From: Peronospora farinosa
Lineage: Eukaryota; Oomycota; Peronosporomycetes; Peronosporales; Peronosporaceae
DNA: 64,000 nucleotides
NCBI GenBank assembly: GCA_947646735.1
Contig: CANTFK010000981.1
Span: 62,001-126,000 of the forward strand
Reading direction: 5' to 3'
Shown: one piece after another, positions 1-64,000 of the stretch
Layout of the letters: every line of letters starts with the position of its first letter
Numbering within the stretch: the stretch's first letter is position 1
The notes under the pieces: model-generated
What the model was told of the DNA's origin: nothing
Databases searched by the model: none
The model's input: the letters and a program-made list of their open reading frames with translations, nothing else
Program-made: the position numbers and the translations under genes

Positions 1-579
1 CCACTTTTGCTAAGGTGCAAAGTCAACGGCGGTCGAGAGCTGGTCCCAAATGGAAAAAAGAAATCGCTGAAGATATTTCGAGGTATGATCGACGGACATT
101 GTGATATCGACATCCTGTTGGGCCCCATATTTTCTTCACTTCCCTCGTCCGAACGAGGTAAAATTGTGGTATCCACGTTTGGCCACAAAGCAAATCAACA
201 TTCAACATTTGATCACCGCGTATTCCATGAGCAACTAGACAGAACCCTGGTGAAACCAATCTCTTTCTTCGATGAAAGATCATTCCATATATTCCATTGA
301 CCGCTTGGCCGGCAAGTTTTTAGCTCGTGAGTAATTTCTCTGATGTAGCTTGTTAAATGCGGTCCTTTCATATAATTACAATATTTGTTTCCCACTTGAA
401 TCGCATCCAATTTTTCTTTTCTTCCTTTAATCGTGTAATCGTGATAAATATAAATTCGAATAGACCATTTCCGATCGTTTACTCACCCCATAGCCCATTA
501 CATTTCACGCGTGACCTCTTCACACCTTTACTATCCCTAACAGCCCACCGCCATAAGTCATGACGTTCCTCCTCGTGTG
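1..579. other. Unassigned flank of E1
   Basis: No convincing gene seen. Short frames exist on both strands but none shows a recognisable motif. By position this is the sequence downstream of the E1 chromodomain on the minus strand, so it may be untranslated 3' sequence of that old retrotransposon or its flank. Confidence 0.4.
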
Positions 580-1407
580 ATTGCATCACTTCAAACGATT
601 TACACTTGCTCGATTACGATCAAACTCTTTCAGCAAAGCACCGCAGCTTAAATAGGCCTCATCTATAAAGACGGATTGTCATAATCCTTCCAATACACCA
701 AAAATTGACGTGCACCAGACCATAACGTGTCTTACGGCCCGATCGTACATCTTAAACCCTTTACACCTCAAGTTCACCCTCCCTCTCCAGCTATCTTCCG
801 TCAATAGTGCTTCATCGAAATCAATTCGATCTGCCTCGTCTGTATTCAGCAAATTCGTAAGCCGTTCCGGAAACACTTTGACTAGTTTTAATGTGGAATC
901 ATGGACTAATGAAAACATCCTATATTGATTACCCACGATTTTAAATCGTACAGCGTAATTATCACATTTGTCGGCTACACGAAACGGTCCATGCCACATG
1001 TGGGCCAATTTCCGAGCGAAACCATCCTTGATCCGATCCAGATAGAGCCATACTTGCGATCCACAACTTATATCCAATAGATCGTGATCTGCATTATGGC
1101 GATCATCTCGATCTTGAATCGCAATCTTTTTTGGGTCATTTATTACTGATCGTGCTCTTTGATACTGGCGTTGTATACCATATCTCCATTGTCGTGAATC
1201 TCGATACCGTGGTTTCGTGCTTTTAAACGGCAGGGTGTCCTTCAAAGTTGATCGTGGATCCCGAACGTGAATCAGAAAGAACAACGTGTCTCCACGAACA
1301 CGATCTTGCGCGGTGTTAATCGCAAATGTCAATCGCTCTGCATATTCGTCCCAGTCTTTTTGATTCTTATCCGTCACATACATCTTAAATGCTCTTGTCA
1401 AAGTTTG
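580..1407 (-). pseudogene. E1 gypsy integrase C-terminus and chromodomain, decayed
   Basis: Minus-strand remnant of a Ty3/gypsy pol polyprotein. Reading back from 1407 one sees QTLTRAFKMYVTDKNQKDWD, then FAINTAQDRVRGDT and a GPF-like module (HMWHGPFRVADK, VHDSTLKLVK), which together form the C-terminal half of an integrase. Further on, after frame breaks, a chromodomain-like stretch (QFLVYWKDYDNPS, then a segment ending CGALLKEF) lies at about 580-720. The catalytic core is absent: the fragment begins exactly at the edge of the B1 LTR (1408). The same family supplies E2 (29266-32103), whose pol stops at the equivalent codon against another B LTR. Function is lost; in an intact element this protein inserts the cDNA, and the chromodomain guides it to chromatin. 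Family assignment is confident, boundaries less so. Confidence 0.75.
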
Positions 1408-1724
1408 TGTAATGGGGCAACCTATTACATGAGTAGTTATGGAATAATACATAATTACATAAGTAGGCATAGAGCAGTATCCGATTAGCGGATACTGCGC
1501 ATCATTTTATTATTAGTTTTATTATTGGGGTGCCAGACTCAACAATTAGTAAATAATTAATTGACTTCCATATTGAGTAGTTTCCATGAGCTAGAATACA
1601 TATATGCATTTTCTGCAAATCATAACAAAAAAAAATAAAAACAAAGTTGTTTTACGAGTAATCTTAGAGTGCTTCCTCAACGCCCTTTTACTGTAAGACG
1701 ATTACGGGTCCATACCCCGTTACA
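1408..1724 (+). repeat. LTR-B, 5' LTR of B1
   Basis: 317 bp, begins TGTAATGGGGCAACC and ends CCCCGTTACA. It matches, on the opposite strand, the two LTRs of B2 (32104-32420 and 36119-36435). It contains a hairpin with arms CAGTATCCG and CGGATACTG and a 5-base loop. Two bases after its end comes the primer-binding site, so this is a 5' LTR in plus orientation. The left flank is E1 integrase. Confidence 0.9.
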
Positions 1725-1740
1725 CCTGGTAGCACTTTGA
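1725..1740 (+). other. Primer-binding site of B1
   Basis: After the LTR come two spacer bases (cc) and TGGTAGCACTTTGA. The first eight bases, TGGTAGCA, fit the 3' end of a eukaryotic initiator methionine tRNA, the usual gypsy primer. The tRNA identity is inferred. Confidence 0.6.
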
Positions 1741-1750
1741 AGTCTTTTCA

Positions 1751-1899
1751 ATGACCAGATCTGAGGTGAACATGGACGAGTCTTCGGTGGCTCCATCGGT
1801 CTCGCTGGAGCATTCTGACTTCCCACATCTCACCTCGGTGGAGTGGCAGGCACTACATCGCCTCGCGGCGGTGTCTGGTGAAATTATCGTAGCGTCGAT
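1751..1899 (+). pseudogene. B1 gag, 5' part (split by A1)
   Basis: Start of the B-family Gag capsid protein. ATG at 1751 opens a frame with a short acidic leader and then SVSLEHSDFPHLTSVEWQAL, closely matching the B2 gag start on the minus strand (36092) and, more distantly, the A gag leader ([19 protein letters not shown]). The frame is cut at 1899 by insertion of the A1 element and resumes at 9576, with the target duplication tcgat at 1895-1899 and 9576-9580. Gag would assemble the cytoplasmic virus-like particle. The copy is dead, both from the insertion and from stops further on. Confidence 0.8.
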
Positions 1900-2238
1900 T
1901 GTAACGGGGCTAGAACGTACCGTCACTAGCTTACACGTGCGCTTAAAGGTAGACCCAAGCCCAAGTAACAAATATTAAGTAAATTTAAATCTTTTTTATT
2001 TTTGTTTTAATTCGTACTAATTACGAAGGTTTTAGTCGTAGTAAATACGACAGTGTTCCCGCCTTTCGGGAACCACACAATTTCAGGTTGATTTATCATT
2101 GGTCCACATTGGGTCTTTAGGCCCCAACAATAAACCAATAATAAATTATCACGCTGTGCCCGCTATTCGGGCCCAGCACCTACCTACATATGTAATTGTT
2201 TGTTTAAGTTAATTATGTGTGTAATGTAGCCCATTACA
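1900..2238 (-). repeat. LTR-A, 3' LTR of A1
   Basis: Plus-strand reading begins TGTAACGGGGCTAGAACG and ends AGCCCATTACA. It is homologous to the LTRs at 9247-9575, 28819-29151, 52174-52515, 55023-55353 and 62493-62823. The polypurine tract lies next to it at 2239-2250 (aaaagggggtga on the minus strand). Confidence 0.9.
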
Positions 2239-2317
2239 TCACCCCCTTTTCAAGACAGCACCTACCAACCGTGAGTGCTCATCTGTCGAAAACCCGTCGC
2301 TCACAAACGAACAAGCA

Positions 2318-3662
2318 ATGTCCGGAGACACAACATCCAATCCAGCAGCACTTCCAAGCACCATCAGTGGGAGTGCAACAACAGAATCATGGCGCGGCAA
2401 CTCATACCTTGTTCACTGTACGACTTGTCCGAATCTCACTCTCCGGACTCGCTGGACACGTCGCAGGACTATTTCCGGCGACTCCGAAAACTGCGTGAAA
2501 AGGGTCTTGATGTAATCGGATACGAGGCCCTGCAACGTTCTTGGTGTGCCTTCATCTAACGTTGGAATCGGATGCTCGAGGATGGTAGCAGCTTCCAGTT
2601 ATGGCTCGCCAATCGAGAGGAGCTTCGCGCCGATCACTCCATCGGCGCGCTACGCGAAAGAGTGTGTAAAAATGCTTAGAATGAGGACCGCCTCTGCTTC
2701 TTTCATGTCAACGAAGGATGTTAATCTTGTGACTCGACTCCACGCCCAACTAATGACGAATGGCGACGACACATCGCTGAGTGTTCACTCAGTGATCGCG
2801 AACGAAGTTGGATTGCAAAGTGAGCGAAGTCGGAGCGCAACGGAGAAGCGCAATTATTCGTGGTGCGCCTCGATTGCAGCACCACTCGCGACAGCGGAGT
2901 CAATCTCCGCTAAATTGATAGCGCAGGGAAGCGACACGTTCGCCTGCCCGTCCTGTTGCGCGATTCTCGCCTCGCAATCGTGATGATAGGTATTCACCGC
3001 GACGTTCTCGTTCACGGCATCGTTCTCGTTCGCATCATCGTTCTCGTTCTAGATGACGTGGATCTCCTTACCGGTATCGTTTGTCACGAGAGCGTTCGAA
3101 TTCGCGCTCGCATTGGAATAGCCCGACTTCGTGGCTTCAAACGACTGAATCACATCTGGAACGTCACGAAGGAGTAAGGAACGTGGTTCCCATATATCCT
3201 GCTCGGGAGGGAATCCAAGTCAACGTACTCGGTACCTAAACGCGGATGGAACCGCGCGCTTCTCATGAGACGACTGTAGTACAGGTTGGGGAGGACATTC
3301 GTGACCCAAAATGCGGTCTACAATCCAGCGCCCCTGTCCCTCCGCATCAAGAAGCAAAGGTGGGCCTTCGCAATGGTAATGCTGGCGTCCTGGTTGCCCA
3401 GGACAATGTTGATCAGGCCGTGAACAAAGCCGCCGATGCTCAGCTAAATGCTGAAGCTGCCAGTGAGCGTTCTGCCCAGGTGGAGAAGACTGCGAGTAAG
3501 ACCCGGCATTTGAACCGTGAACTGCTAGAACGGGTGAGGGTCCTGGAGCGCCAGGTGATTGGTCATGTACAGACGGCATAGCAATCGCGCCCGATGTCAT
3601 CGGCGCGTCGAGAACGACGGGAAGGCCGATCGACTTACGGACCTCTGAAGCCGGCATCGTAG
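2318..3662 (+). pseudogene. Antisense ORF of A1, decayed
   Basis: Plus-strand frame opposite the 3' end of A1 pol, homologous to the antisense ORFs in A4 (55432-56810) and B2 (32533-33882). Visible blocks are SLYDLSESHSPDSLD, EALQRSWCAF, then past a stop a segment ending WLANREELR, then FHVNEGC and DEWRRHIAECSLSDRERSW. An arginine/serine-rich stretch follows near 3000-3110, then a heptad-rich region around 3410-3560 with the segment NRELLERVRVLERQV. It is interrupted by several stops and frame changes. It carries the same tga-tag stop pair after SPLN as A4. The product would be a small basic protein with a cysteine motif, RS tract and coiled coil; its function is unknown. The start at 2318 is the ATG that aligns with A4. 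Confidence 0.65.
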
Positions 3663-5240
3663 CCAAGCCGTGAAGCGTAGCCGGCCGATGTTCCTTTAGC
3701 CGCCCGACATAGAACGTCGGGTGGGGTCGCGATGACGAGGGGACGTCGAGTGTATAAGAGTCGCCGATTTCCTTTAAAACCTTAAATGGACCGATGAAGA
3801 GTGGCGCGAGTTTTCTCGCGCCTAGGTTAGTACTTGCTATATCCCTTAGACCTTCTGTAGATAATAATACACGATCACCTTTCTTAAACTTGCTCATGTT
3901 CTTTCTTCCATGTTTGTCAGCGTTCTCCTTCTGTTGGTCTACAGCAGTTTGTAGTGCGTCGCGTACAAACCTGGTGATGGCTTGACGTTGAAGTATAAAC
4001 TCCGACACAGCCATGCGTTCAATCGGCGCGTAGTTGGCAGTAGGCGAACGCTTACCCGAAGACGGGTAAATTAATGTCTGCGTATACCATCGAGCTAAAG
4101 GGGACACCACGTCACGTGGCGTCGAAGGAGCAGTCTTTGCTTTCGATCGGGTTCCTACATTGGCGCTTCACATACCGTGAGCTGCACTCGATCCTTGTTT
4201 ATCTCCTTTGCCGCCGCAAAGTGGAGTCACTAGGTGTTGTGGGTCGCCCCACAGCTAGGAGAGTAGGAACACGAGGGTGACGAGCCGAATTTACAAAAAA
4301 TGGCGTCAACCCTGTTGACGCGTGTACGGCGTTGTTGAGTGCGAACTCAGCGAGTGGTAAAAATGCACTCCAACTTGTAAATGACGTAGCATAACTCCGA
4401 AGAAAATCTTCGAGGACCCGGTTTACGCGCTCGGTTTGCCCATCCGTTTCCGGATGGACCGCTGTCAACATCTGCAGTTTTGTCCCAAGGAGCTAGAACA
4501 GTGACGTCCAAAATGCGGACGTGAATCGCGGATCACGGTCCGAAACAATGTTTTATGGAAGGCCATGATTACGGAACACCGCGTCGATGAAGTGCGCCAC
4601 GTTCTCTGCCGCGGTGATCTTAGCGTGAACAGACACTAGATGTGTCATCTTGCTGAATCTGTCAACAAAACCCAAGATGCCCGTTCGAGCTTGACTATCG
4701 GGCGCAAGCCCGAAGATAAAGCCCATCGAAACTGATCGCCAGGCCTCGGCTGCAAGTGGCAACGATCGCAAGGGAGTCTGCGACGATGGATATGGCTTCA
4801 TACGCTGGCAGCATTCGCACGTTCGGATCCAGTTGCGTACCCACTTATACATGTGGGGTCAGAAGAAGTCTCGAGACACAGCCGCGAAAGTCTTTTCGCG
4901 GCCTAAATGACCGCTAGCAGAAGCATCGTGATACTCGTGAATGATTCTTGCACGCAAATTTATGTCGTTGGCGATCACCGTGCGAGGAGCATCGAATTGG
5001 TCGATGCTATACAGAAGCAAATCTCCGTCTAATTGTATCGATGAATATGATCGCGCTTGGTTCGGGATAATGCTCCCAGTGTAAAATCGCTGGGAGCACG
5101 CAGACAATTGATAATGTCTGCACAATCTGAATCGCTCTTGTACACTGCGACGATCTCATCAAATAGACACGGCTCGGGTGTAACCCGAGTTAAGTTCAGC
5201 GATACACACATCGCACATCGATCATCATTGTCTTCGTCAT
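3080..5240 (-). pseudogene. A1 integrase and chromodomain, decayed
   Basis: Minus-strand pol 3' half. The HHCC zinc domain is at about 4800-5000 (HEYHDASASGHLG, CECCQR). The DDE core follows, with HPETDGQTERVNRVLE near 4440. The GPF module is at 3700-3850 (APLFIGPFKVLKEIGDSYTL, TFYVGRLKEH) and the chromodomain at 3130-3270. Intact family members use this protein to splice cDNA into chromatin. It is broken by frame changes near 4500 and 4190 and by a TGA in the chromodomain (where A4 has TGG). The same site in A4 carries another stop a few codons later, so both chromodomains are disrupted independently. Confidence 0.82.
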
Positions 5241-6692
5241 CAGTCGCCTGACGACTCAGAGCATTCCGAGGGTCGTAGTCGGGACGTCATGACAGAGCAT
5301 CAGCGAGAATATTAGTCTTTCCTGGCTTGTAATGTACGACAAAGTTGTACTCAGAGAAGAATGAAAGCCATCGTGTCGTCCGTTTGGACAGGCGTGGGCT
5401 CTTCATCGCTGTGCGCAGCTATGCATGGTTGGTATACAAAGCAAATGTACGTTCACCAAGCAGATACACGCGGAACTTGATGAGTGCATAGCGCATCGCT
5501 AATAACTCCTTGTCGTGAACCGGATAGTTCTTCTCAGCTGGCTTCATCTGTCATGACTGATAACTCACGACTCGTTTACGGTCCTCATCATCCAATTGCA
5601 TAAGGGCATAAACAATTGCAAAATTACTGGCATCGCATACCACGTGTAACGGCTTAGAGTCGACCGGTAGGACCAATACGGACGCTGACGTCAGACTCTT
5701 CTTCACTGCGTCAAAAGCTGTTTAGTGATCGGGACGCCACCAACACGTGTCGTCTTTCTTTAAGAGTGACGACAAAGGCTGTATAGAACCAGCATCATCC
5801 TTTGTATACTTGTGCAAATAATTAGCCAAACCGAGCAACTGACGCATTTCCGTAGGGTCGTGGGTGCGGGACAAGAACAGATGGACGACACCTTCTTTGG
5901 ATCAGCTCGAACTCCCGATTTACTCACATAACAACCCAGCACCGGAATCTCCGGTGCACAAAAGACACACTTCTTGAAATTCGCGTACAACTTGCTGTCC
6001 CGAAAGGCTTAAAACACCTGTTTCAAGTGTTGAAGGGGAACTTAAATATCGCTGAGGTTGCCCTCAGCGCGACTGTAGACGAAGATGTCGTCAACATAAC
6101 TCGAAGCAAATTTCCGAAGTGGTCTCAACACTTGAGACACCATGCGATTGAAAGTGTCCGGAGAGTTCTTCAATCCTTGTGGCATAGCCATCTACTCCCA
6201 TATCATGTCACTCGGGGTGCTTACCGCGGTAAGTGGGATATCGCTCGGTCGCATTTCAATCTTATAAAAGCCATCGGTCAAGTCGATAGCACTGAATATG
6301 ACGCTTCCTGACATGGAATTCAGCACCATGTCCTTCCTGGGAATAGGCGTTTGCGCAGGAATAGTGGCATCATTCAACTAATCAAACGCATGCACTATCC
6401 GCCAGCCTCCCGTAGCCTTCTTCACGCAGAAGGTTGGACTCGAATGTGGTGAGAGACTCTCACGCACATGACCTGCCATGCGGCGGCCTTCGAAGAATGC
6501 GTCAATAGCTTCAACTTGATCTCGAGGCAACGGCCACTGCCGTGTCACACAATACTTCGACCCTGGCACGAGATAAATCTCGTGCCGAACACCACGGTCC
6601 GCAGGAAGTTCAGCCGGGATCTTGTCCAGGAACACGTCTGCATACTCACGAGCAATGTCGTATACAGGGTTACCAGACTCTCGAAAAGCCTA
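5241..6692 (-). pseudogene. A1 reverse transcriptase and RNase H, decayed
   Basis: The RT core is recognisable on the minus strand from the segments [44 protein letters not shown] and [20 protein letters not shown]. RNase H follows at 5250-5830 in broken frames. Premature stops occur in the RT palm, and several frames are needed to cover the domain. The protein would copy the element RNA into DNA inside the Gag particle. It aligns throughout with the intact A3 sequence at 62828-64000. Confidence 0.82.
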
Positions 6693-8080
6693 TCATGACT
6701 GTGATGCATACCTTTTTTCCTCACACGCTGACTTCGGCTCAGCGCTTTGAGGACGCGTCATATGCTCCTCGTTTGTCACAGTAACCACCTCGTTGGTAAA
6801 TAGACACACTTGTTCCACAGTGCCTCCCTCGAGGTCACGCTTCCAGGAAAGCCCCGGAAGGCTTGTAATGGAAGACGCATGACGAGGAGTACTCGCGAAT
6901 TCAATGTATTGGTGTCTTTGTGGACTCCGTTCCACGTACAAGATAGCGTGAACATTATTTAACGCTAATTTTTCGTTGCTGTTGTCCCCATCGTGCTTCG
7001 AGTCACTACTTGAAGCTGGCGAACCGCAGTCAGGTGATAAACCATCACCCCCCTCTAGGCACTGGATGTCTTCATCCAAGATGCCGGAAAAAATGGACGG
7101 GAGTACCTCAAACTCGACCGTCGACACTTAATGCGGGAGCTCCTGCTCGGCCGCCGTAAACCCGTGTGGGAGCCCCTGCTCAACCCCAATGCGCCCATGG
7201 GGGAATCTCGGTTCGACCATAGGAAGTGATGATGGGAAACCCAGTTCGACCATCATGCTCTCGCGTGGGGACTCCTTTCCGTCCACGTCACACTCTTTGG
7301 CGAGCTCTTGCTCGTCGTCACAATGCTCTTGTGGGAGCCCCTGCTCAACCACAATAGGTGCATATGGAAACCCCGGTTCAACCCCTGTATTCACGTGCGG
7401 GAACCCCTGTTCAACCGCATTAATGACGCGCGGGAACCCCTGTTCGACCGCGTCGTCCTCGTCGTCCTCTTCGCTCTGTAGCGAGGAGTCACTGTCACTT
7501 GTTTTTAGAAGAACATCACAAGCAGTGCAGAAAGGGCCATTGCTCGCTCTGTGCACCGCCAGCGTCGTGGAATTACGACCCACGACTGTGACGCTCGGCA
7601 GTCACTGGTAGATACCAAGATATGGGTAAACACTTTGCTGACATCGAACTTGCGTCGACGTCTTACTATCTGGATAGCCAGTCGATCTGGGGCTTATAGC
7701 GTGCCAACCATGGCATGCCCAGTATGCAATCGAATGTATAATTCATCGCGATCACCAAAAAATCATCATTACTGCGAAAGCCATCAAACGCGTACGGCAA
7801 CGATACTTCGCGCCGCGATACGCGGTGTTGTTTCCCTCAGGCAACATGACGACGACTTGGCCAGGTCCCTCACGAACCTGAATGCTGGGAGGCAGCATCG
7901 ATGAACAAGATCCACGAAAGAAATTATTTGTTGCTCCTAATTCCAGAAGTGCTCGCAGAGGTCGCCGGGCACCGGCGTCGTGTAAATTGACGATAGTCAG
8001 ACGTGAGCTACCACTCGTAGTGGTGACATTTAAGCGTGCGCGTAGCGCAGGAGGACTGGAAGGTTGGGCTGCCACCGGGG
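6693..8080 (-). pseudogene. A1 protease and VEQGFP-repeat linker, decayed
   Basis: The minus-strand protease occupies about 7752-8075, with a decayed active-site region (ELGATNNFF, where the intact copies have DSGATNNFF, so the catalytic Asp-Ser pair is altered). It is followed at 7128-7583 by a linker of imperfect repeats with the core VEQGFP or VEPGFP, then an acidic/serine segment leading to the RT. The repeat number matches A3 rather than the expanded A4. The loss of the catalytic aspartate suggests the element was already inactive. Confidence 0.78.
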
Positions 8081-9220
8081 GACCCGGACCTCCGTTCCAA
8101 CCAGTAGGGCGCCCTGCACCTACTGGTCCCGAATGTTTTTTGGACGTGCGACCGGTACAGCACCCTCATGATGGACATCCACTACTTGCACCGATATCGG
8201 CGTTGGCGCACGGCACTCATCCGTGCGACGCCCTGGCTTGCGACAACGATATCAAACCATTTGACGCCCGGTGTGAGTGTCACCCTTATGGGAAATGACA
8301 CGTCGTCGGTCACCCGACGACTCGATCACGTCGTCGGTCACCCGACGACTCGATCACGTCGATCAACATATGTGTCGGACCAGAAGGCCCAGGAACGCTG
8401 ACGAACAAGGGTTTGGCATAGGCCTTTGTGAACCTAAAGTCTTCACGGGTAAAAAAGGCCTATGCCACATTGGAGGGGCAATAGCAAATGCCTCCTCCGA
8501 TGTGGCAGGGCCCGCGCGCACGAGCGATAAGCGGGTCTGCCCTTCATGCATACCATCCACAAAGACATTCACCTGCGTGTATATGTCCATGGGGTGCGTG
8601 ATAACACACGACGCCAGATGCTTAGCCATATGCACGTAGTTGCGCATCGCCATTTTACCATGTCGCATAGACAGGAATCTTGATCGCACCAATTTCTCCT
8701 CTTGTGGTGGCTCGAAAGCAAGACGGAGATCGTCCTGGATGGTACCCAAGGTGGGGAATGCGTGCTCGTCCACAGCTAGCTTACCAAGGGCCCACCGTTT
8801 GGCCTTCCCGGTGAGGCGGGAAAAAAGGAAGTTGACCTTCGCCTGAAGCGCTTCAAGAAGTCTCGAGGCGATGGCAATGTTGACTTCTCAGAACCGGTTA
8901 TTCAGCGACAACCGGTCTTTAAATTCTCCTAAAAAAGGAGGTTTTCACCTTCACGGCCTCATTTCACGAGGGTCGCGAGGGAATTATGCCTCGCGGGTTG
9001 GATTCGGCGAGCTCGCGTGCCATAAACTCATGTATGGCGAGACGTTTCGCGTCAGGGGCCGCTGATCTCATCAGCGACGCGACGAATTCCTCTCCCGATA
9101 TCGCCGCGAGCAATTGAGGGCACCCCACTCATCACCAGTAAGATGGGGGAAGGTCGCGTGCTCCAGAAATAAATCTGGAGCGTCAAAGTACGACGATTCG
9201 CTCATCCCAAATTCGGGCAT
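8081..9220 (-). pseudogene. A1 gag, decayed
   Basis: Minus-strand gag starting at the ATG at 9220 (same position as in A3/A4, 27 bases before the LTR), aligning over its length with the A3 gag. Recognisable are the [15 protein letters not shown] leader, the segment [20 protein letters not shown] near 8700-8770, and [10 protein letters not shown] near 8530. A stretch around 8290-8370 carries a local duplication of a roughly 25-bp unit (cgtcggtcacccgacgactc, twice). Stops and frame changes disrupt it. The slippery A_AAA_AAC run near 8133 is still present. Confidence 0.78.
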
Positions 9221-9246
9221 AGGAAGGACTACTAAGTGCTACCAGG

Positions 9247-9575
9247 TGTAACGGGGCTAGAACGTACCGTCACTAGCTTACACGCGCGCTCGAGGAAGAC
9301 TTAAGCCCAAGTATTAGGTATTAAGTAAATTTAACTCTGATTTTTATTTTTGTTTTAATTCGTACTAATTACGAAGATTTTAGTCGTAGTAAATACGACA
9401 GTGTTCCCGCCTTTCGGGAACCACACATTTTCACGTTGATGTATCATTGGTCCATTTTGGGACTTTAGGCCCCAATAATATATTGCCACGCTGTGCCCGC
9501 TATTCGGGCCCAGCACCTGCCTACATATGTAATTGTTTACAAATGATAATTATGTGTGTAATGTAGCCAATTGCA
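9247..9575 (-). repeat. LTR-A, 5' LTR of A1
   Basis: Begins TGTAACGGGGCTAG and ends AGCCAATTGCA (the usual end is CCCATTACA). The primer-binding site, read on the minus strand as cc then TGGTAGCACTTAG, occupies about 9232-9246. Confidence 0.9.
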
Positions 9576-10135
9576 TCGATGCTGAGTGCAAAGACGTCCG
9601 ATGATTAACGTGCCACCATTTAAGACCTTTATGGTGCGCGAGCTCGCCGAAGCGAATCGGCGAGTATTGAATCCCTCGCGCACTTCGCACCATGACGCTA
9701 TCAAGATGGAGACGTCAACGTTCTCCGGTGATGGTCCGGATCGTCTCCCTCTCAATCGCTGGTTTTGCGAGGTGGATATTGCAATAGCGTCAAGATTAAT
9801 TGACGCTTCGACGGCCAAGGTCAATTTCCTGCTGTCTCGGCTTACTGGCAAATCCAAGGAATGGGCTCTCTGAAAGCTTTTCTAAGATGAGTCTGCGTTC
9901 CCTACGCTGGACGATATCCAGCGTGACTTACGACAGGTTTTCGAGCCCAATCTCGCTTGCGTGCAGATTTCTTCTCACTCCGACAGGGCAAGCTGTCGAT
10001 GCGTGACTACGTGCAGAAGACACGTCATCTTGCTTCGTGCATTACCACGCAGCCAATTGACATGGCTTCACAAGTCCATGTCTTTATTTTTGGTATGCAA
10101 GAGGGCATGACGCGTCGCAGTATATTCCGTTACAC
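9576..10135 (+). pseudogene. B1 gag, 3' part
   Basis: Continuation of B1 gag after the A1 insertion. Matches to the A and B gag include [34 protein letters not shown], the segment [18 protein letters not shown], and FSLRQGKLSMRDYVQKTRHL. Frame breaks occur near 9600 and 9870-9960. The zinc-knuckle and protease region expected next is missing: after MQEGMTR the sequence jumps straight into the VEQGFP linker, so an internal deletion has removed the gag end and protease. Confidence 0.8.
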
Positions 10136-12529
10136 TGATGGAGCCGCAGATCGAGGCGGTCGAACAACGGTTCCCGCATACTCAGACATCGGTCGAGCAG
10201 GGGTTCCCGATTCACAGCGAGGCGGTCTAGTAGGGGATTCCGCAAACAAGTAAGGCGGTCGAAGACGAGCTCCCGCCTTATATTGACGAAAATGGGCGGA
10301 CTATGGATCCGCATGAGACCGACGGGGTGTACAAAGATCTCTCACGTCTAGAGGGGGGTACTTCATCCTCTTGTGATAGCGAAGTGTCAGTCTCGAGCAG
10401 GGGCTCGAGACGCAAGAGAAAACGCAAGAAAGGAGCACGCCGATCACCGAGACGACGAAATTCACGTCAAGATGCTGATGCATTTGATTCCGTAGTGACG
10501 AAATCCGTATGCGCGCTTGAATATGTGGAGGGATCCCCACATCGTGGCCGCTACATTGAGGTTGCGAGTCCACCGTGCACTGCTGCAGATATCACATCTC
10601 TGTAAGACGTTGCATGAAAAGACTTCCTTCATGACCTTAAGGCCGGCGACATCGAGCAAGTGTGCATCGTTTCTGCCACCGAAGCAGCCAGTGAAGAAGT
10701 TCTGGAGGCTCGCCCGAAGAGCGCCGAGCCTAATTCAGCGCGCGAAGAACGCTTCGCGGCACAGTCTTGGGATGCTCTTCGTGCTTCGGGCAACCCTGTA
10801 TACGATATTGCCCGTAAGTACGCCGACATTTTCCCGGAGAAAATTCCAGCTGAGCTTCCGGCGGATCGTGGTGTGCGGCACGAGATAGATATCGTGCCAG
10901 GATCGAAATATTGCGTGACGCGGCAGTACGTGATCAAGTCATCGCTATAGATGAACTTTTCGGAGGGTCGCCGTAAGGCTGGTCATGTCCGCGAGACATT
11001 CGAGCCCGACTTTTTGCGTGAAGAAATCCACCGGCGGTTGGCGCAATGTGCACGCCTTCAACAAGCTGAATGACGCCACGATTCCGGCTCAAACGCCTCT
11101 TCCTCAAAGAGACATGGTATTGAATACCATGTCCGGGAGCGAGATCTACAGCGCCATCGATCTGTCACACGGTTTCTATCAAATCCTCATGAGGGACAGT
11201 GTCATTCCGTTCACTGCGGTCAGCACCCCAAGCGGTATGCTTTGGGAGTGGTTAGTCATGCCACAAGGTCTTAAGAACGCTCTATCTACGTTCAATTGGA
11301 TGGTGACACAAGTACTTCGTCCACTTCGCGATTTTGCACCGAGCTACTTCGATGATATTTTTGTTCACAGCCGCGCTGAGCAAAAGCTCAGCGCTACGGA
11401 GGTACACCTTCGACACTTAAAGCAGGTGTTTAAAGGTATGAGCGAGAATGAATTGTATGCAAATTTGAAGAAACTGTGTCTTCTGCGCCCCTAAGATTTC
11501 AGTACTCAGATGCTACGTCAGCAAGAAAGGTGTCCGCGCTGATCCTGAGAAGATCTCATCGATCTGTTCCTGGCCAAGGCCCAGGAACCAAACTGAATTA
11601 CGTCAATGTCTAGGTCTGGAGAATTACTTGCAGAAGTATACGAAGAACTATGCTGAGCTAGTTCAGCCATTATCGACTTTGCTCATGAAAGATGCAGTAT
11701 GATTATGGAAGGCAGAAAATCAATCTTCCTTCGACTCCGTGAAGAAGAGCTTGTCCGAGGCACCGGTGCTGATGCTACCTGATGACTCCAAGACATTCCA
11801 CCTCGTATGTGACGTGAGTAATTTCGCTATAGGATGTGACCTCATGCAATTTGTTGACGAGGGTCGAGAGCACGTCGTGAGCTTTCATTCACGACAGATA
11901 AAACCTGCCGAGAAAAATAATCCAGTACACGACAAGGAACTTTTGGCTATGCGTTATGCGCTAATCAAGTTTAGAGTATATTTGCTCGGCGAAAAGATGT
12001 TTTCTATCTACACAGATCACGCATCATTGCGTACCGCCGTCAAGAGCCTTCACTTGTCCCAGCGTATGGCAAGGTGGTTGTCATTTTTTTGCCGAGTATA
12101 ATTTTGTGGTGCATTACAAGCCTGGCAAGAATAAAATTCTCGCTGTGCGCTTTCTCGTCGTCCTGATTACGATCCTCGGCTCGACTGGGTCATCAAACGG
12201 AGAATGTTGATGACGACGAAGATATCTGTGCGTGTTGTATTGAGCTGAGGCTCAATGCGATGATTTCGACCCCCGTGCTGTCGATCCGAACTCAGATCGC
12301 TGAATCCTACGCGATTGATTCCTTCTATGCAGAAATCATCAACTAAATTAGGGACTCGAGCGAAACATTACTCGCGAAGTTGACGAAACCAACACGCGAC
12401 AACATCAAGCGTTACGCGCTTGACAACGTAAACATTGGACGTCTTTGATTCCCCGCGTGTCGTCATCCCTGCTGATGACGATCTTCGAGTCCGTTTGGTT
12501 CATGAATTTCACGACAGCCCTCCTCCAAG
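10136..12529 (+). pseudogene. B1 pol (linker, RT, RNase H), truncated
   Basis: Starts with a linker bearing VEQ.FP repeats and two stops (10140-10270), then a basic stretch (RRKRKRKKGARRSPRRR). RT follows at about 10740-11500 ([43 protein letters not shown]). RNase H is at 11739-12101 (FHLVCDVSNFAIGC, HDKELLAMRYALIKF, YTDHASLRTA). A weak start of the integrase zinc domain is near 12450-12510 (RLVHEFHDSPP). The YFDD catalytic motif survives. The frame is broken near 10605, 10950, 11490 and 12100, and the element is cut off at 12529 by an H-family fragment; no 3' LTR of B1 is present. Confidence 0.85.
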
Positions 12530-12810
12530 AGACGACACGTGACACCGTGGTTGAGGCTAGGCAAAAACAATTGTAACAAAGTATAAGATAAATAAACACA
12601 CTTGAATTTGCATATTACGTGGCAGCTCTAAGCGCCCCTTTCAAGCTTCTCCGTCACCTCACTTCTTCCGTGCGAGATACCCTTTGCCCCCCCCCCCCGA
12701 CGTCAGCAGGTGTTAGACGGCTCAAGATACGCAAGCTGAACCACAGGATATTGGGCTGAGGTGTCAAGTAAGTGTCAAGACACTCAGAACCCGCTACAGG
12801 GGTTGTACAA
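12530..12810 (+). repeat. H-family fragment (LTR end, primer site and leader)
   Basis: Similar to 47225-47510: both share acacgtgacac, ataaataaacacact, a TGGCRGCTCTAAGCGCCCC block (here at 12620) and the segment ctccgtcacctcac, and both then run into gacgtcagcaggtgtt. The block starting TGGC directly after a TTAC(A)CG end looks like an LTR end, two spacer bases and a primer-binding site. A run of about 14 C lies at 12688-12701. No coding sequence. Confidence 0.55.
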
Positions 12811-12839
12811 GTATAAATATTATTAATATGCCACAGCTC

Positions 12840-14020
12840 AAGGAAGTCGATGGAACAAGTTCTATCGAGCCTGCGGGAATACGTCCCTAGAAAGTTACCG
12901 AGACGTTGAACGTCTTGGTTAATGACGGATCAAACGTAGGCGCTTGTACGCTTGATCTGATCGCGCCTCCAAATTTAATTCGAAGATAACTCAGTTGCCT
13001 ACGCTCAACCTAAACGGTTCTTGCGCAATCTGCGTAGTGGCGAACCCAAGCAGATATGTGTGCTCGTCGCAGAGGACAAGTACATGACTGACATTCGGTC
13101 AGCAACAGTTTTTACCGAGAACGAACGGGTTCTCAGCAGCTCATCAATGGACGAAAGTGTCCTTGATGGACTGAGCGATACCCATTGCAATCCTGAAAGT
13201 CACTGTAGTTAAATCCTTTGTACAAGGATTTGGTCGAATTTAAGGATGTATTTCCTGAATCCGTTCCGTGCGAGTTGCCTAAGGATAAAGGTACTCGACA
13301 CGAGATCGACCTTGTTCCAGGTACAAAATATTGTGTCATGAAGCAGTGGCCACTGCCTCGGGAACAGGTCGAGGCGATCGACAAGTTCTTTGCCGATCGC
13401 CTAGCAGCGGGCCATGTGAGGGAGTCAACTTCACCTCACAACTCGCTGACCTTCTGTGTGCGAAAGGCCACAGGAGGGTTGCGGATGGTACACGCGTTTA
13501 ACAAGTTGAACGCTGCAACGATACCGGCGCAAACGCCGATACCGAGAAAGGACGTAAATATAGATGGTATGTTTAAGAGTACCATCTTTTCGTCCATGGA
13601 TCTGATGGATGGTTTCTATCAGATCCTAATGCGTGAACGGGACATCCCGTACACAGCAGTGAACACTCCCAGTGGTATGCTCTGTTAATAGTTGATGATG
13701 CCGCAAGGGCTTAGTAATACACCAGCCACATTCAATAGATATGTTTCACATCTATTGAGACCGGTGCGCGAATTCGCACCGAGTTACTTCGATGATGTGT
13801 TCGTCCATAGTCAGCTATGGACGGGAAAACAGACGTGGAAGTCCATAGACTCCACGTCCGTAAGGTTCTTACACTTATGCGCGAGCATAAGTTGTACGCC
13901 AACCTCAAGAAGTGAATATTCGCAGCTAGCGAAATACCACTTCTTGGGTGCATCGTCGGAAAGAACGGCGTACGCCCTGATCCAGAAAAGATCAAGGCGA
14001 TCACCGACTGGCCAGTGCCA
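12840..14020 (+). pseudogene. C reverse transcriptase
   Basis: RT starts with EFKDVFPESVPCELPKDKG near 13236 and runs through [40 protein letters not shown] and [19 protein letters not shown]. Two consecutive stops (13686-13691) stand where relatives have Trp-Glu (GMLWEW). RT resumes with MPQGLSNTPATFNRY and the catalytic SYFDDVFVHS near 13785-13815. A frame change follows at about 13820 and a stop near 13911. Sequence before 13200 is a decayed linker region. The enzyme copies element RNA; this copy is inactive as it stands. Confidence 0.85.
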
Positions 14021-14560
14021 GTCGATGTCAAGGGACTAAGGAAGTTCCTTGGGCTAGCGGCGTACTTGCACAAGTACTCGCGCAATTACGCCGAAATGAC
14101 AGTACATCTTTCTTGTTTACTCAAGAAAAATGTAAAGTGGAACTGGAACGCTGATTGTCAGCGTTCCTTTGAACGTATCAAGCAAAGCTTGATGCAATCG
14201 CCAGTGTTGGCGATTGCCGATCAAGACAGACCATTTCATGTGGTCTGTGACGCCAGTGATTTTGCAATCGGCTGCGCACTGATGCAATATGATACAGACG
14301 GCGCCGAGCGTGTCGTCTGTTATCAATCGCGTCAGCTGCAACCGGCTGAGCGCAACTACCCGGTGCATGACAAGGAACTCCTTGCCATGAAATATGCTCT
14401 GGCAAAGTTTGCGTCTATCTCTTAGGAGATAGACCGTTCATTGTATATACAGACCATGCGTCACTACGCACGGCTGTAAATAGTCCACACCTCTCGCAAC
14501 GAATGGCGAGATGGTTGTCGTTCTTCGCGGAGTACAACTTCTCCGTGGAGTATAAGCCGG
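14015..14560 (+). pseudogene. C RNase H
   Basis: RNase H domain: KWNWNADCQRSFERIKQSL, FHVVCDASDFAIGCALMQYD, VHDKELLAMKYALAKF. A single frame change at about 14410-14425 falls within a perfect hairpin (arms GTCTATCTC and GAGATAGAC, 14413-14434). The domain then continues in another frame as YTDHASLRTAV. Four further perfect hairpins lie at 14109-14128, 14145-14167, 14177-14193 and 14194-14217, and one at 14226-14248. It degrades RNA in the RNA:DNA hybrid during reverse transcription. Confidence 0.85.
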
Positions 14561-15903
14561 GACGACTTAACGTCGTCGCCGATGCCCTCTCACGTCGGCC
14601 TGACCTAGAGCCGACTGTGCAATCCGACAGTGATGTAAACACCACTGTCGCCACGCTGAGTACCAGCGTCTTGTCGTCGAGCTTACTCGACGACATTAGA
14701 AGGGCATGCGCACAAGATAATGATCTTGTACGCCTGATGGAGTACCTCAAGGACCCATCCACGCAAGCTAGGAAGCGCTTGTCTGCCATGTATCAATCTT
14801 TTCTCGATCGATATACCCAGCGGGACGGCTTACTGTACTATACAGCCATCAACAATGACACGCCTCGTGTCGTTGTACCGCCACAACATGATCTCAGGTT
14901 ACGGATCATGTTTGAATGTCACAATGCGCCAATAAGTGGGCATCGCGGCCGTGAGAAGACTTACCTCACGGTCAGTCTCGACTTTTACTGGCCACGCCAG
15001 TATAAGTCTGTGCGCAAGTACGTGCGTGCTTGCGAGGTGTGTCAACGAGTGAAGTCGAGTCCTTCATTGCGTTCACCTTCACTGCCTCTACCAGTTCCAT
15101 CCGAGTGCTGGGAGTCCGTCTCAATGGACTTCGTCTTTGGGCTTCCCAAAGACGCTCACGGGAATAATGGTACTCTTGTGTTTGTAGACAGGTTCAGCAA
15201 GATGGTAAATCTTGTTGCTGTACCTGAGTCGATCACAGCAGAGAGCTGTGCTCGAGTGTTTATCAATACAATCTTTCAATTGCACGGTTTACCCCGTGAA
15301 CTTGTGTCCGATAGGGACCCCCGGTTCACGGCTAAGTTTTGGCGTTCCGTGTTCCAAACACTTGGAACACGGCTCACAATGTCTACTTCTGACCATCCAG
15401 AAACCGATGGTCAGACTGAACGCGCCAACCGCGTCCTCGAAGAGATTCTTCGAGGGTACGTCCACTCGTTTGAGAGTTGGAGTGAGTTCTTGTCGATGGT
15501 CGAATTCGCCATCAACATCTCCGTGCATGCCTCCTCGACGCAAACATTGTTCTACGTGAATGGCCTTCGCCATCCACGTGTCCCCATCTTAGTAGAAGGT
15601 GACTCTAATTTAAGGGGGGGAGGGATTTGCTCGAGCGAGAACCAATCTGGCTCTTGCTCATCACGCGACGACGTTATGGTCGACGCGAAGGTAACCGAAG
15701 TCGTACCATTCGACTTCGGTGAAGAGGAAGAAAGTAAGAGCGATGACGCTCTTACTGATAACGATGCTGAAGATGTCAGCATCGTTCGAGGTATCACAAG
15801 TGAGAACAGTATTGTTCTCGCTGAATTAGTAACGATATTTCTGCAGTGCATTCGCAATGCAATGCAGCCAAAAGCAACGAGCCAGCTGAGGTTTTCCTGC
15901 TGA
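14503..15903 (+). CDS. C integrase (RNase H tail, HHCC and DDE core), uninterrupted frame
   Basis: 466 codons open from the first ATG of the frame. It starts with the end of RNase H (ARWLSFFAEYNFSVEYKPGR, ADALSRRPD). Then comes the zinc-binding domain with a histidine pair (MFECHNAPISGHRG) and a cysteine pair (CEVCQR). The catalytic core has D in SVSMDFVFGLPK, D in LVSDRDPRFTAKF and E in HPETDGQTERANRVLEE. It ends in an acidic tail and a stop at 15901-15903, where the frame should continue into the GPF module. Function: insertion of element cDNA into the genome. The true upstream start lies in the polyprotein, so the ATG is nominal. It is the best preserved part of C despite being packed with inverted repeats. 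Confidence 0.88.
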   Translation: MARWLSFFAEYNFSVEYKPGRLNVVADALSRRPDLEPTVQSDSDVNTTVATLSTSVLSSSLLDDIRRACAQDNDLVRLMEYLKDPSTQARKRLSAMYQSFLDRYTQRDGLLYYTAINNDTPRVVVPPQHDLRLRIMFECHNAPISGHRGREKTYLTVSLDFYWPRQYKSVRKYVRACEVCQRVKSSPSLRSPSLPLPVPSECWESVSMDFVFGLPKDAHGNNGTLVFVDRFSKMVNLVAVPESITAESCARVFINTIFQLHGLPRELVSDRDPRFTAKFWRSVFQTLGTRLTMSTSDHPETDGQTERANRVLEEILRGYVHSFESWSEFLSMVEFAINISVHASSTQTLFYVNGLRHPRVPILVEGDSNLRGGGICSSENQSGSCSSRDDVMVDAKVTEVVPFDFGEEEESKSDDALTDNDAEDVSIVRGITSENSIVLAELVTIFLQCIRNAMQPKATSQLRFSC

Positions 15904-16840
15904 CTAGTCCGTTTCGTGCGAGATTCCATCGCGGAAGCGGTGGATAAGCAAAAACGAAACGCAGACAATAATGGAAGGGCAAATGCTCAAACATTTATTG
16001 AAGGCGATTTAGTTTTACTGTCAACAGTAAACCTACCTACACACGTAGTGACTAACGGGGGCAGCATTAAAATTGTTGCCCAAGTACATCGGCCCGTTTC
16101 GTGTATTGCGCCGCCTAGGCAACGCATACACGATCGAGTTGCCACGCAGGATGCGTACGCATCCTACGTTTTACGTGGGACGTCTTCGTCCGTACGTTCA
16201 GTACGCGGCTTCTTCGAACGACGAAGATAGCCATTACTCTCAAGAATCCCCTTCAGATTCTTGTTGTCACGAACCAGATTCGATACCTGGTCGTGTAGAG
16301 ATGAGATCGTCCCATGATACTGGACGATCTCCTGACGAGCTGTCGCCAGCTCGTTACTTAGAGAATGAAGCCGCCGTTCATTCTCCAATAGTGCGACAGC
16401 ATTGTTTGCCCGAGAATTCTCGTACTCAAGCCCAATATGTAGCATATTGTCCTTTAAGCGGTGACACTTATACCGCTCGTGAATAACATCACAACGTAGC
16501 TCACGAGTTACACGGGCAAACCCGTCTAACTCAGCAGACAAGTCTGATGGAAGAATCGGAAAGGGTTTTCCCTCCACCACCGCATCCGCTGGTGGACTCT
16601 CATGGTGGGAAACGCTTTCTCGTGGAACGCTTGCTAAGTCACCGCGAGGTGAAGGGACGTCGGATGAGTTATCTCGTCCGGTGGCGTGGCTATCCACCTT
16701 CGGCGGATAGCTGGGAACCTCGGGCCCAACTGATGGCCGACGTTCCCGGCCTTGTCGAACAGTACGACAAGGGGCACCCGATGGTGAAGGACCATCGGAA
16801 AACGAGCGCCCAGCGCGCTCGGAGAGGGATTGCATAGTAG
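15904..16840 (+). pseudogene. C integrase GPF module, linker and chromodomain
   Basis: Begins with RDSIAEAVDKQKRNADNNGR and LVLLSTVNLPT. After a frame change near 16060 comes the GPF module YIGPFRVLRRLGNAYTIELP and TFYVGRLRPY. A low-complexity Ser/Pro/His linker with a stop at about 16486 follows. The chromodomain is at 16610-16790 (RFLVERLLSHREVKGRRMSY, VRWRGYPPSADSWEPR, ADVPGLVEQYD), keeping the aromatic residues that would form a methyl-lysine cage. The reverse strand of the linker carries a coiled-coil frame, described separately. Chromodomains of this clade steer integration toward heterochromatin. Confidence 0.82.
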
Positions 16841-17681
16841 CAACACCTTCGGGCATCTCAAAGAGATGCGAGCTTTCCGCCAGGGCTCAGTAAGGAGGTA
16901 CGCCTCCTTAGGCGCTCTTGACGAGGTGCTCAGGCACCCCAGGCATGGGTCGCCCCAAGAGAGGCATAACAGGCCTGCCTCTCTAGATAACCGGTGCAAA
17001 CGATAGCATGCACCGGACGTACTTCGTTTCTCAAACATTCTTGCGGCTAGCAAAAAGTCGTTGAAACCAAGCCTCTTTTTCAACGTTTAAAACGTTGGTG
17101 CTGAACATGTTCCAAGATTGGAGGAACGCGTCGGCCTCACGCCGACACCACGAGCATTAGTGTCAACAGAAGTACCGACACTATGAGAATTGATGTCAGT
17201 AGAAGCACTGACATCACCCTTACGGTCCCCACCCGAGTCACTATCCTTCGACTCGTTTGGCGAGTCGTCTGATTCATCAGACGACCCGAACATTTCACGG
17301 TACATTGATTCACTCAATGTACCACGATCCCTCTTCGTAGCATTAGACGACGAGGTATCACCCGGGGGAGAGCCCGGGAGTGACACGTGGCTTTGAGGCG
17401 GATGCGTCATCCGACTCACCAAAGTAGTCAACGACTAACTCTGGGTCAACATCTTCGCGTGGCGAAGCGCTACGTGAACCTGCAACAGGCGTTGCAGGCT
17501 GATGTTGACTTCCAGCAGACACATTAGTGTCTGCTGGCTGAGGCTGTGAAGCCTCAGTAGCGGCTTCACAGAGGCGTGCAGCCGAGCTCTTGGCTGCCTT
17601 AGCAGCGACGCGCATTGACTTTGTCATAGCGTAATTGTTGAATGAAAGAAAATTCAACAAGTTCTCCTTTCCCATAGTCAC
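16164..17681 (-). other. Antisense frames of C, coiled-coil protein opposite the linker
   Basis: The minus strand holds a frame from 17681 (43 bases inside the 3' LTR) to 17358 that is rich in Ala/Ser/Pro, an overlapping frame 17431-17087 with an acidic Ser/Asp tract (SSDESDDSPNESKDSDS), and a 230-codon frame 16856-16164. The last has a long charged region of clear heptad character (the segments ALLENERRLHSLSNELATAR and SSLHDQVSNLVRDNKNLK) and a basic end (RRSKKPRTER). Position, strand and coiled coil match the antisense ORFs of families A and B, but no sequence homology to their N-terminal domain was found. At least two frame changes would be needed to join the parts. It could be a diverged homologue, an analogue or a shadow; the heptads argue against a shadow. 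Confidence 0.5.
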
Positions 17682-17710
17682 TTAACAGTCACTAATGTGA
17701 CTGTTGGTTG

Positions 17711-17723
17711 AGGGGGGGGGTGA
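17711..17723 (+). other. Polypurine tract of C
   Basis: agggggggggtga directly before the LTR start, the expected site of plus-strand priming. Confidence 0.8.
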
Positions 17724-18184
17724 TGTAACGGGGTGAGCCCGTTACATAATTTTGACACTTATATGAAGGGTCAATAAAAATATTATTATAACTAATAATA
17801 TTTTGACAATATTACCATTTCTTATAATATTGTTACTAGATCTCCTTGAAGTTGGAATGCCTTCTCATTGGTTGATATGGGCCATCATATCAACAAACGC
17901 GCTGACCAATGACCGATGGACGCGCGCAATGAGTGGAGGGCAAGTTGTCGACATACATAGTTGTAGTTTAATATAGTTAACATAGGTTATAGCATATTAG
18001 TTTTATTAAGATAGTTAACTATATTAAATACAGTTTTTCTTTTTCTCTACTTCTAAGCGTTTGTTTAGAAGTAAAGCTTCCTCTGCCTCTTGTGTAAGAG
18101 AGGTAATTGAGGCAACTGCTTTCACTGTAATCAGTGAAAGTAGACTATACTGTAATCAGTATAGTCGGAGGGTGCCCCATTACA
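17724..18184 (+). repeat. LTR-C, 3' LTR
   Basis: 461 bp, TGTAACGGGGTGAGCCCG to GTGCCCCATTACA. Its first 23 bases form a perfect hairpin (arms TGTAACGGG and CCCGTTACA, 5-base loop). Two further perfect hairpins are at 18119-18140 (arms CTTTCACTG/CAGTGAAAG) and 18143-18166 (arms GACTATACTG/CAGTATAGTC). It is AT-rich in the middle and followed directly by repeat G. Confidence 0.88.
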
Positions 18185-19075
18185 TCTAAGGAACTAAAAG
18201 GGACTTCTAGTCTACAAGCAATAAGCTTAAGGTTCAGAGAACCAACGCACAGAGTGTAACAAGTCTTATAAAGACCTTGCTTCTATAACTCAAAATGTAG
18301 ACGGGCACTTCTACGAAGTTGCCTCGTACTACTAGCACACACCTTATGCACATGCGAGGAAGCGGTTATACCGTCTTACCTTCGCGTGCGAGGGTGGTTA
18401 GGAGGTTGGTCGACTGCTTAAGCAGTCGTACCACCAGTTTTCTCTCGCTTAAGCGAGAGTGCAACGAACTTCTAAGACAAGAAGACACCGACGTCACGTA
18501 GAAGCTTTCCGGCTTCTCGTGCGTGATGGGTATGTTTAAGCAAATTCAAGACTGAGCTATATTCAATCAATTATAACTAAATATATACTTAACTACTGAT
18601 TGGCTATATATATATAGATCGGGACGTCGCGATGTCTAGCTTCAACTAGCGTCATCCCTTCTCATGTGAATCCATAAATGGATATCACATTCACGAGAGT
18701 GGATCACGTTTGTGTATCGCACCCAAGTGACAGGTCAAAAGTAATCATGGATACTTTTAGACCAAACATTAAGTATATTACTTAATGTTTACGTGTAGCT
18801 AGATGCCCTGTTACACAAAATGAGAATTGATTTCTATTTATGCATTAAGATATCATATTTAACCTACCCTAAGTACCATACACTAGATTAATTACTATAA
18901 TAGTAATAATAATTTTAGACTTCGTTATTGCATGACGTGTCGTGCACACAGCGATATTGGGCATCGAATCCTAACCAATATGATACGGTATTACCGAATA
19001 CCGTATCTTAACGCTCATACTTAATACTTCTCTAAAGAAAAGTATTAACAATACATTTATGCAATATTTTTAAAA
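18185..19075 (+). repeat. Repeat G1 (interrupted by solo LTR-D)
   Basis: The outer parts (18185-18295 and 18816-19075) align with G2 at 40600-41050. Shared blocks are caagcaataagcttaaggtt, the next segment cagagaaccaa, ctacactagattaattacta, and a hairpin with arms GATACGGTATT and AATACCGTATC. It could be an LTR of another family; no coding sequence is attached. Confidence 0.65.
18296..18815 (-). repeat. Solo LTR-D with target duplication
   Basis: 520 bp, plus-strand reading TGTAGACGGGCACTTC to GATGCCCTGTTACA. It is a diverged copy of the D LTR at 26370-26939 in reverse orientation. It is flanked by caaaa at 18291-18295 and 18816-18820. The homologous uninterrupted site at about 40770 (taaactcaaaaggagaac) has a single caaaa. 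It is left over from recombination between the LTRs of a D element. Confidence 0.85.
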
Positions 19076-20168
19076 TTACAAACATGACGTAATTTTAGAT
19101 ATAATTATTCAACCGTCTTCTCTATGATGAACGACATGGAGCTTAACAGCATCGTAAAATGAAGAATGGGACCTTCGATGTAATTTGGTGCCGACGCTAA
19201 GCCGGTCAAACTCGAAAGCATGCCGTCGACTGTACCTGATGATTATGTTGCCCCAGTCGAAATTTCTGCTATCAACATCGAGGACACATGTGGGCCACCC
19301 GATTGCCATTAGTTATCACAACTCAAGCCTGTTGGTAAGCATAACAATGTGGCTATATGAACTTGTTGCTGCTTTGCAAATACTACGTGGTGACAAGATA
19401 GGCGGTTGGTAATTTTGTAATTTGTTCTCGCGGACATTGAGCATTTGAGGATCTGGCGTTGTAGAACGACAAGTGTTAGTGGTTTACGGCAATTAATTTC
19501 CTTATTCTGTGCGACGCTTTGTACACCACGCACACACCAGTTTGGTCAAATACGCGAATGGTACAGGAATAACTAAATGCTACCTTGCTCTGACGTCGCC
19601 CAACATTTACTCAAACATTTTTGATCAACTCTGGGAGCTAGTCCCATCGACAAGTTCGAAGAACGGACTGACGATCCCGCCTAAAAATCAAACTAAGGTG
19701 TTTGCCTCCGCCGGAGACCTGCTGCCACCATGGAAAACCTCGATACGCTCATGAATCTTCAAAGTTTAAATGTTTTTGGTGGGTGAGGCTATGCTTGAAA
19801 CACGAGTTCCTAGGCTCCAACACTTGCGTTTGCAAACGGCCAACGAATAAGAGCTACAAGGATTCGACCGCACTGCCGAGTTGAGTATTGCGAAGGACGG
19901 CATATTGAAAAATGTACAACATGCTTATTGAAAGAAGTAACTGTTTCGATGAGAATGCGATCATGTTATTGTTATTAAAAGTAGCAGAATGATATCATCT
20001 ACCCTAAGCTTGCAGTATACATGCCTGTTTTCAAAATTCTCATTAAAATATCTCTTACCGTTTTAATTGGCACCGTTTGTATACCATCCAGCACAACTTT
20101 TTCATTATTCTCCCAGAGCATCAAGTAGGTTACATAGAATTAGTTTCGTAGTGATGCCTCGACAAGCA
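19076..20168. other. No gene recognised
   Basis: Mixed-composition sequence with only short frames and no motif recognised. It is the downstream flank of the effector-like gene and does not resemble the retrotransposon families of the window. Confidence 0.4.
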
Positions 20169-21617
20169 TTATTCACCACGTGGACGTAGCCTGTCACGTG
20201 CGTTTTCAGGGGGAGACTCCGGTTTCCGTTTAGATAAGGTATTTGGTCCAAGAGCATATAGGCGGTCAGCGAATCGCTTGATCGGATCCAAGTCTGATCG
20301 CGAATCCTTAATGTTGTAAATAGTGTTTATACTTTTCTCCAGTTTCTCGACCGCAAACTGTTTATCCGGCTGCATTCCACATTTGAATAATTTCAAGTAC
20401 TCGTTCAATGCTTTTAAACGCATTGTTGCCAACTCTGAACTCCCCGGTATCTTAAAAAGTTCGAAAACGTCAGCAGGAGAAAGGGGGGCTTTGCATAAGC
20501 CCATGACTTGAGGATCTCGCCTACTATTTGCCTTTGAATACCCTGGCTTGGATACATCTTCAATATAGGTATGGTCGTCTTCAACCACCTTTCTTCGAAC
20601 TGAGGCACAACATCACCCAGAGTTGTGCGACTTTGTGGGTACAAGTCGTTGTAGGCGACTAAGTAAGTAATCCATTTTTTTGCCAAATTTGAGCCCGTAA
20701 ACAGATCCTCTTCTTTAACTTCCATCTTGACGTAAATATCCTCTGGTTTCCGCATCTCATGTAGCCACTTCAATTGACGTATTTTTGGTGTGTCTCTTGG
20801 GGAAACGAGACGTTCTAAGAAGAAAGTAGACCACTTTTCGTTTCCGCAGAAAGCTATAAGAGTTTCTTTAAGCGTATCTTGAAAGTTGTAGTGGCCCGTG
20901 TTGTCCAAGTATTTCATGACAAAATTCCACCTTTCCAAATTCATTCTAATCAAAAGACTGTTCGCAGCTCTGTCCATCGCTTTGTGAAGTCCCAGCACTG
21001 TAAATAGAGTGTCTAGTGATCCTTTCTTACCAAGCCAAGCCTGAAGACGTTCAGTGCTGGATATCGACACGATTTCAAACGCTGTCGGTTTCCGGCTATC
21101 CAGAAATTCTCTGAGGTCTTTAATTTTGCGATCTTCTTGCAGTTTCAGGAGCGGCTCTTGTTGCTTCTGATTCGCGTCAATAAGCGTTATTTCGACGTTG
21201 TTCAGACTATCTTTCCGGCTATCCATCAATACCTTTCTGATTGTTTTTTGGCCTTCTTCAATTCGTCTTCATACGACTGAGAAATCTGACCCCAATTGCG
21301 ATCCCAATTGTTCAGCAACGTAGACAGTTCCCTTCTTCTATATTCGTTATGAAGTGGCCCCAATAATTGGTCCCAACTATACACCACCTTGGTTTTCGTC
21401 GCCAATAACTCGCTTGTTTCCCCTACGATTCCTTTAAGTTCACCTGGTATGTCGCCAGCCCTCTCGTCTTCGTCGGATGCAAGCTCATCCGACCCCAAAT
21501 GTTTTTTTTTGGTAGAGAGCGAGGTGATTTGGCGATGCTACGGGATGGCGCAGCAAGCGAATGAGAGACTCGACAGGCAGCAATAGCCATACATAGCGTG
21601 GTGAAGTGAAGGTGCAT
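20169..21617 (-). pseudogene. Secreted RxLR/WY-type effector-like gene, frame-broken in three homopolymers
   Basis: Minus-strand gene of about 480 codons in four frame segments: 21617-~21505, ~21498-21226, 21229-~20480 and ~20490-20169. The start has a signal-peptide look (hydrophobic core LCMAIAA, then SHSLAAP). RSLP follows, then an acidic DEDER segment resembling the dEER motif of oomycete RxLR effectors; a canonical RxLR is not present. The body is alpha-helical looking, rich in Trp, Leu and Tyr, with a WY-like segment (LFTGSNLAKKWITYLVAYN). The end is basic (ENARDRLRPRGE). The three frame breaks fall at single-base runs: T9 at 21502-21510, T6 at 21244-21249 and G6 at 20483-20488. This suggests sequencing length errors or a recent pseudogene. 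Effectors of this type are secreted into host plant cells to dampen defence; the target of this one cannot be told. No neighbour is co-oriented. Confidence 0.62.
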
Positions 21618-22774
21618 AACTGTAGATGCCTTGGTAGAGTTCTTATGCTGATCGAGGATGATGGAAAGTGACGAAAAGGGAATAAGTCTCTCGAATCGTC
21701 AGGTATACGGTTCAATATCTGTCGTACTTTTGAATGAAGGCAGTTTACGGATGGGCAAATAGCACTTGTAATTCGATATATTGTCTGCTAATCTTATTCC
21801 TATACTTTCTTTTATAAAAAGTATATATGAGACTAACAGTTTCTATTAAGCAATTTGCATTAGTATTCACTTCTGTGAGGCACACTGATGGCGCGTATGA
21901 TTAAACACTTCATCAAATAGTTTCAAATTGGATTTTGGCAGTGGCTTAACGCAAATCGACGTAAATAAAAGATTACAATGTTTGTGAAAGAGTGCTTCGT
22001 TTGAAAAGTAGTGAATCACTTTATAAGCCCGCGATGGACCGTTTATCATCCGCATGGAAGAGCCAAGTACGACAACCAACGAAATGCCTACGTCAGAGTC
22101 ATGGCGCAACTGGCTTTGGTGAACTGGCATGTCCGTAGTTTAGGGACAACGTCTCAGCTTAGTACCTGTCTAGCCAATCTTGTCGACGCAGAACAGCCAG
22201 CAAAAAAGTCCTCTCTAGAACAAAGACGAATTGGCGTCTCATCCATATATGACAGAAATGATGTATCTCGCTTTAGACATTTCGCCTTGTCGAGTGGGAT
22301 TAGTAAAGTTTGTCTCAGCCAATGCAAGGTACTTATCTTTTATTCCTGCATGTATACATCTACTGTGCCGGCTCAGTTCACTCAAATTGGCCGATACCCA
22401 GCCAGAGAGATCACCCTGATCCTGTTTATGATCAGTCTCCGGGGTTTTGAAGCCGTCGTCAATGTTGTGCCTTGGGGCTAATTTTACCCGCCTGTATTCT
22501 AGCGTGATACCTTTCCCATTTGATTGGTCTTGATCGTCGAACTCGTGCGCAGACCTGCAAATCTCTTCACCAGTTGTGTGTGTTGCAATCTCTCTTTATT
22601 GCAATCTCTCTACCGTCCAGCTATGCTAGATATATAGATATATCTCTTGACACTCAAAGATATATATTACTTAGCTTCGCTCTTCCTGGCTACTGACGAC
22701 GTGCCTTGCACTGTGCACTTTTCTGCATCTAGGCGGCTGCAGCTAACCTGCGAACCGCCAACTTGTCACCTATG
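21618..22774. other. Upstream region of the effector-like gene, no other gene recognised
   Basis: AT-rich sequence directly upstream of the minus-strand effector-like gene, expected to hold its promoter; no specific element could be assigned. A plus-strand frame at 22011-22481 has no recognisable motif and is probably chance. A tatatagatata tract lies at about 22629-22642. Confidence 0.35.
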
Positions 22775-22934
22775 TCCCGTTCTGATCTCCGCCACTTCCC
22801 TTCTCGATTGTTCCTTTGTCGACTCGTCCCGTTCTGATCCCCGCCGTTTCCCTTCTCCATTGTTTCCCGCTCTGTCCCTTTGTGATCTCGTCCCGTTCTG
22901 ATCTTCGTTGTATCCCTTCTCCATTGTTTCCAGG
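22775..22934 (+). repeat. Three imperfect tandem repeats of 52-64 bp
   Basis: The block tcccgttctgatc recurs at 22775, 22827 and 22891. Each time it is followed by a cg-rich bridge, then cccttctc and attgtt. Confidence 0.7.
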
Positions 22935-23065
22935 TTTCACCATTGGCATCGGTAAACGGACGTGAGATGTTTTAACGGCTTCAATTTGGGAACATATTAC
23001 AACAGTGTGAAAGTTTGGACTCTCGTCGGCATCTACGTCTGTGTCTTCTCTTTACGTGCTTTCTT

Positions 23066-23090
23066 TTCTCTCTCTCTCTCTCTCTTTGTC
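23066..23090 (+). repeat. CT microsatellite
   Basis: A run of about ten CT units just upstream of the NOP14-like pseudogene. Confidence 0.85.
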
Positions 23091-23099
23091 AAGTGATCA

Positions 23100-24900
23100 G
23101 AAAGGGCGGAGGTAGAAAATGTCTACTAGGAAGAAGCAGTAGTGCTTCTTGCGCGCTATAACGGTAATCCGTTTGACACGCGCAGCAACGTTTAGCTGGA
23201 GGTCATTGGTCCTCAGGCGAAAGGCACAGGCCGGCCGCGCATGCTGAAGTCGGACGCAAGCGTTATAAGACGCTCGCTCGGCGCTGCATATAAGGCCCGC
23301 AACACGAGCAACGTGTATAAGGACAAGCGTCTCGTTAAATAGGACCCGACATGGTCCATGAAGGATAGGATAGATGATGACTACGATATTTTCAATGTGA
23401 ATGGGTTATTGGACGAGAAGGAGGACTCGGAGAAGGAAGGGAGATGGAACAGGGACATTGTCAGCTAACTCCACTTTGGAGGTGGCAAGGGAGACGCTGA
23501 TGCACCCGAATTTGGAGGAAAAGGTGGGAGAGGAAGACATGCAAAGAAGTGATGCAGGAAGTCGTGATGAAGGCAAAACTGTACAAGATGGTGTGGCAGA
23601 GAAACGAACACTCGCAAGAAGTAGGCTACGGACAAATGGGTTGAAGGGTTTCCGGATCATCGTGGACTGCTTGAGTTCCGCCAATGGCGAGTGATACTGG
23701 AGGCGATGAATGTCTTTGACAAATGAATGCGGGAACTTGTCTCTAAGGCTAAGGAAATGGAGAGACGAATGTTGCCGAGGGACGCTGCTGCCGAGGGACG
23801 TGACCGTCTTGATCAACTTGAAAAGTAGCATGTGTTGCGTATGCACAGGACTGATGCTGATGACATTGCCAGCGACGACGCAGGATTGCGCAAGAGCAAG
23901 AAGGGCAAGCAGAGAGCCAAAAAGGACAAAATTGCAGCTTATCATGATGCCGCTACCAATGCCGATCTGACTGACGTCTACGCGGTTGAAAATCGTTTTG
24001 CTGCTGATGCCGAAGAAGAAAAGGTGGAAGAGGACGCTGATGATGATGATGAACTGGACGAGAGCGAATGTGAAAATCCGAGGCAGAATCTGTAAAGGTT
24101 TCGGACATTGGGATTAATGACAAGGTGCAAATGGAAGATGCACTGAAAGAGGAGGTAGAGGCCGAAAGCGACAACGTAATGGAAAGCGGTTGTAAGAGAT
24201 TGCAACTGAGCTTCCATTCGTGTTTTGCTGCAAAGTGTAATGAAGAGCTGGCAGCAATTCATAAGATGCACGCACGAAAGTCATACGAGAAGTGTGGGCT
24301 TTTCTTGGAGCGCATTGTGACATGCTATACAATTCACGACTGAGTGTGGAGAATTAGGTCAAAATGAAGCGTTTTCTCGAGGTGACTGTGCGCTAGTTCT
24401 TAATCTTTGCAGCGCGATTGCTTCACATAGGCATGAGCTGTAAGCTGACCATGCGTATCATGTTGTAGTGTTTGGTGCAGCTTAAACTTGCATGCAACGA
24501 CCATGTACACGTTAGCCCAACCTTACAGGCATGGTAGTGCGTGAGCTGCTTGCCCCCAGCCTTTTAAGCGTCTGCACAAGTGTGCTACATCTCTACGTGC
24601 CTACGCTTTCGTAGCTCCTTCTATCAAGGATTTGCGTGCATTTTCCCGATGTCCGACAATGTTATATCCCCAATGGAGACACTGTTTGGAGAGAGCCTAG
24701 CTCGTCGAGTGGTAAGTATACAAGGTACTATTTGCCGCTTCATTATCGCTGCACTTGATGTGTTCAAAGAAGTGATGTATGCCATTACTACGCTGTCACC
24801 ATTCAATGAAGTCTTTTTATTCTCTACCTACTGCTACAAGTTTGGCGAAGCAGTTGAAAGACATCAAGACAAACTGTAATCAACGCTGTCATTTGAAGCT
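23100..24900 (+). pseudogene. NOP14-like nucleolar protein pseudogene
   Basis: Plus-strand remains of a protein resembling Nop14, the conserved nucleolar factor needed for 40S subunit (18S rRNA) processing. Seen in successive frames: GNPFD at 23164-23178; MLKSDASVIRRSLGAAYK; then KARNTSNVYKDKRL, ending at a stop near 23340 (the family has NPFE... SNVF.DKRFGEY here); an LHFGGG block near 23472; a Lys/Asp/Glu-rich middle (GLRKSKKGKQRAKKDK, DADDDDELDESE); and, further on, FPMSDNVISPMETLFGESLA at 24640-24700, which fits the HEAT-like C-terminal half. Many stops and frame changes; no introns discerned. The parental gene should exist elsewhere. The identification rests on remembered family motifs and is fairly but not fully secure. 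Confidence 0.58.
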
Positions 24901-26369
24901 TAACACACGTTCTTTAAGTACGTCATTCAGGTATGAAAATGTATTTTTCGTATCGATCTTCTTGTCATTTCGATCAATTGTTCTTCCATCTCTACTTCTT
25001 GGCCACACGGTCCTTCTTAAGTACATTTTCTTAGTATAGTGACGAGTGGGAGGCATAGGCAGGACATTAGCCAGTCCTAAAAGATGCGTCACACGATCAG
25101 AAGGCTGTGCACCCACTATACCGCACACATTGATTATTCACACGTGTCTCTATGACACCATCACTTGCAGCAATCGAACTGAACGTGCCAAGCTAATAAA
25201 ACGCAAAAGGACGCCACTCGTTAGAAACCGTTTTTTTGCGAATAAAATGCTCTAGTTATTTACATACTGTAGTCATACAATTTCAAATTGTTTGCCATCA
25301 CGTGGAGCGCGAGCATCTGCTGCTATGATACGGTAAAACGGCACATTTTTACGTCATAAAGTCTCACTACCTAATTTTCAATGACATACTGTACGTATAG
25401 AAAAGAATAAACAAGTGGTAGCCGTATAATATGAATTACACTTACAGTATCGATACCGATAGTGTCGGTATCGAGATGGTATTGTCATTTACATTCAATA
25501 CTTTTATTTAGCAACACCCCGAATTATCTAATCTGATTGGTCAGAACAATTGCATTTCTACTCAGTCTGATGTTGATAAGTTAAGGGTGGTTTATGGCCT
25601 ACAGGAAAACTAAATACTGTCCGACCAATAAAATCTTTTGATTGCTATAATAATTCTGGTCCCAACCAAGATTTCATACAGTGTACTCAGCCTTAGTAAT
25701 ACTGCCTTAATTGGTAACTTATACCAACTATTAGATTCTTTCAGAAACAAGAACGTTATTCTAAGCAAGTTCTTTCCTGTAACTGAACATTTCCGTTAAA
25801 TTTAGTACGTCACTAACAGTATGACACCATGAAAAGCGTCTGTATAAAACTGGTTTATGGTGTTGTATACTTCAGCTTAAGTTGCTAGCCTCGGTCTTCT
25901 CCGACATGATCTCGACCTCTCTATTGGTAACAGTCTTTATTTTCTCCCGTACTTCATTCTTCATGTCTATAGGCACCAATAATGTCCATACACTACCACA
26001 ATTAGAATCAAATCCAGCTCAATTTCATCCACAGCCTCTTCTTTCTACCTCTTCCCTTAAGTGTAATCTCTTCAACTAGATCTTTTGCAATCACGTGATC
26101 AACGCCCTTCTTTCGATTCATTACTACACAAAGAAAAAAATAGAAAAATCTCGTACTCTTGTACAAATTTCTCTTATGGACATTAAGAGCCAGCACTCGT
26201 CCGTAGCACGCGAATTGTCACGATTTTATATGGCCGTTATTGTGCCGACGACAAGGCTTCATGTTCACTCCTTAAAAAGTAATGGCAGCAAGTACGCGAT
26301 GTATAGGATACGAGTGACTAGCTTGATCTTTGCGAACGAAGTCTTGGTTTGCATTAAAATAATGCATAA
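24901..26369. other. AT-rich spacer, no gene recognised
   Basis: Only short frames. Contains a short palindromic stretch at about 25447-25474 (arms cgataccga and tcggtatcg). It ends at the D1 LTR. Confidence 0.4.
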
Positions 26370-26939
26370 TGTAACGGGCTAATTGTTACACGAGTCCGTG
26401 AAGTACATGATATATAACGGGCAGGCCTAAATGGGTACGAGGTACCTTAGGCCTGCCACTTGGGTGGGGCACATCAATGTGACCCACCCTCGTGAATGTG
26501 ATATACATGGATGAATTCACATTCAACGGGGGTGACGCCAGCTGATACTAGGTGTCATGGTGACGCTTCAGACAGACGTCAACTGAGAGCTTAAATATAT
26601 ATAAGCTCTCACGTAAGGATACGATTCTAAAGAGATGCGTATCCGATCTTTACATATTAACCAATCAGTAGTTAGATTTTATATTTAGTTTAATTTCTAT
26701 AAAATATAAGTCAGTCTTGAATTTACTAATTACCGTCCACTGCGCACGAGAAGCGTAATAAGCTTCTGCGTGACGTAAGTGAGACGCTTCTTAGTTGTTC
26801 GTTGCGCATACTGCTGTAAGCGACGGACCGACGCAACCACCACCGCACGCGGAGGTAAGACGGCATGATCGCTTCCTCGCGCTGCTTGAAGGTGTGTACG
26901 CGTAGTACGTGGCAGCTTCATACGAAGTGCCCGTCTACA
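26370..26939 (+). repeat. LTR-D, 5' LTR of D1
   Basis: 570 bp, TGTAACGGGCTAATTG to GTGCCCGTCTACA. It has long hairpins: arms GGCAGGCCTAA/TTAGGCCTGCC near 26422-26458 and TGAGAGCTTA/TAAGCTCTCA near 26584-26611. After a 2-base spacer the primer site TGGTAGCACTAGTAG starts at 26942. Homologous LTRs are at 18296-18815 (solo), 39486-39742 (partial) and 42657-43231 (decayed). Confidence 0.9.
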
Positions 26940-26956
26940 CTTGGTAGCACTAGTAG
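26940..26956 (+). other. Primer-binding site of D1
   Basis: ct spacer followed by TGGTAGCACTAGTAG. It shares the TGGTAGCAC core with families A and B, so probably the same tRNA primer. Confidence 0.6.
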
Positions 26957-26999
26957 TCCTTCCTTTGATCAGTCTCTCTGAGCGTGCGTGTGGATACGG

Positions 27000-28085
27000 A
27001 TGTCCCTCAACGTGGATTGGGGTGATTTTACTCACCTTTCCCAAAATCATAGGGCGTTAGCAGAGCATTTGGAGCAAGGAATATGGTGAACAAGGTCTGT
27101 CTAATCTCTTAAGCTGTCGTCCTGAGCAACATGGCGCTCAGTTAGAGCAATTTGAGGCGTGTGCTCGGACAGCGTCGAAACACGTCCGAGGCAAACAGTT
27201 AAGCAGAGGCTGAGTCCATTCATAAGACTCAGGATGATCTTTTGCGTGAGCAAGCTCGGAACGAGGAACTCAACAGAGCTGTTGAGACGCTCTCTGCCCG
27301 GTCTAATCAGCCAAGGCCCATTCGGATGGACCCTCCAAAGTTTGATGGAACTACCCCAAATACGATTGTCCACTGGCTTATAGCCGTGTAGCAATGAGTT
27401 ATGGCGCAGCTCATCGAAGACGACACCAAAATGGTGTCGTATGCCATGTCCAACTTGCGTGGCAAAGCGTCAGAGTGGACATACTATGCGCTGATGGCAA
27501 ATGCTGATGCGTATCCATCATGGGCGATCTTTAAATCAAAGATTTGCGCCATGTACCAGCCGCCTAATAATTAAGTGTTACTTCAGGCGCGCTTCTTTGG
27601 AGCACGACAGGCGAAACGCTCTGTGCAAGAATTTGAGCAGGAGATGCGTTCGCTGTCGGCGTCCATCAATGGGGAATCGATACCAGAGCGTATCAAGGTA
27701 GCCACGTTCATGAATGGACTTAGGCATGGCCCATCGCGTCAGGCCCTTTTCAGAAAGGTGCCAGCGACGATGGAAGAGGCAATTGAAATTGCCTTAGTTG
27801 AGGAGCAATCCTACAATAGTGCCTCGGCGACAGCCTATTACAGGCCGTCTTCCGAGAAGTTCTGATGCCACTCCAATGGAGTTAGGCAATGCAGATGTGA
27901 TCTGCTACAAGTGCGGCAAGCGAGGCCATATGATGGCTCGCTGCTATGTCAAGGTAGCTGCTGGTGCTAAGGCAGCCAGCAAAAGGTCTCCCAACCCGAA
28001 GGGAGGTGCGAAAAACCAGCGTGCACGACGCACGGGTTCAGCACCTGCCCAAGATGGGTCGGGAAATGCGGGAGCGCAGTAGGGG
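27000..28085 (+). pseudogene. D1 gag, with stops
   Basis: Gag of family D. An ATG at about 27000 opens MSLNVDWGDFTHLSQNHRAL but stops soon after. The capsid-like body includes DDTKMVSYAMSNLRGKASEW and NADAYPSWAIFKSKICAMYQ, stops at 27389-27391, 27395-27397 and 27572-27574, then QARFFGARQAKRSVQEFEQE and FMNGLRHGPSRQALF. It ends with a zinc knuckle CYKCGKRGHMMARC (CX2CX4HX4C) near 27904-27945 and a basic tail. The last two of these stops and the tag at 27389 are also present in D2, so both copies descend from one defective element. Gag packages the RNA; this copy is non-functional. Confidence 0.85.
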
Positions 28086-28191
28086 CGGGATGCCCTACTG
28101 TCGCGGACTCTGAAGCTACCCCTAAGTTCAGAGTGATCGAACAAATGGGTAGCATAGTCCCTGAGGTTCCGAAGGTCGGACCTCAACCCTT

Positions 28192-28818
28192 TTGGTCTAT
28201 AGCGCTCGAGTACGAGGCTATGACCAAGTGATGACCCTTCTCGTGGATTCGGGTGCATCACAAAACTTTGTGAAACTCGCGGCTCTGAAAGAGAGTCCGG
28301 TGAGTTATGAGTCGCTTTGCCAGGATGGCAAGCGAGAAGAGGCGATCTTTCGTTTAGCGAACGGCGCGCTCGTCAAATCGGAGGGAGTTCAAGTTGAACT
28401 CGCCTTCAGCTTCAGTGACTTCTCTTGTAAAGAGAAGCTCACAGTGCTAGGTATGGAGAGTGTGTATGACCTCATCCTAGGCATGCCTTGGTTGGCTAAA
28501 CACCAACCATGGATAGACTGGCGTACATGCACAGTCGCTAGCTCCACCCAATACACCGGAAAGGATGTGCTCTTGCGATAGGCTTATGTGGCTGATGTTG
28601 TGTCCAACACAGTCGAGAGCGCTATAACGGTATGTCAATCGGCACCAGGAACTACCCAGCTCGAAAGGAGTGGTGTAGTCGGAAGTGCACTGGCAGAAAG
28701 ACAGGTGACACAAATTTCTTCCCAGATCGAGGAGGCTGGTGTAGTAAATGGGGCGATGACAAGTAGTCATGCGTCCAATAGTCCTGCACAGAGACGAGAG
28801 CCTGTAGCAGTTGATAAT
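28192..28818 (+). pseudogene. D1 aspartic protease and downstream linker, truncated
   Basis: Retroviral-type aspartic protease: catalytic LLVDSGASQNF near 28230-28262, a flap region, and the C-terminal signature [18 protein letters not shown] at about 28470-28520. The frame closes at 28581 and continues as a linker (VESAITVCQSAPGTTQ) up to 28818, where an A-family LTR begins. RT and everything downstream are absent. A hairpin with arms CAGTAGGG and CCCTACTG sits on the gag stop (28078-28103), echoing the gag-protease junction of family A. The protease would cleave the Gag-Pol polyprotein. Confidence 0.82.
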
Positions 28819-29151
28819 TGTAATGGGTCACATTACACACATAGCATAAAGAAATAAACAATTGCATATGTTGGCAGGTGCTGTGCCCGAATAGCGGGCA
28901 CAGCGTAACAATTATTATGGTTTATTATTGGTTAAAGTCCCAATGTGGACCAATGATACATCAACGTGAAAATGTGTGGTTCCCGAAAGGCGGGAACACT
29001 GTCGTATTAGTACGACTTGAAAATCTTCGTAATTAGTACGAATTAAAACAAAAGTAAGAAAGAGATAAATATTCTTATACCTAATACTTGGGCTTAAGTC
29101 TTCCTCAAGCGCACATGTGAGCTAGTGACGGTACGTTCTAGCCCTGTTACA
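28819..29151 (+). repeat. LTR-A, 5' LTR of remnant A2
   Basis: 333 bp, TGTAATGGGTCACATTAC to AGCCCTGTTACA, in plus orientation and inserted into D1. It has the same set of small hairpins as the other A LTRs. The primer site TGGTAGCAC starts at 29154. Confidence 0.9.
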
Positions 29152-29265
29152 CCTGGTAGCACTTCGTACTCCTTCTTATTCCCGAGTTTAGGATGAGCGA
29201 ATCGTCGTACTTGGACGCTCCAGATTTATTTCTGGAGCACGCTACCTTCCCTCATCTCACTGATT
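29152..29265 (+). pseudogene. A2 primer site and gag stub
   Basis: Primer site, leader, and the first codons of an A gag from 29193 ([20 protein letters not shown]). The usual first ATG eleven bases upstream has become ATT. Homology stops at about 29264, where E2 pol sequence begins, so A2 is a 5' stub. Confidence 0.8.
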
Positions 29266-32103
29266 AGTATCTACCAAGATCATTTGGCCATCTACGTCGC
29301 CGTGGGCCTCTACCCACGGCTAAAGTGATTATTTAGAAGAATGGAGAAGACCTTCGATTATGTATCGATTACCGTAGGGTGAACTAGTTAACCATTTAAT
29401 AGTATATCTTATGCCGTGATCAGTGAATTGCTGCATGACATGGATAAGACGACGTGGTAATGTTCCCTAGATATGGTGAGAGGATTTTGTGTGGTTGAAT
29501 GACGGAACGGGCAAAAGAAATTTCTGCATTTTTTACACCGTCTGGATTATATGAGTATTTACGTATGACTATTGGTTTAAAGAATGCTCTTTAGATATAC
29601 CAACGATTGATTGACAATGCTCTGTATGGACTTCTATAGATCGGTACCAGCTCTGATCCCATCACTATTGATTCGTCAAAGATGAATGACGTGTTTACCG
29701 ACGGTGAACCGAATACGAATTCCAGACCTTCAGTGCTAGGTCGGCGCTCATATATTGACGATATATTGATACCCGCCATATCGTGGACCTTCTTGTAAGA
29801 GAAGGTGGAGCGATTGTTGGAGGCGTGCGATAAGTGGAATTTGTCGATTAGTGTGACCAAGAGTTTCTGGGGACGTCGAAAAGTAGATTATTGGGTCATC
29901 AGGTTTCGTTTGCATGATTGGAAGCTCACCCAAGAATTTGGATCGCTTGTGAATATACCGTTCCTATAAACGCTACGATCGATGCAATCATTTTTGGGGA
30001 GTCTGAATTATTACAGTCGGTTCATTGAAGACTTTGCAATTTATGCATCTACGCTCTATGAGTTACGGGAGGCTGATTTCCATGAAATCCGCCGCGCTAG
30101 TGACATTCAGACGTCTATAACCGATGCCGGACCAGAGTGCGATCGCAATTCCTCCAGAGGTAGCTACAAAATTGATGTCTACGGAGATGGATACAAAATC
30201 GATCAGGAACTCATTACGGGGGAAGGAATCGACGCGAGTAGGCTATGATTGCATTCACTCCGTTAAAGGCTAAAATAGCTGCAACACCAATCCTGAAGCA
30301 TTTTGATCCGGATCGATCACCCGTAATTGTGGTGTACACCAGCAAGTGTGCAATATCGGCCACGTTACTGCAAGAACATGATGGAGTGTTTTGGCCGGTC
30401 CCTTTCACTATTCGGACGTAAAAGACTAATGACGTTATCAAGGGACTGTTGAAAAAGAGGTCTTAGCCCTCCTTCAGATTCTGGAATATGTTACACTATG
30501 TTGGTCTTGCGTGCGATTGTAGTTTTCATGAGATATATTTCACTTTGGCTTGGTTGTTGCAGTCTTCTGGTCTCAACGGGAGACTAGGCAGATGAGTTGC
30601 ATTAATTTCGAATTGGACATTGGACATCCGCCGAAGTGAGAAGTGAAAAGATAATATATTGGGTACACTGGCCGCGAGTATAACTCTTCGTAAGTAATGT
30701 TAATCGCGATCGCTCCACGGAATCAACCCAGGCAAACAATGAGTAAGCCACCTACCACGATGGAAATAGGAGAAAGCCTCCTGGTGGCCAGTTTCGATGG
30801 GCCGGCTAGGGTAAGAGGAAGGGCGGAGCATACTGCGCGTTAATATTGAAATTACTTAAATAAAGAATCGTAGCTGTCGCCTCTGATTTACGACTAATTT
30901 AACGGTGAACGAAGCAGAATGTCGAGGAATACTCCTCAGTTTCGATTTGCTAGACAATCAGACCAGGGAACGCGTAATTATCTGCGGAGATTCAAGTTTG
31001 GTGATTAGGCAAATGCGTGGCGAGATCGACTGCAAAGAACCCGATTTACAATAACTGCGTCGTCAAGCTATGTAAACACTCCGATCGTGTCCAAATCACT
31101 ATTTCCTTCATATGAAGCGAGAATGGAATCAGAGTGCTCGTCGGCTAGCAAGCAAAGCTCTACAGCAAGAGAAAGATACACTTGTCGTTTACGATCAATA
31201 TTGCCAAGATCTGATCACACTCAATCGATTGGATAAGTTGTTGCTTTCTAGTCGAGTTAATCGAGTACTCAAAGTAGCTGCGATGACTCGATCAGCCGTA
31301 AGAAGACGCTATCAACCAGAAGTTTTACAGGAGTAGATCGTGCAGCAAGTGCGGGGCAAGCACAGGATGAAGAGAATTGGATATCTAACCTGAAGACATA
31401 TCTGATCGGGGACGTCGCCAGGCTAACAGAGGTAGAAGCGAAGGCCTGCACGATGATCGCACCCGATTACGAAGTGGATCAAAGTGGATCATTATTTTTC
31501 TGCCTGGATCGGTTGCGAGATCCGAAGGTCGTGCAGAATTAGCTCGTTTGGCGATACCAGAGCTATTGTAGCTAGACTTCTTCCATCATTACCATACGAG
31601 TCTGGAGGGTGGTCATCAAGGAACCGGTCGGAAATTCCAACGAATCAGTATGAATTTTCATTGGCATAGATCGTACCGGAGTGTGCAATGCTATGTAGGT
31701 GAATGTGTGTATTGTGAAACGGGCAAAGGGACACCATCTGATCACGTAGTATCACCAGGAAAAATGAAGGCAACCTATCCTTTTCAAATTTTAGCTATGG
31801 ATCATATCCTGTCGTTGCCGCGATCATTCAAAGGAAACACCGAGCTATTATTATGGATAAATTTGTTCTCTGGTTTTGTGATCGCGAAGGCTAGTTCTTC
31901 TAGAACTGTACAAATCATGCAGAGAATTACGAAGAATGTGTATTCCGACGATTTGGTGCAAGTGAAGCAATCCTCCATGATCGAGAGCCAGGATTTATGT
32001 CTGATTTCTTCCGAGCTTGTAATAAGATCGCAGGATAGAAACGGAGGGCTACTATGGCTTACAGGCCGCAAGCAAATGACACAGCCGAGCGAAAGGCTCA
32101 AGT
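29266..32103 (+). pseudogene. E2 gypsy pol (RT, RNase H, integrase), heavily decayed
   Basis: Old plus-strand pol. RT motifs are KNGEDLRLCIDYRRV near 29340, MTIGLKNAL near 29570 and the catalytic YIDD at 29751-29762. Then come SFLGSLNYYSRFIEDFAIYA near 29980, RNase H pieces near 30960-31180 (CGDSSLVIRQMRGEIDCKEP, HMKREWNQSARRLASKAL), and the integrase zinc domain near 31560-31720 (HHYH-type histidines, CVYCETGK). The integrase core has LAMDHILSLPRSFKGNTELL and ends AYRPQANDTAERKAQ at 32103. Stops and frame changes are frequent. It breaks off exactly where E1 (1407 and below) begins in the family alignment, both times against a B LTR. Confidence 0.85.
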
Positions 32104-32420
32104 TGTAACGGTCTAAGGACCCGTTAAAGTCTTACAGTAAAAGGGCGTTGAGGAAGAGCTCTTAATTAACTCGTAAATATAACTTTGTTTTATTTTTGTT
32201 TTGTTTTAATTCGCAGTAAGTGCGAATATGTTCCTTAACTCATGTGAACCACTCAAATGGAAGTCAATTTATTATTGGCGAATTAGTGGGTCTGGCACCC
32301 CAATAATAAACCAATAACAAAATGACGCGCAGTATCCGCTAATTGGATACTACCCTATGCCTACTTATGTAATTATGTAGTATCCCTATAACTACTCATG
32401 TAACAGGTTGCCTCATTACA
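32104..32420 (-). repeat. LTR-B, 3' LTR of B2
   Basis: 317 bp, plus-strand reading TGTAACGGTCTAAGGACCCG to GCCTCATTACA. The polypurine tract is on the minus strand at 32421-32434 (aaagaaaggggtga). Confidence 0.88.
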
Positions 32421-32532
32421 TCACCCCTTTCTTTAAGTTGGGCTTTACGCAACGGATGCGCAATTAGCAGATAGTTTCATCTTGACCAATGGCGTAACTT
32501 CGACCCTGCTCAGTTAGACATAACTGAGCAGC

Positions 32533-33882
32533 ATGGATCCTAGGCTTCCACGAAACAATGTCTCTTACAACCTGAACTGGAAACACCAAGCGACAATCCG
32601 AAGAGAGCAGGCGCCGCAGATCATGGATGGAGACTTGAAACCGTGGCGCTTGTATGGTCTTGAAGGTGCTGTCGAACCCGAGCCATTGGAGGTCATGAAG
32701 GACCTGTACACGCGATATCGCACAGTGAGAGGCAAAGCGACGAACAACGCATATACCGACGATGCGTTGCAGAGATCTTGGTGTGAATCTATCAGGCGCT
32801 GGAACGCGAGCCGACGTGAAGGACTTTCCTTCACGTACTGGTTAGATGGTCGCGAGGGAACGCGTGATAGGTACACTATTGGCAAATTGCGCCGACGCAT
32901 GTGTCGCATGACTTGTGACGAGTATCACCTTTGTTACGTCCATATTCGTGAGGGATGTTCAACGTGCAACATGGGCAGATCGTGCCTGGTCTGGCAGGAA
33001 TGGGACGACTTGGTGTGTGCGCGAGGCATGCCCGATCATATTCGTCCATGGATTGCCCGTTATGATAGAATCCTTTCGGATCTCCAGGTGTCCGATCTAC
33101 GGCGAGTGAGAGCGCGTCCTTACGATCGCCGAGGGCTTTCACGTAGCCGAGGTGGTCAACCGTATCATCCGTATTCTCCTGAGCCTCGTAATAGGTCTCG
33201 GTCTCGGAGTCGCTCGGGAGGTCCTCGTGGTTTCGTTGCTCGCGAGCATTACGGCTCACGAGATCGGGGATGGAACCGGCAGCGTCGGTCGCGGTCACCG
33301 TCTTTCTACGGGACTCATAGTCCTCGACCAAGTCCGGGACATCTTGGGACAGCGTACTCGATGGCTCCCATGTATCGTCCGCCGGCGAGTATCCCATTTG
33401 GCGACCCCTGAAATGCTTCTCGACATAGTTCTTCATGGGCGCCGAGTCATTACACGACGCCTGGGGCTTGTGATTCTCGTGAACGACAATACGGTCGACA
33501 ATCCAGCGTCGCGCACCCGATGCATTAATCAAGGGAGGAGGAGCATCACGACGGAAGATCTCTGGCGATTAGCACCGAGTCGCAAAATCGGACTTTTGTA
33601 CAGTCGAACGACGAGATACGTCTACTTCGCGCTGAATCCGAGGAGTCGAAGAAATCCCTACTTGATGCTCGCGAGATGGATGAGAGAGCTCAAGATCGTG
33701 CGGATGCTGCGAATGAGGCTTCTGAGCGGACTCGACGTGAGCAGCTGGTACTGGTTGAGCGCCTACGTCAGCTTGAGACGACTGCGTTCGGAGGACCCCA
33801 GCAGGTCGAGTCTGCACGCGTTCGGTCTGTACTCTGTCCCAGACGTTGTCAGCGTCGTCGTCAAGTGATGTCGGATTTCTAG
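32533..33882 (+). CDS. Antisense ORF of B2: cysteine motif, RS tract, coiled coil
   Basis: Plus-strand frame opposite the B2 pol end, starting 113 bases inside the 3' LTR. The first 292 codons are open (32533-33411). They contain a domain clearly homologous to the A antisense ORF (LKPWRLYGLEG, DDALQRSWCESIRRWN, SFTYWLDGREGTRDR), then CYVHIREGCSTC with further cysteines (CX2C, then C about six on). An Arg/Ser tract follows (PEPRNRSRSRSRSGGPRG). After stops at 33409-33411 and 33526-33528 the same frame continues as a strongly heptad coiled coil (the segments RAQDRADAANEASERTRREQ and LVLVERLRQLETTAF, up to 33882). The first ATG is taken as the start. Inferred role: a nucleic-acid-binding or regulatory accessory protein, possibly expressed from the 3' LTR; function unknown. 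Confidence 0.68.
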
Positions 33883-35060
33883 CCGGCACAGAAGAGCAGG
33901 GAAGATTCGAAGGGAGATCCGCCGGCAGGTAAGCCTTGAGGCGCCCGACATAGAACGTCGGGTGCAAGCGCATAGATGTAGGTATATCTATCGTGTAAGC
34001 GTCAACATGCACCTTACCAACCCGAAATGGGCCAATATATCTTGGCGCTAACTTATTAGCGCCCAAATTCGTCACTGAGGTGTTCGGTAATCCACTTGTT
34101 GATAATAAAACTCTGCCACCTTCTCGAAATATCAACATATTCTTTCGACCTCTTCTCCTTTTGGTTGTCGACTGACTCTTGTAATGCACCACGCACAAAG
34201 CGCGTGATTCCTTGTCGTAATAGTAGAAATTAGGTTACTGCAGCCGAACTTACAGGCGACGTATTCTCTTTTCGGGCAAAATTAGCTACGGAGACGCGAT
34301 GGAATGCGTCGCGTCAGGAGTCGATATGCCGTTGGCCACAAAATTATCCGCACTGGTTGCATCGGCAGCAACCTTTACTTCTTCGTAATCAATAATCAAT
34401 AGTTTTGGCGCAATTCCATCGGTAGATACTCCCCCACCAAGCTTTGAGACAGGGTGCTCCGAAGCTGAGAGAGCAAGCAGCGCCGGATGGCGAGGATGCC
34501 TCGCGTTGTTCACGAAAAAAGAGTCAATTCGGTTGACGCATGGACTGCATTGTAGATTGTAGAATCTGCAAGTGAAAGAAAGGAACTCCATGACGAAATA
34601 AATGTTGCATTACTGCGCAAGACATATTCGAGCACTCTGTTCACGCGCTCCGTTTGTTCATCCGTCTCTGGATGGACCGCCGTAGACATAAGAAACCGAG
34701 TGCCTAACATATGCAATAAGTCGGTCCAGAAAGCCGAAGTGAAACGCGGGTCAAGGTCCAAAACAATAGGCTCTGGAAAGCCGTGATGCCTAAAGATAAG
34801 ATCAATAAAGATCTTCGCTGTCGTCTCTGCCATAATGTGGGCGGAGACCGGAGCAAAATGCACCATTTTGCTAAATCGATTCACTAAGACCAATACGCCC
34901 GTGCGTTTCTGTTCATCCGGCGGAAGTCCACAGATAAATTTATGCTGACCGAGCACCAGGCTTCCGTGGCAATCAGAAGCGAGCGCAATGGGGCTTTTGA
35001 AGACGGCGCGGGATTTACACGCTGGCAGGTTTTACAGGAACGCACCCATTTCTGGATGTA
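33420..35060 (-). pseudogene. B2 integrase, GPF module, linker and chromodomain
   Basis: The integrase core is at 34510-34956 on the minus strand: VLVNRFSKMVHFAPVSAHIM, LDLDPRFTSAFWTDLLHMLG, HPETDEQTERVNRVLEYVLR (D in LDPRF and E retained). The GPF module is at 33900-34100 (YIGPFRVGKVHVDAYTIDIP, TFYVGRLKAY). A Gln/Pro/His-rich linker follows, then a chromodomain region near 33300-33530 (RWIVDRIVVHENHKPQ, DDTWEPSSTLSQDVPDLVED). Frame changes lie near 34520 and 34200. The linker is exactly opposite the antisense coiled coil. Confidence 0.8.
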
Positions 35061-36092
35061 CTTCTAATTTTTTGGCGGTATTACCGACGACATAGCATCT
35101 CTTAACGAGACAGCTGTGCTCATAGTCACTGGCGCTGGTGCTCGAATGACAGCCGCGCAATAGCCTATCTTACCACAACGAGAACTCTTCATCGTATTAT
35201 GATTGCGAATGTCGCGGCATAAAGATTTGCCGCGACCACGAGAGGACTCGATTGCGTCGAGTATCATTGGCTTTGCGCCAGAAGTTTGCAGAAATTGTGA
35301 CACTGCGTGCAATTATGACGACGCGATTGTGTAATCTTTGCGATGCGCGAGGGCAAATACCTCTTCGAAATACTGTGGCACCGCACGTGTGAGGCAGTAA
35401 GGCGTTATGCCCTCCTGCATACCAAAAAAAAGACATGGACTTGTGAGGCCATGTCAATTAGCTGTGTAATAATTTACGAAGCAAGATGTCGTGTCTTCTG
35501 CACGTAGTCAAGCATCGACAGCTTGCCCTGTCTTAGCGAAAAGAAATCTGCACGCAAGAGATATTCATCTTGGGGAGGCTCGAAAACCAGTCGTATGTCA
35601 TGCTGGATATCGTCCAGCATAGGAAACACCGAATAAATTATATGACGAGCTTCCCAAGAGCCCGTTCCTTGGCTTTGCCAACAAGTCGAGACAGCATGAA
35701 ATTGACCTTGGCCGCCGGTGCGTCAATTAATTTTAAGGCTATCGCAACATCAAACTCGCGGAATCAGCGATAAAGAGGAGACGATCCGGACCATCACCGG
35801 AGTACGTTGACGTCTTCATCTTGATAGCGTCATGGTGCGAAGTGCGCAAAGGAGTCAATACTCGCCGATTTGCTTCGGCGAGATCGCGCACCATAAAGTC
35901 TTGGATGGAGGTACGTTGATCATCAGGCGTCGCTGTGCTCAGCAGCGACGTCACAATAGTTTCACCAGACATCGCCGCGAGGCGATGTAGTGCCTGCCAC
36001 TCCACCGAGGTGGGATGTGGGAAGTCATAATGCTCCAGCGAGACCGATGGAGACACCGAAGACTCGTTCATGTTCACCTTAGATTTGGTCAT
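35061..36092 (-). pseudogene. B2 gag, partial
   Basis: Minus-strand gag from the ATG at 36092, with leader SVSLEHYDFPHPTSVEWQAL. The capsid region continues as [28 protein letters not shown] and, past frame changes, the MRDYV-type segment near 35500. After about 35400 the sequence no longer follows gag, and the fragments near 35060-35330 are unassigned; the deletion junction with integrase is in this interval. Confidence 0.75.
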
Positions 36093-36118
36093 TGAAAAGA
36101 ATACGAAGTGCTACTAGG

Positions 36119-36435
36119 TGTAACGGGGATGGACACGTAACCGTCTTACACTAAAAGGTCGTTGAGGAAGCGCTCTAAGATTACTCGTAAAACAACTTTG
36201 TTTTTATTTTTGTTTTGTTATGATTTGCAGAAAATGCATATATGTATTCTAGCTCATGGAAACTACTCAATATGAAGTCAATTTATTATTTACTAATTGT
36301 TTAGTCTGGCACCCCAATAATAAAACTAATAATAAAATGACGCGCAGTATCCTTTAATCGGATACTGTCCTATGCATACTTATGTTATTATGTGTTATTC
36401 CTATAACTAATTTAGTAATTAGTTGCCCCATTTCA
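36119..36435 (-). repeat. LTR-B, 5' LTR of B2
   Basis: 317 bp, plus-strand reading TGTAACGGGGATGGACACG to GTTGCCCCATTTCA. The primer site on the minus strand is at about 36105-36118 (TAGTAGCAC, one change from TGGTAGCAC). Confidence 0.88.
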
Positions 36436-37655
36436 ATTGGTGTTGCTGGATCAGTAGGGCGCTTCACCCCTCTTGACCCCGACCGTTTTTCGATGGTCCA
36501 CCACGTTGTTGCGATTTTACAGCAAAGTGGAACCCACGTCTCTGGACCTTCTTGGCAGACGGACGATCATCACTCCCAGTGTTACGAGACACTGGGCGTG
36601 GGGCACTACACCCATAAGCGTAGCGACCCATCTTTTAGCATCGATTGCACTTTTGAAACCGCTTGTATCCTAGAGAGCGAGGTCGCTCGCTCTCTACATA
36701 GGAAAGGTCCATTGGTTCTGGACCTCCGCCCTCCTGTCGCCTCGGTGGACGATAGGACCCCGAGTTGACGTGAGCCTGTTGTAGGCTAAAGTCCTCCTGT
36801 TCCGCTGCAGAGATCGCCTGATCAAGCGATTCTAGTACCAAGCGAAACTGGTGGGTCTTGACAGGACCATCTGTCAGACCCTTGATGAACACAGTAACCT
36901 GCGTGTGTTCATCGATTGGGTTCAGTGCGATACAGCTAACGAGCTATCGTACGTGTTGGGCGTAAGCGTGTATATCACGCTTACCCTGTTTCAAATCCAG
37001 GAGCTCAGCCCGAGCCCTGAATTCGGCTCGAGGCGGTTCAAACGTGTGTTTGAGCCGCGTCTTGAAGACGTCATACGTTGGGGAAACGTATGGGTCGTGC
37101 AGTTTGAGCCCTAAGGCCCAAGCTTTGGCACGTCCTGCCAAGTTCGACATGGCGAACTTGACCTTCATCGCATCGTCATCGATGCGACGATCCTCAATGG
37201 CATCGTCGAGCTCGACGAACCATCTCAACAAGGAGTCGCTTTCGACTGCCTTGTACTTGGAGACATCAATCTTCAAGGACTCGGGTCGACGTGTATACGC
37301 CGACCCGGCAGCAACAGCACTAGCCTGCTGTTGTCTCAACAGTTCAGACTGTTGAGCACCCTGCTGCATCAACAAGTCACCTTGTTGAGCGCCTTGTTCT
37401 CTCAACAGTTCAACCTGTTGAGGACCTTGCTCCTCTAGCAAGGTGAGTTTCTTTACGACTTCGTCAAGTTCATGTTGTATGAACTTGTCGATGGTTGCAT
37501 GTTGGTCGTCTCCGCTAAGAAAGAGCAACATGACACTAACGGCGGAGTTGCCGATGGTATCAGCCATACGCCAAACCGCATTCCATTCGAGGTCACTCAA
37601 ATGGCGGAAGTCATCACGCGCTCCGTAATGACGTCTTCATCCGCTGGCTCCATAT
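36436..37655 (-). pseudogene. F-family gag, partial
   Basis: Minus-strand gag of another gypsy family, from about 37653 downward. A glutamine-rich coiled coil with LLREQGAQQGDLLMQQG repeats comes first. The capsid body follows: LLRWFVELDDAIEDRRIDDD, KVKFAMSNLAGRAKAWALGL, VFKTRLKHTFEPPRAEFRAR, LLDLKQGKRDIHAYAQHVR. Beyond a frame change near 36940 it continues with FIKGLTDGPVKTHQFRLVLE, and a zinc knuckle starts KCNRC near 36640, with a stop inside and Tyr where His is expected. Short perfect inverted repeats are frequent (arms CAACAAG/CTTGTTG, CAACAGT/ACTGTTG, TCGCATCG/CGATGCGA). The 5' edge joins D2 directly. Confidence 0.75.
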
Positions 37656-39470
37656 CGGATGGTCAGTGGTCAACCATCAACTGCCACAGGCTCTCGGCCT
37701 TGTGCAGGACAATTGGACGCATGACTACTTGTCATCGCCCCATTTAATACACCAGGCTAAACGAGCTGGGTAGTATCTGGTGCCGATTGACATACCGTCA
37801 TCGCACCCTCGACTGTGTTTGACACAGCATCAATCGCGTAAACCTTTCGCAGGAGCACATCCTTTACAGTGTCCTGTGTAAAGTGAGCGACTGTGCGTGT
37901 ACGCCAGTCTATCCATGGTTGGTGTTTAGCCAACCAAGGCATGCCTAGTATGAGGTCATACGGACTCTCCATACCAAGCACTGTGAGCTTCTCTTTACAT
38001 GAGAAGTCACTGAAACTAAAGGCGAGTTCAGCTTGAACTCCCTCTGATTTTACGAGCGCGCCATTCGCTAAGCGAAATGACGCCTCTTCTCGCTAGCCAT
38101 CCTGGCAAAGCGACTCATAGCTCACCGGACTCTCTTTCAGAGCCGCGAGTTTCACAAAGTTTTGTGATGCACCCGAATCCACGAGAAGGGTCATCACTTG
38201 GTCATAGCCTCGTACTCGAGCGCTATAGACCAAAAGGGTTGAGGTCCGACCTTCGGAACCTCAGGGACTATGCTACCCATTTGTTCGATCACTCTGAACT
38301 TAGGGGTAGCTTCAGAGTCCGCGACAGTAGGGCATCCCGCCCCTACTGCGCTCCCACATTTCCCGACCCATCTTGGGCAGGTGCTGAACCCGTGCGTCGT
38401 GCACGCTGGTTTTTCGCACCTCCCTTCGGGTTGGGAGACCTTCTTGCTGGCTGCCTTAGCACCAGCAGCTACCTTGACATAGCAGCGAGCCATCATATGG
38501 CCTCGCTTGCCAAACTTGTAGCAGATCACATCTGCATTGCCTAACTCCATTAGAGTGGCATCCAACTTCTTGGTCGACGGCTTATAATAAGCTGTCGCTG
38601 AGGCACTATTGTAGGATTGCTCCTCAACCATGGCAATTTCAATTGCCTCCTCCATCGGCTTTGGCACCTTTCTAAAAAGGGCCTGACTCGATGGGCCATG
38701 CCTAAGTCCATTCATGAACGTAGGCACCTTAAGTTGTTCCGGTATCGGACCCACATTCATGGACGCCGACAGCGAACGCATCTCCTGCTCAAATTCTTGC
38801 ACAGAGCGTTTCGCCTGTCGTGCTCCAAAGAAGCGCGCCTGAAGTAACACTTAATTATTAGGCGGCTGGTACATGGCGCAAATCTTTGATTTAAAGATCG
38901 CCCATGATGGATACGCATCAGCATTTGCCATCAGCGCATAGTATGTCCACTCTGACGCTTTGCCACGCAAGTTGGACATGGCATACGACACCATTTTGGT
39001 GTCGTCTTCGATGAGCTGCGCCATAACTCATTGCTACACGGCTATAAGCCAGTGGACAATCGTATTTGGGGCAGTTCCATCAAACTTTGGAGGGTCCATC
39101 CGAATGGGCCTTGGCTGATTAGACCGGGCAGAGAGCGTCTCAACAGCTCTGTTGAGTTCCTCGTTCCGAGCTTGCTCACGCAAAAGATCATCCTGAGTCT
39201 TATGAATGGACTCAGCCTCTGCTTAACTGTTTGCCTCGGACGTGTTTCGACGCTGTCCGAGCACACGCCTCAAATTGCTCTAACTGAGCGCCATGTTGCT
39301 CAGGACGACAGCTTAAGAGATTAGACAGACCTTGTTCACCATATTCCTTGCTCCAAATGCTCTGCTAACGCCCTATGATTTTGGGAAAGGTGAGTAAAAT
39401 CACCCCAATCCACGTTGAGGGACATCCGTATCCACACGCACGCTCAGAGAGACTGATCAAAGGAAGGACT
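37656..39470 (-). pseudogene. D2 gag and protease, partial
   Basis: Inverted counterpart of D1. The linker is at 37690-37800. The protease C-terminal part is at 37757-37981 ([20 protein letters not shown]), with the rest up to about 38215 holding the DSGASQNF active site. The gag is at 38194-39440, with QARFFGARQAKRSVQEFEQE and a knuckle that reads CYKFGKRGHMMARC, so the second cysteine is lost. Stops at 38851-38853, 39028-39030 and 39034-39036 match those of D1 at 27572, 27395 and 27389. The D2 linker lacks a segment of about 55 bp present in D1. Non-functional. Confidence 0.83.
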
Positions 39471-39485
39471 ACTAGTGCTACCAAG
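39471..39485 (-). other. Primer-binding site of D2
   Basis: Minus-strand ct spacer then TGGTAGCACTAGT, the mirror of D1. Confidence 0.6.
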
Positions 39486-39742
39486 TGTAGACGGGCACTT
39501 CGTATGAAGCTGCCACGTACTACGCGTACACACCTTTAAGCAGCGTGAGGAAACAGTTTTACCGTCTTACCTCCGCGTGTGTTGGTGTTGGTCGGCGCTT
39601 AAAGTGCTGAACCAACCGTTGCCGGTCCCTTTCAACGAACTGCGCAACAAACTTTTGAAACAAGAGCTCCGCTTACGACACGCAGAAGCTTATACAGCTT
39701 CTCGTACGCAGTGGACAAAGCTTAACAAATTCGAGACTGACT
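39486..39742 (-). repeat. LTR-D of D2, truncated
   Basis: Begins TGTAGACGGGCACTTCG. Matches the 3' part of the D1 LTR until a TATG microsatellite replaces the rest at 39743. Confidence 0.85.
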
Positions 39743-39750
39743 TATGTATG

Positions 39751-39780
<30 letters not shown>
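39743..39780 (+). repeat. TATG microsatellite
   Basis: About nine and a half TATG units at the broken edge of the D2 LTR. Confidence 0.95.
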
Positions 39781-39782
<2 letters not shown>

Positions 39783-40466
39783 CGCGTTACGTGAGCCGTA
39801 ATGCCACCAAGTGGCTCAACTTCCGCATGCGTCGGCTTATCTCTCACTCTCTACATTTATCTCTACTCTCGCCAGGATCCAGTAAGCGGCTCACGTTAAA
39901 AGTGCCGCGCTGAAGGCCTTCCAGACTGCACGATCCTTTGAACACAGGTGAAGGAGGTACAGGTCTGGAGACAGTAGACGGCGGTGCCCAGCGGTAGGTT
40001 TCTTGCTTGAATCCCTTGAGGGTCTATCTTGTCAACAGGTTGCACCCATGGAGGGCCTCTTGTTGTTTACACCGGGAACAAGGGATTACACAAGCTTACC
40101 TAAGCGAAGATGACGGAACTTCGGGACTTTGAGCGTGGCGGCATACATCGTGGCGGCTTGGCTGGCGGCTGGGGATGATAGCAGCAAAATAGAGGTGTGT
40201 TGAGGGGGTGAGGTCCATCATAAACTGACAAATGCCGCGAAAGCATCCGTACAAGGCCTAAGATAGCATCGAGCTAGCTCAATCCTTCCGTGAGGGCGTC
40301 ACCCTAACCCGACCAGGATTCTTACTGATATATTGACTATAATACCAGCCACCAATCAACACATGGAAAGATTAGATATCTACATTTGCTTGATTAGTAA
40401 ACGATAGTACAGTTGACCACATCATATACGTTGTGGTAACGGGGGTTTCACAGAATTGGTGATGTA
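39781..40466. other. No gene recognised
   Basis: Unassigned sequence between the microsatellite and repeat G2; no motif or long frame seen. Confidence 0.4.
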
Positions 40467-41106
40467 ATTTCGTGTAGTGGAGCTGCACAGCTCTTTAGCC
40501 AGAGGAAGACGTAAGGCTGAAAGCCTCTTAGTTCTAGAGAACTAAATAGAGTTAAGGCTAACAGTCGCTTAATTCTAAGGAAATAATTTAACGACTTAAA
40601 GTCACCCGCTTCTAAGGAAGTAGGAGAGACTTTTAGTCAGTCAAGCAATAAGCTTAAGGTTCAGAGAACCAATGCACAGAGTGCAGAACAAGCTAGAAGC
40701 TTAGGGGTTCAGAGAACCAACGCACGAAGTGCACAAGAGAACAAGTCAGAACGACTTGCGATCTTAAACTCAAAAGGAGAACGGATTATATTTATGCTTT
40801 AAGATTTTATGAATAGTCCTACTCTAAGTACCCTACACTAGATTAATTACTATGATAATAATTATTATATGCAGACTTTGCTAATGGACGACGTATCGTC
40901 TAAACATCTGTGTATGATGTACTTAGTACAGCGTTATCGATTATCGAATCCTAATCGATAAGATACGGTATTACCGAATACCGTATCTCTAACGCTTATA
41001 CTTAATACCTCTCTAAAGAGAAGTATCATAATGCATTATATGCAATACAAGGGGACTTCAGCCGTAAACTCTCGAAAAGATGTTACAACCGTCGTGTAAT
41101 CCCGTT
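40467..41106 (+). repeat. Repeat G2
   Basis: Homologous to G1 (18185-19075) but without the solo LTR. It contains an internal duplication of ggttcagagaaccaa (about 40660 and 40705) and the hairpin with arms GATACGGTATT/AATACCGTATC at about 40970. If it is an LTR it may run from TGTAATTTCG (40467) to CCCGTTACA (41106), but no primer site or polypurine tract was confirmed. Confidence 0.5.
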
Positions 41107-41739
41107 ACATTTCGACTCTCCACAGGCTCCCGGACTACCGACTAATGGAAGGGGTACCCTGATTCCGTGTATAAAGCCTTCCTCACCTTGTGTACGCGTC
41201 AGTAGGACGGGAAGCACTCTTCTCGGTGGGCTTGAGTCGATGTTAATCCTAATGGTGTTAGGGACAGGGGTTTTGGTGATCGTGCGGAAATCTTCACACG
41301 ATCGGCCGGGTACTTGCTCGAAATCATTCTAATAGAACTCAAAAATCCAATAAAGCAAAGACTGAATCTTCTAACCTCTTGAGCAGAACCTTTTGACCAC
41401 TTGATCCGTCCTGCACCTACTTACCTTGACCTTACTTGTTATATCTAAGTCCGATCGCAGTTGTTTTGTTGTGTTGAGGGTTCCTTCGCCTGGCCAAAAC
41501 AATCCAGGGTAAACTTGTAGTCGATACTTTCGGCGTCAAGAGGCCAAATATCGCGCCTGGAATAGAGAGCCGACACATTTATTTTGCACGAAATTGAACT
41601 ATGTTAAATTTTAACCAATCAAATACCAAAACCCATGATCTTCTTTATCTGTAGCCCAGGTTCTACTGCCACGTGTCGCCATTGTGAAAATAAAACTAGG
41701 TCTTGTTGTGTGGTCCACTTCAGATATCGTTGTGATCTC
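41107..41739. other. No gene recognised
   Basis: Unassigned. Nothing coding seen. Confidence 0.4.
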
Positions 41740-42100
41740 GCCGATCCAGATTTCTGATCGAGTTTACATATCGATATGTAACCAATTACAAATAGCGATC
41801 CAGATTTCGGATCGAGGTTACGGATCGATATGTAACTGAGCACAGATCGCGATCCAAAAAATTCGGTCAAAAATTGTTGATCCAATATTGTCGATCCGGA
41901 ATTGTCGATCCAGAATTGTCGATCCGGAATTGTGGATCTGAATTTATCGATCCAAATTCGTTGACCCGAATTTTTCCATCCAATATTATTGATCCAGAAT
42001 TGTCGATCCGGAATTATCGACCCAATATTATTGGATTGAATTTGTCCCTTCGATATCGTCGAGTCGGAAATGTCGATCCAGATTCGTCGATCCAAAAATG
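41740..42100 (+). repeat. 14-bp satellite-like array
   Basis: Perfect or near-perfect 14-bp units tcgatccggaattg at 41891, 41905 and 41919, surrounded by degenerate copies from about 41870 to 42095. Before it lie two copies of a gatccagattt...gatcgaggtta...tcgatatgtaac block of about 65 bp. Confidence 0.75.
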
Positions 42101-42656
42101 GCCGTTGATACGGTCTTTTCGGATTGCGATTGTGGTGTGCGGCCCACACCGGTACACTTTTTTATCGGAATTTTTCTGTGTTCTTGATCCAATTTTTCCC
42201 TCTCTAAACCGTCTCGTACGGCTCATTGGCCAATCAGAGAGCAAGATTTTTGGAATAACGGCGCTCACTCGATCGATTTCTTTCAAAACTTCTGATCGAA
42301 CGTTTCCCTAACACAGACAGTTAGTCGGTTTGCGTGATTCCTGAACATATTGTGCATGTAAAATTTTATTTTTGGGAGCAAATTACTTAAACGAAAGTAT
42401 AGTATTTGTACTTGCTCTCCCCGTCACACCTGGTTCTACATGTGGTCTATTTAATGACCATAGATACATCTTCAGATCCGAACGGATGTGCACGAGTTTT
42501 ACGCCTCGGGTGAGAACTTGTGCCATTTAAGTTATCTCAAATAACAGGTGGTACAGCGCATGTCTAGGACTGTCGGCGAATTTGCCGTTGGTACCATGTT
42601 TCTCTCTCTTATATGGATATGATCAACATGTGACCGTCGCCCAAGTTTATCCTGCA
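42101..42656. other. No gene recognised
   Basis: Unassigned spacer between the satellite and the decayed D LTR. Confidence 0.4.
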
Positions 42657-43231
42657 TGTGAAACTAGCTTACTGCAACACGAATCTGTTAAGTACGTGGT
42701 GTTTAACGGGGAGGTCTAAAAGGGTACGTGATACCACTTGGATAAGGCACATCAATGTGACCCACCCTTGTGAATGTGATATTAATGGATGGATTCACAT
42801 TCAACGGGGGTGACGTCCAGTTGGGACTAGGCGTCATGGCGACGCTTTAGACAGACGTCATCAGCGATCTTAATTATATATAAGCTCGCACGTAAGGATA
42901 CGATTCTAAAGAGATGCGTATCCGATCTTTATATTTGACCAATCAGTAATTAGAGTTAAATTTAGTTATTTTCGATTGAATCTATGTCAGCCTTGAATTT
43001 ACCACATAACGCCAACTGCGCACGAGAAGACTTTTACAGCATCTGTGCCGCAGTCAAGTGCTTGTTCCTAAGTTCGTTTCGTGGTTCGCTTACGCGACCG
43101 GCAACAGTCGTGTGCAGCCGCTTCTTTGTCGACCACCCCACCACTGCAAGCGGAGATAAAAAGGATTAATCACTTTCTCTATCGTGTGTTGATTGTATGT
43201 GCAAGTAGCACGTGGCAGCTACCCGTCTACT
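42657..43231 (+). repeat. Decayed LTR-D, probably solo
   Basis: Aligns along its length with the D1 LTR (shared gtaaggatacgattctaaag and its continuation agatgcgtatcc; ends ACCCGTCTACT where D1 has CCGTCTACA). No primer site, gag or clear target duplication next to it. Confidence 0.75.
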
Positions 43232-43429
43232 GAAAAAAATCTATGAAGCTATTAAAATGTACGCCTTTCTGCAGCAGCTACGTGCCTAGCAAGAAAGCCT
43301 TTAAAGAAAGAAAAACGCCCATCAAGCTGCCTTGATGATGCAGCAGAATTCTAAACATTCGGAACTACTGAGATAACAAAAAGCAGGGGCTGCTGTTGCA
43401 CTGACACATGCCCTTAGGACCTCGAACCT
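43232..43429. other. Short spacer
   Basis: No feature recognised. Confidence 0.3.
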
Positions 43430-43720
43430 TAAAACGTGTTCGTTGAGCTCGATACCAGCATCAAAGCTGTTCAATTAAAAAAAAGCGATGATGATTACAA
43501 AGAGAATGTGCTGAGTTTTACGCTCACCAGGCCACAATTTGGCGGGATGCGCCAAATTCTGGCCGTAGCAATCAGCTTTACAGTCCATACGTATACAAAG
43601 CGTATGAGATCTCGAAGTCGTGGTTGAAACAGACGACAAATTGCCTCGCGCCAACTCAGGATTTTGGGCTGCGCTTTCAAATTTGAATCAGAGTAAGTAT
43701 GTTGTATCGTATTGAGCCCG
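43430..43720 (+). pseudogene. Gag fragment resembling family F
   Basis: FVELDTSIKA near 43437 and, in another frame, SPYVYKAYEISKSWLK near 43580 correspond to FVELDDAIED and DPYVSPTYDVFKTRLK of the F gag at 36436-37655. Short and broken. Confidence 0.55.
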
Positions 43721-43899
43721 ATTTATGAAGACAAGCAGGCTACTATGTGTGTCATGTCAAAACCTTTCTATTACGCTTTAAATTGGAGTCGTTTGACCAA
43801 GAGAATTTTGCAACGGAACAGGAGGGCATAAGTTGAAGCCAGGAGTTTGTCACTTCACGTCATATTGCCCCTTAGGTTACATGAGACGGATGTCCAGAA

Positions 43900-45850
43900 A
43901 GCCCTGATTCCTTTTGTTGACTGTTCTTGATTCCTTGTGTTGACTGGTCAGGAGTAGCAGGTCTACCGACGAGACCCCAGGTTTACTAGGGAGACATCGG
44001 GTCTATTAGTGAGAGACCGAGGGCGACTCCTTCGGTACTGTATAATCGGTACCCTGGCAATGGTCTCTCCATGCAATTATTTGCGGCTAACGGTCTCTTT
44101 ATCCCGTGGTCCCCTTTCTTTACGGTCCCTTCTCCCTGGTGTTCGGTCCTGGTCTCTCCAGTACAACTACAACCTAGGCTCTCCACATTCCGAAAAGCAC
44201 TTCGCCACAGCCGCCCTTTGTACTTGCTCAGCCGTACAGCGATTTGAGCACGCTCATATCTTCAGCACATCAATCGCGTAGGTACTTCTGCTCACTTTGT
44301 GTCGCTTCGGTAATGTCTTCTCCTCACCGTTCGAAAAACCGGCCTTACTCGTCTCTGCGCCCCTGTCGATCCTCTTTACGACTCATCCGTACCATAACCG
44401 TTGACAGTGATCTCTTGCGAGACTGCCTGCGATAAGGATTTACCCGCTACTGCCGCTTCTTTCGCAAGCCGTTCCATCGGAGGTTCCTTCCATCATGTTT
44501 ATCTCCTCGGTCGACAAAGTGTCTGCCGCGCCGGCCGATCTCGCTGGTATACGCCAAGCTATGAGCGACCTGAAGGCCGGCTTTGCTACGCTTTCCCTCC
44601 GAGTTGAGGCTTTCGAAGGTAGTCTCCCTTCCATCACTTTCTGGACGGCCCGGCGTGAGCATTTTGAGAAAGAGATACGCGACATCTTCCGTCTCGTGGT
44701 TCAGCTCCGTGAAGGACTTCAGCTCGAGAAGACACTGGTGGACAACCTTCGGTAGAAGATTGGCTACCGTCAGAGTCGATACTCTCTCCTCGCGGCGGTT
44801 AATTCATGCCGACGTATCCGGTGTACCATATGAAGGTCTGATTCCTTCTCGGCGGCCTCTTCCACGGCCATAGGTCCATCTAGGGGCCGATCGAGGTCTC
44901 TTGCAAACGACCCAGGCGATATTCTTTGCGTTATATCCGTTAAGTCTTGCAAATCCAGTAATTCACTTAAGTCAGACGTGTTAACCAACACCGCTTCTGC
45001 GGCGATTCAGTCCAGGATCTTGGTGGTACTTCTTCTTCCATCCAGTTGAGCTCAAACTAAAGACTACTCCAGCGATGACAGCGAGGTGTTCCGAACGGTC
45101 TTAGTCAAGTCACTGTCTTTCGGGTGACATTCCGCGCCTAAATTTTCCTCAGTCTTCTAACACCATCCACTTCTGCAGCTGACTTAGTCTCGCCCTAGGA
45201 ACCGATCGATGTTTGGATCTTTCGGCTTGGAGAGTATGTCGGAATCGGGGTAGACGAACAACGTCCTATGGCCATGGGTGACGATTCTGTAGTGAAGCGC
45301 TTTATGGAATGTGAAGAACACAGAGGTCAGTTGAATGGAAGGTTCAAAAGACAGCTCACCAGGTAAGGGAACTGGAAGGAAAGGGGACCTAGGGATAACG
45401 TGACCGTTGGCGAGGATCGATTTAAAGAGCCAGAAACGGGAAGAAATGATCAAAAGTACCAGTCCAAGTCGACCCGGTCCAACATTGGAAAATCTGGTCT
45501 CTCATTATAGACCCCACTCTCTCATTAGTAGACCCCGGCAACACAGTGGCAGACCTGGTTATTCATCATTAGACCTGGCCCTCAGTGAAAGCTTTGATCC
45601 CTCGTCGGTGGACACGGAAGAGGGCTTCAGTAGACCCGGTCCCTCTTTGGTAGACCCGGTCCGGTCCACTCTTCGGTAGACCCAGTCCCTCTTCGGTAGA
45701 CCTGAGGTTCGCATTGGTAGATCTGGGTCCCTCGAGGTTCAGCCACTCCTGACCAGTTAACACAAGGATCAGATCAGTTAACACAAGGAACAAGGGCTTC
45801 AGGCAAGGATAGAGTTAAGGAGTTAAAAGGATAGGTCTATATTGAATACT
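43900..45850. repeat. Region flanked by inverted minisatellites
   Basis: 43900-44010 (tgttgactggtcaggagtag, then units around gggtctattagtgagaga) recurs in reverse complement at 45460-45850 (units around gtagacccggtccctcttcg, then cactcctgaccagttaacac). Between them is a plus frame at 44495-44755 of 86 codons with coiled-coil character and no recognised homologue, and a minus frame at 45184-45453 of unknown origin. It could be a non-autonomous foldback element or two arms of an old rearrangement. Confidence 0.45.
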
Positions 45851-46919
45851 ACTTCAATTTTAATCTACGTGACACGACTTCGTCGTCCTTAAGCACTTTC
45901 TCTAGCTACTCATCTGTTCCGGTAGGGATATATTTTGCCCCCCCCCCCCTCGAAGACAGTTGTGTAGCGAAGTTTAAGTGCGAATAGATCTCCAGGATTA
46001 TATTTGGCCTGTGAGCTCGTTTGAGTAGCAACACCCCTTAAGACCCACTTTCCGAAGCGGTCTCCCTCACCTCACGATCCGGGAGCAAAGTAAAGGCCAG
46101 GTTGTTTACCCCTGAAACAACAAGGAAAAGTTCAGGGACGACAAGCTCCCTGAAAATTTTTGCTCTAAGCCCACTCTCGACAAGGTCGATGGAGTGGCCA
46201 CCTACCGGCCCACCGAGTGAATCGAGGCTTCCAGGTCTACCTCCCTCAAGGCAGACATCTACATCCTTACCAAATTTTCGAGGAGTTCAACGCGCCAGAT
46301 GACGGGTACACAAGGTGAGAAGGTCCATACGCCGCAACGGGATACTCCTCCAACAGTCGGCAGTCCGGCACAGTGAGTGGTTTGGGATCTCATCATACAA
46401 TTTTAATAATCCACTCCACCACATTTCTTACACTTCAAGTGACCCGAGCTCGTTTCAAAGGGATTTCATCACCCTGGGTTCATGCAAGCGAAGACCTTCT
46501 CTGCCTTGGCCGGTCGACCGTATCAACCTTTGGTGTTTCTTCACCATGTATTTAACAATTGGTCACCAGTTGAATTTGCCGTAGGGGTGGTTCGGTCCGC
46601 TAGACGAAAACATCGGGCGCCCCCCTTGAGTGAAAGCCGTCAATGATCAGTTTATCCATGGTCCAGAGCGTTCTTGATGCTCAGCCTTAGACAGACGCAA
46701 AAGTACCGCTTCCGCCCGTTTCCTTCCGATCTGTAGGCTGTCTCGCTATACCAAATTTGATGAGGAAAGCGCTTGTGGAGAAGTGCCAGAATAACCGGGG
46801 CTCCTGGGGATATAGTGATAAAGGGCAAGAGAATTCCAGGTCACTCCCCCGAGGGAATGACAAAAGCAAGGCCTCGCAGATACTCAACATCACACCAGGC
46901 CCCAGACTCATGAAGAATA
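45851..46919. other. Old repeat-derived sequence, partly like H2
   Basis: A C13 run lies near 45936-45949. The segment 46190-46450 resembles 47640-47850 (both have gacgggtacacaaggtga-like and gtcggcrgtccggc-like blocks), suggesting a duplicated leader/gag start of family H. No clear coding frame. Confidence 0.4.
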
Positions 46920-47140
46920 TAAGGACCCAACAGTGCAGACCCGGTACAGGCCCCAAGGTCCAAGGGCCCAGGATACCGGGGTACCAGGGTAAAGGGATCC
47001 GGGATACCAAAGCCCAGGGTACTGGGGTACCAGGGTAAAGGGATACGGGATACCAAAGCCCAGGGTACCAGGGTACTAGGGTAAAGGGATCCGGGGTACC
47101 AGGGCCCAGAGTACCAGGGTACCAGGGTACAGGAACCCAG
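46920..47140 (+). repeat. Minisatellite, about 46-bp unit
   Basis: The block gtaccagggtaaagggat recurs at 46981, 47027 and 47073 (the last with gtactagg). The unit is itself built from short gggtaccagg words. Confidence 0.85.
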
Positions 47141-47224
47141 GACCCTATGTCCGAGGGTGCGAAACGATACACGGAACCCCGAAGGTTACAGAAATTACAG
47201 GTACCAAGGAGCCAGTTCTTCCTC

Positions 47225-47866
47225 CAAGAGTAGACACGTGACACTATGTAAAGCAAAGGGTTAGGGTTAGTCAAGAAAAGCATACCAAGAATACGATAAA
47301 TAAACACACTCGAATTTTCTTTACACGTGGCGGCTCTAAGCGCCCCCTCCAAGCTTCTCCGTCACCTCACCACTTCCGGGAGGGATTCCCTTTGGCCTCC
47401 CGACGTCAGCAGGTGTTTGACTGCTCAATATACGCAAGTTGAACCTCAGGATAGTTGGCCTGAGGTGTCGAGACACTCAGAATTCGCTACAGGAAGCGAT
47501 TTCCCTGCAGGGAACTAGAAAAAGAGGTCAAAAGACCAAGAAACCGTTAGACACTGAAAGGGGTACATAGTACCAGGTGCATTGCTCTCGACACAGCTGA
47601 TCGAGCACAAGAAACCCGGGATCAGTGAAGTATATCCACTTGGGGACCACCAAGTCCCTCCATCCAAGGACCAAGCCTATATGTCTTCTGCGTCAACCGA
47701 GGAGCAAGACCAGCCAAGCCGACGGGTACACAGGGTGATACTCAAGGTTGAAACGACACGGTATCGGGGTACCCCCTCCGTAAGTCGGCGTTCCGGCGCT
47801 GTTTGTGCTTTTAGGTCTCCTACGTTGTTTGAGATTCCACTACACCACTACGCCATAAGACCATGA
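47225..47866 (+). repeat. H-family fragment 2 (LTR end, primer site, leader)
   Basis: Homologous to 12530-12810. LTR end at ...TTTACA, two bases, then TGGCGGCTCTAAGCGCC (47338), which looks like a primer-binding site different from that of A, B and D. It continues as leader sequence to about 47866; no intact gag. Confidence 0.5.
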
Positions 47867-47869
47867 GCT

Positions 47870-49832
47870 GAATTAAGTTATTCACCAACCGATAGTCGAT
47901 GCACAACCTGATGTCTACTCACAGTTATCACAATTGGGCTGGCCTATGGTGAAGTAGAGGGTTGTACAATCCTCGCTGACAGCTGTCCCTTCATCAGGTC
48001 GGCTAACTTTTTTTTGAATTGTGGTGTCACCTTCCGTACACGTTGCGCAATCGATCTCGCATTCTACACATCAATGTAACATATAGCCTCTCGAGCGGCG
48101 GGTGGTAAGACGTTAACTAACCCATCAACAGATGTCGCTTCTTCCATATTATCTGTCGTAGCCGGTTCACCTCTTTCGGAGTATTCCCATCCGGATCAGG
48201 AATACGTATGTCTTCCAACTCAATTTATTCAGGTGAGGGGTTCACTTCTGGTATGATAGTCCATCCTTGTTATATGTCCTCGGCCCAAAATTCCTCACTC
48301 TCAAAGGGTACACCAGGTCATCTGCCTGTGTTGGATCATTCAGTTTAGCTTCCTCCTCATTGGCAGTGGTCACTGTATGTCGGTCTTCTTTAGATTATAC
48401 TCCTTACTTGAGATGTCTATCTTCCTGCAAATTCGCGTTCTCTTCGCACAGTTGTCCTTCTCTTTCGGGCATCCGTAGGTGACTCATATTCATCATTGAG
48501 GCTGGAACCAGTGGTCGCTGTAAAATGCGTGGCAGAGTCTTATATTGTGGCTTTTTCACAAACAACATCACGTCCACTTTCTTATTGTCGACTTGGTCAG
48601 TGATATCCTCATATGCCAGATTTAGACATTTCTAAAATCTTCAGGAGCCCACCAAGACGAGCCCTGGTGCTCGAAGTACTTGGTCTTTTGCCAACCACAT
48701 ACCTATCTTGGTGTCTTCGCGCAATATCAAGGTGTGGGAGATGACGTTGGTTATCATCAAAAATTGTCGACGTCCTACCGTTTGGATCATGAAAGTGACC
48801 CACCGTTCCCTTCTCGTGACCCACATTTTTCACTGTTTTAAGGTCGACCTTTTAATAGGGACTTCCGCACACCCTCCAACAGGTATTTTCGCATACTGAC
48901 CTAGCTTCACGTCTGACATTCGGGTATCATAGAGCGTATCCCTTCTAAACAATTGCACTTAAACTTCATCGAGGAGACAGACTGTTCCGTCCGCCAGGTT
49001 TAACCGGATTTTAGCTAAGACCATGAAGTTCCCAAATTTACGTCTTGGATCACCATAGGGCCTACCGATACCTTTAAATGTACATCAAATTTTCGTTTAT
49101 AGTGATCTTGATGCGAGTGCGATCTTCTGTAGTGTATATGAGTTCTTCAATACCAATACATTCTTATCCTTTACTTTCGTCAATTTGGCAGCCTATCTTA
49201 CAAGCAAAGGCGATATCCAGGGTGGATATCTCGGCGCCAGTATCGAACAAAAAGTTTACGCAATCATTGTTGACCTTTCCAGAAGTTTTGGCGTGTCTGA
49301 AATATTTAGTGAGGAAATTTTCAATACCCCCTGGACTCGCCCGGCAATAGGCCTAACTCCATCACTGCGTTTCTTAAACAAAATTATTAGGCTTATTCAA
49401 AGAAGCAACATGGACCATAGATATTTTTCGTTCTTAGATATATCTTCGATCTTCTTTTCTGGTATACCTATCTCCTCCTTGGGCTGTTTTCCACATATGC
49501 AAAGATACAAAAATTAGAACGCTTGGCTCGTACCAGATTCAAACCTGGCGAGCGTCATCATTTGCCATCTTCTCGAGTTTCTCCGGGAACATTCCGGCAT
49601 GCTTGGTCGGGTTATACCATTGATGAAATAAATTGTAGAACACCTCCATATAGCACTCCTCGACATCTAGCGCTCCTCGACAGCCTCGTCGTACGAACAA
49701 CCAGCAATTCGACGGATGACCTTTCTTTCTACAGCGGTCACATGCGGTGTGCTTGATCAAAGATTTTTTTCTTTGAACCACAGAAGATTCGCCATATCTT
49801 GAGTGCGATGAAACATCGTCAGCTTCCCCCAC
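47870..49832 (-). pseudogene. E3 gag end, protease and RT start
   Basis: Minus-strand remnant of an E-type element. The gag C-terminus with a zinc knuckle (CDRCRKKGHPSNCW) and VRRGCRGALDVEECYMEVFY is at 49539-49832. The aspartic protease with LFDTGAEISTLDIAFACKIG is near 49190-49300. A long poorly conserved stretch follows. RT begins near 48000 with the segment VDIRLCIDYRLVNNL at about 47875-47925, corresponding to LRLCIDYRRV of E2. Many breaks. It ends against A-type pol at 49850. Confidence 0.72.
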
Positions 49833-49849
49833 GCACCCCTCGCGGTCTT

Positions 49850-51960
49850 CGAGCCGATCACGTGCATCAGCAGGTGTTTCAAGTTATGCGGGACAGCAAG
49901 TTGTATGCGAAATTCAAGAAGTGTGTCTTTTGTGCACCGGAGATTCCGGTGCTATGTGAGTAAATCGGGGGTTCGAGCTGATCCAGAAGGTGTCGTCCAT
50001 CTATTCTTGTCCCACACCCACGACCCTACAGAAATGCTTCAGTGACTCAGCTTGGCCAGTTACTTGCACAAGTATACAAAGGATTATGCTGGTTCTATAC
50101 AGCCTTGTAGTCCCTCTTAAAGAAAGGCGCCACGTGGTCGTGGAGTCCCGATCACCAAACAGCTTTTGACGCAGTGAAGAAGAGCCTGACGTCAGCGTCA
50201 GTATTGGTCCTACCGGTCGACTCTAAGCCGTTACACGTGGTATGCGATGCCAGTAATTTTTCAATTGTTTATGCCCTCATGCAATTGGATGATGAGGACC
50301 GTAAACGAGTCGTGAGTTATCAGTCATGACAGATGAAGACATCTGAGAAGAACTATCCGGTTTACGAAAAGGAGTTGTTAGCGATGCGCTACGCGCTCTT
50401 CGAGTTCCGCGTACACCTGCTTGGTGATTGTACATTTGTATTGTATACCGATCATGCATCGCTGTTGAGCAATGAAGAGTCCGCTTCCAACGGATGGCAC
50501 GGTGGATTTTCTTTCTTTTACGAGTACAACTTCGTCGTGCGCTACAAGCCGGGCAAGACCAATATTCTTACCGATGTTCTGTCACAACGTCTTGACTACG
50601 ATCCTCGGACTGCGCTGCATCATCAACGACTAATGTCGAGGGTGATGATGATCAATGTGCGATTTGTATATCGCTGAATTTAACTCGGGTCACACCCGAG
50701 CTGTGCTTATTCGACGATATCGTCGTGGCGTACAAGAATGATCCAGAATACGCGGATATTATTGCTTATCTGCGTTCTTCCAGTGATGTTGCACTGGGAG
50801 ATCTGTCACGAACCAAGTGTGATCACATTCATCGATAAAGTATGGACGGAAATACAGCATCGATCCATTTAAAGCTCCTCACACGGTAATCGCTAACGAC
50901 ATGAATTTGCGTTCTCGTATCATCCACGAGTATCACAATGCCCCTGCTGGCAGTCATTTAGGCCGCAAAAACAATTTCGCGGCTGTGTCTCGTGACTTCT
51001 TCTGGCCCTATGGGTACGCAACTGGAATCGAACTTGCAAAATTTGCCAGCGTGTGAAGCCATCTTCATCGTCGCCAGGATTCCCTGCGACCGTTGCGATT
51101 GCATCCAGGGCCTAGCGATCTGTTTCGGTGTGCTTCATCTTCGGGCTCGCGCCCGTTAGTCAAGGTCGTGCGTGTATCCTGATTTTGTTGACAGATTCAG
51201 CAAAATGACACATCTGGTGCCTTCTTACGCTAAGGTCACCGCGGTAGAGACCGCAATGCACTTCATTGGCGAGATGTTTCGCCATCACATATTGCCAGAA
51301 TATTGTTTCTTACCGTGGTCAGCAATTCACACCCGCATTTTTGACGTCACTGTTCGAGCTTCTCGGGACGAAACTGTAGGTGTCTACAGCGGTCCATTCG
51401 GAGATGGATGGGTAACCGAGTGTGTAACCCGAGTCCTCAAAGATGTATTTGAAGTTATACTACGTCAAAATGAGTTGAAATGCATTCTTATCATTTGTAG
51501 GGGCCCCGGGGGGGGAAAAACTTGAGCGCAAGTGTAGTCACCCGATTTAAGACGAAGTCTACTGCTTTGGCGCCATGTGGCGTGGCGCCTCCGTTAGATC
51601 GATGGACTGCGCAGATATTTATTGGCCCGTCTTTGGGTAAGCATTCATCTACTACCAACTACGCGCCGATTGAGTCGGCGAGGCCAATCAATGACATGAC
51701 TGTGTCAGGGTTTATACTCCAGAGTCAAACTATCATCCGGTTTGTACGTGACGTACTTCAGTCTGCAGTGGACAAGCAGAAAGAGCTGTTTAGGAAAAAC
51801 ATTAGCAAGTCAAGAAGGACGATAGTGTAATACTATCTACTGAAAGGTCTAAGTATTCACCAGTCACCAAGTTAGGCGCGAGTAAACTCGCCTCAATCTT
51901 TATCGATCCATTCGAGGTTGTGAAGGCGATCGGTGACGCTACTACCAAGTGGACAAGTCG
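49850..51960 (+). pseudogene. A5: A-type RT end, RNase H, integrase, decayed
   Basis: Plus-strand fragment aligning with A3 pol. RT end: VFQVMRDSKLYAKFKKCVFC at 49880-49940. RNase H: KTSEKNYPVYEKELLAMRYA at 50335-50400 and YTDHASLLS near 50450. Integrase pieces: HEYHNAPAGSHLG near 50930 (zinc histidines), DRFSKMTHLVPSYAKVTAVE near 51180, RLRFVRDV-like tail to 51830. Multiple stops and frame changes. No LTRs attached. Confidence 0.8.
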
Positions 51961-52059
51961 TGCTAACCAGCAAATATGCTGCCGATCGCCTTGCTGCTGG
52001 CCTGACGATCAAAAAATACAGTTTTCTTGTTTTTGTGAGCCGACTCTACAAATGCTTAT

Positions 52060-52173
52060 CTTGTTGCTGATCCAAAGTTAGTCACAGCCGAGGGCTGTGC
52101 TCGTGTCTGCCAACACAATTTCCGGCTTCACGGTAATCCTGTTAGCTTTTGTCCGACCGAAATACACGGTTCA
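52060..52173 (+). pseudogene. Scrap of C-type integrase
   Basis: NAYLVADPKLVTAEGCARV in translation parallels NLVAVPESITAESCARV of the C integrase (15210-15260). It is cut by the A3 LTR at 52174. Confidence 0.55.
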
Positions 52174-52515
52174 TGTAATGGGCTACATTACACATATAGC
52201 ATTAACACAAATAAACAATTACATATGTAGGCAGGTGCTGGGCCCGAATAGCGGGCACAGCGTGGTAATTTATTATTGGTTTATTATTGGGCCTAAAGTC
52301 CCCAATATGGACCAATGATAAATCAACCTGAAATTGTGTGGTTCCCGAAAGGCGGGAACACTGTCGTATTTATTACGACTAAAATCTTCGTAATTAGTAC
52401 GAATTAAAACCAAAATAAAAATCAGAGTTAAATTTACTTAATACCTAATACTCGGGCTTGAGTCTTCCTCAAGCGCACGTGTAAGCTAGTGACGGTACGT
52501 TCTAGCCCCGTTACA
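52174..52515 (+). repeat. LTR-A, 5' LTR of A3
   Basis: 342 bp, TGTAATGGGCTACATTACA to AGCCCCGTTACA. It carries five hairpins each with a 5-base loop: 52174-52192, 52238-52260 (one mismatch), 52341-52359, 52363-52379 and 52387-52403. Left flank gttca. Confidence 0.93.
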
Positions 52516-52532
52516 CCTGGTAGCACTTTGTA
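52516..52532 (+). other. Primer-binding site of A3
   Basis: cc spacer then TGGTAGCACTTTGTA. Confidence 0.65.
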
Positions 52533-52541
52533 GTCCTTCCT

Positions 52542-53591
52542 ATGCCCGAGTTTGGGATGAGCGAATCGTCGTACTTTGACGCTCCAGATTTATTTCTGGA
52601 GCACGCGACCTTCCCCCATCTTACTGGTGTTGAGTGGGATGCCCTTAATCGCCTCGCGGCGATATCGGGAGAGGCATTCGTCGCGTCGCTGATGAGATCA
52701 GCGACCCCTGACGCGCAACGTCTCGCCATACATGAGTTTATGGCACGCGAGCTCGCCGAATCCAACCGGCGAGGCTTAACTCCCTCGCGCCCTTCACGTA
52801 ATGAGGCCGTGAAGATGGAAACCTCCTCCTACTCTGGAGAAGGTAAGGACCGGTTATCGCTGAACCGGTGGTTCCGAGAAGTTGATATCGCCATCGCCTC
52901 GAGACTTCTTGAGGCTCCCCAGGCGAAGGTCAACTTTCTTCTTTCCCGCCTCACCGGGAAGGCCAAGGAGTGGGCCCTTGGTAAACTCGTTGTGGACGAG
53001 CACGCATTTCCCACCTTGGATACCATCCAGGACGATCTCCGTCTTGCCTTCGAGCCACCACAAGAGGAGAAACTGGTGCGATCAAGATTCCTGTCGATGC
53101 GACAGGGTAAAATGGCGATGCGCGACTACGTACAGATGGCTAGGCATCTGGCGTCATGTATTATCACGCACCCCATGGACATGTACACACAGGTGAATGT
53201 CTTTGTGGATGGTATGCGTGAGGGGCAGACCCGCTTATCGCTGGAGCGCGCCGAGCCTGCCACATTGGAGGAGGCATTCGCCATCGCACTCCGTGAAGAC
53301 TTTAGGGTCACAAAGGCCTATGCCAAACCCTCGGTCGTCAGCGTTCCCCGGCCTTCTGGCCCAGAACCTATGGAGATCGACGTTATTGAGTCGTCGGGTG
53401 ACCGGCGACGTGTCTTTCATCATAAAGGTGACGCTCGCACCGGGCGTCCAATGGTTTGCTTTCGTTGTCTCAAGCCAGGACATCGCGCGGCAGAGTGCCG
53501 TGCGCCAGCCCCATTATCGGTGCAAGTAGTGGACGCCCATCATGAGGGTGCTGTACCGGCCGCACGTCCAAAAAACGGTCGGGACCAGTAG
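52542..53591 (+). CDS. A3 Gag
   Basis: 349 codons, intact, from the ATG 26 bases after the LTR. It encodes the capsid/nucleocapsid precursor of the virus-like particle. The N-terminal leader is [20 protein letters not shown]. The capsid domain of the retrotransposon Gag type follows at about residues 85-230 ([78 protein letters not shown]). A C-terminal CCHC zinc knuckle [14 protein letters not shown] is at about residues 306-319. The last codons hold an A_AAA_AAC heptamer, so a minority of ribosomes should enter the protease frame. It is identical in length to A4 Gag, and the two look the same residue for residue by eye. A nested ATG 15 bases downstream is also possible as start. Confidence 0.93.
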
Positions 53592-53610
53592 GTGCAGGGC
53601 GCCCTACTGG
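53570..53610 (+). promoter_or_regulatory. Programmed -1 frameshift signal, gag to protease
   Basis: Slippery heptamer A_AAA_AAC at 53570-53576 in the gag frame, 8-base spacer, then a perfect stem (arms CCAGTAGG 53585-53592 and CCTACTGG 53603-53610, 10-base loop). The gag stop TAG at 53589-53591 lies in the stem. The -1 frame is open from 53576 into the protease. Confidence 0.72.
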
Positions 53611-55022
53611 TTGGAACGGAGGTCCGGGTCCCCCGGTGGCAGCCCAACCTTCCAGTCCTCCTGCGCTACGCGCACGGTTAAATGCCACCACTACGAGTGG
53701 TGATTCACGTCTGATTATTGTCAGTTTACATGTCGCCGGCGTCCGGCGACCTCTGCGAGCACTCCTGGACTCAGGAGCAACAAACAATTTCTTTCGTGAA
53801 TCTTGTTTGTCGATGCTGCCTCCCAGCATTCAGGTCCGTGAGGGACCTGGCCAAGTCGTCGTCAAGTTGGCTGACGGGAAACCACACCGCGTATCGCGGC
53901 GCGAAGTGTCGTTGCCGTATACGTTTGATGGCTTTCGCAGTAATGATGATTTCTTGGTGATCGCGATGAATTATGCATTCGATTGCATACTGGGCATGCC
54001 ATGGTTGGCACGTTATAAGCCCCAGATCGACTGGTTAGCCAGATCAGTGAGACGTCGACGCAAGTTCGATGTCAGTGAAGTGTTTACCCATCTCTTGGTA
54101 TCTCCAAGTGACTGGCCAAACGTCACAGTCGTGGATCGCGATTCCACGACGTTGGCGGTGCACAGAGCGAGCGATGGCCCTCTCTGCACTGCTTGTGCTG
54201 TTCTTCGGGACACAAGTGACAGTGACTCCTCGCTACAGAGCGAAGAGGACGACGAGGACGACGCGGTCGAACAGGGGTTCCCGCGCGTCATTAATGCGGT
54301 TGAACAGGGGTTCCCGCACGTGAATGCAGTGGTTGAACCGGGGTTCCCATCTGCACCTATTGTGGTCGAGCAGGGGCTCCCACAAGGGCATTGTGGCGAC
54401 GAGCAAGAGCTCGCCAGCGAGTGTGACGTGGACGGACAGGAGTCCTCACGCGAGAGCATGATGGTCGAACCGGGGTTCCCATCATCACCCACTGTGGTCG
54501 AACCGAGGTTCCCACATGGGCATACTGTGGTTGAGCAGGGGCTCCCACGCGGGTTTACGGCGGCCGAGCAGGAGCTCCCGCATCAAGTGTCGACGGTCGA
54601 GTTTGGGGTACTCCCGTCCAGTGTTTCCGGCATCTTGGATGACGACATCCAGTGCCTAGAGGGGGGTGATGGTTTATCACCTGACTGCGGTTCGCCAGCT
54701 TCGAGTAGTGACTCGAAGCACGATGGGGACAACAGCACCGAGAATTTAGCGTTGGAATGTGTCCACGCTATCGTGTACGTGGAAGGGAGTCCACAAAGGC
54801 GCCAATATATCGAGGTCGAGAGTCCTCCTCGTAATGCGTCTTCCATTACAAGTCTTCCAGGGCTTTCCTGGAAGCATTTCCTACGTGACCTTAAGGGAGG
54901 CACTGTGGAACAAGTGTGTCTAATCACCAACGAGGTGGTTACCGTGGCAAACGAGGAGCATATGGCGCGTCCTCAAAGCGCTGAGCCGAAGTCTGCGCGT
55001 GAAGAAAGGTTTGCATCACAGT
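53576..55022 (+). CDS. A3 Pol, 5' part: protease and VEQGFP linker (split by A4)
   Basis: -1 frame from the slippery site. Aspartic protease with [17 protein letters not shown] (active site DSGA) near 53745-53795 and [19 protein letters not shown] near 53977-54034. Then a linker with tandem imperfect repeats (VEQGFP, VEPGFP, VEQGLP cores) at 54261-54590 and an acidic/Ser segment ([17 protein letters not shown]). It leads into REERFASQ, where A4 is inserted at 55022/55023. Across the insertion the frame continues without loss at 62828 (SQ, then [15 protein letters not shown]). The function of the linker is unknown. It has 44 codons fewer than A4 in the repeat region. The protease would mature Gag and Pol. 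Confidence 0.9.
55018..55022 (+). other. Target-site duplication of A4 (left)
   Basis: acagt, repeated at 62824-62828. Confidence 0.95.
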
Positions 55023-55353
55023 TGTAACGGGGCTAGAACGTACCGTCACTGCGCTTGAGGAAGACTCAAGCCCGAGTATTAGGTATTAAGTAAATTTAAC
55101 TCTGATTTTTATTTTGGTTTTAATTCGTACTAATTACGAAGATTTTAGTCGTAATAAATACGACAGTGTTCCCGCCTTTCGGGAACCACACAATTTCAGG
55201 TTGATTTATCATTGGTCCATATTGGGGACTTTAGGCCCAATAATAAACCAATAATAAATTACCACGCTGTGCCCGCTATTCGGGCCCAGCACCTGCCTAC
55301 ATATGTAATTGTTTATTTGTGTTAATGCTATATGTGTAATGTAGCCCATTACA
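55023..55353 (-). repeat. LTR-A, 3' LTR of A4
   Basis: 331 bp, identical to 62493-62823. Confidence 0.95.
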
Positions 55354-55365
55354 TCACCCCTTCTC
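55354..55365 (-). other. Polypurine tract of A4
   Basis: Minus-strand gagaaggggtga immediately before the LTR. Confidence 0.8.
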
Positions 55366-55431
55366 ATGACAGCACTCACCAACCGTGAGTGCTCAACTGT
55401 CGAAAACCCTTCGCCTACAAACGAATAAGCA

Positions 55432-56810
55432 ATGTCCGGAGACCCAGAACCCAATCCAGCAGGACGCCCAAGATACATCAGCGGGAATGCATCAACCAGC
55501 ATCATGGCGCGGCAGCTCATACCTTGGTCGCTGTACGACTTGTCCGGAGCTCACGCTCCGGACTCACTGGACATGATGCGGGAATACTTCCGCCGATTTC
55601 GAAAACTGCGCGGAAAAGGTCTTGATGGAATCGAGCATGAAGCTCTACAACGTTCTTGGTGCGCCTTCATCCAACGTTGGAATCGGATGCTCGAGGATGG
55701 TAGCAGCTTCCAGTTATGGCTCGCCAATCGAGAGGAACTTCGCGCCGATCACTCCATCGGGCGCTACGCGAAAGAGTGTGTGAGGAAGCTTGGAATGAGG
55801 ACCGTCTCTGCTTCGTCCATGTCAATGAAGGATGCCAATCTTGTGACTCGACTCCACGCCCAACTCATGACGAATGGCGACGACACATCGCTGAGTGTCC
55901 ACTCAGCGATCGCGAACGAAGTTGGATTGCAAAGTATGAGCGAAGTCTGAGCGAACGGGGAAGCGCAATTATTCGTGGTGCGCCTCGATTGCAGCACCAC
56001 TCGCGACAGCGGAGTCAATCTCCGCTAAATTGATAGCGCAGGGAAGCGACACGTTCGCTTGTCCGTCCTGCTTCGCGATTCTTGCCTCGCAATCGTGATA
56101 TGTATTCACCGCGACGTTCTCGTTCACGGCGTCGTTCTCGTTCGCGACACCGTTCTCGTTCTGGTCATCGTTCCCGTTTCCGACAACGTGAATCTCCTTA
56201 CCGCTCTCGTTTGTCACGAGAGCGTTCGCGTGCTCGCCCGCCTTGGAATAGTCCGACTTCGTGGCTTCATACGACAGAACCACATCTGGAACGTCACGAA
56301 GGAGCGAGGAACGTGGTTCCCATGTATCCTACTCGGGAGGGAATCCAAGCCAACGTACTCGGTACCTACGCACGGATGGAACCGCACGCTTCTCATGAGC
56401 CGACTGCAGTAATGGTTGTGGAGGGTCCTCGTGACCCACAATGCGGTCTACAATCCAGCGCACCTGTCCCTCCGCATCAACAAGCGGAGGAGGGCCCTCG
56501 CGGTGGTAGAGCTGGCGTCCTGGTTGCTCAGGACGATGTTGATCAGGCCGTGAATATAGCTGCCGATGCTCGGCTGGAGGCTGAGGCTGCCAGTGAACGT
56601 GCTGCCCAGGCGGAGAAGACTTCGAGTGAGACCCGGCAGTCGAACCGTGAACTGCTCGAGCGGATAAGGATTCTGGAGCGCCAGATGCTTGGTCAGGTTC
56701 AGACGGGATCGAGACCCCGCCCCATGTCATCGGCGCGTCGAGCGCGACGGGAAGGCCGTTCGACTTACGAACCCCTGAAGCCGGTGTCGGAACCAAACCG
56801 TGAAGGGTAG
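55432..56810 (+). CDS. Antisense ORF of A4: conserved domain, cysteine motif, RS tract, coiled coil
   Basis: Plus-strand gene opposite the 3' end of A4 pol, starting 79 bases inside the LTR. Domain 1 (55500-55760): LIPWSLYDLSGAHAPDSLDM, EALQRSWCAFIQRWN and the segment SSFQLWLANREELRADHSIG, homologous to the B2 antisense ORF. A one-base loss at about 55757 (cgggcgc; A1 has cggcgcgc) shifts the frame. It then continues with LCFVHVNEGCQSC (cysteines at 55833 and 55842), DEWRRHIAECPLSDRERSW and a stop pair tga-tag at 56031-56036, also present in A1 but absent from B2. The final 243 codons (56082-56810) begin PRNRDMYSPRRSRSRRRSRS, followed by further Arg/Ser repeats. A coiled coil is at 56530-56710 (DDVDQAVNIAADARLEAEAA, NRELLERIRILERQML) and a basic end (SSARRARREGRS). 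Function unknown; an RNA-binding or chromatin-linked accessory protein is a guess. The stop pair might be spanned by splicing. Confidence 0.68.
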
Positions 56811-57090
56811 CCGGACGATATTCCTTCAGCCGCCCGACATAGAATGTCGGGTGGAGTCGCAGTGAAGAGGGGACGTCGAGTGTATAAGCGTCGCCAATTG
56901 CCTTCAGAACCTTGAATGGACCGATGAAGCGTGGCGCGAGTTTACTCGCGCCCAGATTAGTGACCGCAGAATCCCTTAAACCTTCCGTCGATAATAATAC
57001 ACGGTCACCTTTCTCAAACTTGCTCATGTTCTTTCTTCCATGTTTGTCAGCGTTCTCCTTCTGTTGGTCTACAGCAGTTTGTAGTGAGTG
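56190..57090 (-). pseudogene. A4 integrase GPF module, linker and chromodomain
   Basis: Minus strand: DQQKENADKHGRKNMSKFEK, RVLLSTEGL, the GPF module APRFIGPFKVLKAIGDAYTL with TFYVGRLKEYRPA (about 56815-56950), a Gln/Pro/His-rich linker, then a chromodomain starting RWIVDRIVGHEDPPQ and reaching RYRVRWLGFPPE, where TAG interrupts it at about 56329. After the stop the domain would continue DTWEPRSSLLRDVPDVV. It is separated from the integrase core by the 4-bp insertion (tgtagtgagtgcg; A1 has tgtagtgcg). Confidence 0.85.
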
Positions 57091-59032
57091 CGTCGCGTAC
57101 AAACCTGGTGATGGCTTGACGTTGGAGTATAAATTCCGACACGGCCATGTCATCAATTGGTCGCGCCGACTCAATCGGCGCGTAGTTGGCAGTAGGGGAA
57201 CGTTTACCCGAAGACGGGTCAATCAATGTCTGCGCAGTCCATCGAGCTAATGGGGACGCCACGTCTGATGGCGTCAAAATGGCCGTCTTTGCCTTGGATC
57301 GTGTTACTGCATTCGCGCTCAAAATACCGTGAGCTGCACTCGATCCTTGTTTATCACCTTTATCCCCCCCCAGAGTGGAGCCACTAGGTGTTGTGGGTCG
57401 CCCCACGGCCAGGACAGTAGGAACACGAGGGTGACGAGCCGAATTTACAAAAAATGGCGTCAACCCTGTTGACGCGTGTACGGCGTTGTTGAGTGCGAAC
57501 TCAGCGAGTGGTAAAAATGCACTCCAACTTGTAAATGACGTAGCATAACTCCGAAGAACATCTTCGAGGACTCGGTTCACGCGCTCGGTCTGCCCATCCG
57601 TTTCCGGATGGGATGCCGTCGACATCAGCAGTTTTGTCCCGAGGAGCTCGAAAAGTGATGTCCAAAATGCGGACGTAAATCGCGGATCACGGTCCGAAAC
57701 AATGTTTTCTGGAAGGCCATGATGACGGAACACCGCGTCGATGAAGTGCGCCGCGGTCTCTGCCGCGGTGACCTTAGCGTGAACAGGCACGAGATGTGTC
57801 ATCTTGCTGAATCTGTCAACAAAGACCAAGATGCCCGTTCGAGCTTGGCTATCGGGCGCAAGCCCGAAGATAAAGTCCATCGAAACTGATCTCCAGGCCT
57901 CTGCTGCAATTGGCAACGATCGCAAGGGAGCCTGTGACGATGGAGATGGCTTCACACGCTGGCATATTTCGCACGTTCGGATCCAGTTGCGTACCCACTT
58001 ATACATGTGGGGCCAGAAGAAGTCTCGAGACACAGCCGCGAAAGTCTTTTTGCGGCCTAAATGGCCGCCAGCAGGAGCATCGTGATACTCGTGAATGATT
58101 CTTGCACGCAAATCCATGTCATTGGCAATCACCGTGCGAGGAGAATCGAATTGGTCGATGCTATGCAGAAGCAAATCGCCATCTAAACTGTATCGATGAA
58201 TATGGTCGCGCTTGGTACGGGATAATGCTCCCAGTGCAGCATCGCTGGGAGCACGCAGATACTCGATAATGTCTGCATAATCTGAGTCACCCTTGTACGC
58301 TGCGACGATCTCATCAAATAAACACGGCTCGGGTGTAACCCGAGTTAAGTTCAGCGATACACACATTGCACATCGGTCATCATCGTCCTCGTCATCAGTA
58401 GCCTGGCGACTCAGAGCAGTCCGAGGATCGTAGTCGGGACGTCGTGACAAGGCGTCAGCGAAAATATTGGTCTTGCCTGGCTTGTAATGCACGACGAAGT
58501 TGTACTCAGAGAAGAATGAGAGCCATCGTGCCATCCGTTGGGACAGGTGTGGGCTCTTCATCGCTGTGCGCAGCGATGCATGATCGGTGTACAAAGCAAA
58601 CGTACTTTCACCAAGGAGATGCACGCGAAACTTGATGAGTGCATAGCGCATCGCTAATAACTCCTTGTCGTGAACCGGATAGTTCTTCTCAGCTGGCTTC
58701 ATCTGTCGCGACTGATAACTCACGACTCGTTCACGGCCCTCATCATCAAATTGCATGAGGGCACAACCGATTGCAAAATCACTGGCGTCGCAAACCACGT
58801 GGAACGGCTTGGAATCGTCTGGTAGGACCAGGACTGGCGCTGACGCTAGGCTCTTCTTTACTGCTTCGAAGGCTGCTTGGTGCTCGGGACGCCACAACCA
58901 CGTGGCGTCTTTCTTCAAGAGTGACGACAAAGGCTGGATAGAAACAGCATAATCCTTTGTATACTTGTGCAAATAATTAGCCAAGCCGAGCCACTGGCGC
59001 AACTCCGTAGGGTTCTTGGGCGTGGGCCAAGA
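57047..59032 (-). pseudogene. A4 RNase H and integrase core
   Basis: Same frame as the RT segment but after the TAA at 59033-59035. RNase H: FHVVCDASDFAIGCALMQFD, HDKELLAMRYALIKFRVHLL, YTDHASLRTAM. Integrase zinc domain: IIHEYHDAPAGGHLG and CEICQRVKPS. Core: D in SVSMDFIFGLAPD, D in VSDRDPRFTSAFW, E in HPETDGQTERVNRVLED. The frame ends at 57047 after the 4-bp insertion. All catalytic residues are present, so only the stop and the frame change separate this from a working polyprotein. Confidence 0.9.
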
Positions 59033-61432
59033 TTAGATGGACGACACCTTCTCTGGATCAGCTCGAACTCCCGATTTACTCACATAGCAACCTAACACCG
59101 GAATCTCCGGTGCACAAAAGACACACTTCTTGAGATTCGCGTACAACTTGTTGTCCCGCATAACTTGAAACACTTGCTTCAGGTGTTGAAGGTGAACTTG
59201 GACATCGTTGAGGTTGCCCTCGGCGCGACTATGGACGAAGATATCGTCAAAATAACTTGGGGCAAAGTTCCGAAGAGGTCTCAACACTTGAGACACCATG
59301 CGATTGAAAGTGGCCGGAGCGTTCTTCAACCCTTGTGGCATTACCAGCCACTCCCATAACATGCCACTCGGGGTGCTCACCGCGGTGAGTGGGATATCGC
59401 TCGGGCGCATCAAAATCTGGTAAAAGCCATCGGTCAAGTCGATGGCACTGAAGATGACACTACCTGACATGGAATTCAGCACCATGTCCTTCCTGGGAAT
59501 TGGCGTTTGCGCAGGAATAGTGGCATCATTCAACTTATTGAACGCATGCACTATCCGCCAGCCTCCCGTAGCCTTCTTCACGCAGAAGGTTGGACTCGAA
59601 TGTGGTGAGATACTCTCCCGCACATGACCCGCTTTGCGGCGGCCTTCAAAGAATGCGTCAATAGCTTCGACTTGATCTCGAGGCAACGGCCACTGCCGTG
59701 TCACACAATACTTCGACCCTGGCACGAGATCAATCTCGTGCCGAACACCGCGGTCCGCAGGAAGTTCAGCCGGGATCTTGTCCGGGAACACGTCTGCATA
59801 CTCACGAGCAATGTCGTAGACGGGGTTACCAGACTCTCGCAGGGCCTCCCATGACTGTGATGCAAACCTTTCTTCACGCGCAGACTTCGGCTCAGCGCTT
59901 TGAGGACGCGCCATATGCTCCTCGTTTGCCACGGTAACCACCTCGTTGGTGATTAGACACACTTGTTCCACAGTGCCTCCCTTAAGGTCACGTAGGAAAT
60001 GCTTCCAGGAAAGCCCTGGAAGACTTGTAATGGAAGACGCATTACGAGGAGGACTCTCGACCTCGATATATTGGCGCCTTTGTGGACTCCCTTCCACGTA
60101 CACGATAGCGTGGACACATTCCAACGCTATATTCTCGGTGCTGTTGTCCCCATCGTGCTTCGAGTCACTACTCGAAGCTGGCGAACCGCAGTCAGGTGAT
60201 AAACCATCACCCCCCTCTAGGCACTGGATGTCGTCATCCAAGATGCCGGAAACACTGGACGGGAGTACCCCAAACTCGACCGTCGACACTTGATGCGGGA
60301 GCTCCTGCTCGGCCGCCGTAAGCCCGCGTGGGAGCCCCTGCTCAACCACAGTACGCCCATGTGGGAACCTCGGTTCGACCACAGTGGGTGATGATGGGAA
60401 CCCCGGTTCGACCATCATGCTCTCGCGTGGGGACTCCTGTCCGTCCACGTTGTACTCGTGTGGGAGCCCCTGCTCGACCACAATATGCCCATGTGGGAAC
60501 CTCGGTTCGACCACAGTGGGTGATGATGGGAACCCCGGTTCGACCATCATGCTCTCGCGTGAGGACTCCTGTCCGTCCACGTCACACTCGCTGGCGAGCT
60601 CTTGCTCGTCGCCACAATGCCCTTGTGGGAGCCCCTGCTCGACCACAATAGGTGCAGATGGGAACCCCGGTTCAACCACTGCATTCACGTGCGGGAACCC
60701 CTGTTCAACCGCATTAATGACGCGCGGGAACCCCTGTTCGACCGCGTCGTCCTCGTCGTCCTCTTCGCTCTGTAGCGAGGAGTCACTGTCACTGGTGTCC
60801 CGAAGAACAGCACAAGCAGTGCAGAGAGGGCCATCGCTCGCTCTGTGCACCGCCAACGTCGTGGAATCGCGATCCACGACTGTGACGTTTGGCCAGTCAC
60901 TTGGAGATACCAAGAGATGGGTAAACACTTCACTGACATCGAACTTGCGTCGACGTCTCACTGATCTGGCTAACCAGTCGATCTGGGGCTTATAACGTGC
61001 CAACCATGGCATGCCCAGTATGCAATCGAATGCATAATTCATCGCGATCACCAAGAAATCATCATTACTGCGAAAGCCATCAAACGTATACGGCAACGAC
61101 ACTTCGCGCCGCGATACGCGGTGTGGTTTCCCGTCAGCCAACTTGACGACGACTTGGCCAGGTCCCTCACGGACCTGAATGCTGGGAGGCAGCATCGACA
61201 AACAAGATTCACGAAAGAAATTGTTTGTTGCTCCTGAGTCCAGGAGTGCTCGCAGAGGTCGCCGGACGCCGGCGACATGTAAACCGACAATAATCAGACG
61301 TGAATCACCACTCGTAGTGGTGGCATTTAACCGTGCGCGTAGCGCAGGAGGACTGGAAGGTTGGGCTGCCACCGGGGGACCCGGACCTCCGTTCCAACCA
61401 GTAGGGCGCCCTGCACCTACTGGTCCCGACCG
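59033..61432 (-). CDS. A4 Pol: protease, expanded VEQGFP linker and RT, ending at a premature TAA
   Basis: About 800 codons in the -1 frame from the slippery site at 61432-61438. Protease with [11 protein letters not shown] near 61225-61260. The linker at 60290-60760 carries one extra 132-bp block (44 codons including [18 protein letters not shown]) compared with A3 and A1. RT follows: [54 protein letters not shown] and the catalytic YFDD at 59243-59254. It stops at TAA 59033-59035, just before the RNase H connection. RT and protease could still be made; RNase H and integrase could not. Confidence 0.92.
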
Positions 61433-61438
61433 TTTTTT
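61398..61438 (-). promoter_or_regulatory. Programmed -1 frameshift signal of A4
   Basis: Minus-strand A_AAA_AAC at 61438-61432 followed by the same stem-loop as in A3 (61398-61423). Confidence 0.72.
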
Positions 61439-62466
61439 GGACGTGCGGCCGGTACAGCACCCTCATGATGGGCGTCCACTACTTGCACCGATAATGGGGC
61501 TGGCGCACGGCACTCTGCCGCGCGATGTCCTGGCTTGAGACAACGAAAGCAAACCATTGGACGCCCGGTGCGAGCGTCACCTTTATGATGAAAGACACGT
61601 CGCCGGTCACCCGACGACTCAATAACGTCGATCTCCATAGGTTCTGGGCCAGAAGGCCGGGGAACGCTGACGACCGAGGGTTTGGCATAGGCCTTTGTGA
61701 CCCTAAAGTCTTCACGGAGTGCGATGGCGAATGCCTCCTCCAATGTGGCAGGCTCGGCGCGCTCCAGCGATAAGCGGGTCTGCCCCTCACGCATACCATC
61801 CACAAAGACATTCACCTGTGTGTACATGTCCATGGGGTGCGTGATAATACATGACGCCAGATGCCTAGCCATCTGTACGTAGTCGCGCATCGCCATTTTA
61901 CCCTGTCGCATCGACAGGAATCTTGATCGCACCAGTTTCTCCTCTTGTGGTGGCTCGAAGGCAAGACGGAGATCGTCCTGGATGGTATCCAAGGTGGGAA
62001 ATGCGTGCTCGTCCACAACGAGTTTACCAAGGGCCCACTCCTTGGCCTTCCCGGTGAGGCGGGAAAGAAGAAAGTTGACCTTCGCCTGGGGAGCCTCAAG
62101 AAGTCTCGAGGCGATGGCGATATCAACTTCTCGGAACCACCGGTTCAGCGATAACCGGTCCTTACCTTCTCCAGAGTAGGAGGAGGTTTCCATCTTCACG
62201 GCCTCATTACGTGAAGGGCGCGAGGGAGTTAAGCCTCGCCGGTTGGATTCGGCGAGCTCGCGTGCCATAAACTCATGTATGGCGAGACGTTGCGCGTCAG
62301 GGGTCGCTGATCTCATCAGCGACGCGACGAATGCCTCTCCCGATATCGCCGCGAGGCGATTAAGGGCATCCCACTCAACACCAGTAAGATGGGGGAAGGT
62401 CGCGTGCTCCAGAAATAAATCTGGAGCGTCAAAGTACGACGATTCGCTCATCCCAAACTCGGGCAT
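61417..62466 (-). CDS. A4 Gag
   Basis: 349 codons, intact, ATG at 62466, 26 bases from the LTR. Same domain order as A3 Gag, to which it appears identical by eye: leader [20 protein letters not shown], capsid domain, zinc knuckle [14 protein letters not shown], slippery run near the end. Because Pol of A4 is broken while Gag is intact and the LTRs are identical, A4 may have been mobilised with enzymes from another copy, or the Pol lesions arose after insertion. Read with the protease frame, it would supply the virus-like particle shell. Confidence 0.93.
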
Positions 62467-62477
62467 AGGAAGGACTA

Positions 62478-62492
62478 CAAAGTGCTACCAGG
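62478..62492 (-). other. Primer-binding site of A4
   Basis: Minus-strand cc then TGGTAGCACTTTG. Confidence 0.65.
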
Positions 62493-62823
62493 TGTAACGG
62501 GGCTAGAACGTACCGTCACTGCGCTTGAGGAAGACTCAAGCCCGAGTATTAGGTATTAAGTAAATTTAACTCTGATTTTTATTTTGGTTTTAATTCGTAC
62601 TAATTACGAAGATTTTAGTCGTAATAAATACGACAGTGTTCCCGCCTTTCGGGAACCACACAATTTCAGGTTGATTTATCATTGGTCCATATTGGGGACT
62701 TTAGGCCCAATAATAAACCAATAATAAATTACCACGCTGTGCCCGCTATTCGGGCCCAGCACCTGCCTACATATGTAATTGTTTATTTGTGTTAATGCTA
62801 TATGTGTAATGTAGCCCATTACA
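62493..62823 (-). repeat. LTR-A, 5' LTR of A4
   Basis: 331 bp, identical to 55023-55353. Right-hand duplication acagt at 62824-62828. Confidence 0.95.
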
Positions 62824-62827
62824 ACAG

Positions 62828-64000
62828 TCATGGGAGGCCCTGCGAGAGTCTGGTAACCCCGTCTACGACATTGCTCGTGAGTATGCAGACGTGTTCCCGG
62901 ACAAGATCCCGGCTGAACTTCCTGCGGACCGCGGTGTTCGGCACGAGATTGATCTCGTGCCAGGGTCGAAGTATTGTGTGACACGGCAGTGGCCATTGCC
63001 TCGAGATCAAGTCGAAGCTATTGACGCATTCTTTGAAGGCCGCCGCAAAGCGGGTCATGTGCGGGAGAGTATCTCACCACATTCGAGTCCAACCTTCTGC
63101 GTGAAGAAGGCTACGGGAGGCTGGCGGATAGTGCATGCGTTCAATAAGTTGAATGATGCCACTATTCCTGCGCAAACGCCAATTCCCAGGAAGGACATGG
63201 TGCTGAATTCCATGTCAGGTAGTGTCATCTTCAGTGCCATCGACTTGACCGATGGCTTTTACCAGATTTTGATGCGCCCGAGCGATATCCCACTCACCGC
63301 GGTGAGCACCCCGAGTGGCATGTTATGGGAGTGGCTGGTAATGCCACAAGGGTTGAAGAACGCTCCGGCCACTTTCAATCGCATGGTGTCTCAAGTGTTG
63401 AGACCTCTTCGGAACTTTGCCCCAAGTTATTTTGACGATATCTTCGTCCATAGTCGCGCCGAGGGCAACCTCAACGATGTCCAAGTTCACCTTCAACACC
63501 TGAAGCAAGTGTTTCAAGTTATGCGGGACAACAAGTTGTACGCGAATCTCAAGAAGTGTGTCTTTTGTGCACCGGAGATTCCGGTGTTAGGTTGCTATGT
63601 GAGTAAATCGGGAGTTCGAGCTGATCCAGAGAAGGTGTCGTCCATCTATTCTTGGCCCACGCCCAAGAACCCTACGGAGTTGCGCCAGTGGCTCGGCTTG
63701 GCTAATTATTTGCACAAGTATACAAAGGATTATGCTGTTTCTATCCAGCCTTTGTCGTCACTCTTGAAGAAAGACGCCACGTGGTTGTGGCGTCCCGAGC
63801 ACCAAGCAGCCTTCGAAGCAGTAAAGAAGAGCCTAGCGTCAGCGCCAGTCCTGGTCCTACCAGACGATTCCAAGCCGTTCCACGTGGTTTGCGACGCCAG
63901 TGATTTTGCAATCGGTTGTGCCCTCATGCAATTTGATGATGAGGGCCGTGAACGAGTCGTGAGTTATCAGTCGCGACAGATGAAGCCAGCTGAGAAGAAC
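62828..64000 (+). CDS. A3 Pol, continuation: RT and RNase H, open at window end
   Basis: Resumes the frame interrupted at 55022. [62 protein letters not shown], catalytic YFDD at 63428-63439, then YSWPTPKNPTELRQWLGLAN at 63649 onward (TAT where A4 has TAA). RNase H begins near 63875 (FHVVCDASDFAIGCALMQFD) and runs out of the window at AEKN. No stop was seen in 390 codons. Together with the 5' part this pol would be intact but for the A4 insertion. Confidence 0.92.

Follow-up and report, generated by a model that had tools for sequence, protein, structure and literature searches.

The window, a 64,000-nt stretch of the contig labelled C261 in the Peronospora farinosa assembly that we searched (46.85 Mb, 274 contigs), carries copies of three families of gypsy elements, here called A, B and C. 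The element A4 lies on the minus strand between a 3′ LTR at 55023–55353 and a 5′ LTR at 62493–62823, which are 99.4% identical (2 mismatches over 338 aligned bases), and is bounded by a 5-base target site duplication, ACAGT, at 55018–55022 and 62824–62828. It has inserted in another family A element of opposite orientation, which occupies 52168–55022 and 62824–64000 (+) and is nearly identical to A4. The minus strand of A4 encodes gag at 61417–62484 (Retrotrans_gag and Ty3_capsid matches, together with a CCHC knuckle below the Pfam cut-off), protease and reverse transcriptase at 59033–61462, and RNase H and integrase at 57047–59032 (scanned part 57225–59029). An SH3-like domain at the integrase C-terminus (PF24626) follows at 56815–57009 (−), and the pol chromodomain (PF00385 in L052) at 56266–56454 (−), both positions being transferred from the intact relative L052. 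Pfam did not detect the chromodomain in the broken pol piece of A4 itself, where the place matches that in L052; at the pol C-terminus of an A copy and a B copy, PF00385 was found with E values of 2.4e-7 and 6.3e-12, respectively. A 33-base tandem repeat occupies 60264–60758 in the linker behind the protease, and the number of repeat units is not the same in A4 and in the surrounding copy.

Two further elements lie on the minus strand: A1 (3′ LTR 1900–2240, 5′ LTR 9247–9577; 87% identical) and B2 (3′ LTR 32101–32420, 5′ LTR 36116–36435; 79.5% identical). An element of family C lies on the plus strand at 14371–16837. The window also holds a 284-residue ORF at 20414–21268 (−), which has no Pfam match and by eye resembles secreted oomycete effector repeats.

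The strand opposite pol carries a second coding stretch in A4, A1 and B2, and the earlier note had proposed that the three share one protein plan; tblastn with the antisense protein of intact copies matches all three. In A4, a first part at 55432–55758 (+) contains the ATG and the start of a helical domain and is 100% identical to residues 1–109 of an intact A copy. The remainder, at 55761–56810 (+), lies in a different frame and contains a Cys cluster, an RS tract, a coiled coil, a basic tail and the stop (tblastn match 55761–56804, 97% identical to the intact-copy protein). The A4 gene is interrupted by a frame shift near 55758 and by two in-frame stops at 56031–56036. The A1 gene (2318–3674, +) is decayed, with tblastn pieces of 59 to 85% identity in three frames and several stops. 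The B2 gene (32533–33936, +) matches an intact B copy in one frame with 85% identity over 468 residues; it is open for 292 codons from the ATG, with stops thereafter. The antisense ATG is located 79 nt (A4), 78 nt (A1) and 113 nt (B2) from the inner edge of the 3′ LTR. The motifs on which the proposal had been built are legible in all three copies, with damage in A1, where a Trp of the first motif is changed to Cys and stops interrupt both the second motif and the Cys motif. The CX2C motif is likewise present, but as part of a larger cluster of four cysteines (C117, C127, C135 and C138 of the A protein).

Elsewhere in the genome the gene is intact in some copies. Among 30 A and 30 B loci, taken as the best matches and not as a random sample, 12 and 8, respectively, have an antisense gene open from ATG to stop, mostly of 459 codons in A and 468 codons in B. 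The layout is constant: from a start immediately inside the 3′ LTR, the gene faces in turn the tail of pol, the chromodomain and the linker that precedes the chromodomain in pol, and it ends beside the SH3-like domain, at most 20 bases from the sense motif FYVGRL in A, B and C alike. The codon phase of the antisense frame relative to the sense frame is also identical in the three families. In most copies a sense ORF faces the antisense gene over 836 of 1377 nt in A (61%) and 1058 of 1404 nt in B (75%), and since PF00385 is found in pol on the opposite strand, the claimed overlap with a chromodomain is real. The two antisense proteins have at least 147 and at least 168 matches in their own genome, pieces being counted separately.

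We evaluated whether such open frames could be expected by chance. In the overlap, synonymous codons were redrawn with the sense protein kept (20,000 draws for each family); the share of draws that left the antisense frame open was 0.045% for A and 0.075% for B. The part of the gene that faces no sense ORF, hereafter the antisense-only part, was open in 0.21% (A) and 1.2% (B) of Markov sequences. Over the intact copies used (11 of A, 6 of B), the other five frames each average at least 6.6 stops. The antisense frame is thus open far beyond the simulated expectation amid stop-rich neighbours, which answers the objection that stops might be as frequent as in a random frame.

Conservation of the encoded residues was assessed by comparing one intact copy per family. 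Although A and B have diverged, 170 of 418 aligned antisense residues are identical, as had been suggested from the window copies. In the antisense-only part, 76 of 173 residues are identical (pN 0.403, pS 0.809, ratio 0.50, 0.41 to 0.60), and in a six-frame control the antisense frame keeps 44% of residues there against 19 to 33% in the other five. In the tail block, 40 of 84 residues are identical in the antisense frame as against 26 of 106 in the sense frame. In the block of chromodomain and linker the antisense frame keeps 54 of 161 residues (ratio 0.88) and the sense frame 64 of 158 (ratio 0.57); the two strands are about equally constrained there between A and B. The wobble-aligned sense frame, which is full of stops, also appears conserved in selection tests, as its geometry would lead one to expect. 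The NEND-rich sense tail of A pol is the mirror of the RS tract, and the pol sense tails of A and B (L033 antisense, 1436–1760; L002 antisense, 1850–2290) scarcely match, whereas the antisense residues there do.

Within families, the signal is clear in B and weak in A. The B test used 39 copies, including duplicates and broken copies, and variants common to at least 5 copies. Antisense N/S values are 0.20 in the antisense-only part (16 variants, p 0.002), 0.47 in the tail (21 variants, p 0.049), 1.24 in the chromodomain (12 variants) and 0.30 in the linker (22 variants, p 0.001); the corresponding sense values are 2.54, 0.44 and 4.69 for tail, chromodomain and linker, with 0.16 in a sense-only control (32 variants, p <0.001), all of these variant numbers being small. 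In the chromodomain part neither strand departs significantly from neutrality with its 12 variants (antisense p 0.71, sense p 0.11). Singletons are near neutral on both strands, with antisense N/S of 0.99 to 1.30. When both states were required in at least 4 copies, with three reference rows, the antisense values were 0.21 to 0.42 outside the chromodomain, and the sense values in the chromodomain were 0.73 to 0.95, without clear sense constraint. Shared variants in B, as read from these alignments, are conservative in the antisense frame everywhere except opposite the chromodomain.

In A, a set of 53 copies gave antisense N/S of 0.53 to 0.65 in the antisense-only part (p 0.02 to 0.04) and a borderline 0.60 to 0.78 in the linker (0.60 with p 0.04 at one threshold). 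In the tail the antisense values are 0.9 to 1.1 and the sense values 0.59 to 0.70. The overlap taken as a whole leans towards constraint on the sense frame (N/S 0.68 to 0.74). The first 30, near-identical A copies gave antisense-only values of 1.28 (variants in at least 3 copies) and 0.82 (at least 2). Recent selection on the antisense frame in A thus seems weak or below resolution, and partly contrary. The strand-wise comparison over many copies that the earlier note had called for therefore favours an antisense gene, clearly between A and B and inside B, weakly inside A. Taken at the sequence level, the antisense gene at the 3′ end of these gypsy elements is real.

The encoded protein consists, in order, of a helical Cys-cluster domain, an RS tract, a coiled coil and a basic tail, which agrees with the make-up proposed earlier; Pfam yields no convincing domain for the N-terminus. 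The four cysteines are each kept in at least 90% of rows and form a predicted zinc site; His 130 near the cluster is Ser in P. capsici. The RS-rich tract is present in the A, B and Phytophthora proteins. An AlphaFold2 model from 24 rows (mean pLDDT 58.5) contains a helical domain at residues 31–181 (pLDDT 62–88 in blocks of ten), disorder at 183–362, a coiled coil at 361–423 (pLDDT 87–96 for 371–420) and a short helix at 434–440 in the basic tail. The helical domain modelled alone from 20 rows has a mean pLDDT of 77.7 and a pTM of 0.48. Fold searches with the whole protein and with the domain alone gave no significant match, which does not show that the fold is new. Across 24 members, Pfam at E 0.1 gave no RRM, no bZIP and no PF04195 (TRP28); Pfam and PDB sequence searches for an N-terminal domain returned coil and RS look-alikes and sub-threshold rows only, with SRSF1 among the weak PDB sequence matches (E 4.2).

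Family C carries an antisense ORF at 16164–16886 (−), running from 16886 to 16164 and encoding a coiled coil and a basic tail, opposite the linker and chromodomain of the plus-strand pol. Two related C copies have antisense ORFs of 610 and 633 codons, counted between stops, and 657 are listed for another. The full C protein has 86 matches in its own genome. Part of the protein is similar to the Trp-Cys domain (LQSWNAFI ... LC...C..C), and it also has a coil and a basic tail. BLASTP between C and A/B found nothing. By hhalign, P was 0.0015 for the whole protein and 0.012 for the domain only (probability 17 and 4%), and none of 150 shuffles scored higher, the best being close (24.97 vs 25.45). 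On these profile comparisons the C protein is probably a remote homologue of those of A and B. Selection in two C copy pairs with few changes gave 0.67 and 0.83 for the antisense-only part and 1.5 and 1.6 for the overlap, none significant.

Homologous proteins were found in Phytophthora, Peronospora and Hyaloperonospora, as the profile search suggested by the earlier note would have it. The B antisense protein has 17 protein relatives at E 0.001, and two profiles found 31 and 33 relatives at E 0.01 among 8000 candidates scored per search. Where a species is given, the relatives are Peronosporaceae proteins annotated as unnamed or hypothetical, and many are fragmentary; they come from Phytophthora fragariae, rubi, idaei, capsici, nicotianae and megakarya, from Peronospora destructor, effusa, farinosa and matthiolae, and from Hyaloperonospora arabidopsidis. 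Residues 61–499 of the P. capsici protein match A copies with up to 48% identity. A 20-row tree joins P. fragariae and P. rubi to the Peronospora B type (100/99), and P. capsici, P. nicotianae and P. megakarya form a weak group (78/88) with flagged long branches, whose position beside the A type the tree does not settle. The P. fragariae gene models P0010, P0011 and P0013 and the P. nicotianae model P0025 extend further in a frame corresponding to antisense +1 of the chromodomain end, and the overlap therefore seems to be present in these species too. A DNA search of plasmid records in near mode gave no relative, and neither did a protein search of phage records or a search of IMG/VR contigs with two single proteins.

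The broken copies on C261 bear on how the protein might act. A4, A1 and L032, all on this contig, share the same pair of in-frame antisense stops (A1, 2835–3674; A4, 56031–56036). Of the 53 A copies, 39 are readable over this stretch, A1 not being among them; 37 of these lack the pair and 2 have it. A4 is young by its LTRs and yet broken, and together with the common stop pair this suggests that a broken form was apparently copied, or else spread by local gene conversion. If it was copied, the gene would not be needed in cis in each copy, which fits a trans-acting protein as well as a dispensable one.

Antisense genes next to a 3′ LTR are known from other systems. The hbz gene of HTLV-1 has its promoter at or in the 3′ LTR and is transcribed against gag-pol, and HBZ and APH-2 are both encoded antisense on the 3′ LTR side and combine a coiled coil with a basic stretch. 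Set beside them by description, the oomycete gene shares its position, the coiled coil and the basic stretch, but the bZIP of HBZ-type factors has no Pfam match in its product. Similarly, an RS tract is common to the oomycete and SR proteins, but the RRM of the latter is absent by Pfam. HTLV-1 HBZ and HTLV-2 APH-2 are named as antisense genes in PMC11963269. The earlier note's statement that some plant LTR elements carry additional antisense ORFs is borne out by PMC7264820, which extends it to fungi: aORF-3R genes (Grande gene23, RIRE2, Retand, PvRetro13, Boty) lie between pol and the 3′ LTR, the Grande antisense protein is nuclear and that of PvRetro13 has an SMC domain. Going by that text, the likeness comprises orientation against gag-pol, location on the 3′ LTR side, many copies and conservation across species. 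The differences are that the oomycete gene mostly overlaps pol (chromodomain and linkers), that its carrier is an oomycete chromodomain element, and that the PF04195 domain of the Retand TRP28 proteins is absent from the 24 members searched at E 0.1. Chronos elements, described in the main text of PMC5348765 as oomycete elements with a captured chromodomain and an archaeal-type RNase H, are similar in being oomycete Ty3/gypsy elements with a chromodomain, but Pfam on the scanned A4 pol pieces listed the gypsy-type RNase H only; the word "antisense" is absent from that main text. Titles and abstract openings in a literature search likewise gave no antisense gene in oomycete elements. An antisense ORF before the 3′ LTR is of a known kind; as far as these searches reach, the chromodomain overlap, the host group and the protein domain are new.

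The sequence data show an antisense protein gene whose product is conserved between element families and between species; our best reading, to which we give about even credence, is that this product acts as a nuclear accessory regulator of the element's own RNA or chromatin. The combination of RS tract, basic tail and coil with the nuclear plant case in the cited part of PMC7264820 points in this direction. As in HTLV-1 hbz, a promoter within or next to the 3′ LTR would drive its transcription against gag-pol. The protein may then enter the nucleus, pair through its coiled coil and use the Cys-cluster domain, RS tract and basic tail to bind nucleic acid. It could thereby regulate the element's RNA, either by acting on its splicing, its retention or its export or by silencing the sense LTR. 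A promoter scan was set aside, its consensus being bacterial and uninformative for an oomycete element.

A real antisense protein might instead be structural, assisting particle assembly, RNA packaging or integration together with Gag or integrase. We regard this as rather unlikely: Foldseek gave only weak rows for a retroviral capsid-like fold in the helical domain, none at E 0.001, so that the fold matches are not significant; gag already has its own capsid match and (sub-threshold) knuckle; and a separate antisense mRNA would suit a regulator better. It is highly improbable that the antisense RNA is what matters, pairing with genomic RNA to trigger small-RNA silencing with the ORF as a by-product; such RNAs are discussed for LTR elements in PMC7264820, but a role of this kind predicts neither conservative codon changes nor 44% identity in a single frame. 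Equally improbable is a captured host gene, for example of SR type, carried antisense, which would concern the origin and not the function of the gene; the RS tract and the weak SRSF1 match hint at it, but Pfam gives no RRM and all species-named relatives are the unnamed or hypothetical, often fragmentary, Peronosporaceae proteins listed above. Finally, it is hardly credible that the open frame only mirrors the C-terminal end of pol with its low-complexity linkers, for although the overlap is large and the sense frame is favoured there in A, the best conserved part faces no sense ORF, the tail and linker of B show free change in the sense frame but not in the antisense frame, and the A/B tail block keeps more antisense than sense residues.

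Returning to the regulator as the preferred reading, we tentatively suggest, as a fuller account that is possible but short of probable, that: (i) the gene is old, predates the split of Phytophthora and the downy mildews, and is probably common to three or more gypsy families, A, B and C among them; (ii) the two strands divide the work, the sense strand keeping the SH3-like domain and the chromodomain, and the antisense strand, where it faces the low-complexity linkers of pol, keeping the helical Cys domain, the RS tract and the coil; and (iii) the product may be a nuclear trans regulator that tunes the sense RNA, in the manner of HBZ or Rev. The analysis describes a protein family that the searched databases list only as unnamed or hypothetical proteins. 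As the antisense gene codes over a structured pol domain and occurs in many copies in this one genome, selection can be quantified for either strand and for each segment separately, and these elements would make it possible to test why antisense genes are retained at the 3′ end of LTR elements, a question left open in the plant literature cited here.
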